Shown piece after piece: positions 1 through 64,000 of a DNA stretch of 64,000 nt (positions are counted from its first letter, which is position 1; every line of letters starts with the position of its first letter). Under the pieces are notes generated by a model. It saw only the letters and a program-made list of their open reading frames with translations, had not been told where the DNA came from and made no database searches. Origin of the DNA: Kappaphycus alvarezii (Eukaryota; Rhodophyta; Florideophyceae; Gigartinales; Solieriaceae); assembly GCA_002205965.3 (NCBI GenBank), contig NADL03000692.1, positions 1,488,001 through 1,552,000 of the forward strand. Direction: 5' to 3'. Both the position numbers and the translations under genes were made by a program.

Positions 1-2802
1 ACAGTAATTACTAAAATAGAGGAATAATTAAAGGAAAAAGAAGTAATTGCCAGCGACCTTACACGTGGGCCTTAAACGTGTCAAATACACGTGGAACTTG
101 ACAGGACAGTCTATCCATACTGTGATAGATACATTGCGCGAGAAGTAAGGGGCGGGTTCCCACATGATACTCATTGTGCCAATCGAGAGACGAGTCCTAA
201 GTCGAGCCCTATAATATTTGCTCCCAGATCAATTTGAGTATCTTTTAGTATCTTATAGACAAATCAGGTCGATAAAGCTGGTTCCGAAGTGATTATCTCG
301 ACGGTAAGCAAGAATATGGGCAGCCCGCTTACGATTCTTGCGCAATGCGATGGCGACGCTGATTAAATCCTGAGTGACTGTGATTTCTGTCAGAAATAAA
401 AGCACAAAAGCTTCACCACGCTCAAATAAAATATAGCTTCGAGGACCGCACGGGCATTTTATATAGATTAAAAATCAGCATCCGGTGAAAATAGTGCGAG
501 AGCGAAGATTCGGCGAGCAATGGAGCTTATTAGAGCACTTTTTTCTGTTAAATGGATCTGTTAGCAACTTTCAGTCCCTGTTCCCTTGCTGAAAGGTATC
601 ATCAGCCAGTTGTATGAGTGGTGTGAGTGAATGTGTGAATGCGCTGTCTTGACTGCGGAACGATATTTACGTACTGAGCCCGCGCTTGCCATTTCAGCGT
701 AGGATAGAGCCTTAATTTCAAATGAGCACGTATAAGCCACATATAGCAAAATATCGGCCACTTTTTGCGCAAATTTTCGTTTCACCTCCAATTGTATGGT
801 GTCCGTGCTGTCGGTATTAGACGACCGATCGTAGTACCCCTAGTAATAGTCCCAACGTCAGCTGTTGTGAGCCCTGATTGTTGCAGCCTGACAGAAATTG
901 GTAAAATTCGGGCCTCTTTGGCTAGATTTTCCAGACGGCCAATTCCTCCGGAGCAGCGGCCATTGTTTTCGGGGCCCAACTTGGCTGGAGACAAAGATCT
1001 TCTACAACGAAAAATTTCGGACCATTTCAACAGAGTGACATCGTGTACCACAGCTGAGTGGACCGGCATGGTTTGATCAGCATCCTTATTGCCTCTTCGT
1101 GGCAAATTTTTTTCGCGAGGAGTGGGATCAACTTGGAACGAGGATACCAAAAAGTGATTTTCGAACGCAAGTCTCGTTGTAACGCGTTAATTCCCAGGGA
1201 ACCAGAAGACGCGAACTCGCTGTTGAACCTGGCGAAAATATAGTTGATTTTGTCCAACAGCAGTTGTAGTTTCTCTGTGTTGATTCTCCAATCGTGGAGA
1301 ATGAACAGTCTTGATAACCGGCCGGCGAACCGATTGCCTGCTGACTGGAGGTAAAGTGCCTAGATAGATATCCCCATTTTGTGTAACAAGCGGTGTATTA
1401 CTCGGAGTTCTCGAGTGAGTGGTCGGGACGTGGTTTCCATGGCGTTTAGAATACTCAAGACTGCTTATTTTTACTCCAGCACTCTGAGGTGCGTCCCTAA
1501 CTTGAGCATGATGGTGAAAAACTGGATGTTATACATCATGTCACTTAAATTCAGAAAGGCTATCGACCACAGAGGGTCTCATAAGCCACAAGTTTCTTAC
1601 ATACCTTTGGTTCCTGATTGAAGATTGGAGTCCAACGTTAATCCTTTTCCGATGGTCGTTCAAGGGTCGGGATGGAGTGCTAGTTTAGGAGATGGGGTAG
1701 ACACGGGGCTCTGTAGCGAACTGTAAGCCATAACACGCCAGTGTCTAAAGTCCAGAATTGCGGAGTGTAAGAGTTTCACTCGATTTCCCGATTTGGAAGT
1801 ATTCAGCTTGAGTGAGTCGTAGATGGAGCGAGTGTTGAACCGGGCAATCTGCATGGCCAAGTAACATGAAGCCGCTATTCATGCGAAGTGGCGTAGCAGT
1901 TGTACATCGACCAGGCGGTTGTTCCGACAAGATTGACCGAGAAACGGTTGCGAAATGCCCCTTGACTCTTGCCATTCGCCTTGCGGTTTTTCCAAAAACC
2001 GTTCGAGTTTTGTCGATTGTTAGGGCCAGATTCTCGATAAATTGCGTTACAGCCTAGCTGCCCTTTATATCAGCGAATTATTCTACAGAACTTCAGGAGA
2101 CGATCGATCTGCTTGCGGGCCTTCTTGAGACGGGAGCATCGTCGAACAACTACAAGAAAATCGCTCATCTAGGGGTGAATACGCAAACGAAGGCGATTTC
2201 TGGAGAAGCGGAAGAAAAGTCTCCCAAAATTACTTAAATATGCCCCAGATAGCTCCCAACCAAACCGCAGGGGACGGAACAGAAAAATCGATTATCAAAC
2301 TTTAAAAATATCAGTGGCGACTATCCAAGCGCGTTCGATAATAGTGATACCCTTTTGCGATGTCGAAGAGAAGAGGTATTTCGAACACTTTAGGTCCAGA
2401 GCAAGCAATTTCAGGTCTCTGCTTTGATCGGAATGTAACGGGACAGTGTTGAATGGCAAGAAAGATTGACGAACAACAACTTTTTTCCGTAAATTGAATA
2501 AATAACCTTTTAAAGGCGTCGAGATTCTGCAGCGATGATTTCTTCGCATGTTTGCCGGTGAAGGGCGTTCTTGATAGCGCAGTCGAAGAACTCCCGATCG
2601 GTCCCATCGAGAGGGAGTTGATGGAAACGGAACTGGGTATATGAAAGGGATGTTAGCATCGGGCACTCTTAAAACCCGGAGAAGAGTACCCGAAGAAGTA
2701 ACTCGGAGGCTTGACTGATTTAGGTCCAAAAAGGAGCGGTTAACTGGGTGTTGCGCCAAAGAACTTGAGAAATAGGGCACGACGAGTGCGGAAGTGACCT
2801 AT
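1..2802. other. No supportable gene
   Basis: Only short, mutually overlapping open frames are present, none longer than about 160 codons and none with a recognisable domain. The longest, about 161 codons on the minus strand at 2295-2780, lies directly downstream of the broken frame at 2803-3347 and could be a frameshifted continuation of it. I see no RNA gene, repeat array or terminal repeat here. Confidence 0.4.
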
Positions 2803-3347
2803 TTACTTGCTACTAGCCTTTTCGGCACGGCCGGACTTTTTACTACCAGCTCCCTTCAGAAAGTAGCAATTCCCGGCGGGTTTCTGTTTTTTAGCGTAAG
2901 CTTGTGAACTTCACTCCACAAAATTCTGCTTGGTAGATATGTAAAGGTCTGGTGCGTCGGAAAATCGACCCGCTATACTGAGATGTTTCTTGAGGTTTTT
3001 GAGCTTATCTGTAGCGTTGAAATCTCACCGACTAGCGAAAGTCTCGTCCACTTCCTCAGCACTTGGTGGTGGCCGTGAAAACTGCTGTTGTCCAACCTTG
3101 AAAGCCTCTATGGCGGCTGTCGCTTTTTCGGCAGATTCGGACTGTGGATATGCGGAAGTGGAAGTCTAATCGACGGGAGCGGCTGAGGCTGTAGGACCAG
3201 TACCGTCCTTGAGGCGAGTCAAGACTTTAAAGCGTGGATACTCGAGGCTGAATAACTTTTTCTCAATAGTGCGAAGACGGGCACTGGTTGATGTAAAAGA
3301 GAAGGATTCAGCATGTGACCTGTAAGGGTGTATTGTGTGAATTTCGG
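2803..3347 (-). pseudogene. Broken hydrophilic coding frame, family unknown
   Basis: One minus-strand frame runs for about 180 codons with three internal stops (TAG, TGA, TGA) and no frameshift. The composition looks protein-coding: a Ser/Thr/Ala-rich first part, a Pro-rich stretch, and a Lys-rich tail near the TAA at 2803-2805. Placed beside Copia-like relics it could be a gag remnant, but no zinc knuckle or gag signature is visible, so I assign no function. The frame is bounded upstream by another stop near 3348, and no convincing start codon was found. It may be exonic debris of a host gene instead. Confidence 0.3.
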
Positions 3348-5198
3348 CCTAGAATGTGACTCCAATGGAGCTCGTTAGAAGGATGAGAACATGTGACGAC
3401 TCGAGGAACCAAACTTTACAGCTTGTATTTCCAAGTTGACTTTTAAATAGCCTTCTTAAACCGATCCTGACTGTAGAACAAGTTTTCTTGTGCAAGCGAT
3501 AAGTTTTCTGCATCGCTTTCACCCGAGTTGGTCACCGTAAACAGACCCAGCCTTTACCGGGTGTATTTTGCAGCAATGTATACGTAGGCTTCATCCAAAA
3601 TGCTTACGGTAATAATATGCAGCTGTGACAACCAGACTTAGATTAGTTGTAGATTACAGCCAAGTTAAATCCTTCTTTTCATATTCACCCATAACTTTCC
3701 AATAATTCCATAAAAGCTTTAGACGTGCGCTGTGCTAAGTACCTCCGAAAGGCGACCATAGTATCGTACAAATGGCAGCGCAGCAGGCTTGAAAAGTTCC
3801 AAGTCTGGAATAAAACAGGCCACGGAACGTTCGAGGCGAAGCGTGAAAATTCCAAGAGGCGCCGCGACGTACCAGAATGCTACCTTCCGGGTGCCGCCTC
3901 TCACCTACTTAATCACAACCCAGACAGCAGAGAATTGGGCAACAGTGGTAGCACAGCAATGGTATGGAAAGAGACGGGACAAAAATATTGACCGTGGCCG
4001 ACAGAGGTATTACAGAAAGGGGATTTCCTGGGAAAGGCAGTGCGGAATAACTGACAAAGCTGTGAACTCTGTGTACTTGTGAACTCTGTGTACTTGGAGG
4101 CCAATAAGGGAGAGAGGGACTTAGGTAGTGCGAGGGAAAGATTAATATGAGGCTCTGTTTGGAAGCGACCTGGACCATGGCAGTAGGGATAGAGACAACA
4201 GCATTGGGGGTGAGAAGGAGGACAGAAGTGAGAGTACGTTCGAGGTCGAGGTGTAAAATACATTAGTGAAGAAAAGAGGGAATTAAGGGTTCTGTTGGCC
4301 TTGAGGGGTGTTGCTTGGTTGATTCAATCATATTTGCAGACGAATTAATGGTTGAGGACCTCAAATTCATTTCGAAACAGTGGTATGCAAGCGCTGGGAA
4401 CAGGAATGGTCTAATCGGTTACCATATGATCGATGAAGACTCCTTCACTATACCACGCTTCGCTAGGGGTGTTTTATTTTTCCTTACATTCATAATAGGT
4501 GGAATGGAGCGAGTCCGCAGTATCGCTGGGATATCTGACGCAGGTGCAAGGAAAGGTGCAGGATCTGAACGGAACCAAACGGTGTTGGCCAATATGAAGA
4601 ATATCTGTCGAAGGTACTTGTGAGATGCCGTCAAAAGGACAGGTTCAGGTTCTCTTTAAGTTCACAAGCATTTGCTAACTCACCTTGAGCTGGGTGACGA
4701 AAAGCCATCGTCTCAAGTAATCGGTTGGAATGTATTTCCGCATCTGTAGTGAACAATATTCCCATGTTTATACGCATATTTCAAGCTGAAACTGTCTTAT
4801 AGAAGCAGATTCTGTCAATTTTTCTCTGCAAACGCCCCCAGCAAAATTTTCCGCTGGTACGCAATTTGGGGAAGCAATTAATCACTCGCAGAACTCCCAT
4901 GCTACCCTACCTTCAAAAGAATAGATAAGGTAAGGCCTTCTGTATGGTATAAAACATCTTCAGGGGATTTTGTATTGTTAATCTGGTGAGCGAGCGCGGT
5001 AGCAGATTCAATTATTGATTTTGTGTCAATGATGAAAGTAACTTTTATCTATTTATTTATCTCAGATTCGTAGGAGAGATATCCAGTTAGCTTGATTGAG
5101 GATTTCCATTGGTTGTTCTCTGTATGAAGGTTGGAAAATTTGTGTACCGAAGGTATATTTGAGCTCTGAGTAAAGTAATTTAGGCCTCTTTCTTCGAA
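3348..5198. other. No supportable gene
   Basis: Short overlapping frames only. The single structure noted is the 17-bp tandem duplication listed separately. Nothing resembles a promoter, terminator or RNA gene with enough support to list. Confidence 0.4.
4062..4095. repeat. 17-bp tandem duplication (2 copies)
   Basis: The unit GTGAACTCTGTGTACTT occurs twice back to back, starting at 4062 and 4079. It looks like a simple slippage duplication. Confidence 0.85.
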
Positions 5199-5426
5199 CT
5201 AATAACTCATTGGTCTGGTAGGAGCATATGTAGACACGGCAGTGATGACTTTTCTAATAAGGGCTTGGCTCATATATTTTGTTAGTCCATCTGAAAAGTT
5301 ATTGCTTCTTCTGAAGAATCTTAAATTTGAAGACACCTTGTGTTGGAACTTTTCTCTTTCTGCTGCAACGTCCAGCATCATTATATTCTCGTCAGTAAGT
5401 GATCCCTTCCAAATAACGTCAAACAA
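5199..5426 (-). pseudogene. Copia RNase H C-terminal fragment
   Basis: The 75-codon frame contains MLDVAAEREKFQ followed about 25 residues later by NNFSDGLTK. This matches the end of Ty1/Copia RNase H domains, where a conserved N-x-ADGLTK motif precedes the polyprotein end; here Ala has become Ser. In such elements RNase H degrades the RNA strand of the RNA-DNA hybrid during reverse transcription. The upstream catalytic part of the domain is not recognisable, so this is a non-functional relic. Confidence 0.55.
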
Positions 5427-6551
5427 GCTCTTACCGCCAGTTATAAATTGAATCGGAACTAATTTTTTCCTGTCGCATCTTCAGCTATTTTGAAATTTCA
5501 ATAGCGATATCGAACAAATAAGCAAATGAGACCACTTCCCCGTAATTTGAGGATCACACAACGCCCCTTGACATGGAAGGCTTGAGTAAAAGGTGTGCTA
5601 TCTTTTTCAAGGAGTCCGCGAGAAATTCGATGTACCCAATTTGTGAAAAAAGCCATTACTATTGGCAAATGAATAGTATAAGAATCGAACAACTCCGAGT
5701 TTGTTTAATTCCAGTTTCGAGATTTTAATTCTTACAATTTTTTTGATGGCATATCATATCCTTGTTCATCATTCGCAAGGTTTGTTAGCAATTAGAATTG
5801 AATATCTCTACTGTAACCTACGCGAGATGTTCTATCTCGAAAGAAAATCAGGCTTGCATTTTCTGACTATTTTAGGCGCATGCGAATAGATCTGAAAGAA
5901 TTAAAGGAAGCATCTTTGGGAAGGCATTCTAGCTCGCGTAACTCTGGAATTTGATCAAAGAAAATTAATCCCCCTTCTCACGGAGGATAATTCAGGTATG
6001 TTCGGATGTTAATGAAGATTTTTCTTTAATTACGAACCTTTTGCTGGTGTACTTTGACAGCTTAAGAAAAACCCTGTCGCCACATATGGGAAGTACTTTC
6101 ATGTAGCTTCCTCTGAGCCCTTTTGGGTGTCCCATGCTCAAAAATGAAGTAATGTGCAGGGAACTGTACTAGAGTAACTAATATTTATCTCTCCGCGATG
6201 TTTTTATACAGTTTTTAAAGTTGAATCTTGCAGCTGTTTCCAAAATGAGGCATATTAGTAGTTGTCATTGTAAGGTTGAAGACGAGTGCCAATTATTCTC
6301 TTCAATTTATCTCTATGACCACCAATTTTGGAGCTTACATTGAACTCTATTTTCTTTCGATATCGTACGTAATCGAGGGGACGAAGCGGCCCGGTAAAAC
6401 GTTCCCATCGGGTGGGTGGAATTTCTTCTCGAAGAACCAGGTATAACGTGTCTTATTTGAGCAAGGCTGTGATTTCTGTTTTTGACCTCTATCAATTTCT
6501 GCGCCTTTAGAGCGATTATTTATCTCTCTTAAAAATCCGCTTCCACCAATT

Positions 6552-7091
6552 TTAAGTCATCACCAGATGACTCATATTGAAAAAACCGTTTCTGAGTTTT
6601 GTAACGATCTTCAAAGAGATTTTCTCTGGTATGAGATGCGGCTCGACTTGGGAGATACTGGCAGACCTCGCCGAAATTAAAATGAAGTCGTATCCAAAGA
6701 CCAGTTCATTTTCGAAGTCAATACCGGAACCTTCGAAAGGTCCAAACCACCCACTAACACGGTGGGCGACTAATTTCTCCCTCCAGACGCGAATAAGGTC
6801 TCCATAATGATAAAAATTGTCACTTTGCAAACGAACGGCGTGATGATGTGCCTGACTTATCCTTAGTTTCGAATTATCGGTTTTCATATCCTTTCGCGAG
6901 GTCTCCGCTATTTTACTTCGTTCAGATAACATTGGTTGAGTAGGATGAGGTTCAGGGGATGTGCAGAGTTGTCGATGTTCCCCAAAGATAGGGGACGATT
7001 TCACAAGAAATTTCGGTCCAATTATGTCTTTTATCACCTTCACAGAGCAAGCTTTCGCCAGGGCCTTGTTATTGTTAGGTTTACTTGCCAT
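6552..7091 (-). pseudogene. Retrotransposon polyprotein fragment (integrase C-terminal-like)
   Basis: The open frame is 179 codons. Its middle reads LIRVWREK, then after a gap GWFGPFEG and, near the end, ISQVEPHL. That spacing resembles the segment of LTR-retrotransposon polyproteins after the integrase core, where a GD-x-VWR motif is followed by W-x-GPF and a hydrophobic Q-V-x-P stretch. The N-terminal third is Ser/Lys-rich and unrecognised. Together with the RNase H tail downstream on the same strand, a decayed Copia element is the simplest reading. A chance match is possible because no catalytic residue is covered. Confidence 0.4.
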
Positions 7092-7525
7092 AACATTCTA
7101 GAACTTGCAAGGTAACGGTTCGGGATATCGTTTTACTATTCCAATTCTATGGTAGGACTCAGTGCAGGTATTTTTGACCTTAATATCGAAAAGATCAGCG
7201 AGATGTATGACATTCTCACCAGGTTGTGATGCTTGGTCCGTGAGTATTATGTTCGATATTTCACTTTAAATAGTAAATAATGATCCAGAAATGTATTATT
7301 GCTTCCTAGAAGTCCTCTGTATAAACAATTTTGAGTAGTTCTGCTGCAATGAATATAGAGCCTTCCTTGACGATATGCAGAACAGGATCCCCATCGATGT
7401 ATATGTGATGTCTAAGATCATGCACTAGCTAAATCGTAAAATCACTGCACTTAGCATGATGAGGAACCGGTTTGGCGCATACTGGATGCTTTCGCTTTTT
7501 TCAAGCCTTCTCGAACTGTCTTGCA

Positions 7526-7541
7526 GGGACGCTAATGTTTC
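7526..7541 (-). repeat. Dispersed palindromic motif, copy 1
   Basis: GGGACGCTAATGTTTC. This is the leftmost strong match and lies well outside the recognisable gene block of the 12-27 kb element. It may mark a more distant left end or be an independent copy. Orientation is CTAA on the plus strand, like the other left-side copies. Confidence 0.5.
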
Positions 7542-10500
7542 AAGTGTAGCTTTTGCCAAGCGTGAGCGTTTTATTAGGATAAATAGCTTGGTAGCGGAAG
7601 AATAAAAAAACTGGAGATGTAGTTCTGAAAGCAGCGCGCCGGTAGGGTACACATTAGTAGATAATCGGACTAGTACATAGATATTATTTATCGCTGATCG
7701 GAACATTGGAACTTACCAATCATCCACATATACCGTCGCTTGATAGGGATTATTATGCGTACAGTATGAAAATCATGTTTGACACGGTGCACAGGATCAA
7801 GGATTCCATATCAACCGCTTTGTTAGGATGCAAAGGGGTGTCTCTAGCGAAATCGTAGCGCGGTAAAGGCGTATGTTTGCGTTGTTCGCTAATCTTAAGC
7901 GCTTTCGAAATGGAAAAATCCTCCTTTTGTACTCTCTGGGGAGCTGAATATACGGTTTAGTTCATTTCTGCCGACAAATGATTTTAGTGCTTCTATATCG
8001 AAGGGAATAATAACCGGGCGACTCCCAGAGGATTCATTCTTGATGATCGCGAGATATTTGTCTGCCATGAACACTTCATTTTCAGAATCTAGATGAATCT
8101 TCTCTTTATGGCGACAAGGCATTGTTATTAGTCCCGGCAGACCATGTTGAAATCCGATATGAACTTTTCGGAATCCTTCATTGCGTATCTTCCATGACAA
8201 AGCAAAAATTTCATGTTCCGCGTTTTCAAGTGAGTTTTCGTGGATTAGTCTATGAGAGAAGTATTTTGGGCTTCCAAGATACGTGAATCGAATTCTGCAA
8301 ATTCATTGATGTCGTTAGATGACCTTGGGATACTACAGATTTCATCAATAGAATCTTACGTGCAATATAGTTCCACCTTGATAAATTAGGCAAGACCAAC
8401 CGTACCCGAACATTCATTTCTGATCCTGCTGCAATCGTGCGCTTAAATGACACCAGGAGCGTATTTTTGATCAGGAGTTCAGTTTACAGACATTCATATC
8501 GTTTACGAGACATCTTGAAATTTGGTCTTGTTCACGGCCTTGATTACTCCTGTGAGACTGGAAGCGGTCATGACGGCGTCCAATATTCCTTTAATAGCGA
8601 CCGTAGTAATTCACATTGGTCGGATTTCCAATCACACGTTCGGTAGCCTAGTTCCCGGACATATCTTTCATCGAGCTGATTAAGAGGTGGATAAGGCAAG
8701 TTTTGGATAGACTTATGAAGCGTGGACACAAAATTACTGAATAAGTATCCCTGAGATGGTATATTTTTAATGCATTTGCTCGACCAGTCACAATAGTCTG
8801 TTACAGCCTTTCCTTGGTAGTCTATCTTGCGAAAATAGCGGCTAAAGTCGGTAGTGAATTGTCGTAATATTACTAATTTTCTGAGGCCTGAGAGACTTTC
8901 AATATGTTCCTTTCATTCATAAAATAATTCAATCGAAGCTTCTGTAGTTTTAATCTGTCATAGCGTTGTCCTCATATGAGAACAAAAGTGTTTTTCATAC
9001 AAAATTGTACAGTAAGTAAAAAAAGGTTTTAGGAGGCCCGTAATAACTAACTAAAAAATACACTCTAAAACATAAAATTACAGAGAAAAGGTGCTCATTG
9101 GCATCAACTCTACACCATTTCGGTTAAAAAATTCAACCACAGCATGTAATATGGAAATTTGGCATTAAAATCAAAGATACTCAAGTAAAATTAAGTAGTT
9201 TGACCATGGCTAGTGTTGAATTTTCCGAAAAGTTAGTTTTGATCAAGCTTCACTACTGTTGAAACTATAGGTTAGCAAAAAACGACAGAAAAAGAATATT
9301 TTAAATTAAAAAATTAAAAAATGCCCCTAAACTATGTCCTCATATGAAGAAAATGGTACTATAGGTAGTAGTATCCCCTTGACTTGTAGCTGATTTGCGT
9401 CGAATATATACACGCTTGTCACGTTCTTGAGTATCTCGGCGTATTTCATCCATTCATGACAGTTTCCGCAGAAAAACTGAATGCGGCACTATCTAGAATG
9501 GGGACACAGTAATCAGCACTGTAAGCCTTCAAAAAGTGGTGTTGAAGATCGTAGATGCTATATTGCTTGAGATTCTCTGCAGTGTAACAGTTCGAATAGC
9601 CGCACAATTTGCAATCATTGAACATATAGAGAACATACTTTACCTTACGCGGGTCTTTTTGTCGATATTTTCCACGTAAAGAGCGTGAATGGTCTCTGGA
9701 GAGTTTCCCACGTGGATTGTCACCGTTGCCAGTTATAAAACCATGTTTTCAAATATAGAGATTTCGGGCGATGCGAAGAGACGTTTCAAGCTCTCTAGAA
9801 GGATCTACTGGGCCGCATTCCTATCGGGCTTCTGGTACCTCCTGCAAAAAATTGTGCACAGTCGGCATTTAGCATGCTGATTTATCGGTGTCGTCTCCGA
9901 TGAAACTACCGAACTTATAGAGTTCAAGCACCCCTTTGCTGAGCTATCATTAAAGCTTTCTCGCCTAAGAGGCTTTTTGCAAAGTGTACAATGATTTCTA
10001 TTACATAACAGTGCCCAGATCGCACAGAACCACTCTATTTATTCTTATCTGGGTCTTCAGATGTACGCAAGGCAGGAGGCAGCTTCATAATATCTGCAAA
10101 TTTACGAAATTTTGTCACATAAAAGCAGAAATGGGAAAAATCAGCACATCGAAAATTAATCAGTGTAGATTTGGATCGGCAGCGGGAGAAAATCCTTGAG
10201 GTAATCGCTGATATCTTCTGGGTCTTGGAGTTATAAGGATGAATCTATGCTGAGTCTACTTGCCCTTGACAGCGGAGAGAAGAATTCAATCGTTGACTTT
10301 GGGGGGTCAAAATCGAAATATGCAGTTTTATCACGTAAAGAGGAGGTATTGATAATTTTTACTATCTTGACGACGGTAGATTTAAATTTTGAACGCTGAA
10401 AGGGAACCATGGCTTTTGTCTTGAACTATGGACCTTGACTGCTTAACTACTACGTAGGAAGAAATGCGTATTAGAGGAAGGTAATGGCCATCAAGCGCAG

Positions 10501-11910
10501 CAAACGTGTCCGGACTAGTGATCAGTAGCATTTTGGATAGGGGATATTGAGCGGCGATAGGGATATGGAAAAAGGAGAGTTACTTTATCGAGAAGGGCCG
10601 GGGCTGAACACCTTGGCAAGACTACGGACTAGTGGTGTTCACGCTGCGAATACTCTTTGATAAGATTTGTGATTGGGGGCATGAGACTAGAGTCTGATTT
10701 CCTTTACTTCACCACAGAAATATGCAGGTGCAACATGGCGAGTCCTCAATAAACTACTGTAACGAGCCTAAAGAGTTTGGTTTGAATAGGGTGGCTAAAC
10801 TCTGCGTGTTGTGGGGCGCGACATATTGCCGGCGCGGCACACGTGGACCAAATCGCATGACTATGTTGCTGATAAAGCCGCGTGTTCCATTCTACCTTCG
10901 AGAATCCGCTGTCGATTGCGACAGCGGCCGTGTATGCGTCGACTAACTGCGACGTTATCGCAGACGGCGATCGAAGCGGAATGAGATATGATGCATGCGG
11001 ACACTATAATGTACAGTACAGGTCTCTGTGTCGGCCTTCTAGCGACTTTGAACCGGATTGACTCCATTTCTTGGTTCCCCCATGCCGAACACTTGTACCA
11101 ATTTTTTTATGCGCTTTGGAACATAGGTTAACCTATTCAATAGAGGAAACTAGGGAGGCCTTGAGACGGTGTCATCCGGCCTTCGAGGGGTCTGAATGAC
11201 GGCCTCATCCCGACCCTTTCAATATGACGAATATATGAAACGAGCCAGTTCGTAGGTTTACAGTCAAGTACAGTAAAGTACACAACAAGAGATTTGTAAT
11301 GGTATTGTGTACAATCAGTGAACTGCCCCGTTTACCAATGGGTGATTGACACTTTCCAGGTTGGTTGTTCTACGGGAGATGGAATAGTCTCACTGCCGTA
11401 ACGTCACGGTACCAGTAGAACACACTATACGTGGAAAAGTATGCACCAAGAACCCCACAGAATTATAAGAAATAATAGTACATGAAAATGGCAGCAGAAC
11501 CAAACGGTGAATCTTCCAAGAATAATAAAAAAGGGTTTTGCACCGATGCCGTATGGCACAACATACTACGACGATATCACAGTATTTAGTGTTACCATGA
11601 TATATTATCACGGAAAACGGATCATTTCTCGCCTCAAAACCACGTTGGTAAATATCATTGGTAGGAGAATCTGACGTATCCATAATTTCCGAGACTTTTA
11701 CCATTCACAACTAATCATCCGATTTTATAGGAAAGGATATGGCCCACCACATGAGAAAGACGCAGACATTCGTGTGGTCAGATTGTTGAAAAGTGTGACA
11801 GTAACCCTCTCTGATTGTAGCAGCCGCGATTGTAGACCATTTGTACAAACCCTCAAATCCGATTGCAACGGTCTGTTTGGCCTTATAAATTTGTCATCAT
11901 AAGACGTAGA

Positions 11911-11926
11911 GAGACACTAACGTCTC
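11911..11926 (-). repeat. Dispersed palindromic motif, copy 2
   Basis: GAGACACTAACGTCTC has perfect 5-bp arms GAGAC/GTCTC around a CTAA core. It lies about 740 bp upstream of the first gene of the element and just left of the tandem repeat at 12011. Confidence 0.65.
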
Positions 11927-12010
11927 AAACACTCGAATATTCCATCTTATGATCTGTTGCAAACTGTAAGCACCATCTCCTTTCAATTATTGCTTGGTGT
12001 TAGGTGTGTC

Positions 12011-12260
12011 GTGCATGCGGTTGGTGAGACGTTATCTTCTCGATCATTGAAGCACAGTTTTTTGCGTTCGGAGGTTGCAACAGGTGTTGTTTTGAGAGGT
12101 TTGGATCTGGAAGTGAGGTTGTGACGGCCTGTGTGGCAGGTGCGGTGTGCATGCGGTTGGTGAGAAGCTAGCTCCTCAATCATTGAAGCATAGGTTCTTG
12201 CGTTCGGAGGTTGCAACAGGTGTTTTTTTGAGAAGTTTGGTTTTGGAAGTGAGGTAGTGA
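12011..12260. repeat. Two 114-bp direct repeats at the left edge of the element
   Basis: Units at 12011-12124 and 12147-12260 (period 136 bp) align end to end without a net length difference. Both start GTGCATGCGGTTGGTGAG and end GGAAGTGAGGTNGTGA. They differ by scattered substitutions, so the duplication is not recent. They lie about 390 bp upstream of the first gene, a position suiting a subterminal or promoter repeat. Confidence 0.85.
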
Positions 12261-12649
12261 GGGTCTGATGGTGAAAGAGGAGTGAAACTGGTTTTTGTCG
12301 TGAGTGGATTCTTTTTTGTGTACTTTGTCGCTCTTTTGGCAGAATTAGGCGTCGTGTCAAGGTTTGAACTGCATCTGTACGGGTTTTGGGTTCCGTATAC
12401 CGAGGAGTTGACTGGTTCTTTTTGTTTACCGCAGTGATTATTGCGGGGTTTGTTTGTGTACCGCAGAAGGCTGGTTGCGTGTGAAAAGTAAGCTTCTCGA
12501 GCTTTATAAATGGATATTGCGAGGTTCATAGGATTGACGATTGTTTATTTTTAGTAATACGGTTGTCTACTGTGTTGAGTTGCTGGCCTGAGAAGTCAGC
12601 GTCCAAAATAGAGATCTTGGTGTTGCGTTTCTGACTTCCAAGCAGTGCA

Positions 12650-14440
12650 ATGGGTGACGAACAGATTGGGTCAATTGCCACTCAGTTTGCTAATTTGGCA
12701 ATCACTAAAGCGTTAGCGAAACCTGCGAAAAAGTACTCAGTGAGATGCTTGGAGCATGTCCCAGGGTTAGATTTGCTCATCAGACCACTCGATATGTTTG
12801 ATGTTGCAAATTTGGCGTCGAAAGTGATGAGGGAAGGATTTCGTGCTTTGGAGCCAGTGGTAGCCACTCTTTTCATTCTCAGCCTGGACGGCATACTGAT
12901 TGTGCAGCTGCAATCCATACTGAATGTAAATCATCGGTGTGCAGCGACTCGGGACTCACTTGTTCACCTAATACGGGTTCATGAGATTGAAGAGAAGGAC
13001 TTCATGTATGTTTACCGTGCGGTAAAGGGAGAGGCTTTTCAAGCAGAAGGATATGTGTAACCGGAAGGAATCGATGATAAGAAGATGCAAATGCTAGAGT
13101 TTTTATCTCAAACAGTAAAGAAGTTAATGATTTCAGCGAATTTGACATGCAGTGTCCCCAAACCGTGGTCACTTCTGAACCAGGCTTCCCTAATTCCTAC
13201 GCATGTTACTACGCACAAGGTCCCCTCAGTTGTGAATAAGAAAGTATACGGGGGTAAGAGAGCGTTGAAGAGGAACATTTTCGGCAACTACCCAGGGGAT
13301 TCATATGGGCTCACGCATTTCTTGTCGATTGAGCGGAATTCTTCCCGTCATACGAACAAGGTACTCCGAGGGGCAATGCACCTCCTTGAGGCAAGGGTTA
13401 CCCGTCCTCCGAAAAGTTTAGGGAAACACAAGACCTCTGTTTTGGGCGTTTTGACGTATAGGGAGCACACAAGGGCACTAGAAGATATCGGTATCAACAA
13501 TATTGGAAATGCTGGAGAGATTACACAAAAAGAATTATCGAAATGTATTCAGAAGCACATGAACGCTATGCATTGTCATGAAGATAATTAGGTGGATTAT
13601 AACGGTAGATTCAACGAGAATACTCCGAGCAACACCTCCAAAAGGTACGTTTTGTCGAAACTAGAAGAAAATTCGGACGAAGTTGTGAACAATAGGAAAC
13701 GAAGAACGAGGGAAAAGGTTGTACAAATATTGGATTCCGATGATGATTTGTTACTGATCGAGCCGCAAGAACAGTCAAATAGGACAAGTAGAGCCACGCA
13801 ATCTAAATCTTTGAAGCGAAAGAGTTCTAGAAAAAAGAAGCAGAGGAAGACCATCAGGGGCGCAAGGGATTCGAAACCCCATTCGCCCACAAGGGAGAGA
13901 CATGGACGCCAATCCCGGGACGCTAATGTTCCCGGTACACCAATCCCGGTTGACGATGAGTCTGGTTCCCCTGAACAGGAGGTGATTGTACCGGAAACAC
14001 CACCCAGATCTACCATTGTGAAGGTCGGTCCCGTTATTGCAAAGAGTATGAGAGCGACAAGGAGCATGTTGTCTGCTGAGAAAAGCCAGCAGGAGATGAA
14101 TCCGATTATCGACGGTCTGAGGGCAAAAATAGCAATACCGGCAGCTCAGTCGCATGAGGACAGGGAAAGGGCGAGGACAGGAGCCGGCGGAGCAGGATGT
14201 GGGGCATATAGATCATAATGCCCTAATGCGTCTGGGCAAAATTTACCACCTGTACCCGCCAAATTGTTTAGACAAGTTCAAACGCGCCTTCTACAGACGC
14301 AGCCCGAGGTTCAGGGTTTATGGGAGGGAATCGAGATACTGAAGACTCAAGAAAATGTCATTGATGATTTGTATGATGACAAGATGCGTTTGTTGCGAAA
14401 TTGCGTTGAGAATGCCATGAGAAGGAGAAATATACTGTAG
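12650..14440 (+). pseudogene. Nuclear-type protein with SUMO-interacting-like motif; family unknown
   Basis: One frame stays open for about 597 codons from ATG at 12650 apart from stops at 13058 (TAA), 13589 (TAG) and 14216 (TAA), and ends with TAG at 14438-14440. That the frame never shifts argues these are point mutations in a single gene. The first half (to 13591) looks globular. The next part is basic and disordered, with a Lys/Arg-rich nuclear-localisation-like run (KRKSSRKKKQRK, about 13816-13851). At 13718-13759 it has VVQILDSDDDLLLI, a hydrophobic core followed by acidic residues as in SUMO-interacting motifs. The last 70 codons are Gln-rich and end in a helix-like basic segment. No known domain is recognised. 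It is the first gene of the unit and shares orientation with the next three. Confidence 0.5.
13916..13935 (-). repeat. Dispersed palindromic motif, copy 3 (inside a coding frame)
   Basis: CGGGACGCTAATGTTCCCGG is the longest inverted repeat of the set (outer arms CGGGA/TCCCG, with an interrupted inner match). It falls within the disordered region of the 12650-14440 gene, where it encodes SRDANVPG. Orientation is CTAA on plus, as for other left-side copies. Confidence 0.55.
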
Positions 14441-14776
14441 TAAATTGCAATGTTGCCAAGCTCACCTGTACATTGAATTGAGATAGTATACCATGTGAAC
14501 AGGAAGTGAATGATTTGGATTCGTAAAGAATTACAGGTTCAAGATTCTCAGATTTGTTCTGTAATCTGTAATGCAGGCTGCAGTAGAGATTACGGAACAA
14601 CAAAACGGGTTTGAACGGAAACATTGACTTGAACATTGTGATCTGTACATCTATGAGACGTTTCAGTTACAGATCAACTTCAACAACGTCTTGAAATTTT
14701 ATATGGCAGTCATATCAATCCAAGATTCGGATGCATGACATAGAGTCGGTATATAACATTTTTTGAAGTTGTTGGA

Positions 14777-16560
14777 GTGGCTAGTTTGCTAACCATCGTA
14801 CGGCATTGCACGATGATCGGACCACAAGACTCAGGCACACGTAATGAGTACGGCCTAATGAATGGGGTATCACCCCTTGATGTAGCGAATATGTTCTGTT
14901 CTACTGGCAAAGTCACGGATACAGTTCAGGACGCGAGCGACCGGGATATGGTCGTCATGCCTCACAGTGAGCCATCAAGATTGAAATTTTCTGTCACGGA
15001 AATCTTTGCAATGGAGAGAGTCATGAGGAGAGGGGAACAAAACCATCATCTGAAGAATAGGGATGAGACAATACCTCGGAATACTGGAGCACTACCATCT
15101 ATGCAAGCGTTTATGGGGTCCTCACATGGGCAAGGGGGACGGAAAAGGGGACCGCAGGGAGCGTTACGACGAATAGAAATAGGGAAATCGGTGAAGGTAA
15201 TAACTGCGAAGGTCTTGACTCGAAACAGTGGAGGAAACTTGGATAGTCTCATCCACAGAATAGATCAGATCACAAGAAGTGAACAAAGGTACACCTTATC
15301 TTAGCATTGGTGTACTAAATTGAAGTTTTATTGTCTCTATACTTCTCCGATGTTGACACAGACGCGAAGTTTGTTTCACATTCATCCTACCTCACCGTTC
15401 TTATGCATATCACTCCGTTTACCTTTCTCGCAGGTTGGTATACACGACAATTCGAAAGGCAGACATGTCTTTGTCTTCTGGTTATCAGGAGGCGGTTTTC
15501 AGAGATTTTCATGCATGGGGAACACTCTATTCAGAGTAATGGAAGGTGAAATGAAATTTTTTCATGTCAATGCTATGAAACAGAAAAAGCAGAAATCGGG
15601 GAATGTCTCGGGTTATCTCCTGAAGTTTCAGGGGAACTGCTTGCTGTGGTATACTGCGCTGCGTGTGAGATGTCACCAACTACATTTCTAGACAAATGTC
15701 CAGATGCAGTTGTTTGGCATAGAGATACTCTCGTTACCCTATCCATGTCCCGACAGAATGGGACCAATCGGAGCATATACTTCATACCTATGAGAATATT
15801 GAAAAGGGGTGGCTGCTCCATATGTGAGTTCTATGATACGATGACAGCAGGCGGTGGTCTTCACATTTCTGAAGTTCATCTCATCTTTTCGAAATCAAAC
15901 GATCAACAGGAAGCTGATGTCCTGACAGAACATGATACAAATCCGTATGATGGTTTTTTGGGTGATGATGAGTACGGAACCGAATTTAATGAAATGCCGA
16001 GAGGCATTGGACGGGAAGCTAGCGTCCTGAAGGAAAATTCGCCCACCAATATAAGGAGTTACCGATGTGAATCGTTTCTTGCCCTTGGACCGGTCAATTG
16101 CAACAGGTCTATGGATGTTGATGCTCTTGTTTGCGATGCAGCACGAAATAAAGTACCGTTCAAGATGGATGCACCTTCTATCTGTCCTATATGTCATGAA
16201 AATGTCGCAAAACACCTGCTGCGGACCACACGACCTGGCATTCTGATGAGCACATTGGGACCTTGCCAAATGCAGGTTGACAGTTTGTCAACATGCATTA
16301 CTTGTGCCCGAATTGTGGATATAATATTAAGGCAAAAGGAAGAGATGATTGCATACTATTCTTGTTATCAACTACAGCTGCTACACATGTCGTGATGCGT
16401 GCATTATTTACAGGGGTGGTCACGGGTAACGGCACTATATCTGAAAGACGGAAGGAATATCATTCGCATACAGTTTCATTGACCGAGTCTGGAATTATAA
16501 CGTCGTGTATCAAAACCAGACCTGTGAAGTACATGCAGCGTATGTGCAATGTAATGTTGG
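14777..16560 (+). pseudogene. OB-fold/zinc-ribbon protein, possibly RPA-like single-strand DNA-binding protein
   Basis: Segments in several frames make up this gene. The first exon-like frame (14777-15288) is followed by a candidate intron (15289-15433). After it the frame reads YQEAVFRDFHAWGTLYSE, then shifts to MEGEMKFFHVNAMKQKKQ. This resembles the strands around the middle of an OB fold in replication protein A large subunits. The frame at 15646-16395 carries CPICHEN, and after another shift CPNCG (about 16308), giving a CxxC...CxxC zinc ribbon like the C-terminal RPA OB fold. RPA coats single-stranded DNA; next to a helicase that role makes sense. Identification rests on pattern and context, and the N-terminal part is unrecognised. 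At least two frameshifts are needed. Confidence 0.35.
15289..15433 (+). other. Candidate spliceosomal intron (145 nt)
   Basis: The donor GTACAC follows CAAAG, and the acceptor is preceded by the pyrimidine-rich TTTACCTTTCTCGCAG. Removing it bypasses an in-frame TAG at 15302 and joins the upstream frame to a downstream frame that reads into the OB-fold-like segment. No branch-point consensus was verified. Confidence 0.4.
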
Positions 16561-16582
16561 AATTGATGACCAAAGCACCTGA

Positions 16583-18320
16583 TGCAGATTTTTTTCGTGT
16601 CGAAAGTGTGAAGGTGGTGGAAGGCTGGAAGCAGTTTGCGTAGACGGCATCCAGCAGGTTTTAGCTAAGATGAACCAGGTACCATTTTCAAGTGTAACGG
16701 AACCATGCGAAGCAATCCCATCCTCCAGTGCAGTTCTCAATGGAAGTACGTACCGCCCTAACACGCGGTTCATAAGGAGAGAAAATTCCCCTGTGACGTT
16801 CCTCACGGTAGTACGTGGAAGGAAGATATCTGTAAATAAAGACAATATTTGTTACATAGCTTCTTCGCTACGAATGATACGATCACGAAGTGTGACGGTG
16901 TAGTTCTGTCCGGAGGCTATCTGTGGACGAACACCCGGTGACACACTTAATGAAATTGGCCCGGGCAGCTACCTTGACGTGTTGAGCAGTGTTTGCTTAT
17001 TTATATTTCATAAGCATACAATGGAGAGTCATCTTCTGTCAGCATTATATGCTTATGTCTAAATGCTCCATTCTTCTTATTCAAGCAGGTTCGATGAATT
17101 AGGAGGTAGTGCTCAGGGTCGTTATCCAGCAATACATCAGTCTATTGTGCATGCATTAATGGCGCTCGAAAGTGTCTTCTCGTCTATTATTGAAATATAG
17201 GAGACTGCTGGAGGCTAATTATTTAGAAAATTCTCACAGGAGGCAAATGGTGTGATCTCCTTGATATGTTCACTATCTTCTTCCAAGGACCTGTGACTCA
17301 ATTTGTAAAAAATACTGATGTGGAATCGTCACGGTATGTCGGAAACGTATGCATCCTGAAGGAGACGGGAAATCAGCGTCTCAAGGAAATTACTCCGGAC
17401 CCGACGGTAATTTCGAATATATTTCCCGGTAATCAAACTAACATCCTCCTAGTGTCACAGGTTATGAAGGCAGATCTCCAATGTTTGATAGAGATCGAAG
17501 AAGGTGACAGGCACATTGGAATGAATGTCAGGGTGTCATTTGGGAAAAGTTTCTTGGCTGCAACTCGCATTGTATGTCAGTTCTACTCATATTATGATTC
17601 ACCCATCCGGAAAAGTTCTGCTGTTACATATGTCGCCGTGTGGAATTCAATGACCTACGACAATTTGATTAGTGCCATGAAGGCTAAATATGGGAAGCTA
17701 ATGTCCGAGGCGGGCACTGATTTGCAACGGGTATTCACCACGGGGAGTTACTTTCCCGGTAGACCGCAATTAAGACCTCTTCCTTTCAATAGGGATGAAG
17801 TCCCAGGCAACAATGATTCAGATCTCGGTCCCTGTTCAAAGAACTATCTCCAAAAACAGAACTTTTTCACACCTGGAGCGGTGACGGTAACTTGCTCCTG
17901 TGCAAATCCGGTATCTTTCGGATTCAAGGTTCTAAGCCGACTCGAAGGCACCAAGGTTGCTATGGATGTTTTGATATCTATATTCCCGGAGTTACCGCGT
18001 TATGTACTCGGCCATTATCAACCAACTGTGGTGGGCATTTAGCAGAACTGTCGTGGTAAGTGATAGGTTCCATGTCGGGAACCACAATGCGTGTTCACTA
18101 AGTTTCATGCCTGCCGCTCATAATGGGTTGGATTCCCAAAAATTCTGTTGCTAATGAGCAAAGAAACAGAGGTATCAAGTTATTGTGTCGATCATTACGT
18201 AACAGTGGAATGAAACTATACACAAGCATGCTGGCATATCATACCTTGATTGGTAATATCATAGCCACTGCCAAAAGTACTGATGTATACCAAGCGACCA
18301 CAGACTTTTTAGGAGATTAG
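16583..18320 (+). pseudogene. DDE transposase with CxC cysteine cluster (KDZ/HMGXB3-like)
   Basis: A cysteine pair (SCRKCEGGG, codons at 16598 and 16607) is followed by VCVDGIQ, whose Asp codon at 16643-16645 is the candidate first catalytic residue. Around 17860-17960 comes TPGAVTVTCSCANPVSFGFK, then LEGTKVAMDVL and FPELPRYV. This is the CxC plus 'P-x-V' block that precedes the second Asp in this transposase family; the expected YDNAC-type motif is not readable. A shifted frame then gives SDRFHVGNHNACS (Asp codon 18062-18064), and a further shift gives NSVANEQRNR (Glu codon 18156-18158), matching the conserved DRFH...H..C...EQ.N end. The region 16900-17265 is open in pieces only. At least three frame changes are present, at least some of them 1-nt indels. 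Family assignment is from motif order and known KDZ-associated CxC proteins. Confidence 0.6.
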
Positions 18321-18626
18321 TGGTTTTATTCATTTTAAATTAACAGTGAATTCAAGTCAAAGTCAATTTAAGTTATAATTTGGGGGGAGCATAGCAAACG
18401 TAGTAATGCAAAAATTTCCTTGGAATATGATGCCCTTGTGAGGGTTTATTAGAGGGAGTACAATACTTGGAATGCGACGCGTGACTATCTCCCAGGTACT
18501 AACTGGTATATGCCGCTTTTTTTGAATTCGCACCCCTACCTCGCTTCATACACAGTGATCTTCAGTTGATGTTGTTCAAATCCGAACAAATGGGAGCTGA
18601 TGTTATTTTAATTCCACGAGATTTCC

Positions 18627-19953
18627 ATGGTAATGCCCGGAGATCCACTGCAGAATAAGGTTTTCAGTTTACCCACACAAGGGAATTCAGTGGCTCTTCT
18701 TGGTGGAGCTGGTACCGGGAAGACGTTCGTGTTGAATCGAATATTGTGTGAGTTGAGAGAAAGTCTAGGAAATGACGTGGTTGGAGCGTGCTCTGTCTCA
18801 AATCAAGCCGCAGAGCGAATAGGCCGAGAAACGGTCCACCCCATGTTTGGAGCACCTCCCAATTGGTGTATAACGAAGGAGATACTGCTGCAAATTGCCT
18901 GCCGTGACAAGACGCGAGTGTCCAGATTGAAAAGGATGAAAGTTCTGGCAATCGATGAGTGTTCGATGTTAAGCTGTGGTTTTTTTGAGTCCAATGACTG
19001 GGTACTGAGAGAATTGTCAGAATTTCATCGCCATTTGGTACTTCCATTTGGAGGGAGGCAGTTAATTTGCACTGGAGATTCATTTCAACTGGAAGCGATT
19101 CAACATGATGAGGCTTCACCAGGAGAAAATCAGGAAATATTTCCGTCAATGGCGTGGTACATCATGTATGGTTCCTTCGGTGCGGGTATAACAGGTTTTC
19201 TGAGCTGCAACCATCGGCAGAAAAACGATCCTGCGTTTTACAACTTATTGGAACGCGTTCTTGTTGGAACAGTAACAGACGATGATATTCGTCGTGTGAA
19301 TGGAACTATTCGTAGCACTCTGCAAGGGAATGGTAACTTTCAGTACACGAAACTCTGTCTGTATCTCAGTGAGTTTAGAAGGTTTAATTCTTTTTCTTTA
19401 TCTAGACTCCCGGGCATTGAGTATTTCTGTAATGCTGTAGATGGCTTAAGGTTGTCGGAGACACACATAGCAAGAAAGCTGGAAAGAATTGCTGAAGGGA
19501 TAATTCCAGTGAAAATTGGATGCCTTTTCTTGTAACAAGGAAGATTGGAGAGTACCTATCTGGGACCCAGCTCATTGCTCGAGATGTTATCTTTAGAAAT
19601 ACATCCCCCGAAACAATAATCGTAAGTACTGTTGACAGTAAAAAAATACTCTATCTCCACCCAATGTCACATTCTGTGAGGAACAGAAGGGCTGAAGTTG
19701 TGGCCACACGCAAGAAGTTCCCCTAATATCTGGATACGCCGCAACGATTCACAAGTCACAGGGCTTGACTTTGTCCAATGTTCGTGTTGTTTTTTCGAGA
19801 GTTGGTGATTGGAAACCAGCAGGTATGGTATACGTTGCTTTATCGATGTGTACTTCCCTTTCAGGCCTTCATGTGAGCGGTCTTACTCGTGATCACATAC
19901 GCGTCAGCCCGCATGCACGGCAGTTTATGCGGCGGATTATGAAGTGGCAGTAA
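18627..19953 (+). pseudogene. PIF1-family DNA helicase, two frameshifts
   Basis: Superfamily 1B helicase that unwinds DNA with 5'-3' polarity. Walker A GGAGTGKT is at residues 26-33 and Walker B IDECSM at about 109-114. Motif III-type LICTGDSFQLEAI follows near 145-158, then the PIF1 signature LSCNHRQKNDPAF near 190-203. After a shift near 19515 the frame reads PFLVTRKIGEYLSGTQ. After another near 19722 it reads ATIHKSQGLTLSNVRVVF, the conserved late helicase motif, and the protein ends in TAG-free sequence up to the TAA at 19951. Each shift is explained by one missing base, one of them in a run of C. The total is about 440 residues, shorter than cellular PIF1, and no N-terminal domain is visible. 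It starts about 300 bp after the transposase on the same strand. Helitron helicases are a relative, but no Rep/HUH motif was found. Confidence 0.85.
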
Positions 19954-20396
19954 ATCTCTCCAAATCTTGTTCTGGGTAAACGACAGCCTTGTGAGGTACT
20001 TGGTAAGAATGAGAGAACCACCATGAAGAAACTTTTCGCTATCTGGGTCGCAAACGTCTCGGAGAGGGTTATAATATTTGAAACGGCCGCAAACGATTAC
20101 AGAGATAGTTTGCTGCGCTCCCAGCGTTTCCAGCGTTCCAAAAGTCGCGTGGAAGACTCGACTCGCAGAGCTCCAATCAATCCCACAGTGGTGACCCACT
20201 GCCGTTCGCATCATCATTGTAAACGTCTTTAGCCGGTATATTAGCGTTATTATTGATTAGGGCGACAATGGATTGGATTTCTTTAACTGTATGACCACCT
20301 GACAATCAAGCGCTTTCCTATTGTTACCAACTGGCAGCCTAGTTTGCCTATTTACCCTACTCGAATTGCTTACACATCATAGCATTATCACCAATC
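19954..20396. other. Spacer between convergent genes
   Basis: Lies between the end of the helicase and the end of the minus-strand gene at 20397, so both transcripts should terminate here. Overlapping small frames on both strands show no motif. No clear terminator is visible. Confidence 0.4.
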
Positions 20397-21547
20397 TCAA
20401 CCTTCTCGCTGTCCAGAAGAAGACGAACTGTTCGATAGCACTTCATGCATGTTCACATTCTCAAACGGTATTTGGTGATATTCGAACATAGGTGCGTCTC
20501 CCTCCCAGAACTCACTACTCGAAATCTGCGCGATGTTGTTACGACTGTCAACTGTCCTTGTAATTTCCCTTGGATTGTACTTTTTGGGTGTAACCCGCTT
20601 TCTCTCCCAAGCCTCAGAGTCCAGATCAATCTTCCCATCGGTTTCCATTTCTAATTCCTCGACATCTCGCATATATGATTCCAAGACAGTACTGTTCACC
20701 GCTGCGTGCAGTTGTACTGGAAGGACCTTCTGGAAGCTATCCTCAGGTATTTTGAGTATTCCAGGAGTATTTTGAACTTCATTCTGCAGGCCTTCTGGAT
20801 AGTACACGCACCATGATATCATCTTTGCGTCGGGGAGACGTACCTCAACCGGTAGATTGACGGTGAAACATTTTTTTCCGGCGACAATAAGGATATCTCC
20901 TACATAAATTCGGAAACTTCGCTCCCTTCCGTCGCATACGCTGAAAACTTGATCGTTCGCTTCATCTAAATTACCTCAATCTCATCTTATCCAGCCACTG
21001 TAATGTACGCATAATGAGATTCTCCCTCGGGAATAATCGAAGTCTTGTCTACATACCCACCGAGATATATGAATATACTGAACTTCGGTTCGTCCTTATC
21101 TCGCAAGTAGCAGTTTGTAAATCCACCATCACCATTCACAAACATCTGCGGCACAGTAGTTTGAAGAGGCATGTTAAGTCCACCTGTCAACATTTCAGAT
21201 ATCATTCCCATGATATGAGGAAGTGCAATTCCGTCCGGGGTTCTCACAGTGAGAGTGTGGATCAACGCATCTGCATGGTGACTGACATGAGACACTAGCT
21301 TCTCAATACGTGCTCTTCCTGTCACACTGGCTTTCTTGATGTCGTTTGTAGAAAGATAGCCGGAAACAGGATTCTTCTCGTCCCTAAACAACGCAAACTC
21401 AGTGCATAGCAACTCAACCATTCCTTCTTCTTGTAGCTCAGAAAAAAACTCCGTCTTGATTTTGGACGCATACACGTTGTACAGCATGACGTTGCTTTTC
21501 ACCACACCTAGGGATCTAAACACATAGTTAAACACTGATTTCCTCAT
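20397..21547 (-). pseudogene. Unknown protein of the element, about 380 residues
   Basis: Two long minus-strand frames (20987-21547 and 20397-20822) join through a 160-bp stretch that is open in the frame of the second. A single gene with one break near 20980 is therefore likely. The N-terminal half is helix-like. The middle contains FSIFIYLGG and, after the break, FRIYVGDILIVAGKKCF, a strand-GD-strand pattern like a jelly-roll or double-stranded beta-helix. The histidines and aspartate of iron/2-oxoglutarate dioxygenases are not evident. The tail is acidic, then Ser-rich with a SSSSS run. No in-frame stop interrupts either half, so it is one of the better preserved frames. It is transcribed toward the helicase; the region upstream (21548-22885) holds three copies of the palindromic motif. 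Cargo or accessory factor is a guess. Confidence 0.45.
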
Positions 21548-21733
21548 TGCGATCTGTAACCGTGGCCAACATTACACCCTATCACTGGTACCTCCACACA
21601 GCGTTGATGGTGTCCTGGTGTTGATTTCTTGACCGCGCTAAGTCCCAGGTACCAACAGGCCGTCTTGATCGAGATATACTGTCGAGGTCTTCCAGAAATA
21701 AAGTCATGAATGCCAAAAGCCTGATGAAGATGT

Positions 21734-21885
21734 CAGCGTCCAGAGAATTCACTTGCGATCCCAACCTCTGTGCCTGATCTACACGCGCTCCAGAATCAAA
21801 GCAAAGTACAACAAACGCGTGGTGAGGACGTTAGCGTCCCGAATTTCGATGTGCAAGCCCAGGCTCGGTGCCTACGTCAATACAG
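21734..21885 (+). repeat. Degenerate direct repeat, period about 95 bp
   Basis: The stretch from GTCAGCGTCC (about 21732) through CTCTGTGCCT is echoed from GTTAGCGTCC (21830) through GCTCGGTGCCT, with intervening similarity in the AATTC and GCAAGCCC/GCGATCCC segments. Each unit starts with a version of the palindromic motif; only the second is well conserved. Confidence 0.45.
21826..21839 (+). repeat. Dispersed palindromic motif, copy 4
   Basis: GGACGTTAGCGTCC has perfect 5-bp arms around TTAG. It lies about 280 bp upstream of the minus-strand gene start at 21547. Orientation is TTAG on plus, as for all strong right-side copies. Confidence 0.65.
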
Positions 21886-22200
21886 TCTGGGAGATTAATC
21901 AGTAAAGGAGTGAGACACATCTGAGACACGTCAATTGATAATGTGAGGGTCTGATAAAATCTGGTACAGTACGTATCATATCAACGAAACCACCAATACT
22001 CAAGTTACATGTATTCAGTGCAACGTCCCAATCAGTATTTGGCCAATGAACGTCAATTCATCTCGAAATGGGCATCAATGCAGTTTTTGATTCGATAGAC
22101 GACGAAAACTATAGTTTCTATTCACTGACGCACATGTACGAATTTAAAATTCAAACATATCATCAAGTTTTAGTCGTTACGATTTGGTACAGATATTTTC

Positions 22201-22217
22201 AGGACATTAGCGTCTCG
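22201..22217 (+). repeat. Dispersed palindromic motif, copy 5
   Basis: AGGACATTAGCGTCTCG, TTAG orientation, in the divergent intergenic region. Confidence 0.6.
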
Positions 22218-22846
22218 TTTCTTTCTCGCCACTGAACATAGAATCCCGTACGCCCTCCTATATTGCATTTTCCCGTCGGGTTCAATGTTACTCGCATACA
22301 AATTACACGTCTTCTCTGATATGAGGCGAATGGTATGTACCCTACATTCAAGTTTGACGTGGGCCACAATTTTCAAATTACCTGCCTAAATTACTTGCCG
22401 AAGTTCCATGAAGGAGTGCCCCCGTGCCGCTGAATGTTCGTAAGGATGAAACTTTCCCGCACACATAGTTCCCCCCGCATACAGTTTCTAGCGAATGAGA
22501 ATGTCGATTAATTAAATTATTTTCCATTTGAAATGTGCGCACTTGAAACGCTTTCTACCCTTGTAATCTTCCAATCGTGTTTTGTCTCTGGCAATGCACA
22601 GGAATACAGAATCCTGAGCTCTGCTCCGCTCACCAACGCCATTGTCACTTCGTCTACCTTCACTCCACATATCATTTCTTCTCCCTCCCCATACTCTCAT
22701 ACATCTTCCGCAACTTAGTCCCTTACTGAGTGCAGTAACTCGTTGCTGTCCTCCTCCTTTTCCATCTGCACAGGCATGACAGGGTTACGGGATTTACCAT
22801 CACCACCTTTCCACCCGAGCAATTCATCTCGGCTACAATCGAGACT

Positions 22847-22864
22847 TGAGACATTAGCGTCTCA
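22847..22864 (+). repeat. Dispersed palindromic motif, copy 6, just upstream of the Ulp1 gene
   Basis: TGAGACATTAGCGTCTCA has perfect 6-bp arms TGAGAC/GTCTCA. It ends 21 bp before the ATG of the Ulp1 gene, so it would fall at the transcription start or in the 5' leader. Confidence 0.65.
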
Positions 22865-23700
22865 GTCATATCATCCCCATTCAAGATGCAAGATCTTAGG
22901 AAAGAACCCATACCCTTCGGTGTTAACAACTTTACAGTGAATAGATCACACATGACAAGGCTTCTCTCGCATGAAGGACTACTGGATGATGAGTTGATTG
23001 ACGGGTTCTCTTGGCGACTAAATCATCGTAACAACAATCGAGTGAGGTCATCGAAGGAAAGCGTTAAGATACATGTGTTCTCAATTCAACTAATAATTTT
23101 GTTAATGGAACATTACAACTATCATCGTGTGTCAAGATGGTTACAGAAGAGTTTCTGGAATATCGAAGTCGTTGACCTTCTGTTGTTACCTCTCAAGATG
23201 AATATTTCTCACTAGGTTTTAATCGTTGTAAGTTTGAAGGATAGAAAATTCATCATCTACGACTCCGTTCGACATCATATCGGTATCTTCGACCAATACT
23301 TTAGCGTCATCAAGAAGTATCTCCGTGATGAAGCTAAGGCTTTCGATATCGAGCTTTGTGGCAAAGATGGGCGGCATACCAGCGCCTCTGTTTACAAGAC
23401 TCGCGTTAGTGGTTTAAGGAAGTGGCCCTGTACGATAGAGAACAGTTTCCCTAGGCAAACTGATTTAGGGTCATGTGGAGTGTTCGTGTGCTGGTTATGG
23501 AACATTTGAAACGAGGTGTAATCCCCAAGTTCTCTCAGGATCATATCGTTTTACTTCGTCGTCGACGTCTACTGTTACTGATGGGTTCTGATTTGCACGC
23601 TATTTCAATTGCCGTTGACGATAAGGACGATGACGGTGACAGTGAAAACTGGGATGATATCGAAGATGATAATGATGAGAGTGATGATGATTCAGAGAGT

Positions 23701-23820
23701 GGTGATGATGATGATTCTAAGAGTGGATACGATGATGATGCTAAGAGTGGTGGTGATGATGATGCTAAGAGTGGTGGTGATGATGATGCTAAGAGTGGTG
23801 ATGATGATGATGCAGGTGAT
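23701..23820 (+). repeat. Coding microrepeat: Asp-rich octapeptide units
   Basis: Repeats of about 24 bp encode units such as GGDDDAKS, repeated about five times in the acidic linker of the Ulp1 gene. They are nearly identical at DNA level, so likely still expanding or recently expanded. Confidence 0.75.
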
Positions 23821-23930
23821 AATGAGAATCTGGGTGACCACGGTGAATCAGATGATGGTAATAATTGTGATAATGTAAGGAGGGTTGGTGCTGATGCGAA
23901 TCGGAGAGATGGAGCAGATGTGAGTGATGG

Positions 23931-24165
23931 TGTGGAGGGGGGAAAGCTGTTCCTTCTCAAGATGGGGAACGTGTCAGTGGTTCTGTTCCAGTTACAGATG
24001 GTGGAAATGCCGGTACTGTTGGTACTGAGAAGTCAGTGTCTCCTTCGGAGCCTCAACCTTCCTCCAGTTTCAATTTTGTCGAGGGGGGGAAAGCCGTTCC
24101 TTCTCAAGGTGGTGAACTTGTCAGTGGTGGCGCTGTTCCCGTTACTAATGTTGGAAATGCTGGTA
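23931..24165 (+). repeat. Two coding repeats in the Ulp1 tail, one carrying a G-run contraction
   Basis: A roughly 90-bp unit starting GTGGAGGGGGG (23931) recurs at 24078 as GTCGAGGGGGGG. Both encode VEGGKAVPSQ...VSG...VPVT. The first has six G after GA, the second seven. The missing base accounts for the frameshift at the first copy, giving an internal reference for the lost nucleotide. Confidence 0.75.
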
Positions 24166-24642
24166 CTGCTGGTATTGTTGGTCACATTGGGATTGCAAAT
24201 AGTCCTCCTGCCAGGTACAGTGGGGATATTCCTGCTTCTGTTCCTGTTACTGGTGTCGGTAGTTCCAGTCAATTTAGGAACAGGAAGTCAATGTCCCAGA
24301 TTAATATTCAGGGTGCAGGTTCTGGGAAGAAGCGTAATCGTTCTCGTGATGGATCACCGGCATCAGGTGATGATTCAGCTATTACTGGGAATGAGCCTAG
24401 GCGTTCCCGTCGATAGAGGAGGAAACCCACAAGGTCCATCTGAATGTCAGTGAGTGATGTAGTGAGTGATTTTGCATACTTCGTGTAATAGTACTTGGAC
24501 GCTTTGCTCTTTGATCGGGTGATTTCATTAAAGCAATATGTCCCTCATAGAAACTTTCATCTACTAGTAGTTTCTACCTTATTTACTTAATAGGCGATAA
24601 TACCAAACACAAACCTATGATTGGGTCTGTTCGAACAAATGC

Positions 24643-26277
24643 TCACTGTGCCAGAAAAATGCAGTTGCAGCTTCCAGATCCGATACCGTTTTCGGTACTT
24701 CTTTCTTCTGGAAAATGCATCTTTCTGTACCTACTCGCATTCCTATGTCTGTAAAAATGCATTACAGGGTAACCAAGCTTCACCAAGTCCTCCTGTTCAT
24801 CACTTAGGTCCCTATAAACTTCGTCGCTGCATTTTAAATCACATATCAGGCTGCAGTTTGAAATGTCCATCGGAGCTACATCTGACTGAAGGTTTTTTTA
24901 TTGATGAGAAGAATTTCTTCTCCACCATTATGGCAGTTCCAACTACAGATTGGAATTCACCACGGAAAGTCACTCGACTAATACATGACTTCAATAGACA
25001 GATACGTCTGCGTGATATGTCTCCTGCCTTCACATGAACTTCTTCACTAGCTTCATCTTCCACAACCCTAAAATGCAGTGCAATCAGATCTTCGCTGATC
25101 TTATCTCCCAACAAATACGTCAGGAAAGGTTTCACTTCTCCCTTCACAATGTCCTTTCCTTCAGACGAATACAGGACATTAGTGTCCCGTATTTCTCCAC
25201 AAGCGTTATGATCTTTTCTCCGTAAATACGTGAATTTGAAAGGTCAGAACCCTCACAACGCATATTTCTGCAGTAATTCTCAAACAACGATCTCAGACGG
25301 GTTATTTTCAAATAATGCGAAAATCAGCGCCACATGTGCCAGTTTCGAATTCTTGCTCGGCTTCCCAATCTTCACAGCACAGTTCCTTGTACCGTTTATA
25401 TTTTACGTTTCATGCCTATTTCTATTCATATTCAGCGTTGACATTGACACGATCTTCCTTTTCAATGTCTGAGGAACCAAACTCATGTACTTTATTCCCT
25501 TCATTCTCCGTCCGTTTTTCTTGCAGTTCTCCTTAAACTTGGTAAACATTTCCGTCACAATTTCCGCCGTCAATATGCGACTTATGCAGTCCACATCACA
25601 CGGCTTCACCAATCTCGAGTGTGCGCTGATACCGCATTCATCTCGTAATTGTGAGTACCCCTGCACAACAAAATCATTAGGTACGTGATGTGGAGCTTCA
25701 TTGCCACCGCCGGGGTTTTTTTTTAACATGTCTTCAGTGACCCCAGCTTCTTGTCTTTGATGACTACTATCTCCATTTCTGCCGTTTCCATGATTGTTAC
25801 ATAGAGGTACTCGAAATTGTTGTTGCAGACGTGCGTCTCGAGATAACATTGGAGGGTTGTGAAGCAGATCTTCTCTTCCGGTCAACATCTCTTCCAAATT
25901 ATTTTCAACTGTCCATTGCACCTCACTTGAATTGGCAGGTTCCGTCATCGGCTCCTTATTTCTGTGGTTGGGTTCTGCACTATCAGCAGTGTTCTGAACT
26001 TCATGTTCGGTTGGTTTTCTACCAATTTTAGGTTAAGAGAGTTCCTTCACATGGTGATGTCGTCTTCACGTACAATCCAATCTCCATTTCACCAATTTTC
26101 GGAACTCTTCGAACAGTAGACTTCACCACATTCGCCATATTCACGTAACTTCCGCAATATGATCTGTTTTTCGGCTACAATAGCGTCGCATTCTTCCTCA
26201 TTCAAACCAGGAGAAGGAAAAACGCAAACATGGTTTGCGCATTTTTCCAAATCATCGGGCGTCATTTCCAAATTCAC
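24643..26277 (-). pseudogene. Unknown protein of the element, several breaks
   Basis: Segments at 26089-26277, 25403-25948, 24839-25147 and 24643-24870 appear to be one gene read leftward. The 25948-24839 part stays in one frame through four stops (one TAA, three TGA between 25403 and 25250), all explicable as C-to-T changes in CAA or CGA codons. The start and end need frame changes near 26060 and 24850. The first segment reads MTPDDLEKCANHVCVFPSPG. The centre has an Asn/Gln/His-rich part, and the later part is basic. No domain is recognised. Motif copy 7 lies inside the frame and encodes RDTNVL. Copies 8 and 9 lie 210-265 bp upstream of the presumed start. Confidence 0.4.
25174..25187 (+). 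repeat. Dispersed palindromic motif, copy 7
   Basis: GGACATTAGTGTCC is a perfect palindrome apart from the TTAG centre. It lies within the broken frame of the 24643-26277 gene. Confidence 0.65.
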
Positions 26278-26486
26278 AGTTCTAAACTTCTGGGAAGCTA
26301 AGTATCAAGCAACATATGAGTGTTAACTGTGGTAGATATCACCCCGTACCGTTAAAACTAGGCAGAACACGAACTTCTCGATTCTTTCCACCAGGCTTTA
26401 CAGCACTCTCCACAGATCCGCCCTCTTCAACCGCAAGCAAGGCGCTAGATTATCTCCTATTAACAACGAAAATAAGTGGTTGTAAA

Positions 26487-26500
26487 ACATTGGCGTCTCT
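26487..26500 (+). repeat. Dispersed palindromic motif, copy 8 (diverged)
   Basis: AACATTGGCGTCTC, with TTGG in place of TTAG; 38 bp from copy 9 and in the same orientation. Confidence 0.45.
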
Positions 26501-26524
26501 TCGCTTGACAGAGAAAGTTGTTGC

Positions 26525-26541
26525 AAGACGTGAGCGTCCCG
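26525..26541 (+). repeat. Dispersed palindromic motif, copy 9 (diverged)
   Basis: AAGACGTGAGCGTCCCG keeps GACG/CGTC arms around TGAG. It is the rightmost copy before the hairpin cluster at 26620. Confidence 0.45.
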
Positions 26542-26619
26542 TCTACATACAAAGTAAGTCCTACAAAGTAAGTTCCTTCCCTAAAGTATTCTAGTAAGGT
26601 TCCCTATAAGTGTTTTATT

Positions 26620-26755
26620 CAAGGGTACGAATAAGCGCGAAATTTGGCCCATTGATTTTGGAGCGGCCGAGTAACAGCCATATTAATACCCAAACATTCC
26701 CAAGGGTGTGAATATGGCTGTTATTTGGCCTGTCTAATAGCCAAGGGTCTGAATA
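26620..26755. repeat. Hairpin plus three direct repeats at the right edge of the element
   Basis: CAAGGGTNYGAATA occurs at 26620, 26701 and 26742. Between the first two, TAACAGCCATATT (26672-26684) is answered by its exact complement AATATGGCTGTTA (26711-26723). The outer flank GGCC on each side extends the imperfect arms to about 20 bp. It could be a transposon end, a small foldback element or a terminator-like hairpin. Confidence 0.7.
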
Positions 26756-27814
26756 AGGGTCATTTTTGGACCTTTTAACCTGCTTCCACTTGTCGTAATA
26801 ATATTTTTTCATTGGTTTCCGGTTTTCATACCATTTATTTTAGTTATATTATTACCTTCACTTCGTTTATTTTCAATTATATTTTGATGTTAGTAATTTC
26901 ATTGGCTTTCGCAAAAAACACACAATTTTTTCATATTTATTATTTTTGGAGTTAGACACTCCAACTTCCGGTAGCCAGGGAATGTTCCAACTATTTCACG
27001 ACTGCGTAAATGCTCCATCTGTTTCACGACTCTGTGAAATAGAGCGAAAACCCCGATTCATTCTGAACTATAACGGTCACTTTGTATACAAATGATATAA
27101 TGCATTCGTCTTTTCTTCTACTTTCATTTCCTAATCCTACTTCCCTAGTGCGACTACCTCCGTTGATCATTACGGTTCAGATTCAGATAATCTGAATCAG
27201 AGACACCCACATCCTACAATAATTTCGTTACCCATGCGTACGGGCCCGATACTTCGTTTCTAACCAACACCACTGACATTGCCCATTTATCGCTTTCACC
27301 TTGGTAGTGTGGCCTGGGGAATAACAGCATGTCTCCCCGATACTTGTGTTAACACTTGTGTTAGCATTCCTCCATCTCGGTGTGACATTTGGTGTGCTAA
27401 GCGTAACACCCACTGGCAGCGTTACTCTCTCTTCCAACATTCCACCTACCTCTCACTTTTTAAAGCTTATTTCTCTTTTTCCTTCATTACCTACTTTTTC
27501 TTTACTTTTACTACTTCTTTCACTCTCAGCACTAGGGGTACCCCCCCTTTCCTGGGGTCCCTTTTTCCTTCTTATTCGGCCTCCCTAATTTACCACGTTC
27601 AACCTATTTTTCAATCATTGAAACACCCCAATTTTCCCCCGATACAGTACATACATACGTGTATATCGCACAATGGCGCTAATGTACGATAATTTGTACA
27701 GTAGCACGAACAACAATAAAGTGTACCAGGATAGGTTTAGAGGAGGTTTGCGCAAGAATAGCTATGATGATTTATTAGTCATTTTTATATATATAATCAT
27801 CTTTACTTCATGTA
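26756..27814. other. No gene; AT-rich then pyrimidine-rich DNA
   Basis: AT-rich to about 27.1 kb, then a C/T-rich stretch on the plus strand (27430-27640) whose open frames are low-complexity. It contains the palindrome at 27180. Nothing else is supportable. Confidence 0.45.
27180..27198. repeat. 19-bp perfect palindrome
   Basis: GATTCAGATAATCTGAATC has 9-bp arms around one A. An isolated site that could bind a dimeric protein. Confidence 0.7.
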
Positions 27815-28225
27815 TTATAGTAAGTGTAGAAGCCTAGCTGACAGTGTAAGCCAAGATAGTTGAAGTTTGTCGCTGCCCAGCTTGGGAGTACGCGCTAGGA
27901 TCGAAGTTGCAAATGTAGACCATATGGTCGACGAGATTCGTTGGCGCAGGTGGTCAAGGGCCGCCGCTGGTGTACAGAAAAGTCGTCGCGATATCAATTT
28001 CGCATGGGTCTCAATCACCCCAGAGGTTGACTTACAGGGCGCGGCGAAAGAGTCGAAAGCTAGCGGAACAAAGTGAAAACCGAGCTTTGGAAAAGTAGCG
28101 TCCGGGGTCAGGGTAAACGCAGCTCTCACTGAGCGGTCGAAGGTCTTCACCTTGTCAACGTAGGCCGATTCGGCTGCCCCGCTAGTCATTTTTTGGGGCA
28201 TGCAGTACATAGACTGACAGACCAT
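27815..28225 (-). pseudogene. 5'-truncated LINE, C-terminal tail
   Basis: The 136-codon frame contains LGFHFVPLAFDSFAAP and later LRQRISSTIWSTFATSILAR. These match the last 120 residues shared by LINE copies at 32.6, 57.0 and 62.0 kb (F-x-PLAFDSLG, then R-L-S-x-x-IWS-x-A). No reverse transcriptase is present, as expected for target-primed insertions that abort. The plus-strand frames over it are shadows. Confidence 0.65.
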
Positions 28226-28273
28226 TTACACAGTTTAGCCACCCTATTCAAACCTAATTCTGTTAGGTTTGTT

Positions 28274-28434
28274 TCAGTGGGGTATTCAAGACTTTGCATG
28301 TTGCACCTGCATATGTATGTGGTAAAGTAATCGAATACCATTTACACATGTCCACATGTGGTGAACATTTATTTAAATGTGCCAGGTGTAACAGAGTGAT
28401 CCAGGTCGACCAAATGCATTGGCGCGCAGAAAAA
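28274..28434 (+). pseudogene. Possible zinc-finger fragment
   Basis: One plus frame reads VCGKVIEYHLHMSTCGEH followed by FKCARCNRVIQVDQMHW. The CG...H...CG...C..C......H spacing recalls TRAFD1/XAF1-type zinc fingers. It stops after about 50 codons and is flanked by LINE tails, so at best it is a gene fragment. It may be chance. Confidence 0.25.
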
Positions 28435-28989
28435 TGACTCCCACATCCACCAAACACGCCATCACACAACAACCCCACCGGAACACCCTTGCGCAAAGAA
28501 ACAGCCTCATCGACACACAAAACACGTCCCAAACGCGCTGCTTCCAAAATTTCGCAAAAGCAAGAGTAGCAGTCGAGGCAGCACGTCTGGAGCGAAACGC
28601 GAGTGTCCAAAAGCGAAAAGCCAGTGTGCGATGAGGCGGGATAGGTAGGCATGGGAGTTGTGGGTACAGTGTGGTGGAATCTGTGACGGGAGGGCAGGGG
28701 GCGTGGGGCCGGGTGCAGGGCGGGTGGCTTTGGGAAGGGCGGGGGTTGAGGTGGCGGGTGATTTACGGCGGTACCTGGGGATATGAGCAGTGGGAGGCCA
28801 TGTGGTGCAGGTTTGGGGCTATTGGGGGATTGCGGTGCACGGGTTTGGTCTATGTAGTGGAGTAGGTGTACAGTGGTGTTATTTTGTGGGATTTGAAGAG
28901 GGGGGGATGGATGGAAGCGGTGCTTTTGACGCGCAGGGAGCTGCGTGGTCTGATACCGTCTGTTTCGTTGAACTTTTTTTTGGAGCTAG

Positions 28990-29195
28990 GTGCGAAGAAA
29001 TGTGACGTCTCGCACATCATCTTTCGCACGCGGATATATACCAACGCGTGAGTTGCGTCATAGGGTCGTCGGCGGCGATGGCCATCATTTCGCGCGCGCT
29101 GCGCGTGAGCAATGTGGATCGTCAGATTAGATCTTAATTTTGATAGTCGGCGAGTCGGTGTACACTCGAAATGACAAAAGAGTACAATATTGTTG
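28990..29195 (+). pseudogene. LINE 3' end (short truncated copy)
   Basis: SHIIFRTR and, in a shifted frame, a match to IAMAIISRA correspond to the final residues of the LINE ending at 62195. The 3' untranslated tail is shared too: both have GTACACTCGAAATGACA followed by GAGTA and AATATTG. Upstream 28640-28990 is G-rich, low-complexity and without assignable coding. Confidence 0.6.
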
Positions 29196-29390
29196 ATCGG
29201 GTGGTTTTTTGAAGAGTGAAGGTTGGACTAGTGTGCTTACAGTAGTTTGATGTGGTTTGGAATGATGATTTTAGATTCGTGTAGAGCAATTATTGCGAAA
29301 TTAATATCGACAAGGACGAGAGCAAGCCCTTTGGGGCGTGTCTGAGATGTTTCAAGACTCTTGGTCGAGGGAAACCAGCACGAGAAATTT

Positions 29391-29490
29391 TACAGTACTG
29401 TACTACATGCAGTACAGTACGTACAGTGAGTGATGGTGCGGAATCATGTTGTGCATGCAAAAATTGTACTGTACTGTACAGTACAGTGCA
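29391..29490. repeat. GTACTGTACAGTAC palindrome cluster 1
   Basis: Runs of the TACTG/TACAG pentamer, e.g. TGTACTGTACTGTACAGTAC at 29465-29484, are self-complementary and could form hairpins. Located 400-490 bp before the start of the LRR-like gene. Confidence 0.8.
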
Positions 29491-29704
29491 AAGACACAAT
29501 AATACTGTACGCAGTCAAATCGGGGATGTGGCAGGGCACCAACAAACAAAAAAAGGCCAAGGGGATAGCCCTCGATCGCATCGTTGCTGATCCGCCCGTT
29601 GACCTCCACCCCAGCGTTGCCGCCCGCGGCCCCCACAAATCCATCCTGCACCATAGCTTACAGTATCTTACAGTCGTCGCCACGGCACGGCGCCAAAAAT
29701 GCAT

Positions 29705-29864
29705 CAGTACAGTACTGTATCAAACCCGTTGCGATCATCACGACCATGGCACTTACAGTACCGCCCAAATCGATCCCCCCGTCGTCCCCAGAATCGCCAC
29801 TTTTTTCCAAAACATAAATCACCCATCCACTGTACTGACTAGACCGTACTGTACAGTACAGTAC
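29705..29864. repeat. GTACTGTACAGTAC palindrome cluster 2
   Basis: CAGTACAGTACTGTA at 29705 and CGTACTGTACAGTACAGTAC at 29845. The second ends 12 bp before the ATG at 29877. Confidence 0.8.
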
Positions 29865-29876
29865 AACCAACGACCA

Positions 29877-31369
29877 ATGTCATTCCATCCCGCCCAATCA
29901 TCCATCTCCGCCTGCGCCCTCCAAAACCGCGTCAAACCCCCAATCCACCGCCTTGAAAACCTCCATGATCCTGCACCACCACCACCAGCCCCCCCCGCCA
30001 CACCCTCCGCCACACACACACCATCCCCAAATCCAAATCCCCACCCCTCGCCATGTCCCCGCCGTTCAATTCCCCACCCCCCCACCACCACCACCACCCT
30101 CCCACTCCCGCAAATCAAGCCCCGATTATCCCTTGTATCACCACCACCTCTCACAACCTCGTCCCCAATTGTCCACCACCTCCAGTCCCTCATCCTCCCC
30201 CATCTCATCACACATATGCCAACTTTGTATCACCTCTCCACCATTCCAGAGCTTGCCGACGTATTGCACCATTGTATGCAATACACCTTACGAATCACAC
30301 CGACCACCCCTTTAACCTTTCATGTTCCATTTTTAACGACCGTACGTGCCGTGTATGTAGAGGAGGTATCGTACCCGCCCCTGGATCTGTTACGAGCGCC
30401 GCAGTTGAGGAGGGTGAGTGTATTGGCGAATAGCTATACGTTGGGTGTGTTGGGGGGGGTATAGGGATTGTGAGATTGGTGATTCGCGCGGATGTCAAAG
30501 GGGAGATTCAACGGTGGTTGAAGAGGGCGTGGGGGTTGAGAAGGTTGGAATTGGTGTGTGAGATGGATGCGCCGAAGGATAAGTGTGTGGTGAGGGGGTT
30601 GGGGGAGGGTGGGAGGGGTGGGGGGGCGTGAAGGAGTTGGGTGTGTGGTGTGAGCATTTGACTCATGTTGAGGGGTTGGTGGGGAGGTTTGGCGGGTGTG
30701 AGTTGGTGGAGATGGAGGCGTTGAGGTTGCCCAGTATGGATGGTGTGGGGATCGTATGGTGAAGTTGAGGAGTGGTGGGTGTGGGGGGAGGTTTGGGATG
30801 GGGTGCGGTGTACGGCTTGGGAGAATGCGGTCAAGTGCGGGTGGAGGGTGAAGGAATTGGTGGCGCGGGAGGGGATTGGGGGTGTGGAGGTGGGTATGTT
30901 GAAGGGGATGGTGGGGTTGAGGAGGCTGAGTGTGAGGGTGAGGGGGGAGCATGTGCAGGGGTTGGGGGCGGTGGTGGGACAGTTGACTGGGTTGGTGGTG
31001 AGGGTGGAGGATGGTGGCGAGAGTAATGGAGTGGGGCTGCGGTTGGTGAGGAAGGGGGTGGGGTTGAAAGAGGTGGGGTTTTATGGGCTGCGGTTTGGGG
31101 ATGAGATGCGGGAGGTGGTGGGATGCTTGGGGCGGAGGTTGCTGTCGTTTCAATGGGGCGTGATGGGTGGGGATGAGGGACAGTTTGAAGGGGTGGTGTT
31201 CAAGATGATTCACGTGTGTGACAAGTTGGAGGAATTGGAGGCGTGGTTTGCCGCGGACGTGGATGTGATGAGAGTGGAAAGGGCGGTGAGGTGGCTGAGG
31301 AGGGGCAGGCCGAGGTTGGTGTTGCGGGGGGTCGGGGATGGCATGAGTTTGCAAGAGAGCGCCGTTTGA
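29877..31369 (+). pseudogene. Leucine-rich-repeat-like gene, broken; C-rich first half, G-rich second half
   Basis: ATG at 29877 opens a frame to 30464 with a Pro/His/Thr-rich low-complexity section (about residues 25-85) and then Leu-rich sequence (LLRAPQLRRVSVLANSY). The coding sense continues in shifted frames as LRRLELVCEMD (about 30530) and VKELGVWCEHLTHVEGL (about 30630). It finally continues at 30740-31369 as MVGLRRLSVRVRG, VGLKEVGFYGLRF and CDKLEELEAWFA. The recurring L-x-x-L-x-L pattern suggests leucine-rich repeats, as in F-box/LRR proteins, but no F-box is seen. The shifts fall in G runs. Codons end mostly in C before about 30.37 kb and in G after, giving a sharp strand-composition switch. 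The long minus-strand frame over it is a shadow of this bias. Confidence 0.45.
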
Positions 31370-31685
31370 CCACATGGCGCATTCGACGGAGGATGGATAC
31401 AAGTAGTAATGTGTCGCGGTATTTTTGTAGCTTGGTTAGAGCCAATGAACATGATCGCTACAGCGGGAGCGTGAGAAACTTGGCGTGCAGAAACTCAAGT
31501 TGGACAACTTGATGCGGTATGGCATCATACCGCAAATGGCGGATCACGAATTACGTGATCATGCTGGATCACACTGTAAGACTGTAAGTTTGTACTCGAC
31601 CATAATTGAAGGTTCCATCAAACAGCACTGTACAGCACCAAAGTCCACATGTCAATAGGAATATTGGAATCATTCGTTGCCGTGT

Positions 31686-31703
31686 TGTACAGTACAGTAC
31701 AGT
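31686..31703. repeat. GTACTGTACAGTAC palindrome site 3
   Basis: GTACAGTACAGTACAGTG, a run of TACAG pentamers. Confidence 0.7.
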
Positions 31704-32248
31704 GCCCGACTCAAGGAGACTAGAAGATGGATACGGGAGGTCGGGGACAAAGGTTGAAAATGGAATCCAGAGGGAAGATAAACCAGTCGCAGGAGGCGGT
31801 GGATGGGGTGGGGAAGGTAGGTCCCGCTCCAGAGATACGGGCCTAGGAATTGACGAGCGTTTAGGCCGGCAAAAAGGAGGAAAGGGAGGGTGTCGTCATG
31901 TGCTGACTAGAAGATGGGCCTGAGGGAGGCGGGATGGTGACCTTTGCTGGTGAGGGCCTCTCATCATACAATTCGGTAGTCAAGGGCCGAATCTTGGCAA
32001 TTCGGTCTCCAAATCGGATAAACTTATCGAATAGGATCGCTATGTTAAGAGACAACTTCATCCGCGTTTTTTGCTCTTTTTCTTCAAGTTGGCATCATTA
32101 CAAATTATTCAATAGAACGATGCAATGTTTCCAGTGGTCAACCGTTTGTCCACGCCAATCATCGCGGCCCTCTCGACGGGTCATGCAGCGCAATGGCTTG
32201 GCGGATTTTCACACTGGCGCCTACCTACTCGACTTGATCGTACTTTAT

Positions 32249-32265
32249 GTACTGTACTGTACTGC
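32249..32265. repeat. GTACTGTACAGTAC palindrome site 4
   Basis: GTACTGTACTGTACTGC, a run of TACTG pentamers. Confidence 0.7.
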
Positions 32266-32419
32266 ACATTGGCAGCTCTACTGTTTACGTAAACCTAGAT
32301 TGACTGCCTACTTACAGTGCCTGCATTGCGACAGGCCATACGACATTATTAGAATTATTAGAATATTCTAGCGAAAAGTCCGAAAATACAACACGTGTTG
32401 TTATTCACTGCACTGTAAT

Positions 32420-32433
32420 GTACTGTACAGTAC
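32420..32433. repeat. GTACTGTACAGTAC palindrome site 5
   Basis: GTACTGTACAGTAC, a perfect 14-bp palindrome; TACTGTAC words continue on both sides. Confidence 0.75.
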
Positions 32434-32547
32434 TGTGGGCGTTCAATTAATAAAAAAATAATATTACTCTCTTGGTGTTTAGGTCGCGTTGCTTTATCAA
32501 ATTTGTAATTACATTAAAGCTCAATGAAGTAGAGTTTCTATTACATT

Positions 32548-32986
32548 GACTGTGACTGTACAGTATCATCCCCATTCCAAGAGAGCTAAAAGTCAATGGC
32601 AGCAAACGCAGCAGAAAGGCGGAAGAAGAGGGACTTAGCTACGAAAGTGGTAGCGATTCCAGGCGAGGCAATGCCGGGACGATCAAGGCTAGGATGGGAT
32701 TTTGTACCACTAGCCTTCGACTCGTTAGGATCACCCTCTTTAGAAACATCCAAGGTTATAGAGACATACGCGGCAACAGTAGCGGCTCGTAGCGGATGCT
32801 CCACGGGAGGAGGGAAGACTCGCCTGTATCAGAAGCTTAGCTACTCAATCTGGTCAACATGTGCAGCATCCGTAATTTGTCGCGCACCGCAACACGCAGA
32901 GCTTAGTCACCCAATTACAACTTAATTTTAAGTACTTTGCAACGTTGCACATTTGAACTGTACACCAGTGCTAAACGACTTCATTA
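32548..32986 (+). mobile_element. 5'-truncated LINE insertion with 12-bp target duplication
   Basis: The 439-bp insert encodes LGWDFVPLAFDSLGSPS and LYQKLSYSIWSTCAAS, the family C-terminal tail (frame 32596-32925). It is flanked by TTCTATTACATT at 32536-32547 and again at 32987-32998, a target site duplication. Removing the insert rebuilds a sequence that resembles an uninterrupted relative at 33651-33712. The open tail has no internal stop, so this is among the youngest events in the window. Confidence 0.8.
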
Positions 32987-33650
32987 TTCTATTACATTCA
33001 TTAAGCTTAATCACTTCGAGAGAAATCAGCTGGGCACGCGGGCGAGGATAGTACGAGCTCGGATTTGGCGACCAATTTGAACCTTTTGCATGTGGACTCT
33101 GCTCCGTCAGCTCCCAACAGAGACAGGCCCCGGGTCAACCCTTCGTCTCTACCGAACCCCTCACGCCCGTCACCATCAGTTGATGAGCAGCCCCTACCTT
33201 CCCTGGAAGCCGCCCCTATCACAAATACCCCCGAAGGCGTCCATAGGCAGACTTCAACTGGGCGCGCGGGTGAGGTTATTACAAGGACGGAGATGGCCAC
33301 CGGCCTGGCCCTTACGGGGCCGTACCGAACTATGCACATCTGGGAGGGAACGGTGACCTTTTATTACTAAAATGCATTACAAAGGGACCGTACGGCCCCG
33401 ACATCTGGGTGCCTTTGACATGGATGGATTGTTCTGACTTCAATTCCGAAGACGGCGACGGCGTCGATGACGCAGTTGACCAAGCAGAGGAGCTGGACCT
33501 TGCCGAGGAGGTGGTTCAGTAAGTAGCGATGGTGAGTGGCACTCTGCCGCACATTTTACCTCATGTTTACGACTAGTCATTATCTGGATAACTCCAGAAC
33601 TTAGCCGTACGTATCTTTCAAATGTAAACCACCCAAAAATTTCCCCTTGG

Positions 33651-33712
33651 AGCTCAATGAATTAGAGTTTCTATAATATTCATTAAAATTAATCACCTCG
33701 AGAAACACTGGC
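33651..33712 (+). repeat. Repeat matching the empty site of the 32.5-kb LINE insertion
   Basis: AGCTCAATGAATTAGAGTTT through AATCACCTCGAGAAA aligns with 32518-32547 joined to 32999-33030. It therefore represents the uninterrupted version of that locus, a second copy of an unidentified repeat. Confidence 0.65.
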
Positions 33713-34150
33713 CTCACTTCGGGAAATGATCCTGCTGTGACGAGTCGGTACGGATTGGGATCTTAGTATACTGACAGTAGCCGGCTCTTGTGCGAGCGGT
33801 AGAGGGATTAAGAGGACGATGGAAGTATAACGACAGTTGAGAGAGGCGAGGAAAGGGGTTGATCCACAATGGATGGACGTGGGCAGGCAAGGTCAACGGG
33901 TAGCAAACACATACCCCCGAGAGCTGTGTACTGCCCTCGGATGCTCTCCTTTTGTCATGGCACGGGAGGAGTCGAGTCACGGCATGTGAGGAGTCGATGA
34001 CTACCGTGGCACCCAAGAAATTAATAAACTGTGAATATTTTTGCCGTGCATTTGTGGTTACTCTTTTCTGACTGTAGTTCCTTCCCCATTACGCTGTAGG
34101 TATACCCTTTTTGAGTCGATTGCGGTTGTCTGGAAAACCATGGGATTGGT

Positions 34151-34191
34151 CGGAAATATCTTCCAACAGTAAAACACCCAAACGTTCCCCC
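34151..34191 (-). repeat. 40-bp repeat shared with 60057-60098
   Basis: The minus strand here reads TTTGGGTGTTTTACTGTTGG, close to TTTGGGTGTTTTACTCTTGG on the plus strand at 60 kb, with similar flanks. A member of an unidentified dispersed family. Confidence 0.55.
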
Positions 34192-34728
34192 TTTTCTGAC
34201 TTCATTATCTCTGCCCTTGACGCAGATTCGTACCACTCGTCTACATGCGCCAAAAATGCATGGTTACTAGCGACTGGGTGACGGCGAAACATTTCCCGCC
34301 ATGCCACCCCCCCCCCCCCGTTGGCCATATTTTCCGCGGTTTAAGAAAAGGCGGGTTAACCTAATACGAACCCTTTCGAATTGAAATTGTGTTCCCGACG
34401 TCGGACGATCTGCACCGGCGGGATCAGAAACACCCACCCACCATCACACTTAACATCACATTTAACGATGGTTGTCCTTCTCCTTTGAGTTATCGCCCTT
34501 TCCAAAGTACCTTCTCGATCCCCTTCACATGTAACCAATTGCCCCTTCTCTCCACCTATTCATAAACTCCATTTTCTTTTCCACTCTCAACCTAGCTCGC
34601 GCCATTTTCCCTCTCTTCTCTCGACCACGCTAATCTCTACCGCACCCTTCTCCCCGATACCCACCTCTCTTTCCCACACATTCCTGTCTTCCACTACAAA
34701 ACCATCTCCAACTTCCTTCCCTTATGGC

Positions 34729-36027
34729 GTGCGTGATGCACCGTCTGCAACCTACAGAGTGCCGGGGCCAGGTACGGGCAGTGTCGAATTGGTTAGAGAG
34801 GGGATCGCGATCAAGGTCGAAGGGAATGTGTGGTGTGTCGACGGGATGCGAAAGTGCCTGCGAGAAGCGGAGAACCTCAATGACTCGTATGATCTCCTAG
34901 TTGGCGGATGCTGGATGAGGGCATCGAGGCAAAGTCTCAAACTTGGGTTGCCTCTGTACAACGTGGAGGTCGTGGGAAATTGGCTTGAGCAGCGAAGGGA
35001 TTAGAAATTCATGGTTGGAGGCCTTCGCCGCCTTGGACTGCTGCAGGAGAAAATGCTGGGTTCTGAAGCGGTTGAGGAAAAACGATGGGAGATCAAGAGG
35101 CTTATGATAAGCTCAGGGAATTTGGGTGGATTATTGCTTGGCCGTTACTATGCGTCGCATAAGCGATTCTGTGGGAGTATTAAATTTTGGTTGATGGAAT
35201 TCAATACCCTTCAAGCACAAATTATCCTCGTAGAATATGAGGAAAGCCCGATCAAGAGCGATGTCAAACAGCGTAGTGATTCAAATTCGAGCTGAAACCT
35301 CGTTGAACTCAAGCATGTGATCCACAGGCAGGCTAAGTTCGTCGACTGGCTTGACGAATACTGTAGACGCCATCTGGATCTTCACATTCCTCTAGGACTA
35401 CCTGGTGCGCGAAAGAGCGGCGATGGGACAATTCATTTTAAGTTGAAGCACGTGTTGGTCTTTTGCTTTGCTTCTCATGGCGAGTGCTTGTAATAAGTGA
35501 TAGCTAACTCGCTGATGATCAAGCACGGTGAAGATGTGGCACGACAATTCCTCTAGATGGGCAGCATACCTGCAATGAGTCTTGCTGATGAACAGCGATG
35601 GCTTGAGAAACACATGGGTCGTTATTATTTGCGCAAGGCTGACCATCAAATCCTTACTGGGCTGTCATCTTGGCTTGAAGAACTTGCTGATGCAATTTAC
35701 TTTCTTCGCCTTCTAGGTCGCGACGATCTTGAGGAGTCTTTCGACCATGTCGTTGTTCGTGACGCCCAGAGGAGGCCGGTTATTGACAGTGCTGAGCAAC
35801 ACGCGTTTTTGATGGAAGCGGGAGCCGTGCGTGCTTGCGTTGGTGATGTATTTTTCTTGGAGAGTTTGTTAGAGGTACAGATGTTGCACACTTAGAAGAA
35901 AGGCAAGAGAAGAAAGAATAGAAGGATTATGGTTGCAATTCGCCGTGCAAGGAAGAGGGACACTTTAGGGGAACGAAGGGTAAACAAGAAAGCACGGAAG
36001 ATTGAAGAAAACGCCGACGGAGAATAA
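34729..36027 (+). pseudogene. Unknown protein, single frame with six in-frame stops
   Basis: From about 34729 the same frame stays readable for roughly 430 codons to the TAA at 36025-36027. It is broken only by TAG (35002), TGA (35293), tandem TAA TAA (about 35490), TAG (about 35554) and TAG (35893). The protein looks helical and globular, with YYLRKADHQILTGLSSWLEE near the centre, and ends in a strongly basic tail (KKGKRRKNRR). No family is recognised. All stops can be derived from CAA, CAG or CGA by single C-to-T changes. The true start may lie upstream, because the frame stays open into the C/T-rich leader. Located just beyond the 3' side of the first Copia element, it may be a host gene remnant or part of another transposon. 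Confidence 0.45.
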
Positions 36028-36114
36028 ACACACGACTGCATTCATTTTGATGTTGCACTACTGCCGTCTACTCTGATACGCCTCGAGAATCGTTTTGTTT
36101 CCGGAAGAAGAAAA

Positions 36115-37707
36115 CCTTACTTCATCACTTCGTTAAGCTTGTGGTACATCATCATGTTGCGCTTTGTTAAAGCGTCTGCGAGGTTCTGTTGACCTCTCAC
36201 CCACTGCATGGTTGTTATCTCTCCTGCTTCGAATGAATCACGGAGACGAGAGACCATCGACGCAAACGATAATCGGTTCCCTCATGCAGCATCGTGATTG
36301 TTGAATATAGACTATGCGAGTCTTCAGTGAGGACAAAAGGAAGAGACACTAGACTCTTGTGCAATGCATGAAGCTGATCCGCGAATAAGGAAGCCCGGTC
36401 GGCTGAACTGGCAACGGCTAGTATCTCAGTTCCTATGGATGAAAAACTGATCCTAGCTTGTTATGAGCTGCTCCATTCACGATCGTGGAAGACATTCACA
36501 CCCTCGCTGGCAGAAAAAGGCTTGACAGGTAGCCAGTTTGGCCATATGAGGACGTGCCTTAACTGGAATCAGAGAATTCCAAGTACGCGGGGTTGGCTGG
36601 TAACGGTAGGGAGATAAAACAGAGCGATGGGCTCAAGGTGCGGAGTTCGGATAGCACCTGGTTGGCGGTGATGAGTTGTGACACACAAAGACGGCCGACT
36701 TGGCGTTGCAGGTGGCTGGCAGTGAAAGAAGACTTTGGAAGAACTCCATGGCCGAGGAAGTTTAGAGACCCCGCAAGTGCTTGATGGTATGTTAGCTCGC
36801 TTGATGTGCTTGGCTCGGAAGCTTGCTTGCGCCTGGCGAAGGGCAAGGTTAAGAGCTCAATCTTGTCTAGGTATTCCTGCATGTCAGCGAAGACGAATCC
36901 GTTGGGCTCTTCATGAATATGAAGGCCATTGAAGACGATGTCCTTGGCAAAGACGAAATTGCTCACGGAAAACTTCGATCTTATGGCATCATAGAAGGCG
37001 TGAATGACCGTGGGCATTCCCGCGAGAAGAAAATCTTCAACCACCTTTACGACAACAAGCTGAATCGATTCATCCGTATTGTAAAGGACGAATAGCTGTT
37101 GGAGTCCGGGAATGGGAATTAAGCCGTACTCAATTATCCATGCTTCTACGGTGAGTTTCCATAGACGCGCAGACCCCACAATCCCGTATGCGGGCTCCAA
37201 GAGTTTCCAAACCATTTTTGAGGAAGTGGCCGAACCTTTCAGCCGTCGCATGAATACATCGCGAAGGAAAGCACCGGCTTGTAAGTAGTTATGCTTGATG
37301 CCAATCGAGGCGAGTGGAAAGGATAACACGGCCGCGATCGACAGAACCAAGCCAATCACTGGAAACTGTGCCGTGGAAGAATCAGTTCGAACTGTGTCCT
37401 TCTCCTTGTCACGGCTGCCATGCGGAACGAGACGACACTTGAGCCGTACTTTACCTTCGTCCGCTGAAAGACGGGGTTGGAATAAGTGATTGGATGAAAT
37501 AACATTGGCGTTGCGAGGAAGAGATCTGTAGCCAACTTCTGTGTACGCGCCGGCTTTGAAATATTTTTCTTTCTCCGCCGCAATAGCTTTATCAAGAATC
37601 CATAGTGGTGCGAACTGCAACTTTAATTCACTGACAGGTTTGTCCGCAAGAACCTTGTACATGTCACGAACGATTTGTTGTTCAGAGGACTGCATGGGGT
37701 GAGGCAA
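36115..37707 (-). pseudogene. Copia A reverse transcriptase and RNase H
   Basis: The 382-codon frame at 36559-37707 shows the Copia polymerase pattern: NVISSNHLFQPRL, RLKCRLVPHGSRD, then HNYLQAGAFLRDVFMRR (the usual D-V-x-x-AFL region, with the Asp replaced by His). The segment normally holding YVDD reads LLAGMPT, so the active site is lost. RNase H continues in other frames to GEITTMQWVRGQQNLADALT at about 36150-36250, a well-conserved family end. The reverse transcriptase copies element RNA into DNA; this copy cannot. Confidence 0.8.
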
Positions 37708-38497
37708 AGAGGGTGATAAATGAGGGGATGGCTTCCCACATCTTTCTCCGGGCTTGGCGGACCGTGAGTGGTTGTGATATCATAATGCACTTCGCGATCA
37801 GGAGAAGAATGTTGAGTACCGAACAGTGTGCTGCATAATGTAATTGCGTTCTTTGAGACATAACGATTGATTGACCCTGATACGCTTGCCTCTTGGGGAT
37901 CTGAGTTGGAGTGCATGATGTTGACAACAAAGCGCGGATTCCCTTTCGATCAAGTTCAAGACGTTATCAATGTCTGCCAAATATAAACCCTGCACTACAT
38001 ATTTATCATGGCGGTTTGGCTCCTGGGCTCTTCAGTTGCAGCTTCCTTGATATTATCATGGAAGTCCTCATCAACAACGGAGTCGCTACGGGGAAAGACT
38101 GAGTAGATACGCTCCAACTCTTGGAGCAAACTGCTTGAAAGAGCTCGACGAATTTTCTCGTACGTAGCTCATACTGGCTTCTCAGCATGGTCTTTTCATG
38201 TAGGGACAATTAAAAGGTGCGGTTTTGTAGAACAAACAAAAATTGTTTCCCATTTCCCGAGCTTTGGCCCGCGTTTGAAGCATTACACCATTTAGCCTCA
38301 CTGAAGTTCAGCAGGGGGCATAATATTCGGCTGTTACCCCTTCTCAACGAGGCGGAGGGGTCTTCTAACTATTTTTCCTTGGTGCGCAATTTCAAGGTCC
38401 TGATAAATTTCTCATTGTGGAAGACCGTCTAACGAGGGAGTGTAACCGGGGATCATCTCAAAGCTGCGCATGGTTTTGTTTCGGTAGAACACATTGC

Positions 38498-38900
38498 TTA
38501 GTAATTTTGTTCCAGAGAGCTCCTCCTCCTTGTGCCACACGATACTCTTAGTACTGGCGAAATAGTCAGCGTCTTCCAACAATTGCTTAACCAATGTGCG
38601 AAATATCGAATTCTTGCGTTCAATGATTCAAAGCTTGTCATGACGACGTGATGGGCTGGGATCAAACTGAATGCCAAAGTAGCGGGGGCATCGCCTAGCT
38701 TCTTGTTGAAGAACTCAATGTCTCTGGAAATTTTTGCTGGAGATCCGTGAGCGTTAATGCACTTCAGCTCGAGTTCTCTTGTGACGTTTTCCATTTCGCG
38801 AGATGGAAGGATAGAAGCAAATGAGTATGCGGTGGAAACGTGGAAAATGTGAAGGACTGGCTCATTCTCAAGTTGCAAAAAGAAGACGAGGTCAATCTGA
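38498..38900 (-). pseudogene. Copia A integrase core
   Basis: HIFHVSTAYSFASILPSREM matches the first catalytic block (the Asp of the D-x-x-T-x-YS motif is Val here). INAHGSPAKISRDIEFFNKK matches the second, with its Asp retained. The zinc-binding N-terminal part is not readable. Integrase inserts the cDNA into the genome. Confidence 0.7.
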
Positions 38901-39083
38901 AGTTGGTAGTTGAAGCTAGAGAGTAGCTTCCCAAAAGATACCGTTTTGATGTTGGAGGCCTCTATTAGTACACTTGTATGCAGCGGTTTGAAAGGCTTGA
39001 TTCAAGACAGGAGTCATAATCCCACCGCGTTCACATAGGTTGACATTGTCCTCGAACGGAAGGTGCGAGTATCCATAAAGCTT

Positions 39084-39640
39084 TTATGCTAATCGACGAG
39101 CTATGTTTCCATATGGAAGGCGGTGGTTCAATTTTTTACTCTTACGAACTGTCTTGGAGAAATAGACTTGAAAACAAAATAATATCTTGAAGGAAGACGT
39201 CTTGGAGGGAAAGACTAACAGATAGGTGCAAACGGCATTAACTTCGGAAGATGACGTGGGTTCTGTGTACGTCTGGAAAAAAAGACGTTGGGAAGAAATT
39301 TCACGGACTCCAAGGAGAATGGCGAGAAGGTTTCCTGGACCTAGTTGGTACGATTGGTGCAGCAGACCATTACCAAGCAGTGGAAAACCTTCACCAAGTG
39401 TAATGTAAAAAGGGATCTTCTCGGCAACAAAATTCAAATCCGTCAAGGGAAGGTTCCAGGTGCCAACAGTCACTTCGTCATCGCTGCAATTGTGACCGTA
39501 CCTATGGATAAAGGGGTCGTAATCCAAGTCCCTGAGTTTGAGCTAGATACCCATATCATGGCATAGAGCAGATGTTGAGAGTGCTCCACCAATGCTGCGA
39601 GGATATCCAGGGTCAAACGATCGGTGCTGGGTCGTGTTGG
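39084..39640 (-). pseudogene. Copia A protease region
   Basis: The frame at 39084-39527 and its upstream continuation carry SIGGALSTSAL, in the place of the D-T/S-G-A aspartic protease motif. The catalytic Asp is lost. Assigned mainly by position between zinc knuckle and integrase and by likeness to the DDGAPYYAIG of Copia B. Confidence 0.4.
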
Positions 39641-39644
39641 CAAC

Positions 39645-41006
39645 TTATATTGTCCGACGGGGCTCCAGACGAAGCAACGTAACTAATTTGCTTCGTTGAA
39701 TGCAGAAGCCTGTCCAAAAAAGGCCTGAGCGAGAATTTTTGTCTTCTGGCTTAGAAGCTGTAAGACGGGCCCTTTTCTTCTTCGTATAGTTGCTAGGTGC
39801 CTTGCAATCGTCATCTCCACTACAGTGCCCAAGTTCCCAACAATCGTAGCAAACCTGATTACGGTTCCCTGGTTGGTAATTACCACGTAATCTTTCGGAG
39901 AAAGAGCCTTCTCGTTTGCGTCCATTCCTACCTCTAGACTGAAGATGACTGAAGCTTCCGACACCTTGAGGCTGGATAGGATGATAGGCATGAATGCCAC
40001 CAGATTGATTAATAAGATGGGTCGAGAGGAACGCCTTAAACTTTTTGCCAAACATAGCTCAAACATCCTTCATTGAAACAGACGGCGATTCAATACTAGA
40101 ACTAGGAGTCATGTTTCGAAGAAAAAGCACAGCGTCGTCAAAGTTCAATCGGCAAGAATGGCTTGCGGACAGGAAAAGCTCAGCTGCATTCGTTTGTGAA
40201 GATGTGGCTGGTTCGGGTTGAATAGCTAGAAGGATTCTTCTGTGACGGTGTTGAACTTGTAAGATAGTACCATTGAAGCTGAAGAACCCTTGATAAATAG
40301 ATGGAGGAACAACGGGAGCTGTAGCCAGGTTAGCAAAATCCAGATCTGAGAGTACCTTGCGTAACTCTTCTAAGCTTGACGCGGGAATCTTAGTCAGTGA
40401 TTGGCCCTTCTGCTCTTCTTCTTTCTTCTTGGCTCTTGCCTCAGCGTCTGCAATGAGCTGAGGCTTGTCATTCGTAAGTGTTCCTTCTTCCAACATAGAA
40501 TTGCTAAGAAGGATTATCGCCAAATCTTCACCAATCTGGGAAGAAGACGAGATGTGGGAGTAGATCAAATCCCTAGCCGCAAGACTACTAAAATGGGAAA
40601 CAATAGTTGACATCTTCTTGTTCTTCTCACGAGTACATCCTGTAACTTTCTGATGGGAAGATATGAGGCGAGTCACCATTGTGATCGGTGAATCTACGGC
40701 GAAAAGGCGAACGATCTGCAGTGCTGCTTCGACGGGTTCCTCCATTTGGAGGTAATCAATTTGCCCCTTAGCTTGCGCCTCATCGACGGTAGCCTTCTGA
40801 GCATCGGGGAGTCCTCGATTATACAAGTTTTTACCAAGGTAGGGAAACATCGTCTGAAATGTCCGACCAGAACCCTTACCGTGGGCTACTTTCAAATCTT
40901 CGACCCATTGACCAACTCTCTTCCTCCATACTTCAAGGTCACTATCTGGAGTAAAGGGCGGGGGGTCAACTTCGAGAACAGTGATTACAAGCTGAACACG
41001 TTTCAA
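39645..41006 (-). pseudogene. Copia A Gag with zinc knuckle
   Basis: The long frame at 40059-41006 (315 codons) has the helical gag character, including VWRKRVGQWVEDLKVAHG near the start. The adjoining frame at 39645-40055 has CYDCWELGHCSGDDDC, a C-x2-C-x4-H-x6-C zinc knuckle, in an Arg/Gly-rich setting typical of the RNA-binding end of Gag. A frame change separates the two parts near 40060. No clear ATG opens the first frame. Confidence 0.7.
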
Positions 41007-41948
41007 ATAACCAGGAATTCCTCATATAACAACGTAATCTCGCAGCATTAGGAAATCATAAGAAGCAAATTTCGCTCATTTTGGCGGGATATGGTTGACA
41101 ATAAATCCCAAAAAACCCTATCACCTCTCCATATCTCTACACCAACCCACCCCAACTACGGATTCCAACCTACAGAGCGCGCTTCCCCTCATTTCAAACT
41201 CTCAAACAGCCAACGGCGCATCTTGGCACCTCAACTTTCTCCAACGTCCCCATTTCGGTTGCAAACACCGCCCATTACCGCAATTTTCATCACATTTCCT
41301 TCAGCCTCACCCGTTCCAGCCTTAGCATCGCTGCTATCAACATCTCTCCCATCTCTTTACAACGACACACCCAAAATGTTGACACGACAGCTTGATCTGG
41401 TGAAAAAATCCAAACACTGAAATCAGCTTCATTTTAGATGCTGACAGCAGCGACTACGACAGCACTTCTCCAGCTGATTGAAAAACGCAAAAAATCTGTA
41501 GTTTCAACTTTTCGATATGAAACTACGCCCTTCTCCAGTGTGTTCGTGCAACTGATACCCATCGCCAAAGTCGAAGATCCAAGGAGATTTGGTTCGCTAC
41601 GGCTCGAGAACTGTTTCTTGCCAAATTTTCTGACAACACTGAGCAAGGCCGAAACAAAAGTATCTCCCTGATAGAATCAAGTGTTTGATATGCGTTGAGC
41701 TACAGTCAAGAAGAATGAGGAAATAACGGGTCTTGTTGAAGAAATTTAGACGGGAATCAATTACTAGATGACCCGATAGCTGCAATTGATGAGTATTTCG
41801 AGAATTCTAAATAGTTTTATATTATATATTCTATATGACATATGAGAAAAATGGTTGAGGATTGTTCTTTCCCCTCTTATAGTAATCATTTTTTAAAACA
41901 GTCTCGTGAAGAAAAACTGACTAAAGAGCATAGTTTTATTATCACAGG
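41007..41948. other. No supportable gene between the two Copia elements
   Basis: C/A-rich low-complexity frames at 41091-41420 and a 77-codon frame at 41438-41671 without motif. Could include the lost LTR of Copia A; no match to its other side was seen. Confidence 0.4.
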
Positions 41949-42087
41949 TGTTAGCCACAGTTTGCGTACTGCATCGATCTAGTCGAAATTGCTGAGAGAT
42001 GTGTAGAAAAATGTACACAACAATATGCGAAGTTGCGAAGCCCATGTCTTCTGATGTTTACAATCAATATACTATAGTACTTATACA
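41949..42087 (-). repeat. Copia B 3' LTR
   Basis: Aligned over its length with 46723-46860, sharing CTAGTCGAANTTGCTGAGAG and ATCAATATACTATAGTA. It starts TG and ends CA as read on plus. Confidence 0.8.
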
Positions 42088-42542
42088 TTGAAATGCAGTA
42101 CGAACTTAGGCAGGTACAAATACTTAGATGGATGCAACTAGTGGGACTGTTGCATGAATAGTGATGCAATCGAGAAGAACATTTCAACTAACATTAAAAG
42201 GGCGAATGAAGTGGCTACGACACAAAGGCGACTATTAGTGACAAATTCACATTGAAATATATATTACTAGCCTTTTAGCGAAAGTTCTTTTTATTGAAAT
42301 TTGTGTTTCGCAGACGATTTCAAAATCTATCACTGTCTACCGGTTAACAGTGTCAGTTGAAGCGCGTCAGTAACACTACTGTCTTTCTTGGTTATTGGAT
42401 TAGCAAGGTTGTTATTTGCAGGTATCCAAAATGTCTTATCAACGCTTCCAGTCTAGAACTCAAATATTTTGCACCTTATGTCACATCTTATCCATCTGTC
42501 AATGGAGTTCCTCTGAGTATAAAGTGGAAGTATGGAAATTTT

Positions 42543-43741
42543 TCACTCAACACAAAGATGTAGCTTGACATCGATTACAAGTAGTTCGTAGTATTTCTTG
42601 GCAACTGTTTTGCCATCATACATGCCTTCTGCAGTAGCCAATATCTCAGCTGCAGGCACACCATTAACAGGTCTTTTGTATTTGTGCGACATCCAGTACA
42701 TGACGTAATAGATGGAGTTGCTCTTCATCTCTCCAACTAACAGGCCAGTTATTACACCTAGTTGACCACATGAATCGATGTGGGAAGCATCTGCAAACTT
42801 GCACACAAGCACAGTAGGTTGATACTTATTTTCTTCCATGTGCCTTGGATAGACAATCGTGGAGCCAAGTTTCTAAAGCTTGCGCAAGTCATTATTCTGC
42901 TATAACAGATGAAAAAACTTAAGATCATGCGCCCTCTGTTGTGGATAGCTCGCATAGAAGGAGCAAAACGGGGATGCAGCTGTCCCCATCCATCCCAGTG
43001 AGCTATTTGCGGAGGTGAAAACTGACTTTTCAATCTTTTTAGGGCTAGATCATTTTTATTTCGTCTTTTTCTAGTATGCGGATACTCTGTGACATCTTAT
43101 AGCTTATCTTCAGAATCATTTTCTATTTTGTAGTCATGTTTTTGCGTGTTATTGATCAAAAGTACCTTAACTTTCCAGGACCGTGATTCACATCACCAAG
43201 TTTAAATCTTCCGTCAAACTCATCAATAAATCTGTTTGAACGGTGTCTTTCACGGCCAACTTTGAGGTCACCGACTGTTTTTGCGACGACAAGAGTTAGT
43301 GCCCACCTTCTCTTTTAAAGAAGAGCTGTGGTACATGGGTGGACTCAGAGAGACCAATATTGTTCATAAGCTTGTCCGACTGATTCTTCCATTAGATTTG
43401 GCATTAATCAGGTCGTAAATGCTGTTACCAATAGCCATAAATACGTAGGTTTCTTCGTGCTTTCTATGTGAGGTCTTACATGCGCATAATTCTAAGGCAG
43501 CTTTCACATCAGCTTTTTATAATGTCCAACCGAATAAAGAAGAAATAGTTTCCAATATAAGCAGACCGGTTGGCGCACATGACGTGCAGTCTTTACCTAG
43601 CAGGTTTTTCATTTCATCTTCATTCCCATGTGGAGTTATTCGAGCTTTTATTTTGAGACTCCCGTCTTCGTTGCATTTTAATTTGTACAGAGTATGACTG
43701 CTAATAATGGTAGCCTTATGTGGCACCTTTTCATGCGGCAC
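42543..43741 (-). pseudogene. Copia B reverse transcriptase and RNase H remnants
   Basis: The frame at 43517-43741 has ATIISSHTLYKLKCNEDGSL and ARITPHGNEDEMK, the same block as in Copia A and the start of the Copia polymerase domain. The frame at 42543-42839 has FADASHIDSCGQLGVITGL and HKYKRPVNGVPAAEI, the RNase H core of Copia elements, with a catalytic Asp retained. The palm domain between them is not readable. Confidence 0.75.
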
Positions 43742-44639
43742 GGGACGAACTGTTTTTGAAATAGTCTCTTCTTCTTCGTTTTTGTAGTCGTTTACAAGTA
43801 GATACTGGTCAAAGCCTTGGGCTTAATGTTTTAGGAACGATTTGGTCTAAAAATATTCCATCATTGACAGGAGAACAGTGCTCTCTTTGCAGGAATCTTT
43901 TAGCTAGCGAAAAAAAGCTGGGGCTTGCGGGTATTGTCTCACTAAACTTCCATACTTCTTTCGCTGTATCTAGTCATTCCGCATCACCATCTTCATAAAG
44001 TATATTTAGGTGCCCATGTTCGGCTTCTGGGTGAACTGTACCGGGGTATAATTCTTTATCGAGCGGTCAAAGTATAGATATTTTATCCTCGATGGATGGT
44101 TCAATTAGAGGACTGCAGTGAGAAGTCTGCATCGTCAAAGATGCTATGTTGTTTGAAGCAGTTCGATTCATCTTCGATGGAATCACCAGATTTCACTGTT
44201 AAGCTTGAACATTCATATAGTGTTTCTGATAAAGATTCAACGCCATCTGATACTAACTGAGCAATGCTCTCTTTTGGCGCGACAATTGTCTTCAAATGAA
44301 ACGTTAATCTCCTAACCACCTTTGCCAGGAACTTTAATCGAACGAGCTTTCTGGTACACAGATAGGATAGGCTTGGGAATGATGCAATGGCCCATTTTTT
44401 CATGATATTTCTTTTTAAATTCTTCAACTCCATCTCCAACAGTGAGCGAAGCTTCCGTTAAGGCCTTAGAGTGTAGAATACGTGATAGCTTCCTACGAGC
44501 ATGTAGTTGCTCATGATAGTTTCTTACCTCATCAGGTACAACATTATCGATTGGCTTAGACGTAGCTGGCTTCGGTAACTCTTTACCAATTTCGAAGGCT
44601 TACATTATGTCATTGCCGTAAATATCGTTCTATGTAGAG

Positions 44640-45134
44640 ATTCCCTTGTATGCATCGAGTACGTGGTCATAGTCAGGCCCGGAGTCATTTTTAAACCAAT
44701 GAAAACACTTCTGGTAATGTAGTGCTTCCACTCGATTTCATTCATCGAATGGCGACTGGGTGGAACTGGTTGTAGCGGAATGCAGAGTTTGTCTGCATAT
44801 AGTTTAGAAGCACGAGATTTAGATGTTCTGTCCGCACGAATTGAGTCTGGATACCAGAATTATGACACTAAACATGCCAAAAACGCGACAACTGCTTCTT
44901 TAAGTGTAGCAGAACTGACTAATTGAGATGCTGAGTATCTGGAGACGAAGCCCTTGCAGTGAATGAGGCGAATATTATCAAGATACAGGCGATCAATACA
45001 AAAAATTTCATTGGACTACTTTGATAAAGAGCTTGTAGAGACTTTTCGGTTTGGCTCCGGATAGGATTTAAGCAGACAGACCGTATGATTACTGGTAGTT
45101 TTGAATAAGCTATAATTCTAAGGCATCGTTCCAT
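44640..45134 (-). pseudogene. Copia B integrase remnant
   Basis: The minus frame includes LTEKSLQALYQSSPM-like sequence, and after frame changes a stretch reading WYPDSIRAD, the neighbourhood of the second catalytic Asp in this Copia group. Identified by order and partial motif; heavily broken. Confidence 0.5.
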
Positions 45135-45185
45135 ATGCCGTTGCGTTCGAGTAATAGCTTAAAATCAGTAAAGTTTGCATGTCCA

Positions 45186-45712
45186 CTAACGTGCTTGTGA
45201 ACTTTTGTCAATTATTTCTTTGATATCGGACCATGGAAAGGCTTCAATTGCGACAGCAATAAGACAAGATGGTGTAGAGCTTGCTTTGCGAGACGATTCA
45301 AAGCCATCCATGCAAATAAAACTTAGAAATTTGTGATCAATTATTGATATAGAGTCCTCTTTGCCATCAGTTTTAAATACAACTGCTTTGCGAGCGATAC
45401 TTTCTAAGTTAGCTCTTCCCATTCCGTTCCTTGCAATGACCCTATGCGAGGATTCTTTAAATATTAGGTGGGTAATGTTAACTATAACTATATATGCGCT
45501 GTTAGACTCAGCGGTGAGTACAACAGATCCAAGTATTCGAAGATCTGGGCTATCATGCTTCTCCGTTCTGTATTGGCGATTGGAATGCCCTAAAAATGAC
45601 TTGGGAATATTACTAAGTCTAGTATTAAACGGTAGAATGAAATTATCAATCAAGAGGTTGAGCGCAACTTGCCCTATTGCATAGTAGGGTGCACCGTCGT
45701 CTACTAAAGGTC
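45186..45712 (-). pseudogene. Copia B aspartic protease region
   Basis: The minus frame contains VDDGAPYYAIG (codons at 45672-45704), the active-site loop of retrotransposon proteases, with DDG in place of the commoner DTG/DSG. It continues uninterrupted for about 170 codons to 45186, one of the longest intact stretches of this element. The protease cleaves the Gag-Pol polyprotein. Confidence 0.65.
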
Positions 45713-45849
45713 CAAACTATTCGGAGTAGATCTACAGGCCGAACTTCCAATGAGATTTGCCATATTAAACGACACTGCTTTCTTTCGTTCAACTTCATCC
45801 TTGTTTTGAGCATAGTCAGATACTGTACTTGAAGATCTCTTAGACCTAT

Positions 45850-46541
45850 TCATAGGTAGATCAAATGACTTAACATGAGGCGGAAGAGATCCATCAGGAT
45901 TTGATCTGAATAAAAGTGGCCGAACTTTCCACAGAATTCAAATGGATATTTCATTGAAGGTTGTGTTTTCTTGTAATTATCCTTGTTATTATAATACATT
46001 TTACGATATTTACGGACAATACTTGAACTTGCGTTCAAAGTTTCTCCATCACGGGTAATTATGATGTATTTTCACACCGCTTAATCATTGAAGATACAAA
46101 CTGATATGTTAACGCATCAATATTTTCATCTTTGGTGGAGTGCACATTTAGATTATCATCAATGGGGCTGCTGCTGCCATCAAAGAAATTCTCTGGGCGT
46201 CGTTAGATGCAGAATAAGATGGTAGCATTAATGCACTAACGGACTTAGGTAGGTTCTTTGTACTTTCGGTTCTTTGTACTGTAGATTGAGTTAAACTTAG
46301 CCACTTCGGCTGAGAAGCGTGATTCGAAATTCTTCATTTTTTCGGAGTTGCCTCTGCGAGTGTTCCATAGCTGAATTAATGCTTTATATGCTTCAGTGAC
46401 AACTATCATTGCGTCGCGTTCATATATTTTGTCCACAATCAAATCAAAAACGCAATAGCTTGTTAGCTGCTCATCCGATTTACTCGAACAAAGATCCTTC
46501 GCTCTTCCATACAGTTGTGATTTCAGCCATATCGCTTGCAA
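45850..46541 (-). pseudogene. Copia B Gag with degraded zinc knuckle
   Basis: The frame at 46245-46541 reads LKSQLYGRAKDLC and LWNTRRGNSEKMKNFESRF, the helical gag core shared by Copia and related families. At 45850-46038 FEFCGKFGHFYSDQ is a zinc knuckle whose first and last Cys/His have been lost. Confidence 0.7.
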
Positions 46542-46706
46542 TGCAGAAGGAATCTTATTACTGTTGAAGTTAGGTAAGGTGTTGTGATACGTGTGCCAGA
46601 GCCGGACAGCGCTTTTGTACTCTTCTTGTTCACCTTTTGCGTCTATTCGAGAAGTTGACTTAACATACCAAGAAAACCTTGGGCCTAGAGGGCAAGGCTA
46701 ATTGTG

Positions 46707-46722
46707 GCGTTGGGCCCATAAC
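46707..46722 (-). promoter_or_regulatory. Copia B primer-binding site, initiator-tRNA anticodon arm
   Basis: The plus strand reads GCGTTGGGCCCATAAC, the sequence of the eukaryotic initiator tRNA-Met anticodon stem-loop (CAT anticodon in context). The element RNA (minus sense) is therefore complementary to it. The site abuts the inner end of the 5' LTR. Drosophila copia uses the same half-tRNA priming. Confidence 0.75.
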
Positions 46723-46860
46723 TAACATAAAATTTCGTACTGCGTCGATCTAGTCGAACTTGCTGAGAGATGTATGCAACAATGTACACAACAAGATGCT
46801 AAGGTGAGAAGCGCATGTCTTCTGGTTTTTACGATCAATATACTATAGTAATTTTATACT
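46723..46860 (-). repeat. Copia B 5' LTR
   Basis: Partner of 41949-42087. Its inner edge touches the primer-binding site, which fixes the boundary. Confidence 0.8.
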
Positions 46861-47102
46861 AATTGAAGATTATAGCCAGTTTTCTGAACGAACGTGGCGG
46901 TCTGCGATGCAAGGAGCGACATAAGAAAATTGATGGTCAGTTGTTCAGTTATCCATTTTCTCAGTAGTTAGCGGTTTGACATGTTCCATTTCATGCCAAG
47001 TGTAGGTATTCCTGTAATTTCGGAGTATCTAAGTTGAAGGGAAAAGTGATTTGCCCTCTAAGTAAAAAGAGTCTTCAGGTTGTAAAGCAAGACTGAAAAC
47101 TT

Positions 47103-47288
47103 TTACATCAACGTGATGGGAGCGTTTCGAACTTTGTAGAAGCGAGCATAGTTGTACTTTGACCACTGCTTCTTTAGTTCTTTGTAATTAAATTCAACCG
47201 CAGCCTGAAGGGAACTCATGAAAGTGTTGAAACTGTTTCCTGTGGATCTCTCATTGGAACCATGAAAGTACCTTGGCACGTACGGCAT
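47103..47288 (-). pseudogene. PIF/Harbinger transposase C-terminal fragment
   Basis: The 61-codon frame reads FNTFMSSLQAAVEFNYKELK and ARFYKVRNAPI. This corresponds to the end of Harbinger-type DDE transposases, where V-E-W-x-x-K-E-(L/I)-K contains the third catalytic Glu. Trp is Phe here. No partner MYB/SANT gene was found nearby. Confidence 0.5.
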
Positions 47289-49480
47289 TAGAATTCATGC
47301 AAGATCAACATATATATACAAGTGCCCTCCACTAACAGTCGTACAGCTCTCATTTAAAATCCATATAGTCAAGTTATTTCAGGCTCTGCGGCCTGATTAC
47401 GACAAATATACTCGCAAGAACAAGAGGTCGTGTATATTTGATAGTTTTTGGTAAACTAAACAACGCATGCGCTTTTGTCCGGAGTAGCAACATCGTAGCA
47501 GATTTCCAAAACTCCCTGATTTATTTTATTCGAATCTTAGTTCAATCTATGAAAAGGAAAAGTGTATTGAAGGGGATCCAACATCTTGCAGCAACATCGC
47601 ATGCAGATAAAATCAGTTTGAACTTGACCAAGGACAGAAATCTAGTAAATGGCTGTAGTTCGACGTTAATCATTCAACAGTTTCCAAAATTATTCACGAA
47701 GCCTTGAGTTGAACATACTGAGCCCCTCCTCCTTATCAAAGAATCTGATGGGAGTATTCTGATATCTCAGCACTAGAAAGACAAATTCAACGTCGTTAAA
47801 GTAATATCAAATTCTTTTACTTCATGTAGTACCCAAAAAAAATTACTGAGAAAGAAAATCAACAACCATTTCTGAAAACGGTGTCCGTTGTACTATTTCA
47901 TGTTGCTGAGTGCATTTGAGTTAGAGAAATTTGAAGATATCTTCTTTGTGCGTAAAGAAACGCGCCACATATCGCTCTGGGTAGCTGTAGGATTTTTGAG
48001 AAAAGCAACGACTAATTCATTCTGTGGGTCGTGTCTCGATTGTCAATCGGGTCGTATGGATGAACATTTTTGATTTTCACTGTTTTTTTCCGATTTGTTG
48101 GCCTTGATCCAACATTTTTGTTTAGATTGGGTCGTAAATCGAAAATCGTCCCACTTACCACTTTTTTGTTCCGAATAATGGGGAGAAAAACAAATGGAAT
48201 ATTTCGTACGCTTTATGCACATGAATGCCGGCCTTGTACGAATTTTTCAACGAGTAAATAAACTAATATAGGAATTTCGGAAATAATTTTTTTGGTTTTA
48301 TGAAAAATTCCAATCAGGTAAGTTTTTTCATTCCTTTTGCTATTCCTATTTAAAAGGGATATTGTTGCCTCCTGCCTTTTGGTCTTGGATATAAGTTTTC
48401 CTATATATGTAATTAGTAGCACACACCTCATTTAATGCCTCGATTTTGGTTTCATTACCCTTTGAATTGATAATATGGATGATCATGGCAGCTTCTGATT
48501 CAATTTTAAGCCTATTATAGTTTTGAAATTTTGGGGATGAACTGTGAAATTACTTTGCGCTCCACTTGTAGAGATCAGTTGCAAATGGCTCCATGCAATA
48601 AATTTAAATTTGGAAATTCCACTGTATTCTTTAGTTTACGTATAAAGAAATACAGACATAATTTTCATAACATTATGCAGTTATCATAACATTCAGTGAA
48701 AACATAGGTTATTCTTCTATCGTATTTTTTCAATATTACACCAAAAGTATGGGATCTATTTAGAAGTATTGTAATTCGAGGTCCTTTGTAATGAAGAATT
48801 ATTTGCCAGTTCTTCAGTACCATAAGCTAGTTCTAGGATATCGAAACCGAATCGATTACAAGAATACCGAAGGTACGGCTTAAAATTTTTCACGAAAATG
48901 TCATGCAGCACAAAAAAGACCCGATAACGGAAAGCACTAATCTTGACCACATAACAGCTTAATCTGGGGGAAAAATCGCTCATTGAATTACCTCGTATAA
49001 CAGATTGGGTTGCAAGTAAATTGCAACAAATAAAAACCGATTTCGTGTAAGTATTACGTTGAAGCTAATGAATCAGCCTATCATGCTTTAATTTCAAATT
49101 CAATTTGTTTGTGAGCCCTGAATTTTTGCATTTTTCCGATTCAAGAACGGAATGTATATTTTCGCTTTCAAATTTTTGCTTATCACATTATTTAATCAGT
49201 TACAAGAAGAAACAAAGTCTCAGTCAACCTTATGCTGGTTACAATTGTCATACTAAGAAAAATTGATAGTCCCGTAAGATGGTCTAGCATGGAGAATTTT
49301 TTCGTAAAAAAGTAATCGAAGCTTTCAGAAAAAATTGGGAGGATCTAGAATGGCTGCTGACGATGAAAATCTATTGCTAAATGTAGGATTGATCACAGAA
49401 TTTATGATTTGACAGGTAGTTTTACATTCGGAAGATATAAAAATGATAACAAACATCTTGTATCTGTGTTTGTTTTATTG
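47289..49480. other. AT-rich DNA without a recognisable gene
   Basis: Small frames on both strands (for example 47438-47707 and 48756-48983) lack motifs. Part of it may be further Harbinger debris. Confidence 0.4.
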
Positions 49481-50020
49481 GTGGCACAGTCACTGGCATG
49501 GAAAGGCCTAGCAGGAGCCACATGAGGCTGTCGGTCCCCATCAATGGGGATAAAAGGAAAAAAGTGATGAATTTTCGGTCAGTGACAGTTCCCAATGGGC
49601 TCATTTTGCATGTGTACGATCCGAAGGAAGGATGAGGCCCGATTGGATTCTTTTTGCCAAAAGTGGTCTGGAAGAATTGCTAACATTAATTCTAAACGGT
49701 AATTAGTCTAAGAATTATATCCATCGAGACTCAGGATACTACAGGAAATGGTTCATCGAGGTACCTTTGGATGGAAGCAATATGCAGCTTAATCAGGACA
49801 CGATTGACATGGTAATTTCTGGAGGTAATGTCACAGGAGAATGAATGATTAAATAATTCGAAGCATAAATTACCACAGTAGAATTCAAGAGGAAGATGAA
49901 GGTCTTAGATTCTCATGTTTTTTCTCCTTCCCTGTCAGAAATCGTGCTCTAAAAACTCATATTGTTTCTTTACCCACCGCAGACTTCCATTTACTTCCAT
50001 TGTAATCTGACATCAATTGA
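49481..50020 (+). pseudogene. PIF/Harbinger DDE transposase fragment
   Basis: GTVTGMERPSRSHMR, then KKVMNFRSVTVPNGLILHVY, follow the Harbinger pattern of a first Asp region (D-G-T-x-x-x-I-x-R-P) and F-Q-S-V-x-x-P-D-G-L-I. A 1-nt shift near 49630 gives RPDWILFAKSGLEELL. Further on, HRDSGY matches the second Asp block (G-D-x-G-Y) and TTVEFKRKMKVL the Glu block. Reading needs two shifts and passes stops. Opposite in orientation to the fragment at 47.1 kb. Confidence 0.6.
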
Positions 50021-50273
50021 AGATGATATAGATGTTTCAAACCTGCATTTCGAAGAAAAAATTATTCCGAATAGCCCCTGAGAGTGAGGTAAAAATCCAA
50101 AAGCACCAATAAGTATTCGCTGCTGCAATAATTGTAGCGAGATTTAAAATTCATACTGAGATTTAGCTGTAGTGACGGAGTCTCCACAACCAGAGAGCGC
50201 GAGATTTTCACTTACGTTCAAAAGCTTTCATGACGATTTTTAACTTGCTACATTTCTATTTTTGGAGATGCCT

Positions 50274-50552
50274 CTAACTAAAGTGGCCTCCCAATGGGTC
50301 TATAGAATGTTCTGCTGACTCAAACACCAGCTTCTCAAGCAAAAATGATAGGATTTCTTTGTCAACTTCGATGTTAGCCAAGTCAGCAGCGTGGAGATAA
50401 ATAGCGAAAAGGTCCATCCCACCTACGTTTAAGCAATATTTGGAAACTCTGGCTGTTTTAGGAGAACACTGCGAGAGAGGCATGTTCACGCCTTGCCCTG
50501 GGCCACCACCATCAAAATTATTAGATAATGAAATATTCACTGCCATGTTCAT
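50274..50552 (-). CDS. Hypothetical 92-codon frame
   Basis: The frame is uninterrupted, starts with ATG, and its composition is more protein-like than its AT-rich surroundings (FDGGGPGQGVNMPLSQC, then an amphipathic helix-like end). A second frame lies 8 bp upstream on the same strand (50560-50856, 98 codons). No family is recognised; either could be a chance frame or exons of one gene. Confidence 0.25.
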   Translation of the reverse strand: MNMAVNISLSNNFDGGGPGQGVNMPLSQCSPKTARVSKYCLNVGGMDLFAIYLHAADLANIEVDKEILSFLLEKLVFESAEHSIDPLGGHFS

Positions 50553-50683
50553 AAGTTCCCTACCAACTCCCTCTTTGTTCTCTCCAGTTTTTACTAGCCT
50601 TTCGATTCAAACCCATTTTTGCCTTCATATCTTCTCGGGGTACACGTAACATCAACAAGATTTCATCGATATCCCCTAAATAT

Positions 50684-50737
50684 CCTTCAATCCCCAACAG
50701 AAGTTTATTCCCCTTCAATCCCCAACAGAAGTTTATT
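50684..50737. repeat. 26-bp tandem duplication, period 28
   Basis: CCTTCAATCCCCAACAGAAG plus TTTATT occurs at 50684 and 50712, identical, separated by two bases. Confidence 0.9.
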
Positions 50738-50856
50738 TCTCTTCTCGGACTTGTTAAAAAGACTAAACATTTTTTTTCTGAATTGGGCGCACTTTGCCGA
50801 CTCATTTTGTTGAATTCGCTGGCTAGCGCTAACATTTTCCGCAGCGATATCAGCAC

Positions 50857-53800
50857 ACTTTAAGACATTCCATTGTCTCAAATGGAGATTTCAGGACTAG
50901 AACTTTGCGGAATTACAGTACATCTTCCTCAGCGTAGAAATGATAATGGCGTACTATCTTTTACTTTTCTGGAGACAAGGGAAGAATAAAGGCATCACAG
51001 TTTCCTCGAGTTTGCGCGGAAAGCGTGACAGGATTAAAAGTTTTCGAAGGTTGCTCTGGATAGAGTTGCTGATTTTCTTCCGCTGAGAGTTCAGTTCCGA
51101 TGCTCCATTCGACGACTGAGGTTGAATGTTCATCAGGTTTTTTTGCAACATAATTTGGCCTTGGGGGTGAGATGAGATGTAGTTGGTGGGTTGGGACGCT
51201 CAGAGGTGTTTAAAGACCGTCATTAAGCTATTTATTGTTAACTGCATTGGAGTAGGCTTCAACCTTGAAATTTTCCTTGTCCAATTTTTCCCGGCGTATA
51301 CATTTCTCACAAGTGTTCACTAATTACTGGGATTTCAGATATGTCGGTCACAAGTATTTTTGCTGAATTCTGCAAATGAATAACATACTGTAATTTCATC
51401 ACGAGTTTTGTTCATATTTATTCCTGTAAGGCGTAGGCGTAAACTCAATCTTATGCAAGATTTTCTGGATTCTTACCAAACCAAAGTCCGGCTCAATGAC
51501 TCAAATGGCTGGAACGTAGCCTACAGTATAGTCCCGTCAGCTTATACGACAGAAATAGCATGAAGTAATAAAGATTTTTGGAATAGTGGGGTTCTGAATC
51601 TTTTCCTGGTACCGTACAGAAACCACTTGGAAATTTTAAACAGATTTGCAGTAGACCTTTATTATCTCTTGAGGCTCATAATTGTGGAAAAAGGGCACGT
51701 GTCTTATGCTGAACCATTAAATATTTCTGACATACAGTTGAGCGCATATCATCTGTTCGGAAATGCCGGAATTTAGTATTTCAGAGTTTTCCTTGTTCTA
51801 TAAATAGTCTTGGAGCATGGAAAATATCCCAGAGATTATAAATCAACACTAAAAGGAATAAATCGCCACGGGTACGATTTGCAGGGCCCGCTAACCCCAA
51901 AATGACCGACAGCAATTGATAATAGTTCTTCTTTTGTATATTTTTTGGAACAAGGGAAAGTTTATAATTACAAACAGGCAAAGTTCTTTAAGCATGGAAT
52001 GAGAGGAGAGAATATTCCATCTTTATTTAGTAAATTGAATTCAATAAACCGCTTCTTAAGTCTGAAATAGACTTTCAATGTATTCAGCACTTGAGTTTTA
52101 TTTTAATTTGTCTCCCAACTTGCTTGCTTTTTCTCAGAGGGATAATTTCATTCAGCTTTTATAGACTTTCCTGCTAATCATGGGTCTCGATAACTTGTGT
52201 TAAATACTATAAAACCCATCGAAACTAATTTTTTTGAAAGAGAGCGATTAATAATATATAAGTTACCCTTCAATATCAACCTACACTTCATGTAAATAAT
52301 TTTCTCAGGGTTATTGTGCAAAAATTCTTTCAAAGTATTCATAGCTCTAATTCTGTTGTAAGAAAACCTTCTGAAGGAAGTGAACGCCAAACCGCTTTGT
52401 TGGAATAATAGTTTACCTCTATTTCTTCTCATGTGGTATTTACTTGAATGGTATCTATAGTAATGTCGAAATTCGCCTTGCTGCCCAGAAGACACCTACG
52501 AAGAGTTTTTTGCACCAACAAATTACAGCGTTGAAATTGCATTGTCCTCGAAACGCTACTGCAAGTCTAATTTGTTGACCGCCAACAAGGTATAAATCTC
52601 TTCCTTAGTAGATGTTGCTACCTACATGTCAATATCTTCTGTGGAAGTTCGTACTTAGGTCAGTATGGTCAATGAAAATTTAACTTCTCTGACCATCATT
52701 ACTCTTCGCTAAAAAGGTCTCATCCCTATTGAAGACGCTTTCCTAAGCTTTTTCTCGTCTTTTAACCCTTTTCAAATCCATCATAATTATATTTGTCCCT
52801 CTAAAAAGTTGGATCCACAAATGAAACATCATTTTCCCAACATTCGTCCGTGGAAAGCCCCTTAGCCAAAATAAATCGTTTTATTATTCTACTGAAACGG
52901 TTCCAATAGATACACTCGGTAAACATAATTACCTTTTTACCTATCCCTACCCATCACTCCCTGACTTCTGCTCTCTTTTGCGGTCTCCTCCAGAAAAATA
53001 ACACGAACCCACTCCCTTATTCTTTCATGGTCTTTTTGATGGCGATAAACCTGTATTGCTCGGAGCCGCCATAAACGAGGACCATCTTGTCGATGCAACA
53101 GAAATATTCTGTTTAAAATTTTTTTATTTTCGTAATAAAGTAGGGAAAGGAGTACGTGAACTGAAAAAGTTGTTTTTATTCCTGAAAGACGTTTTTTGTG
53201 TTTTTCATGGGGGTATACATTTTTTGTTTCAATGCATTGGTAAAAGAAAAATGTTTCGACATACTGCACTTTTTGAAATTTTTCAAATTTCAGGCAAGAT
53301 AAATATACTCGAAATTTTTCAGAACTAATTTTGGACAACGATGTAAATCACGATTAAAAGAATTTTCTCTGCACAAAAGGAGGACTAAAATATTCAATCA
53401 TTAAATAGAAATAGAAAGGCATGGTAAATTTTATTTCCTGAAGAAAAGCGTTTAGAACTGTTGTTTTGAATGTTTTTAATGGAGGTATTCAGAGAATATG
53501 TTCAGAGCAAGACCAACAGTAATTTTTGAACCATATTTTTTTGTTTGGAAAAATGAATGTATACGTCAGGTCAACAATCCCCCACTTCTCAGTCTCGGAG
53601 CCTCGCAGTATAAAGATACTCATTATCCCTCTGGAGAATATTTAAAGTTATACCTGATGACTTTGGAAGCGTTGTAGCGCCCCATTCAAGTTTTGAATAA
53701 GGGAAAATTCGCGTATTTTTTATTCATTGATAACTCCTTCGCATGCAACGTTACTAGAATTCTTTTCCTGTATCAAAACATCCACATGCTCAAAAACCCC

Positions 53801-56639
53801 GAAGTGTGACATGTTTCCCTCGCATAAATATCCTGCCTTTTCTATATTATTAAGAAAAAGTTCTAGCACTGAAAGAAATTTCTCGGGATTAGTATGTTCG
53901 AAAATGTAATGTTTTAGGCGAACCCGTTTTTATGCTATTTGAGGGAATTTTCCTGAGCCGATACTAAGTAGAAAGGAAAGTAAAATGGATAGAAGATCAC
54001 ATTTTTTGTTATCTGTCCAAGAAAGTTAGGGGCCAGTAAGAATCGGAAGTATCCAAATGAGGAAGATGGATAAACAAAAAAGGATGTTGTCCGGGATGTT
54101 AGACGTATTCGTGGTTGTGCCAACAGAAATACTTAGCTTTGCATTCTTATTTTTCATTTAATTATGTATGCAGATTTTTACTTTCCATTGCTGTTATACA
54201 TCGACATGTTTCAAATTTTGTGTTTATTAATAGTTTAAACAACTTTAGAATCATCTAACTTGTTTCAAATGGTTGAATTTTATTCCCATTTAAGAGTACA
54301 TTAATCAGAAAATTAAGAGTCGTAAATTAATAGTAGCGGGACAAAATCTGAAATAAGAATTTTCTTTGATCAAAGTTAAAATCTGAGTTTCTCTTAACTG
54401 CTTTCCAAAAAATTTGAAGCCTATAATTTCTGAAAGAAGACTGATTTCCTGAGAGGCGAAAGAAATCTGCAAACATTTTGAAAATATATTGAGACCTGGC
54501 TAGATGTCTCACATAGTCCCGGTCACACGAGACGTATAAGTAGATGAACCTAGAGATCTCTAAATCATATTTGGAAACAATTCTGCAACATTTGTAGTAC
54601 TTAACCTGTAGTCTTCATTATTCTTGCGAACAACCAAGGGGACTATAAATTGCATCTGTATCGGAACTCCCAGCTTCACCGTATCCCTCAATTGCTTTCT
54701 TTCCCTTACAATCCATAAAATGTACTTTTATGAGTTTTGTTTAATAGAAAGGCATATTTAACTATTCACGCCTAAGATGTCCTTCTAGTTATTGGGGTGA
54801 GTCAATTACTTTTAGTTCCTGTGAAAATGGAAAGCCCTGACTATGATATACATTACGACAATAATGATTGTACAATGGAATAAACTAAAAATTCCATGAT
54901 TTTTACTACCTGAAACTCAATTAATGATGGCGGAAAAACTCTCGCAAGTACATCAATCGGTTATCAGATTAAGAACCTTTTTTATCAGTATCCTTCCCGA
55001 TATGCTACTGGCATTACAAGAGCGCCTAGACCTGTAGGAGAAGGAGCAAGTATTCCAAACATTACTTCAGTTCATATCAATGTCCTTGATAATATTATTC
55101 TAGCTGTCGAAACTTCTGTAGCAGAGAATGTATCAGAGACCATATGAGAAATTAAGAACATTAGAAGACCAGCAATTATGCTTAAAATTCGCGAAAAAGG
55201 CCCCTGTATTTTTCACAATATTTAGCAACTCGAAGTATTACAAAGTACAGGACCAATCCTATACCACTATCTGTAGTAAGGATACAGTTTCAGACTTTAG
55301 AAAATAGAAATTCACAAATATTATAGCTAAAGATTTCCTACCTAGGAAAAACGTGTATATACGTTTACTTTCAAAGTAAAATATAGACCCGGTAGTTATA
55401 ATTAGCACATTTATTTTGACAAGTTCGTATACGAGAGTAAAGTTCTATCCATCTGGCTATATTTGAATTTTTACTGAACGATTTTATTCAATTTTGAATC
55501 AAAACACTGGAAAACAATTGACCCGATGTCAAGTGGTATTATCCCATTGAATAATCCATAACAGTAGAAATGGCTTATTCAGAAACTCGAGTGTATTGAG
55601 CATTAAAATTAAGCGATTCTTACAAAATTTTATTTTTCAGAATTACCTGAATAGTAGAAACACTCTCAGCATAAATAATAACTGTACGCTCTCAGCATAA
55701 ATAATAACTGAAGCGTAATTGGAACATTAAAAGGCAACGGGCTTAAATCAATTCCATCTGATGTGCCAAAAATCGCAATCAGTTTGCGTAATTTTGTTTA
55801 TCAAGGGTTTCAAGGCACAGAAATTAAGCACGTTACTGGTAAAGTCCAGAAACAACAACCGGAGGACTAGTTGACCAACTTTACTGCTAGTGACCTTTCC
55901 GCTAGTGAAATTCTGAATGAAATAACTGGTGACCCATTCAGGTACATCTCGCTCCTATTGATGCCTGTTGATTTCAATTTTTAAATATTCCCTAAATTCA
56001 TATATCAGCTGTTTTAATTGTCTAGAATGCAACCAAATCACTATAAATTGTCGATTACTTTGCTTTGATAAAATAACAATTTCAAATATCTTATAACGCA
56101 AATGTGAGGATGTTTCGTCATTATTCCCCCTGATGCATAATATATCAGATTAAGGGTTTTTAATAGGGTCGAAAAAGATATATGTATGGGGATCTAGGTA
56201 GATGCATACTATAATAATGGCATGGTAGCGTGCATAGTCGCAAAAATATATAAATACTGGAATTATGTTCAACTGTTTCTTACGAAGAGATATATCTCCT
56301 CCCATTATATCTATTGTTTCTATTTTGCATTCAAATTAGACTTTTGTAAATCTATGATGCTTTAATTTGTACTTACTTCCCTCCAGTCTGATTATATGGC
56401 TCAAGGTGTAAAATAATTTTCGATTGAATAATATCGTTAATTCTTCTAAACATGTTTTTGAACTGTGGTATAAAGTATTATGTGAATATGGGAAAATTTG
56501 TTTTGATATACCATACGCAATCTGTTGAATCCTTTCGTCCCTTAATTTGCAACGCGATATGATTTCGAAAAATTCCATTCCTGGAAAATTAAATATTGTT
56601 TCAAACGTTTTACTAAATGTATGATGTTAATATCGGGGT
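50857..56639. other. AT-rich island without recognisable genes
   Basis: Many short frames on both strands (for example 52178-52495, 52937-53338, 56336-56578), none with motifs that I can name. Stop density is that expected of AT-rich non-coding DNA. Ancient transposon debris is likely, but nothing is identifiable apart from the duplication at 55663. Confidence 0.45.
55663..55710. repeat. 22-bp tandem duplication, period 26
   Basis: CTCTCAGCATAAATAATAAC plus TG occurs at 55663 and 55689. Confidence 0.9.
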
Positions 56640-56699
56640 CCAGTGCAGGAACCGACTATGTTGCTAGCTACGTCTAGTGCTAACCAGGTGTTCCACGTC

Positions 56700-57920
56700 G
56701 GCCACGTGCACATGTGTACGTGACACGATAACGTTCGTCAGAGACAACCAGAACGTGTAACTATAGCGTCGGTAAATTCTGGTTCTGATGACTCCAACAG
56801 ATGTAGGCAATTTTTCCGCGATGCGCGGGAAGAGATCGTCTATAAAGCGGATAGTACAGTGGCGGGGGAAGGCGAACCCAAGGAATCGAAAGCCAGCGGT
56901 TGGAAATCGAAATTGGGGGCGTGTTTGGGGTTATCGGAGGGCAGGGGGGAGTCGACGCGACAGTTTGCGTTCCAGGTCAGTGACCTTGTTGCGGTTCGCA
57001 ATTGACGCAGCACCTCCCACTTCCCGGGTAGCCCTTGATCGTACGTCAGCCTTGAACGGTGATACGATGGTGACGTCGCAGGCGACGGGGCGCTTCGCAG
57101 TGCCATCGGGAGCTAGCGGTGTCTGGACAAGGATGTCAGCGAGTCCTAGCTCGGTGCCTGGTACCAGGAGCGGGACCTCAAACTGGCAGTCCAGACCGGC
57201 TGCACGGGCGATATGGCCGTCAGTGACGTTGCGTAGCGAGTCATGCCGGTGTTTGCGACCGAAACTCGAGGGACAGAAGTCCACTGCGTGGTCTCCTAGC
57301 CTGTCCATGGGTCCTTTGTAATGCTCACAGTTCGGAAGGAGCGAGTCATCGTTGACAGACAGTCCAAGGTAGCGACGTACCATGGTCTTCCAGTGTACTG
57401 CCGACACTTCCGTGTCGGTGGTTGGATGGGCGAGGAGGAATGCGGCGCCGTGGCCTTTGCGGAATGCGAGGCCCCGTATCCAGTTCCTCACTACGGCGAC
57501 GGTGTGATCGTTTGGATTTGGGCAACGAACCCAGACGTCGTCGTTCAAGTGTGCCTTGGCCAGCGTCTCCTGCTGCACACCCTTTAGGTCTGTTTGCACG
57601 TGGGTGTGCTCTGCAGAGAGGGGAAGCTGGTTGAAGGAACCCAGGTCGACGGAGTAGGGACGGCCGGGTATGCGGAGGACAAACTCGCGCATGGGAACGG
57701 CAGCTTGGCTGAGGAAGAACGACTTGTCTTGGCGGCATCGAGAGCCAGTGAGGGCGGTGGAGCGTGGTCCGATGTGTGCCCCGGACCTGACACGGGCAGG
57801 TGCTGCATCGATGAGACTTGCGGCAGCGGCACCTTGGAGGAATGGTTCGATGAGTGAGAAGCCGAGACCAACACGTCATTGGGACAGCGGCTGCCATCAC
57901 CAATAGATGGGAACGCGAGT
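56700..57920 (-). pseudogene. LINE copy D, C-terminal half
   Basis: The 253-codon frame (56931-57692) carries LLPNCEHYKG and RLGDHAVDFCPSSFG, a Cys/His cluster. RHDSLRNV, VPGTELGLADILV and ACDVTIVSP follow, the zinc-knuckle plus restriction-like-endonuclease pattern (P/D...(D)xV) found at the C-terminus of some LINEs. Upstream at about 57790-57850 AAAASLIDAAPARVR matches LINE copy C. The tail FQPLAFDSLGSPSPA lies in the frame at 56840-57106. The reverse transcriptase is missing, so the copy is 5'-truncated near 57.9 kb, where a plus-strand LINE begins. Confidence 0.7.
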
Positions 57921-58239
57921 GGCCAAGTCGCGCCCAAATGATCTCTTCTCGTCTTCTTACAAGCGCTGCACTCGTTGCACACTTGACTCGTTGTCAAAAT
58001 CCTAGGTCCCACCCCATGACTCGCAGCGGCAGCCTTAGGTCAACGGACAGCAAACACCGCCGACTCCCGGCCTTGTCCCGCCCCGCTAGTACCCACCCCA
58101 CCACCCCGCCCTCAGTCAAGAGTACAGTGCTCAAGCCGCCACCGCAACAGTACCACGGCAGAATCTCCCCACGACGAAGGACATTTGTTCCACGCATGTA
58201 CCAGTCGTGACCCATATCTCGACACGTTTCCTTCCTGAG

Positions 58240-59900
58240 CGCTAGGTGATCTGTTCTGCCAGGCCCTGCAAAACGCCGCGCGCGCATGCGAAGCGGGGAA
58301 CGATGGATGACAGCGTCGAGAAAATGAAGACGTTCCTTCTCCCAAAGGTCATCCTGTGCCACCCAGGTAATCAGGACTCCTCTGGGAACACCGAAACCTG
58401 TAGTCATTCTAACGGACGAACATTTCGCCGCAGGATGGGCCTTTGGCGGACGGGGCAGTACGAAACCCTCTGCCACACTGCACTCGCACCTTTCCACATG
58501 CCACACAGCGGCGACATTGACGCAGTCAGAACAAAAGAAAGTGAATAATCATCGCTTACTGTCGCTAGGTAGGGAGGGAGCCAACGGGAAGGCCGCATGA
58601 GCACTGAGCTCACTTGGTGTACATCCGGCAGCACAAGATGTTTCCGATGCACTCCGCGTTATGCACCACAGGGAACATTAAACTCCCAAGGCGACAAATT
58701 CGTCCCAGCCAAAGCTCTCCCGCTCTCCCTCCGTCCACAAAAATTACAACGGAATAGGTCATACGGGCGGTTCGCTCCTCCAGACCCGGCTCTGCCCCCG
58801 GCGGCTCAGGCTTACGCCCTTCCTACCTCGATGAGTTCCTCCGCAATCTGACTTTCTCCTCCCATGGTGGTCGAGTCTCTCACCGAATTTGTCAACGCCC
58901 TCGCAGCAGGGAAAGCCCCAAATGCTCTCGCCCCATGGACTGCCAGCACCCCGCTAACCCCGATTGCCAAGAAGGACATGACCCGCGCCCTGTCGCTGTC
59001 GGCGAGACACTTCGAAGACTTGTCAGCAGCTGCCTTATATCAAAATCAAAGAGAAAGGCGGCGGAGCACTTCTAACCACTCCATGTGGGAATCGCGACGA
59101 GAGCCGGGGCTGACGCGGTAGTTCACGGCATCCGGAGAGTGGTGACCAAAGTGGTGACAAGCCCGGAGTTCGCCCTCTTATTTGTCGACTTGGAGAACGC
59201 TTTCAACCTATGCAGTCGTTCTGCGTTCCTGGATGAGACTGAACGTAATTTCCCGCAGTTGTTAAGGTGGGTGCTGTTCTGTTACAACAAAGACCCACCA
59301 TACTTGCGGACGGTGTTCGACATTATACGCAGCGTCTATTGGTACCCAACAGGGTGACCCACTCGGTGGTCTACCGTTCGATCTGGTGTTGCATCCTCGT
59401 GACGCAGGTGGGCGTTAGATCGCCAACCGTGCCAAGGACCAATTCCGTAAGGTCAGGGCCACATCCCTACATCGGCATTCTGCGTTAATGGTTGCCTCTA
59501 ACATCGAATGTCTGCTGGCTTGGCTCACAGCTACTTTCTAGTAGCCATTTCAAAGCACTGCCACTGTTAGCGTAGTGTTTTCTTTGCCGCCGCCACTTTG
59601 CCAAGGTCAATGGGAATCTCACCCTATATTCCACCTGCAGTCAACCAACGGTTGCGGAGGCCCGTCTCGATCCGTCAGCGGTACCGTGCATACTGCCCCT
59701 AAGGGCCGGCGAATCGTCCACTATGCCAATGGACGTCCATCTCCTCCGTTTGTGGAATACTCCCTGTAACCTGGAACTAGGACACAGGAGGGCAACTCTC
59801 TTGCCATACATTTCGAATCGCTTTGTACTGACCCTTTCCGTCGCCAACTGCACCGCTCGTCCCCTCACGTCGCAGTCCATGCTTGTTACAGTATCACCTT
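58240..59900 (+). pseudogene. LINE copy B: N-terminal part and start of reverse transcriptase
   Basis: Around 58250-58400 MDDSVEKMKTFLLPKVIL matches the W-x-LLLPK-x-V-L segment before LINE reverse transcriptases. The frame 59085-59357 reads GADAVVHGIRRVV, FALLFVDLENAFNLCSR and LRWVLFCYNKDPP, the first polymerase motifs with the catalytic Asp in FVDLENAF. The usual QGDP motif follows as PTG*P in a broken frame. The YADD part of this copy is absent, because a second reverse transcriptase start appears at about 60300. Confidence 0.6.
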
Positions 59901-60056
59901 CCGATCAACACTGCTGAACACACTCGCCAGGGGCGGCCGCCGCTTCGGCATGTTTGCAACCAAGCAGAACACCGAACCATTGTGCTTTGGAAAGGACCAA
60001 TACCATCACTTCCCATGCATAGTTACCACAGCGGCCACCATTGCCCTCTGGTCACG

Positions 60057-60098
60057 AGGGGAAAGGTTTGGGTGTTTTACTCTTGGAAGATATGTCCT
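60057..60098 (+). repeat. 40-bp repeat shared with 34151-34191
   Basis: Lies between the two LINE reverse transcriptase copies and may mark the insert that separates them. Confidence 0.5.
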
Positions 60099-60232
60099 GG
60101 TCACGATGTAGCAGCGAGAACATATTTATCTCTCTTCCCGAAACATGACTACTGGCTACGCGAGATCCAATTATCCGTACCCGACCTGCGCGACCAGAAG
60201 GCTGGGTTTCAGCTCCTCCACTGCGCAAGCGC

Positions 60233-62195
60233 ATGCAGAATGTGGAGCGAACGGACTTCCCCACGGTACGTAACCTCTTCTACGTGGGCGACATTCCCCT
60301 TCCACTAGCCAACGGTATCAAGTCCGGCACGGATGCCATCGTCCATGACGTTCGCACATTACTACGCCGCGTTTCCTCTGACCCCATGTCGGCACCGTCC
60401 TCATTGACGCCCGCAACGCCTTCACTTGTGTTCATAGGCAAACAACGCTACACGTCCTCCCATCTCGTGCCCCATCGATCGCACGGTTCGCTAACATGAT
60501 TTATGGTCGGACTAACCCCCTCTAATCATTCCGAACCGTGACCGAACGATCCTACCTAGCGTACAGGGCACCAAACAGAGTGACCCTGCTAGCATGCTGC
60601 TTTTCTCTCTCGCTATTCAGCCACTCATCCGACGGATAGCTGGAGAGGACGGCATTTTCTTTAATCAGTGGTACGCTGATGATGGGACGATCATGGGGTC
60701 ACTCGACGGACTCCGAAGAGCTCCTCGTCACTCGCCCGGTACGGCCCGGCTTTTGGCATATTCGTCAATCACCAGAAGACCCGCATCTATTGGCCCCACA
60801 TCATGCCCTCAGACAGAGCAGCTTTCCTGGCTGAGTTTCCTCTCTCCTAGTGCGCTGGTGACGGCTTCGATCTCCTCGGGGCCCCGATTGGAAACGCTAC
60901 CTTCACCAAGGCTTTCCTCCGGGACAAGGTTGACGTGTGTCAACGCAACCTGAAGCTTCTCGAGCACATCCGGGACCCACGGGCACGTTTCCACATGCAC
61001 AGACTCTGTGCATCGGCATGCCGCGTCACGTACGCGTTTAAACTCGCCGACCCAAACCACGCCTCTGACCCTGCCGCTGAGTTCGACTCCTGCAGCGCTC
61101 CGCCTGAGTCACTTCATGACGTCGCTCTCACGGACTCAGCGTGGACTCAAGTGTGTCTCCCAATGCGCCTCGGTGGTCAGGGTTTCTCCTGATTGACAAC
61201 CTCCTCCACGGAGCAGTTGCCGCCAGCCTCATGGATTCAGCTCCCGCCCGCCTGCGCACGGCATCATACTCTACGCCGCGATCTGAAGTCGTCCTTCGAA
61301 AGCGCGCTCTGTGCGACAGGACGTTCTTCTTTTGTTGGCCAACCTAAACTGCCCCTTCACCAGTTCGTACGCCGCCTCCATGGCGATCCCTTCGTCACCG
61401 ACCTCGGCCCTTCGACCCTACCGCCCTTCCTTCAAGCGCACCCAACGGCTGCCACAAAAGTTTCCCCGCCTATTGGAGCATAATGTTACGCCGCCACCTT
61501 GGTCTCTCAGTCTACACAGACTCGATGCGGCTGAACTGTCACCACTGCCAGCAACAGCTGGATGTCTACGGTGATCATGTTGTTGACATCTGCCCTCTGA
61601 GTTTGGACGTCGACACACTGGCATGGCGCCATTCGTAACGCAATCGCTTATCACTTTTCCGCACCGCTGGTCTGGACATCCAGCTGGAGGTTCCTGACCT
61701 CATCCCTGGTTCCGAACTTCGGCCCGGAGACAGTCTTGTCCATCCTCCTGCTTCCCCGCTGACCCCCGTGAGAAACCCTTCGCATGTGACGTTGTCATTA
61801 CATCTCCGTTTACGTTGTACGCCGCCGCAAGTGCCACGCAAGTCGCAGGCGGCGCCGCTGCCCACGGATATCACTGGAAGATTCAGAAGTTGGAACACGA
61901 GCTGTCCAGGCGAATTGCCCCCGCTTCCCTGGACCCGTCCCGCGATACACGCGACCTCGGTTTCCAGTTTCAGCCCCTCGCGTTTGACTCGCTAGGAGCT
62001 GCATGCCCTGATACCATCCGTTTCCTTGAACGTTTTATCGACCGAACTGCGAACAAATGTCACGCCTCTCTCATCATTTTCCGCACACGCCTCCCTCAAC
62101 GCTTAAGCTGCATCGTATGGTCGTCGATAGCGATGGCCATCATCTCGCGCGCACCACTGCACGTGACCGATGTGGATCATCCGATTCGATGTTAA
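60233..62195 (+). pseudogene. LINE copy C: reverse transcriptase through C-terminus
   Basis: The copy starts with NGIKSGTDAIVHDVR, equivalent to the start motif of copy B. It continues in shifted frames to LLFSLAIQPLIRRIAG and the catalytic NQWYADDGTIMGS (about 60660-60697), then LKLLEHIRDPRARF and LPMRLGGQGFSLIDNLL. A Cys/His cluster CHHCQQQLDVYGDHVVDIC lies near 61535-61590. The tail FQFQPLAFDSLGAACP, LSCIVWSSIAMAIISRAPLH ends at 62195. Stops and many shifts make it inactive, but YADD is intact. The 3' UTR continues to about 62262 and matches 29130-29195. Confidence 0.7.
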
Positions 62196-62262
62196 TCTAA
62201 ATAGGCGGTCACACAGTGTACACTCGAAATGACAGATGAGTAAAAATATTGATTTGATATTG

Positions 62263-63352
62263 AACTGCGAGAGGCCTGGCAACCAACTCACGGCGATCAG
62301 GCCATTGGTTGGCGCTGCATTGCACTCGCGATGTCTTTGGGTGGACCGGGGCTTACACAAGTCTCCACCATATCCGCCAGGAAACACACAAAACCCACTC
62401 AGCACCTGCCGTACGGAGCTTTACACGCCAGTGTTGGAACCACACGCCAAGTAGTGGTGACCAAACGCTGATCACCATAAGGAACAAAGCACGCAGTTGG
62501 CTCCAACCTGTGCTCCTCCAATACCATGCACTTGAATCACTGTAAACCCCCCTGGCTTCCTTTCCAGGAGGTGCAATTCGTTCTCAAAACAGCCATGCAC
62601 GACAACCGACTACAGTACAGTGCTATCTGGTACCACCGCTGGCGCAACATGAAAATAGGGCGCAACGATTGGCAAACAAGCCAAGGTGCGGAACCTGCTC
62701 TGCCGATGCAGCCTTTCTTGCAATGGCAGACTGCTGCACTGACGGAGTCGGTGCGGAGATTCGAACGTTGGTGATCCACCTCCTGACAACATAGCCGTTA
62801 AGGCGGCTTTTAGTCAAGAGTCCAAACAAATGTTCATCACTCTGAATATCGCCTCCTTGTTTTGCATCAAGGAACGTCATGGGCTTATCAGTGGCTTTTT
62901 AGTAACAAGCCAATGATTACCATTGGCAGGTACCGTGTGCTTAAACTCAGGGCCAAGGCTGTCACCTATCATCCCCCATTTCCCTGTGATGTCCTGGATC
63001 TTAAGGTCGGGTCGTTGACCCAAATGAAATTGTTACATTACAGTATTGTATTCAGAAGAAAGAATGGCAATATCTACTGTAAAATATTTACAGAAGTGTG
63101 CTTTACATTACACCCGCTGATCTAATTGAGAAATTGCTCATTACACATTTCAATTTCAAACTTGTTAAGTTGTCATCGTAGACGCTACCTGTAGTTTTGT
63201 CCAAGAGAGATTTCCATGTTTTTTTGTAATGCCAACAAGGTCGATGGCAGATCGTAGTAATTCTGCAGGTCACGTTTCTGTCAAATTGTGAATTGAGGGG
63301 AGTGCATTGTAGACGTGCATGGAAGGCATTACAGTCAAACGATACACAATTT
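62263..63352. other. No gene seen
   Basis: Overlapping short frames on both strands without motifs. Contains isolated TACAGTACAG words (about 62610) and TA-rich spacer near 63050. Confidence 0.4.
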
Positions 63353-63540
63353 TCAGTTGCACTGGGTAACATCCCCACAGATGTTACCCAATGCAATGGA
63401 AAATAGTGCAACTGTACAGTATCTGTGCAGTACACACTGACTGGTCCAACTACTCGGCCAAGATCTAACCGGATGTTGCACATCGGCCTCGTGCAGTGGA
63501 GTGCGAGATAGGGTAGACATCGCTATGGACAACCTCATGA
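63353..63540 (-). pseudogene. LINE copy E, 3' end
   Basis: The minus frame reads LSIAMSTLSRTPLHEADVQH, matching IAMAIISRAPLHVTDVDH of copy C. The element body would extend rightward toward or beyond the window end; 63541-64000 shows no confirmable LINE domain. Confidence 0.5.
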
Positions 63541-64000
63541 CACTACTGGGGCACTGGCAAGTGCTCCAACGGATCGCACTGTCGGAAGAGAGGTATCGGC
63601 GAGCTATACAAAGAATAAATTCGTCCAGCAGTTGGATGGTACATTCTTGCCGAGCATGGCGCTTGGAAGCAAATCAAATCAAATCATCACATGACTCTCT
63701 TTTTCACGCACTTTTCCAAAGGAACAGCACAATACACGTGTCATACGCATCCAACCGCTCTCCCGCCCATTTGTCCCGTCACCAAAACCGCCGAAATGTT
63801 CCGCCCCCGGAACAGTACGTGTTTGCAAAACACCGGCCCATTCATCATTCCAGCATCTGATAACAGGTCCATTTTCTACGCCAGTCTACTCCTCTCTCAT
63901 ATTTGTCGTAGCCGCCCGCGTCCGAACCGCAAACTGTCACAGTCGCCTGTCGACTTTCTCACGCCGCGTCAACTGGCGTCACCAACTCCAATCAACGCCG

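Follow-up and report, generated by a model that had tools for sequence, protein, structure and literature searches.

Six broken genes in Kappaphycus alvarezii look like the wreck of one large transposable element with its own helicase and SUMO-type protease

A 64-kb stretch of the Kappaphycus alvarezii genome (here called the window) carries a six-gene cluster of roughly 15 kb, which raises the question of whether these genes once moved together as a single element or are the debris of several. The gene cluster is real, and every gene in it is broken (6/6 disrupted). The remains suggest a single large mobile element equipped with a helicase and a SUMO-type protease, and the interval from about 11.9 to 26.8 kb is probably one inactive copy of a giant multi-gene DNA transposon of the DDE type. 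The copy in the window is dead, and no second copy was seen within the window. The genes were arranged on both strands as follows.

12647..14437, plus strand: gene A, 597 codons in one frame with three in-frame stops (13058, 13589, 14216)
14744..15301, plus strand: 186-codon open frame ahead of gene B, which could be a gene of its own or encode the N terminus of B; left out of the codon test
15319..18317, plus strand: gene B, transposase-like, with several frame changes and stops; family label presumed from its motifs
18627..19950, plus strand: gene C, predicted stand-alone PIF1 helicase (Pfam, PDB, relatives), frame broken after 19532
20400..21571, minus strand: gene D, split into two open pieces (21571-20990; 20975-20400) that differ in frame
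22886..24413, plus strand: gene E, predicted Ulp1/SENP-like cysteine protease whose long tail is acidic and serine-rich (Pfam, PDB, residues by eye)
23682..23813, plus strand: tandem repeat of a 24-bp unit, in frame, within the protease tail
24842..26304, minus strand: gene F, three open pieces split by stops and frame changes

The predicted product of gene C was confirmed as a member of the PIF1 helicase family by both a profile match and the motif series. The piece at 18612-19532 matched PF05970 (3.6e-18) and AAA_19 (5.8e-10) in Pfam, and a PIF1 structure was matched in the PDB (3.9e-23), where the Helitron protein Helraiser was also among the matches (1.6e-4). The helicase motif series was readable by eye. 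The PIF1 helicase of the original prediction was upheld in this way, with two qualifications: the frame is broken beyond 19532, and Met stands where YVALSR has its conserved arginine. Two close relatives were found in public assemblies (P0001 and P0002, 34–35% identity); they scored 263 and 240 bits, compared with 110 for the next protein, and gene C grouped with them with a support of 1.0 in a tree that included 60 of the 120 listed relatives. Both are 502–510 aa long and start just ahead of the helicase. Virus and prokaryote collections yielded no close relatives of this helicase.

Gene E was likewise confirmed, from profile match and residues together, as a predicted Ulp1/SENP protease (C48). 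The open piece 23216-23506 alone matched Peptidase_C48 in Pfam (8.1e-8), and the match rose to 8.4e-16 for 22850-23506 when the in-frame TAG was read as Trp; the same translation matched SENP1 in the PDB (2.7e-7). The H, D, Q, and C residues on which the protease had been predicted were present by eye. The in-frame stop at 23213 adjoins the catalytic His; further downstream the reading frame shifts twice, near 23.5 and 23.93 kb.

The assignment of gene B is a lead. Cysteine pairs (CPIC...CPNCGY...CRKC) and the blocks VCVDGI, CSCANP...FPELPR, DRFHVGNHNAC, and VANEQRN are readable across the broken frames, and together they resemble those of a KDZ/HMGXB3-like DDE transposase. The DDE transposase with a cysteine cluster that had been predicted was thus upheld in part, by residues read by eye and not by homology: gene B pieces gave no significant Pfam match (best 0.069, DUF7584), no KDZ or CxC profile of Pfam was matched by the open pieces or the joined read, two pieces had no significant match in the PDB, and two protein searches (7483 and 380 candidates) returned no homologue at E<=1. 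The place of the expected second Asp reads LSTNC in this copy. An H(3)H arrangement is present in DRFHVGNH, and a C(2)C between the second D and the last E was not seen in this broken gene. Seven virus-contig matches to the DNA pattern of DRFHxxNHxxC were set aside, as the surrounding frames do not look like a transposase.

Genes A, D, and F have no assigned function. The middle of gene A is basic/acidic, and its VVQILDSDDD is possibly a SUMO-interacting motif. Mean pLDDT of the predicted structures was 42 for the first half of gene D and 32 for the first half of gene A. An RPA-like zinc-ribbon/OB protein had also been predicted here; this candidate was rejected, as the Pfam scans and the PDB comparison of three pieces gave no RPA or OB-fold match. 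At the level of profiles, Pfam recovered the PIF1 and Ulp1 families and matched neither KDZ nor RPA.

The kept frame of gene A contained 3 stops in 597 codons, compared with 17–38 in the other five frames. When codon usage was trained on the other five genes, the claimed frame was the best of six for all six genes, the pieces having been picked for being open. Genes B and C scored +13.6 and +9.8 bits, less than one control frame (+17.0) among 30, the remaining 29 being negative, and a second frame of gene E was also positive. Coding capacity of A, B, D, and F is supported but not proven, and the three further genes that the original prediction had listed held up in this test. Its description of tightly packed genes was right about the cluster, in which two enzymes were confirmed by homology and three more genes were supported as coding, but all six are broken. 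The disruption of each of the six genes was a point absent from that prediction.

The unity of the cluster gained support because codon usage was common to its genes, and also because a 14-bp near-palindromic motif, GACRTTAGCGTCYC with the core GACGYTARCGTC, ran through all of it and was nearly missing outside. With at most two mismatches, the motif occurred at 14 places in 11.9–26.5 kb (a region of 14.95 kb) and at one place in the remaining 49 kb; when the region was shuffled 100 times with dinucleotides preserved, 0.15 places were obtained on average and never more than 1, the motif having been noticed in this region first and then tested in it. In another segment of equal length, taken as a control, the most frequent complex 14-mer recurred at 9 places, compared with 10 here, and that 14-mer is a self-overlapping TACAGTAC repeat. 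When three mismatches were allowed, 8 of 34 matches fell outside the region. The first sites precede gene A and the last ones lie upstream of F, with sites in coding as well as intergenic DNA.

11911..26540, no strand: minimal extent of the putative unit as delimited by the shared motif; the true ends may lie beyond
11911..11926, no strand: motif place with two overlapping matches
11997..12267, no strand: 136-bp tandem duplication upstream of gene A, with the motif at 12028 in one unit and a weaker copy near 12163 in the other
12028..12041, plus strand: motif place
13917..13930, minus strand: motif place in gene A
16013..16026, minus strand: motif place in gene B
17369..17382, plus strand: motif place in gene B
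17692..17705, minus strand: motif place in gene B
20045..20058, minus strand: motif place between C and D
21291..21304, plus strand: motif place in gene D
21827..21840, plus strand: motif place upstream of D
22203..22216, plus strand: motif place between D and E
22850..22863, plus strand: motif place 22 bp ahead of the presumed protease start codon
25175..25188, plus strand: motif place in gene F
26486..26499, plus strand: motif place upstream of F
26527..26540, plus strand: motif place upstream of F
26622..26790, no strand: short-repeat cluster (GGGTNYGAATAWG, three direct and one inverted), possible right-side subterminal repeats

Retroelement remnants bound the unit on the outside, at about 10.98 and 27.88 kb. 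A 102-bp inverted repeat (10704-10804 / 28229-28330) was rejected as terminal inverted repeats (TIRs) because protein-level comparison placed both arms within fragments of a retroelement that also occurs elsewhere in the window; it is retroelement debris. No convincing TIRs or target duplications were found around the cluster. A systematic search of end pairs (~2.3 million position pairs, without shuffle control) returned short matches only, no 8-bp (Zisupton, KDZ1) or 7-bp (Kyakuja) duplication was located, and no convincing pair of CAC..GTG ends with a 3-bp duplication was found in 11.0–12.65 / 26.5–27.9 kb; such ends may be elsewhere or decayed. CpG depletion, considered as a sign of methylation, was weak and not particular to the cluster region.

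These observations could also arise if at least two separate elements, for example a transposon bearing gene B together with helicase-bearing and protease-bearing elements, had decayed side by side. Genes on both strands, their general decay, the retroelement remnants that abut the cluster, and the failure to find ends all fit such a nest. However, one motif extends from A to F and is nearly missing outside, the genes share a codon signature, and inverted pairs that enclose just part of the gene set are all short (18–28 nt) and may be chance; we regard a nest as unlikely. An integrated dsDNA virus, or an element like a virophage, that has since decayed, with Ulp1 as maturation protease and PIF1 as replication helicase, is considerably less probable still. 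Ulp1-type proteases and SF1 helicases do occur in such viruses, and three genes without assigned function would suit one, but no capsid, polymerase, packaging ATPase, or integrase was matched in the Pfam-scanned pieces or in six pieces compared with PHROGs, and the protease matches SENP1. Patterns from the helicase group found no relative among virus contigs (0/109 stretches). P0001 as query detected 28 virus loci, compared by helicase alone; 23 of them fit the generic PIF1 protein P0003 better than the window, P0001, or P0002, and the other five matched over 46–77 residues only.

Helitrons are known to carry PIF1-type helicases and RPA, and the Helraiser match would agree with a remnant in which PIF1 was the helicase part of a Rep/helicase element. 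The cellular PIF1 match is far better, no scanned piece matched HUH/Rep in Pfam, and the two closest proteins begin just ahead of the helicase, which makes a Helitron origin highly improbable. A different question is whether the element belongs to an already described red-algal EnSpm family or to the giant EnSpm/Plavaka elements of another red alga, giant Plavaka transposons reportedly being the subject of a paper on Bostrychia. This possibility, which overlaps with a single giant transposon and does not exclude it, is open to doubt but deserves attention. The size and gene number fit the families of 16–20 kb with 4–5 ORFs stated in an excerpt of PMC6431247, and giant red-algal EnSpm elements with multiple accessory genes are cited in the available part of PMC12477816. 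Against it, paired CACTA ends were not found, and Pfam scans of the pieces gave no EnSpm or Plavaka match. Overall, we infer one mobile unit with a DDE-type transposase, PIF1, and Ulp1 as the best reading. The single unit of the original prediction is favored by the shared motif and codon usage, while its RPA-like protein was not found, no ends or target duplications were located, and the transposase family is presumed from motifs.

If the cluster was one transposon, the living element was probably mobilized by the KDZ/HMGXB3-like transposase of gene B, EnSpm/Plavaka kin being the main alternative for this enzyme. The near-palindromic sites might be recognized by a DNA-binding protein that the element itself encoded, for example B or else A, D, or F; dispersed as they are, the sites would then serve as an address that marks DNA as belonging to the element, by analogy with some transposon-encoded regulators. 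The PIF1 helicase could deal with single-stranded DNA during excision or gap repair; the Ulp1 protease may counter SUMO-dependent silencing or modify the transposition complex. We put forward only tentatively that a giant cut-and-paste lineage carried its own PIF1, a SUMO protease, and such an address as one package; if true, strand handling, anti-silencing, and self-recognition travel together in one element. In the portions of the published descriptions available, size and superfamily dominate, and the accessory genes of giant algal DNA transposons are mostly without assigned function. If one dispersed motif unites a DDE transposase with PIF1 and Ulp1, the means by which large elements of this type withstand excision gaps and host silencing would become testable, and the motif suggests that element bodies with decayed ends could be delimited from sequence alone.

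The original prediction recognized no described family with this combination. The category, at least, is not new: brown, green, and red algae have yielded published giant transposons of the KDZ and EnSpm types, some of them bearing accessory genes, as excerpts of PMC12477816 and PMC6431247 state. Giant KDZ (Kyakuja-Dileera-Zisupton) elements of algae and fungi reach 30.3 kb in Ectocarpus and 31.7 kb in Chlamydomonas, pair the KDZ catalytic core with a CxC domain that chelates zinc, and often have transposase genes predicted as pseudogenes (excerpts of PMC12477816, PMC12730594, PMC12810828). The cluster resembles them in its large size, accessory genes, broken transposase-like gene, and candidate cysteine-cluster domain, but gave no KDZ profile match, and neither TIRs nor the 7–8 bp target duplication (8 bp for Zisupton and KDZ1, 7 bp for Kyakuja, in the same passages of PMC12730594 and PMC12810828) were located. 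The excerpted KDZ descriptions do not mention PIF1 among the accessory genes (PMC12477816, PMC12730594, PMC12810828). With the giant EnSpm/CACTA elements of red algae, as partly described, the cluster shares the range of 16–20 kb, 4–5 ORFs, and multiple accessory genes, whereas the C(2)C and H(3-4)H features are incomplete in the broken gene B and the CAC..GTG ends with a 3-bp duplication were not found. Helitrons have the PIF1-type helicase in common with the cluster, in which the helicase stands alone and no Rep/HUH domain was found. VANDAL transposons with VANC anti-silencing proteins also have a short element-specific motif, denser in non-coding parts and partly in tandem duplications (excerpt of PMC5735166); the motif of the cluster likewise lies partly inside a tandem duplication, but it is near-palindromic, occurs in coding and intergenic DNA, and is only a putative binding site; no VANC-like gene was identified. 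Taken together, the element is most likely a variant of the giant algal DNA transposons of known kind, possibly one already listed.

Six disrupted genes were found between 11.9 and 26.8 kb of the window, in the following order and orientation:

12647..14437, plus strand, gene A
15319..18317, plus strand, gene B, transposase-like
18627..19950, plus strand, gene C, PIF1 helicase
20400..21571, minus strand, gene D
22886..24413, plus strand, gene E, Ulp1/SENP protease
24842..26304, minus strand, gene F

The cluster is real and decayed, and most likely represents one giant multi-gene DNA transposon. Stops or frame changes disrupted all six genes, and the present copy is therefore dead. Gene A contained three in-frame stops in its single frame of 597 codons, compared with 17 to 38 in each of the other five frames; genes B–F were assembled from pieces picked as open, so that few stops there are no test of coding. 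In terms of codon usage, trained each time on the other five genes, the claimed frame was the best of six for every gene (A +54.6, B +13.6, C +9.8, D +22.3, E +86.9, and F +38.4 bits), with a second positive frame in E (+41.2) and in A (+8.2). Among the 30 control frames from five flanking pieces, 29 were negative and one scored +17.0, exceeding B and C.

Two enzymes of the original prediction were confirmed. Gene C matched PF05970 in Pfam (3.6e-18) and PIF1 in PDB (3.9e-23). Gene E was an Ulp1/SENP protease: the C48 profile scored 8.1e-8 on the open piece and 8.4e-16 when the in-frame stop was read as Trp, a reading that also gave 2.7e-7 against SENP1 in PDB. The RPA-like protein that had also been proposed was not recovered, as nothing found in the cluster resembled RPA. 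Within gene A, VVQILDSDDD (13700–13760) resembles a SUMO-interacting motif, which is noteworthy with a SUMO-type protease gene nearby.

Of the 7995 candidates scored in the protein search with gene C, 517 were relatives at E ≤ 0.001. Among the best 120 of these 517, the closest were P0001 (35% identity, 263 bits, source label ena) and P0002 (34%, 240 bits, lgn), both matching along almost the full length, against 110 bits for the third-ranked match. In a tree of 60 of the 120, these two and the window helicase formed one group (support 1.0). All of the first twelve relatives, these two included, kept the arginine of YVALSR, which was Met in the window copy. Patterns from the three proteins found no relative in 109 stretches of virus contigs or in 29 of prokaryote genomes; virus-contig searches with the window helicase alone and with P0002 alone also gave none. 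P0001 as the sole query retrieved 28 virus loci, of which 23 were closer to the generic PIF1 P0003 than to any group member, and the other five matched the group over 46–77 residues only.

The predicted KDZ/HMGXB3-like transposase, gene B, is a lead only. Cysteine pairs (CPIC, CPNC, and CRKC) were readable, followed downstream by VCVDGI, CSCANP...FPELPR, DRFHVGNHNAC, and VANEQRN, an order that we take to be that of KDZ/HMGXB3-like transposases. However, no significant match was obtained in Pfam or PDB, and two protein searches gave no homologue at E ≤ 1.

The unity of the cluster was suggested by the near-palindromic 14-bp motif GACRTTAGCGTCYC, which occurred at 14 separate places (≤2 mismatches) within 11911–26540, taken as the minimal extent of the element, whereas 100 dinucleotide-preserving shuffles of this region averaged 0.15 places and never exceeded 1; the motif was noticed there beforehand, and the test was thus not blind. 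Eight places were intergenic (4.7 of 15.0 kb) and six inside genes, and some of the motif sequence fell within a tandem duplication of 136 bp that precedes gene A. The single copy with ≤2 mismatches elsewhere in the window (7526–7539) had the same letters as that at 13917. At three mismatches, 26 of 34 window-wide hits fell inside the region (shuffle mean 10.6, maximum 19; 100 shuffles). In a control, the best complex 14-mer of equal segments recurred 10 times in the region, nine in 28.5–43.45 kb, where it was a self-overlapping TACAGTAC repeat, and six in 43.45–58.4 kb. The distinguishing feature of GACRTTAGCGTCYC is its restriction to the gene cluster. Palindromic short repeats of the TACAGTACTGTAC type recurred in the GC-richer stretch at 29.39–32.4 kb, and also at 11003 and 11260.

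The claim of one mobile unit gained support from motif clustering across genes A–F, but no convincing terminal inverted repeat (TIR) with target duplication was detected at the cluster. Missing TIRs are not decisive, because Kyakuja elements are described without them in part of PMC12730594, although fungal KDZ1 has TIRs of 241 bp and duplications of 8 bp (PMC12810828, in part). Short repeats at 26622–26790 may be subterminal. A long inverted repeat flanking the cluster was rejected as terminal repeats, being retroelement debris. Mutually similar remnants were located at 10.70–10.98, 27.88–28.33, 28.9–29.2, 32.66–32.92, 56.7–57.9, 61.1–62.26, and 63.35–63.67 kb, and by eye represented a non-LTR retroelement whose end encodes a restriction-like endonuclease; part of them bordered the cluster, imitating terminal repeats. 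Elsewhere, Copia-type polyprotein-like frames were seen by eye at 36562–37779 (minus), about 43.5 kb, and 6555–7097 (minus), together with a 41-bp inverted repeat (90%; 34152–34192 and 60057–60097, spanning 25.9 kb) and a 124-bp direct repeat (86% identical; 41962–42085 and 46733–46856, spacing 4.8 kb).

The two enzyme identities, the gene disruption, and the motif clustering are observed; beyond them, we infer that the transposase would perform the cut-and-paste step, a self-encoded protein would bind the palindromes, PIF1 would unwind DNA during excision or gap repair, and the protease would target SUMO-dependent silencing.

Among the papers listed by searches of open-licence literature, no description of a transposon with both PIF1 and Ulp1 surfaced. 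Sections of PMC12477816 describe giant KDZ, EnSpm, and Sola-1 transposons in Ectocarpus, many of which carry extra genes and whose transposases are often pseudogenised, the movement of a 31.7-kb KDZ in Chlamydomonas, and, as cited there, giant red-algal EnSpm elements with multiple accessory genes. The EnSpm families of Chondrus crispus are 16–20 kb with 4–5 ORFs (PMC6431247, in part), and the present element is possibly among the red-algal EnSpm families already on record. As to the motif, VANDAL elements illustrate how a regulator that they encode can make use of a motif specific to the element (PMC5735166, in part).
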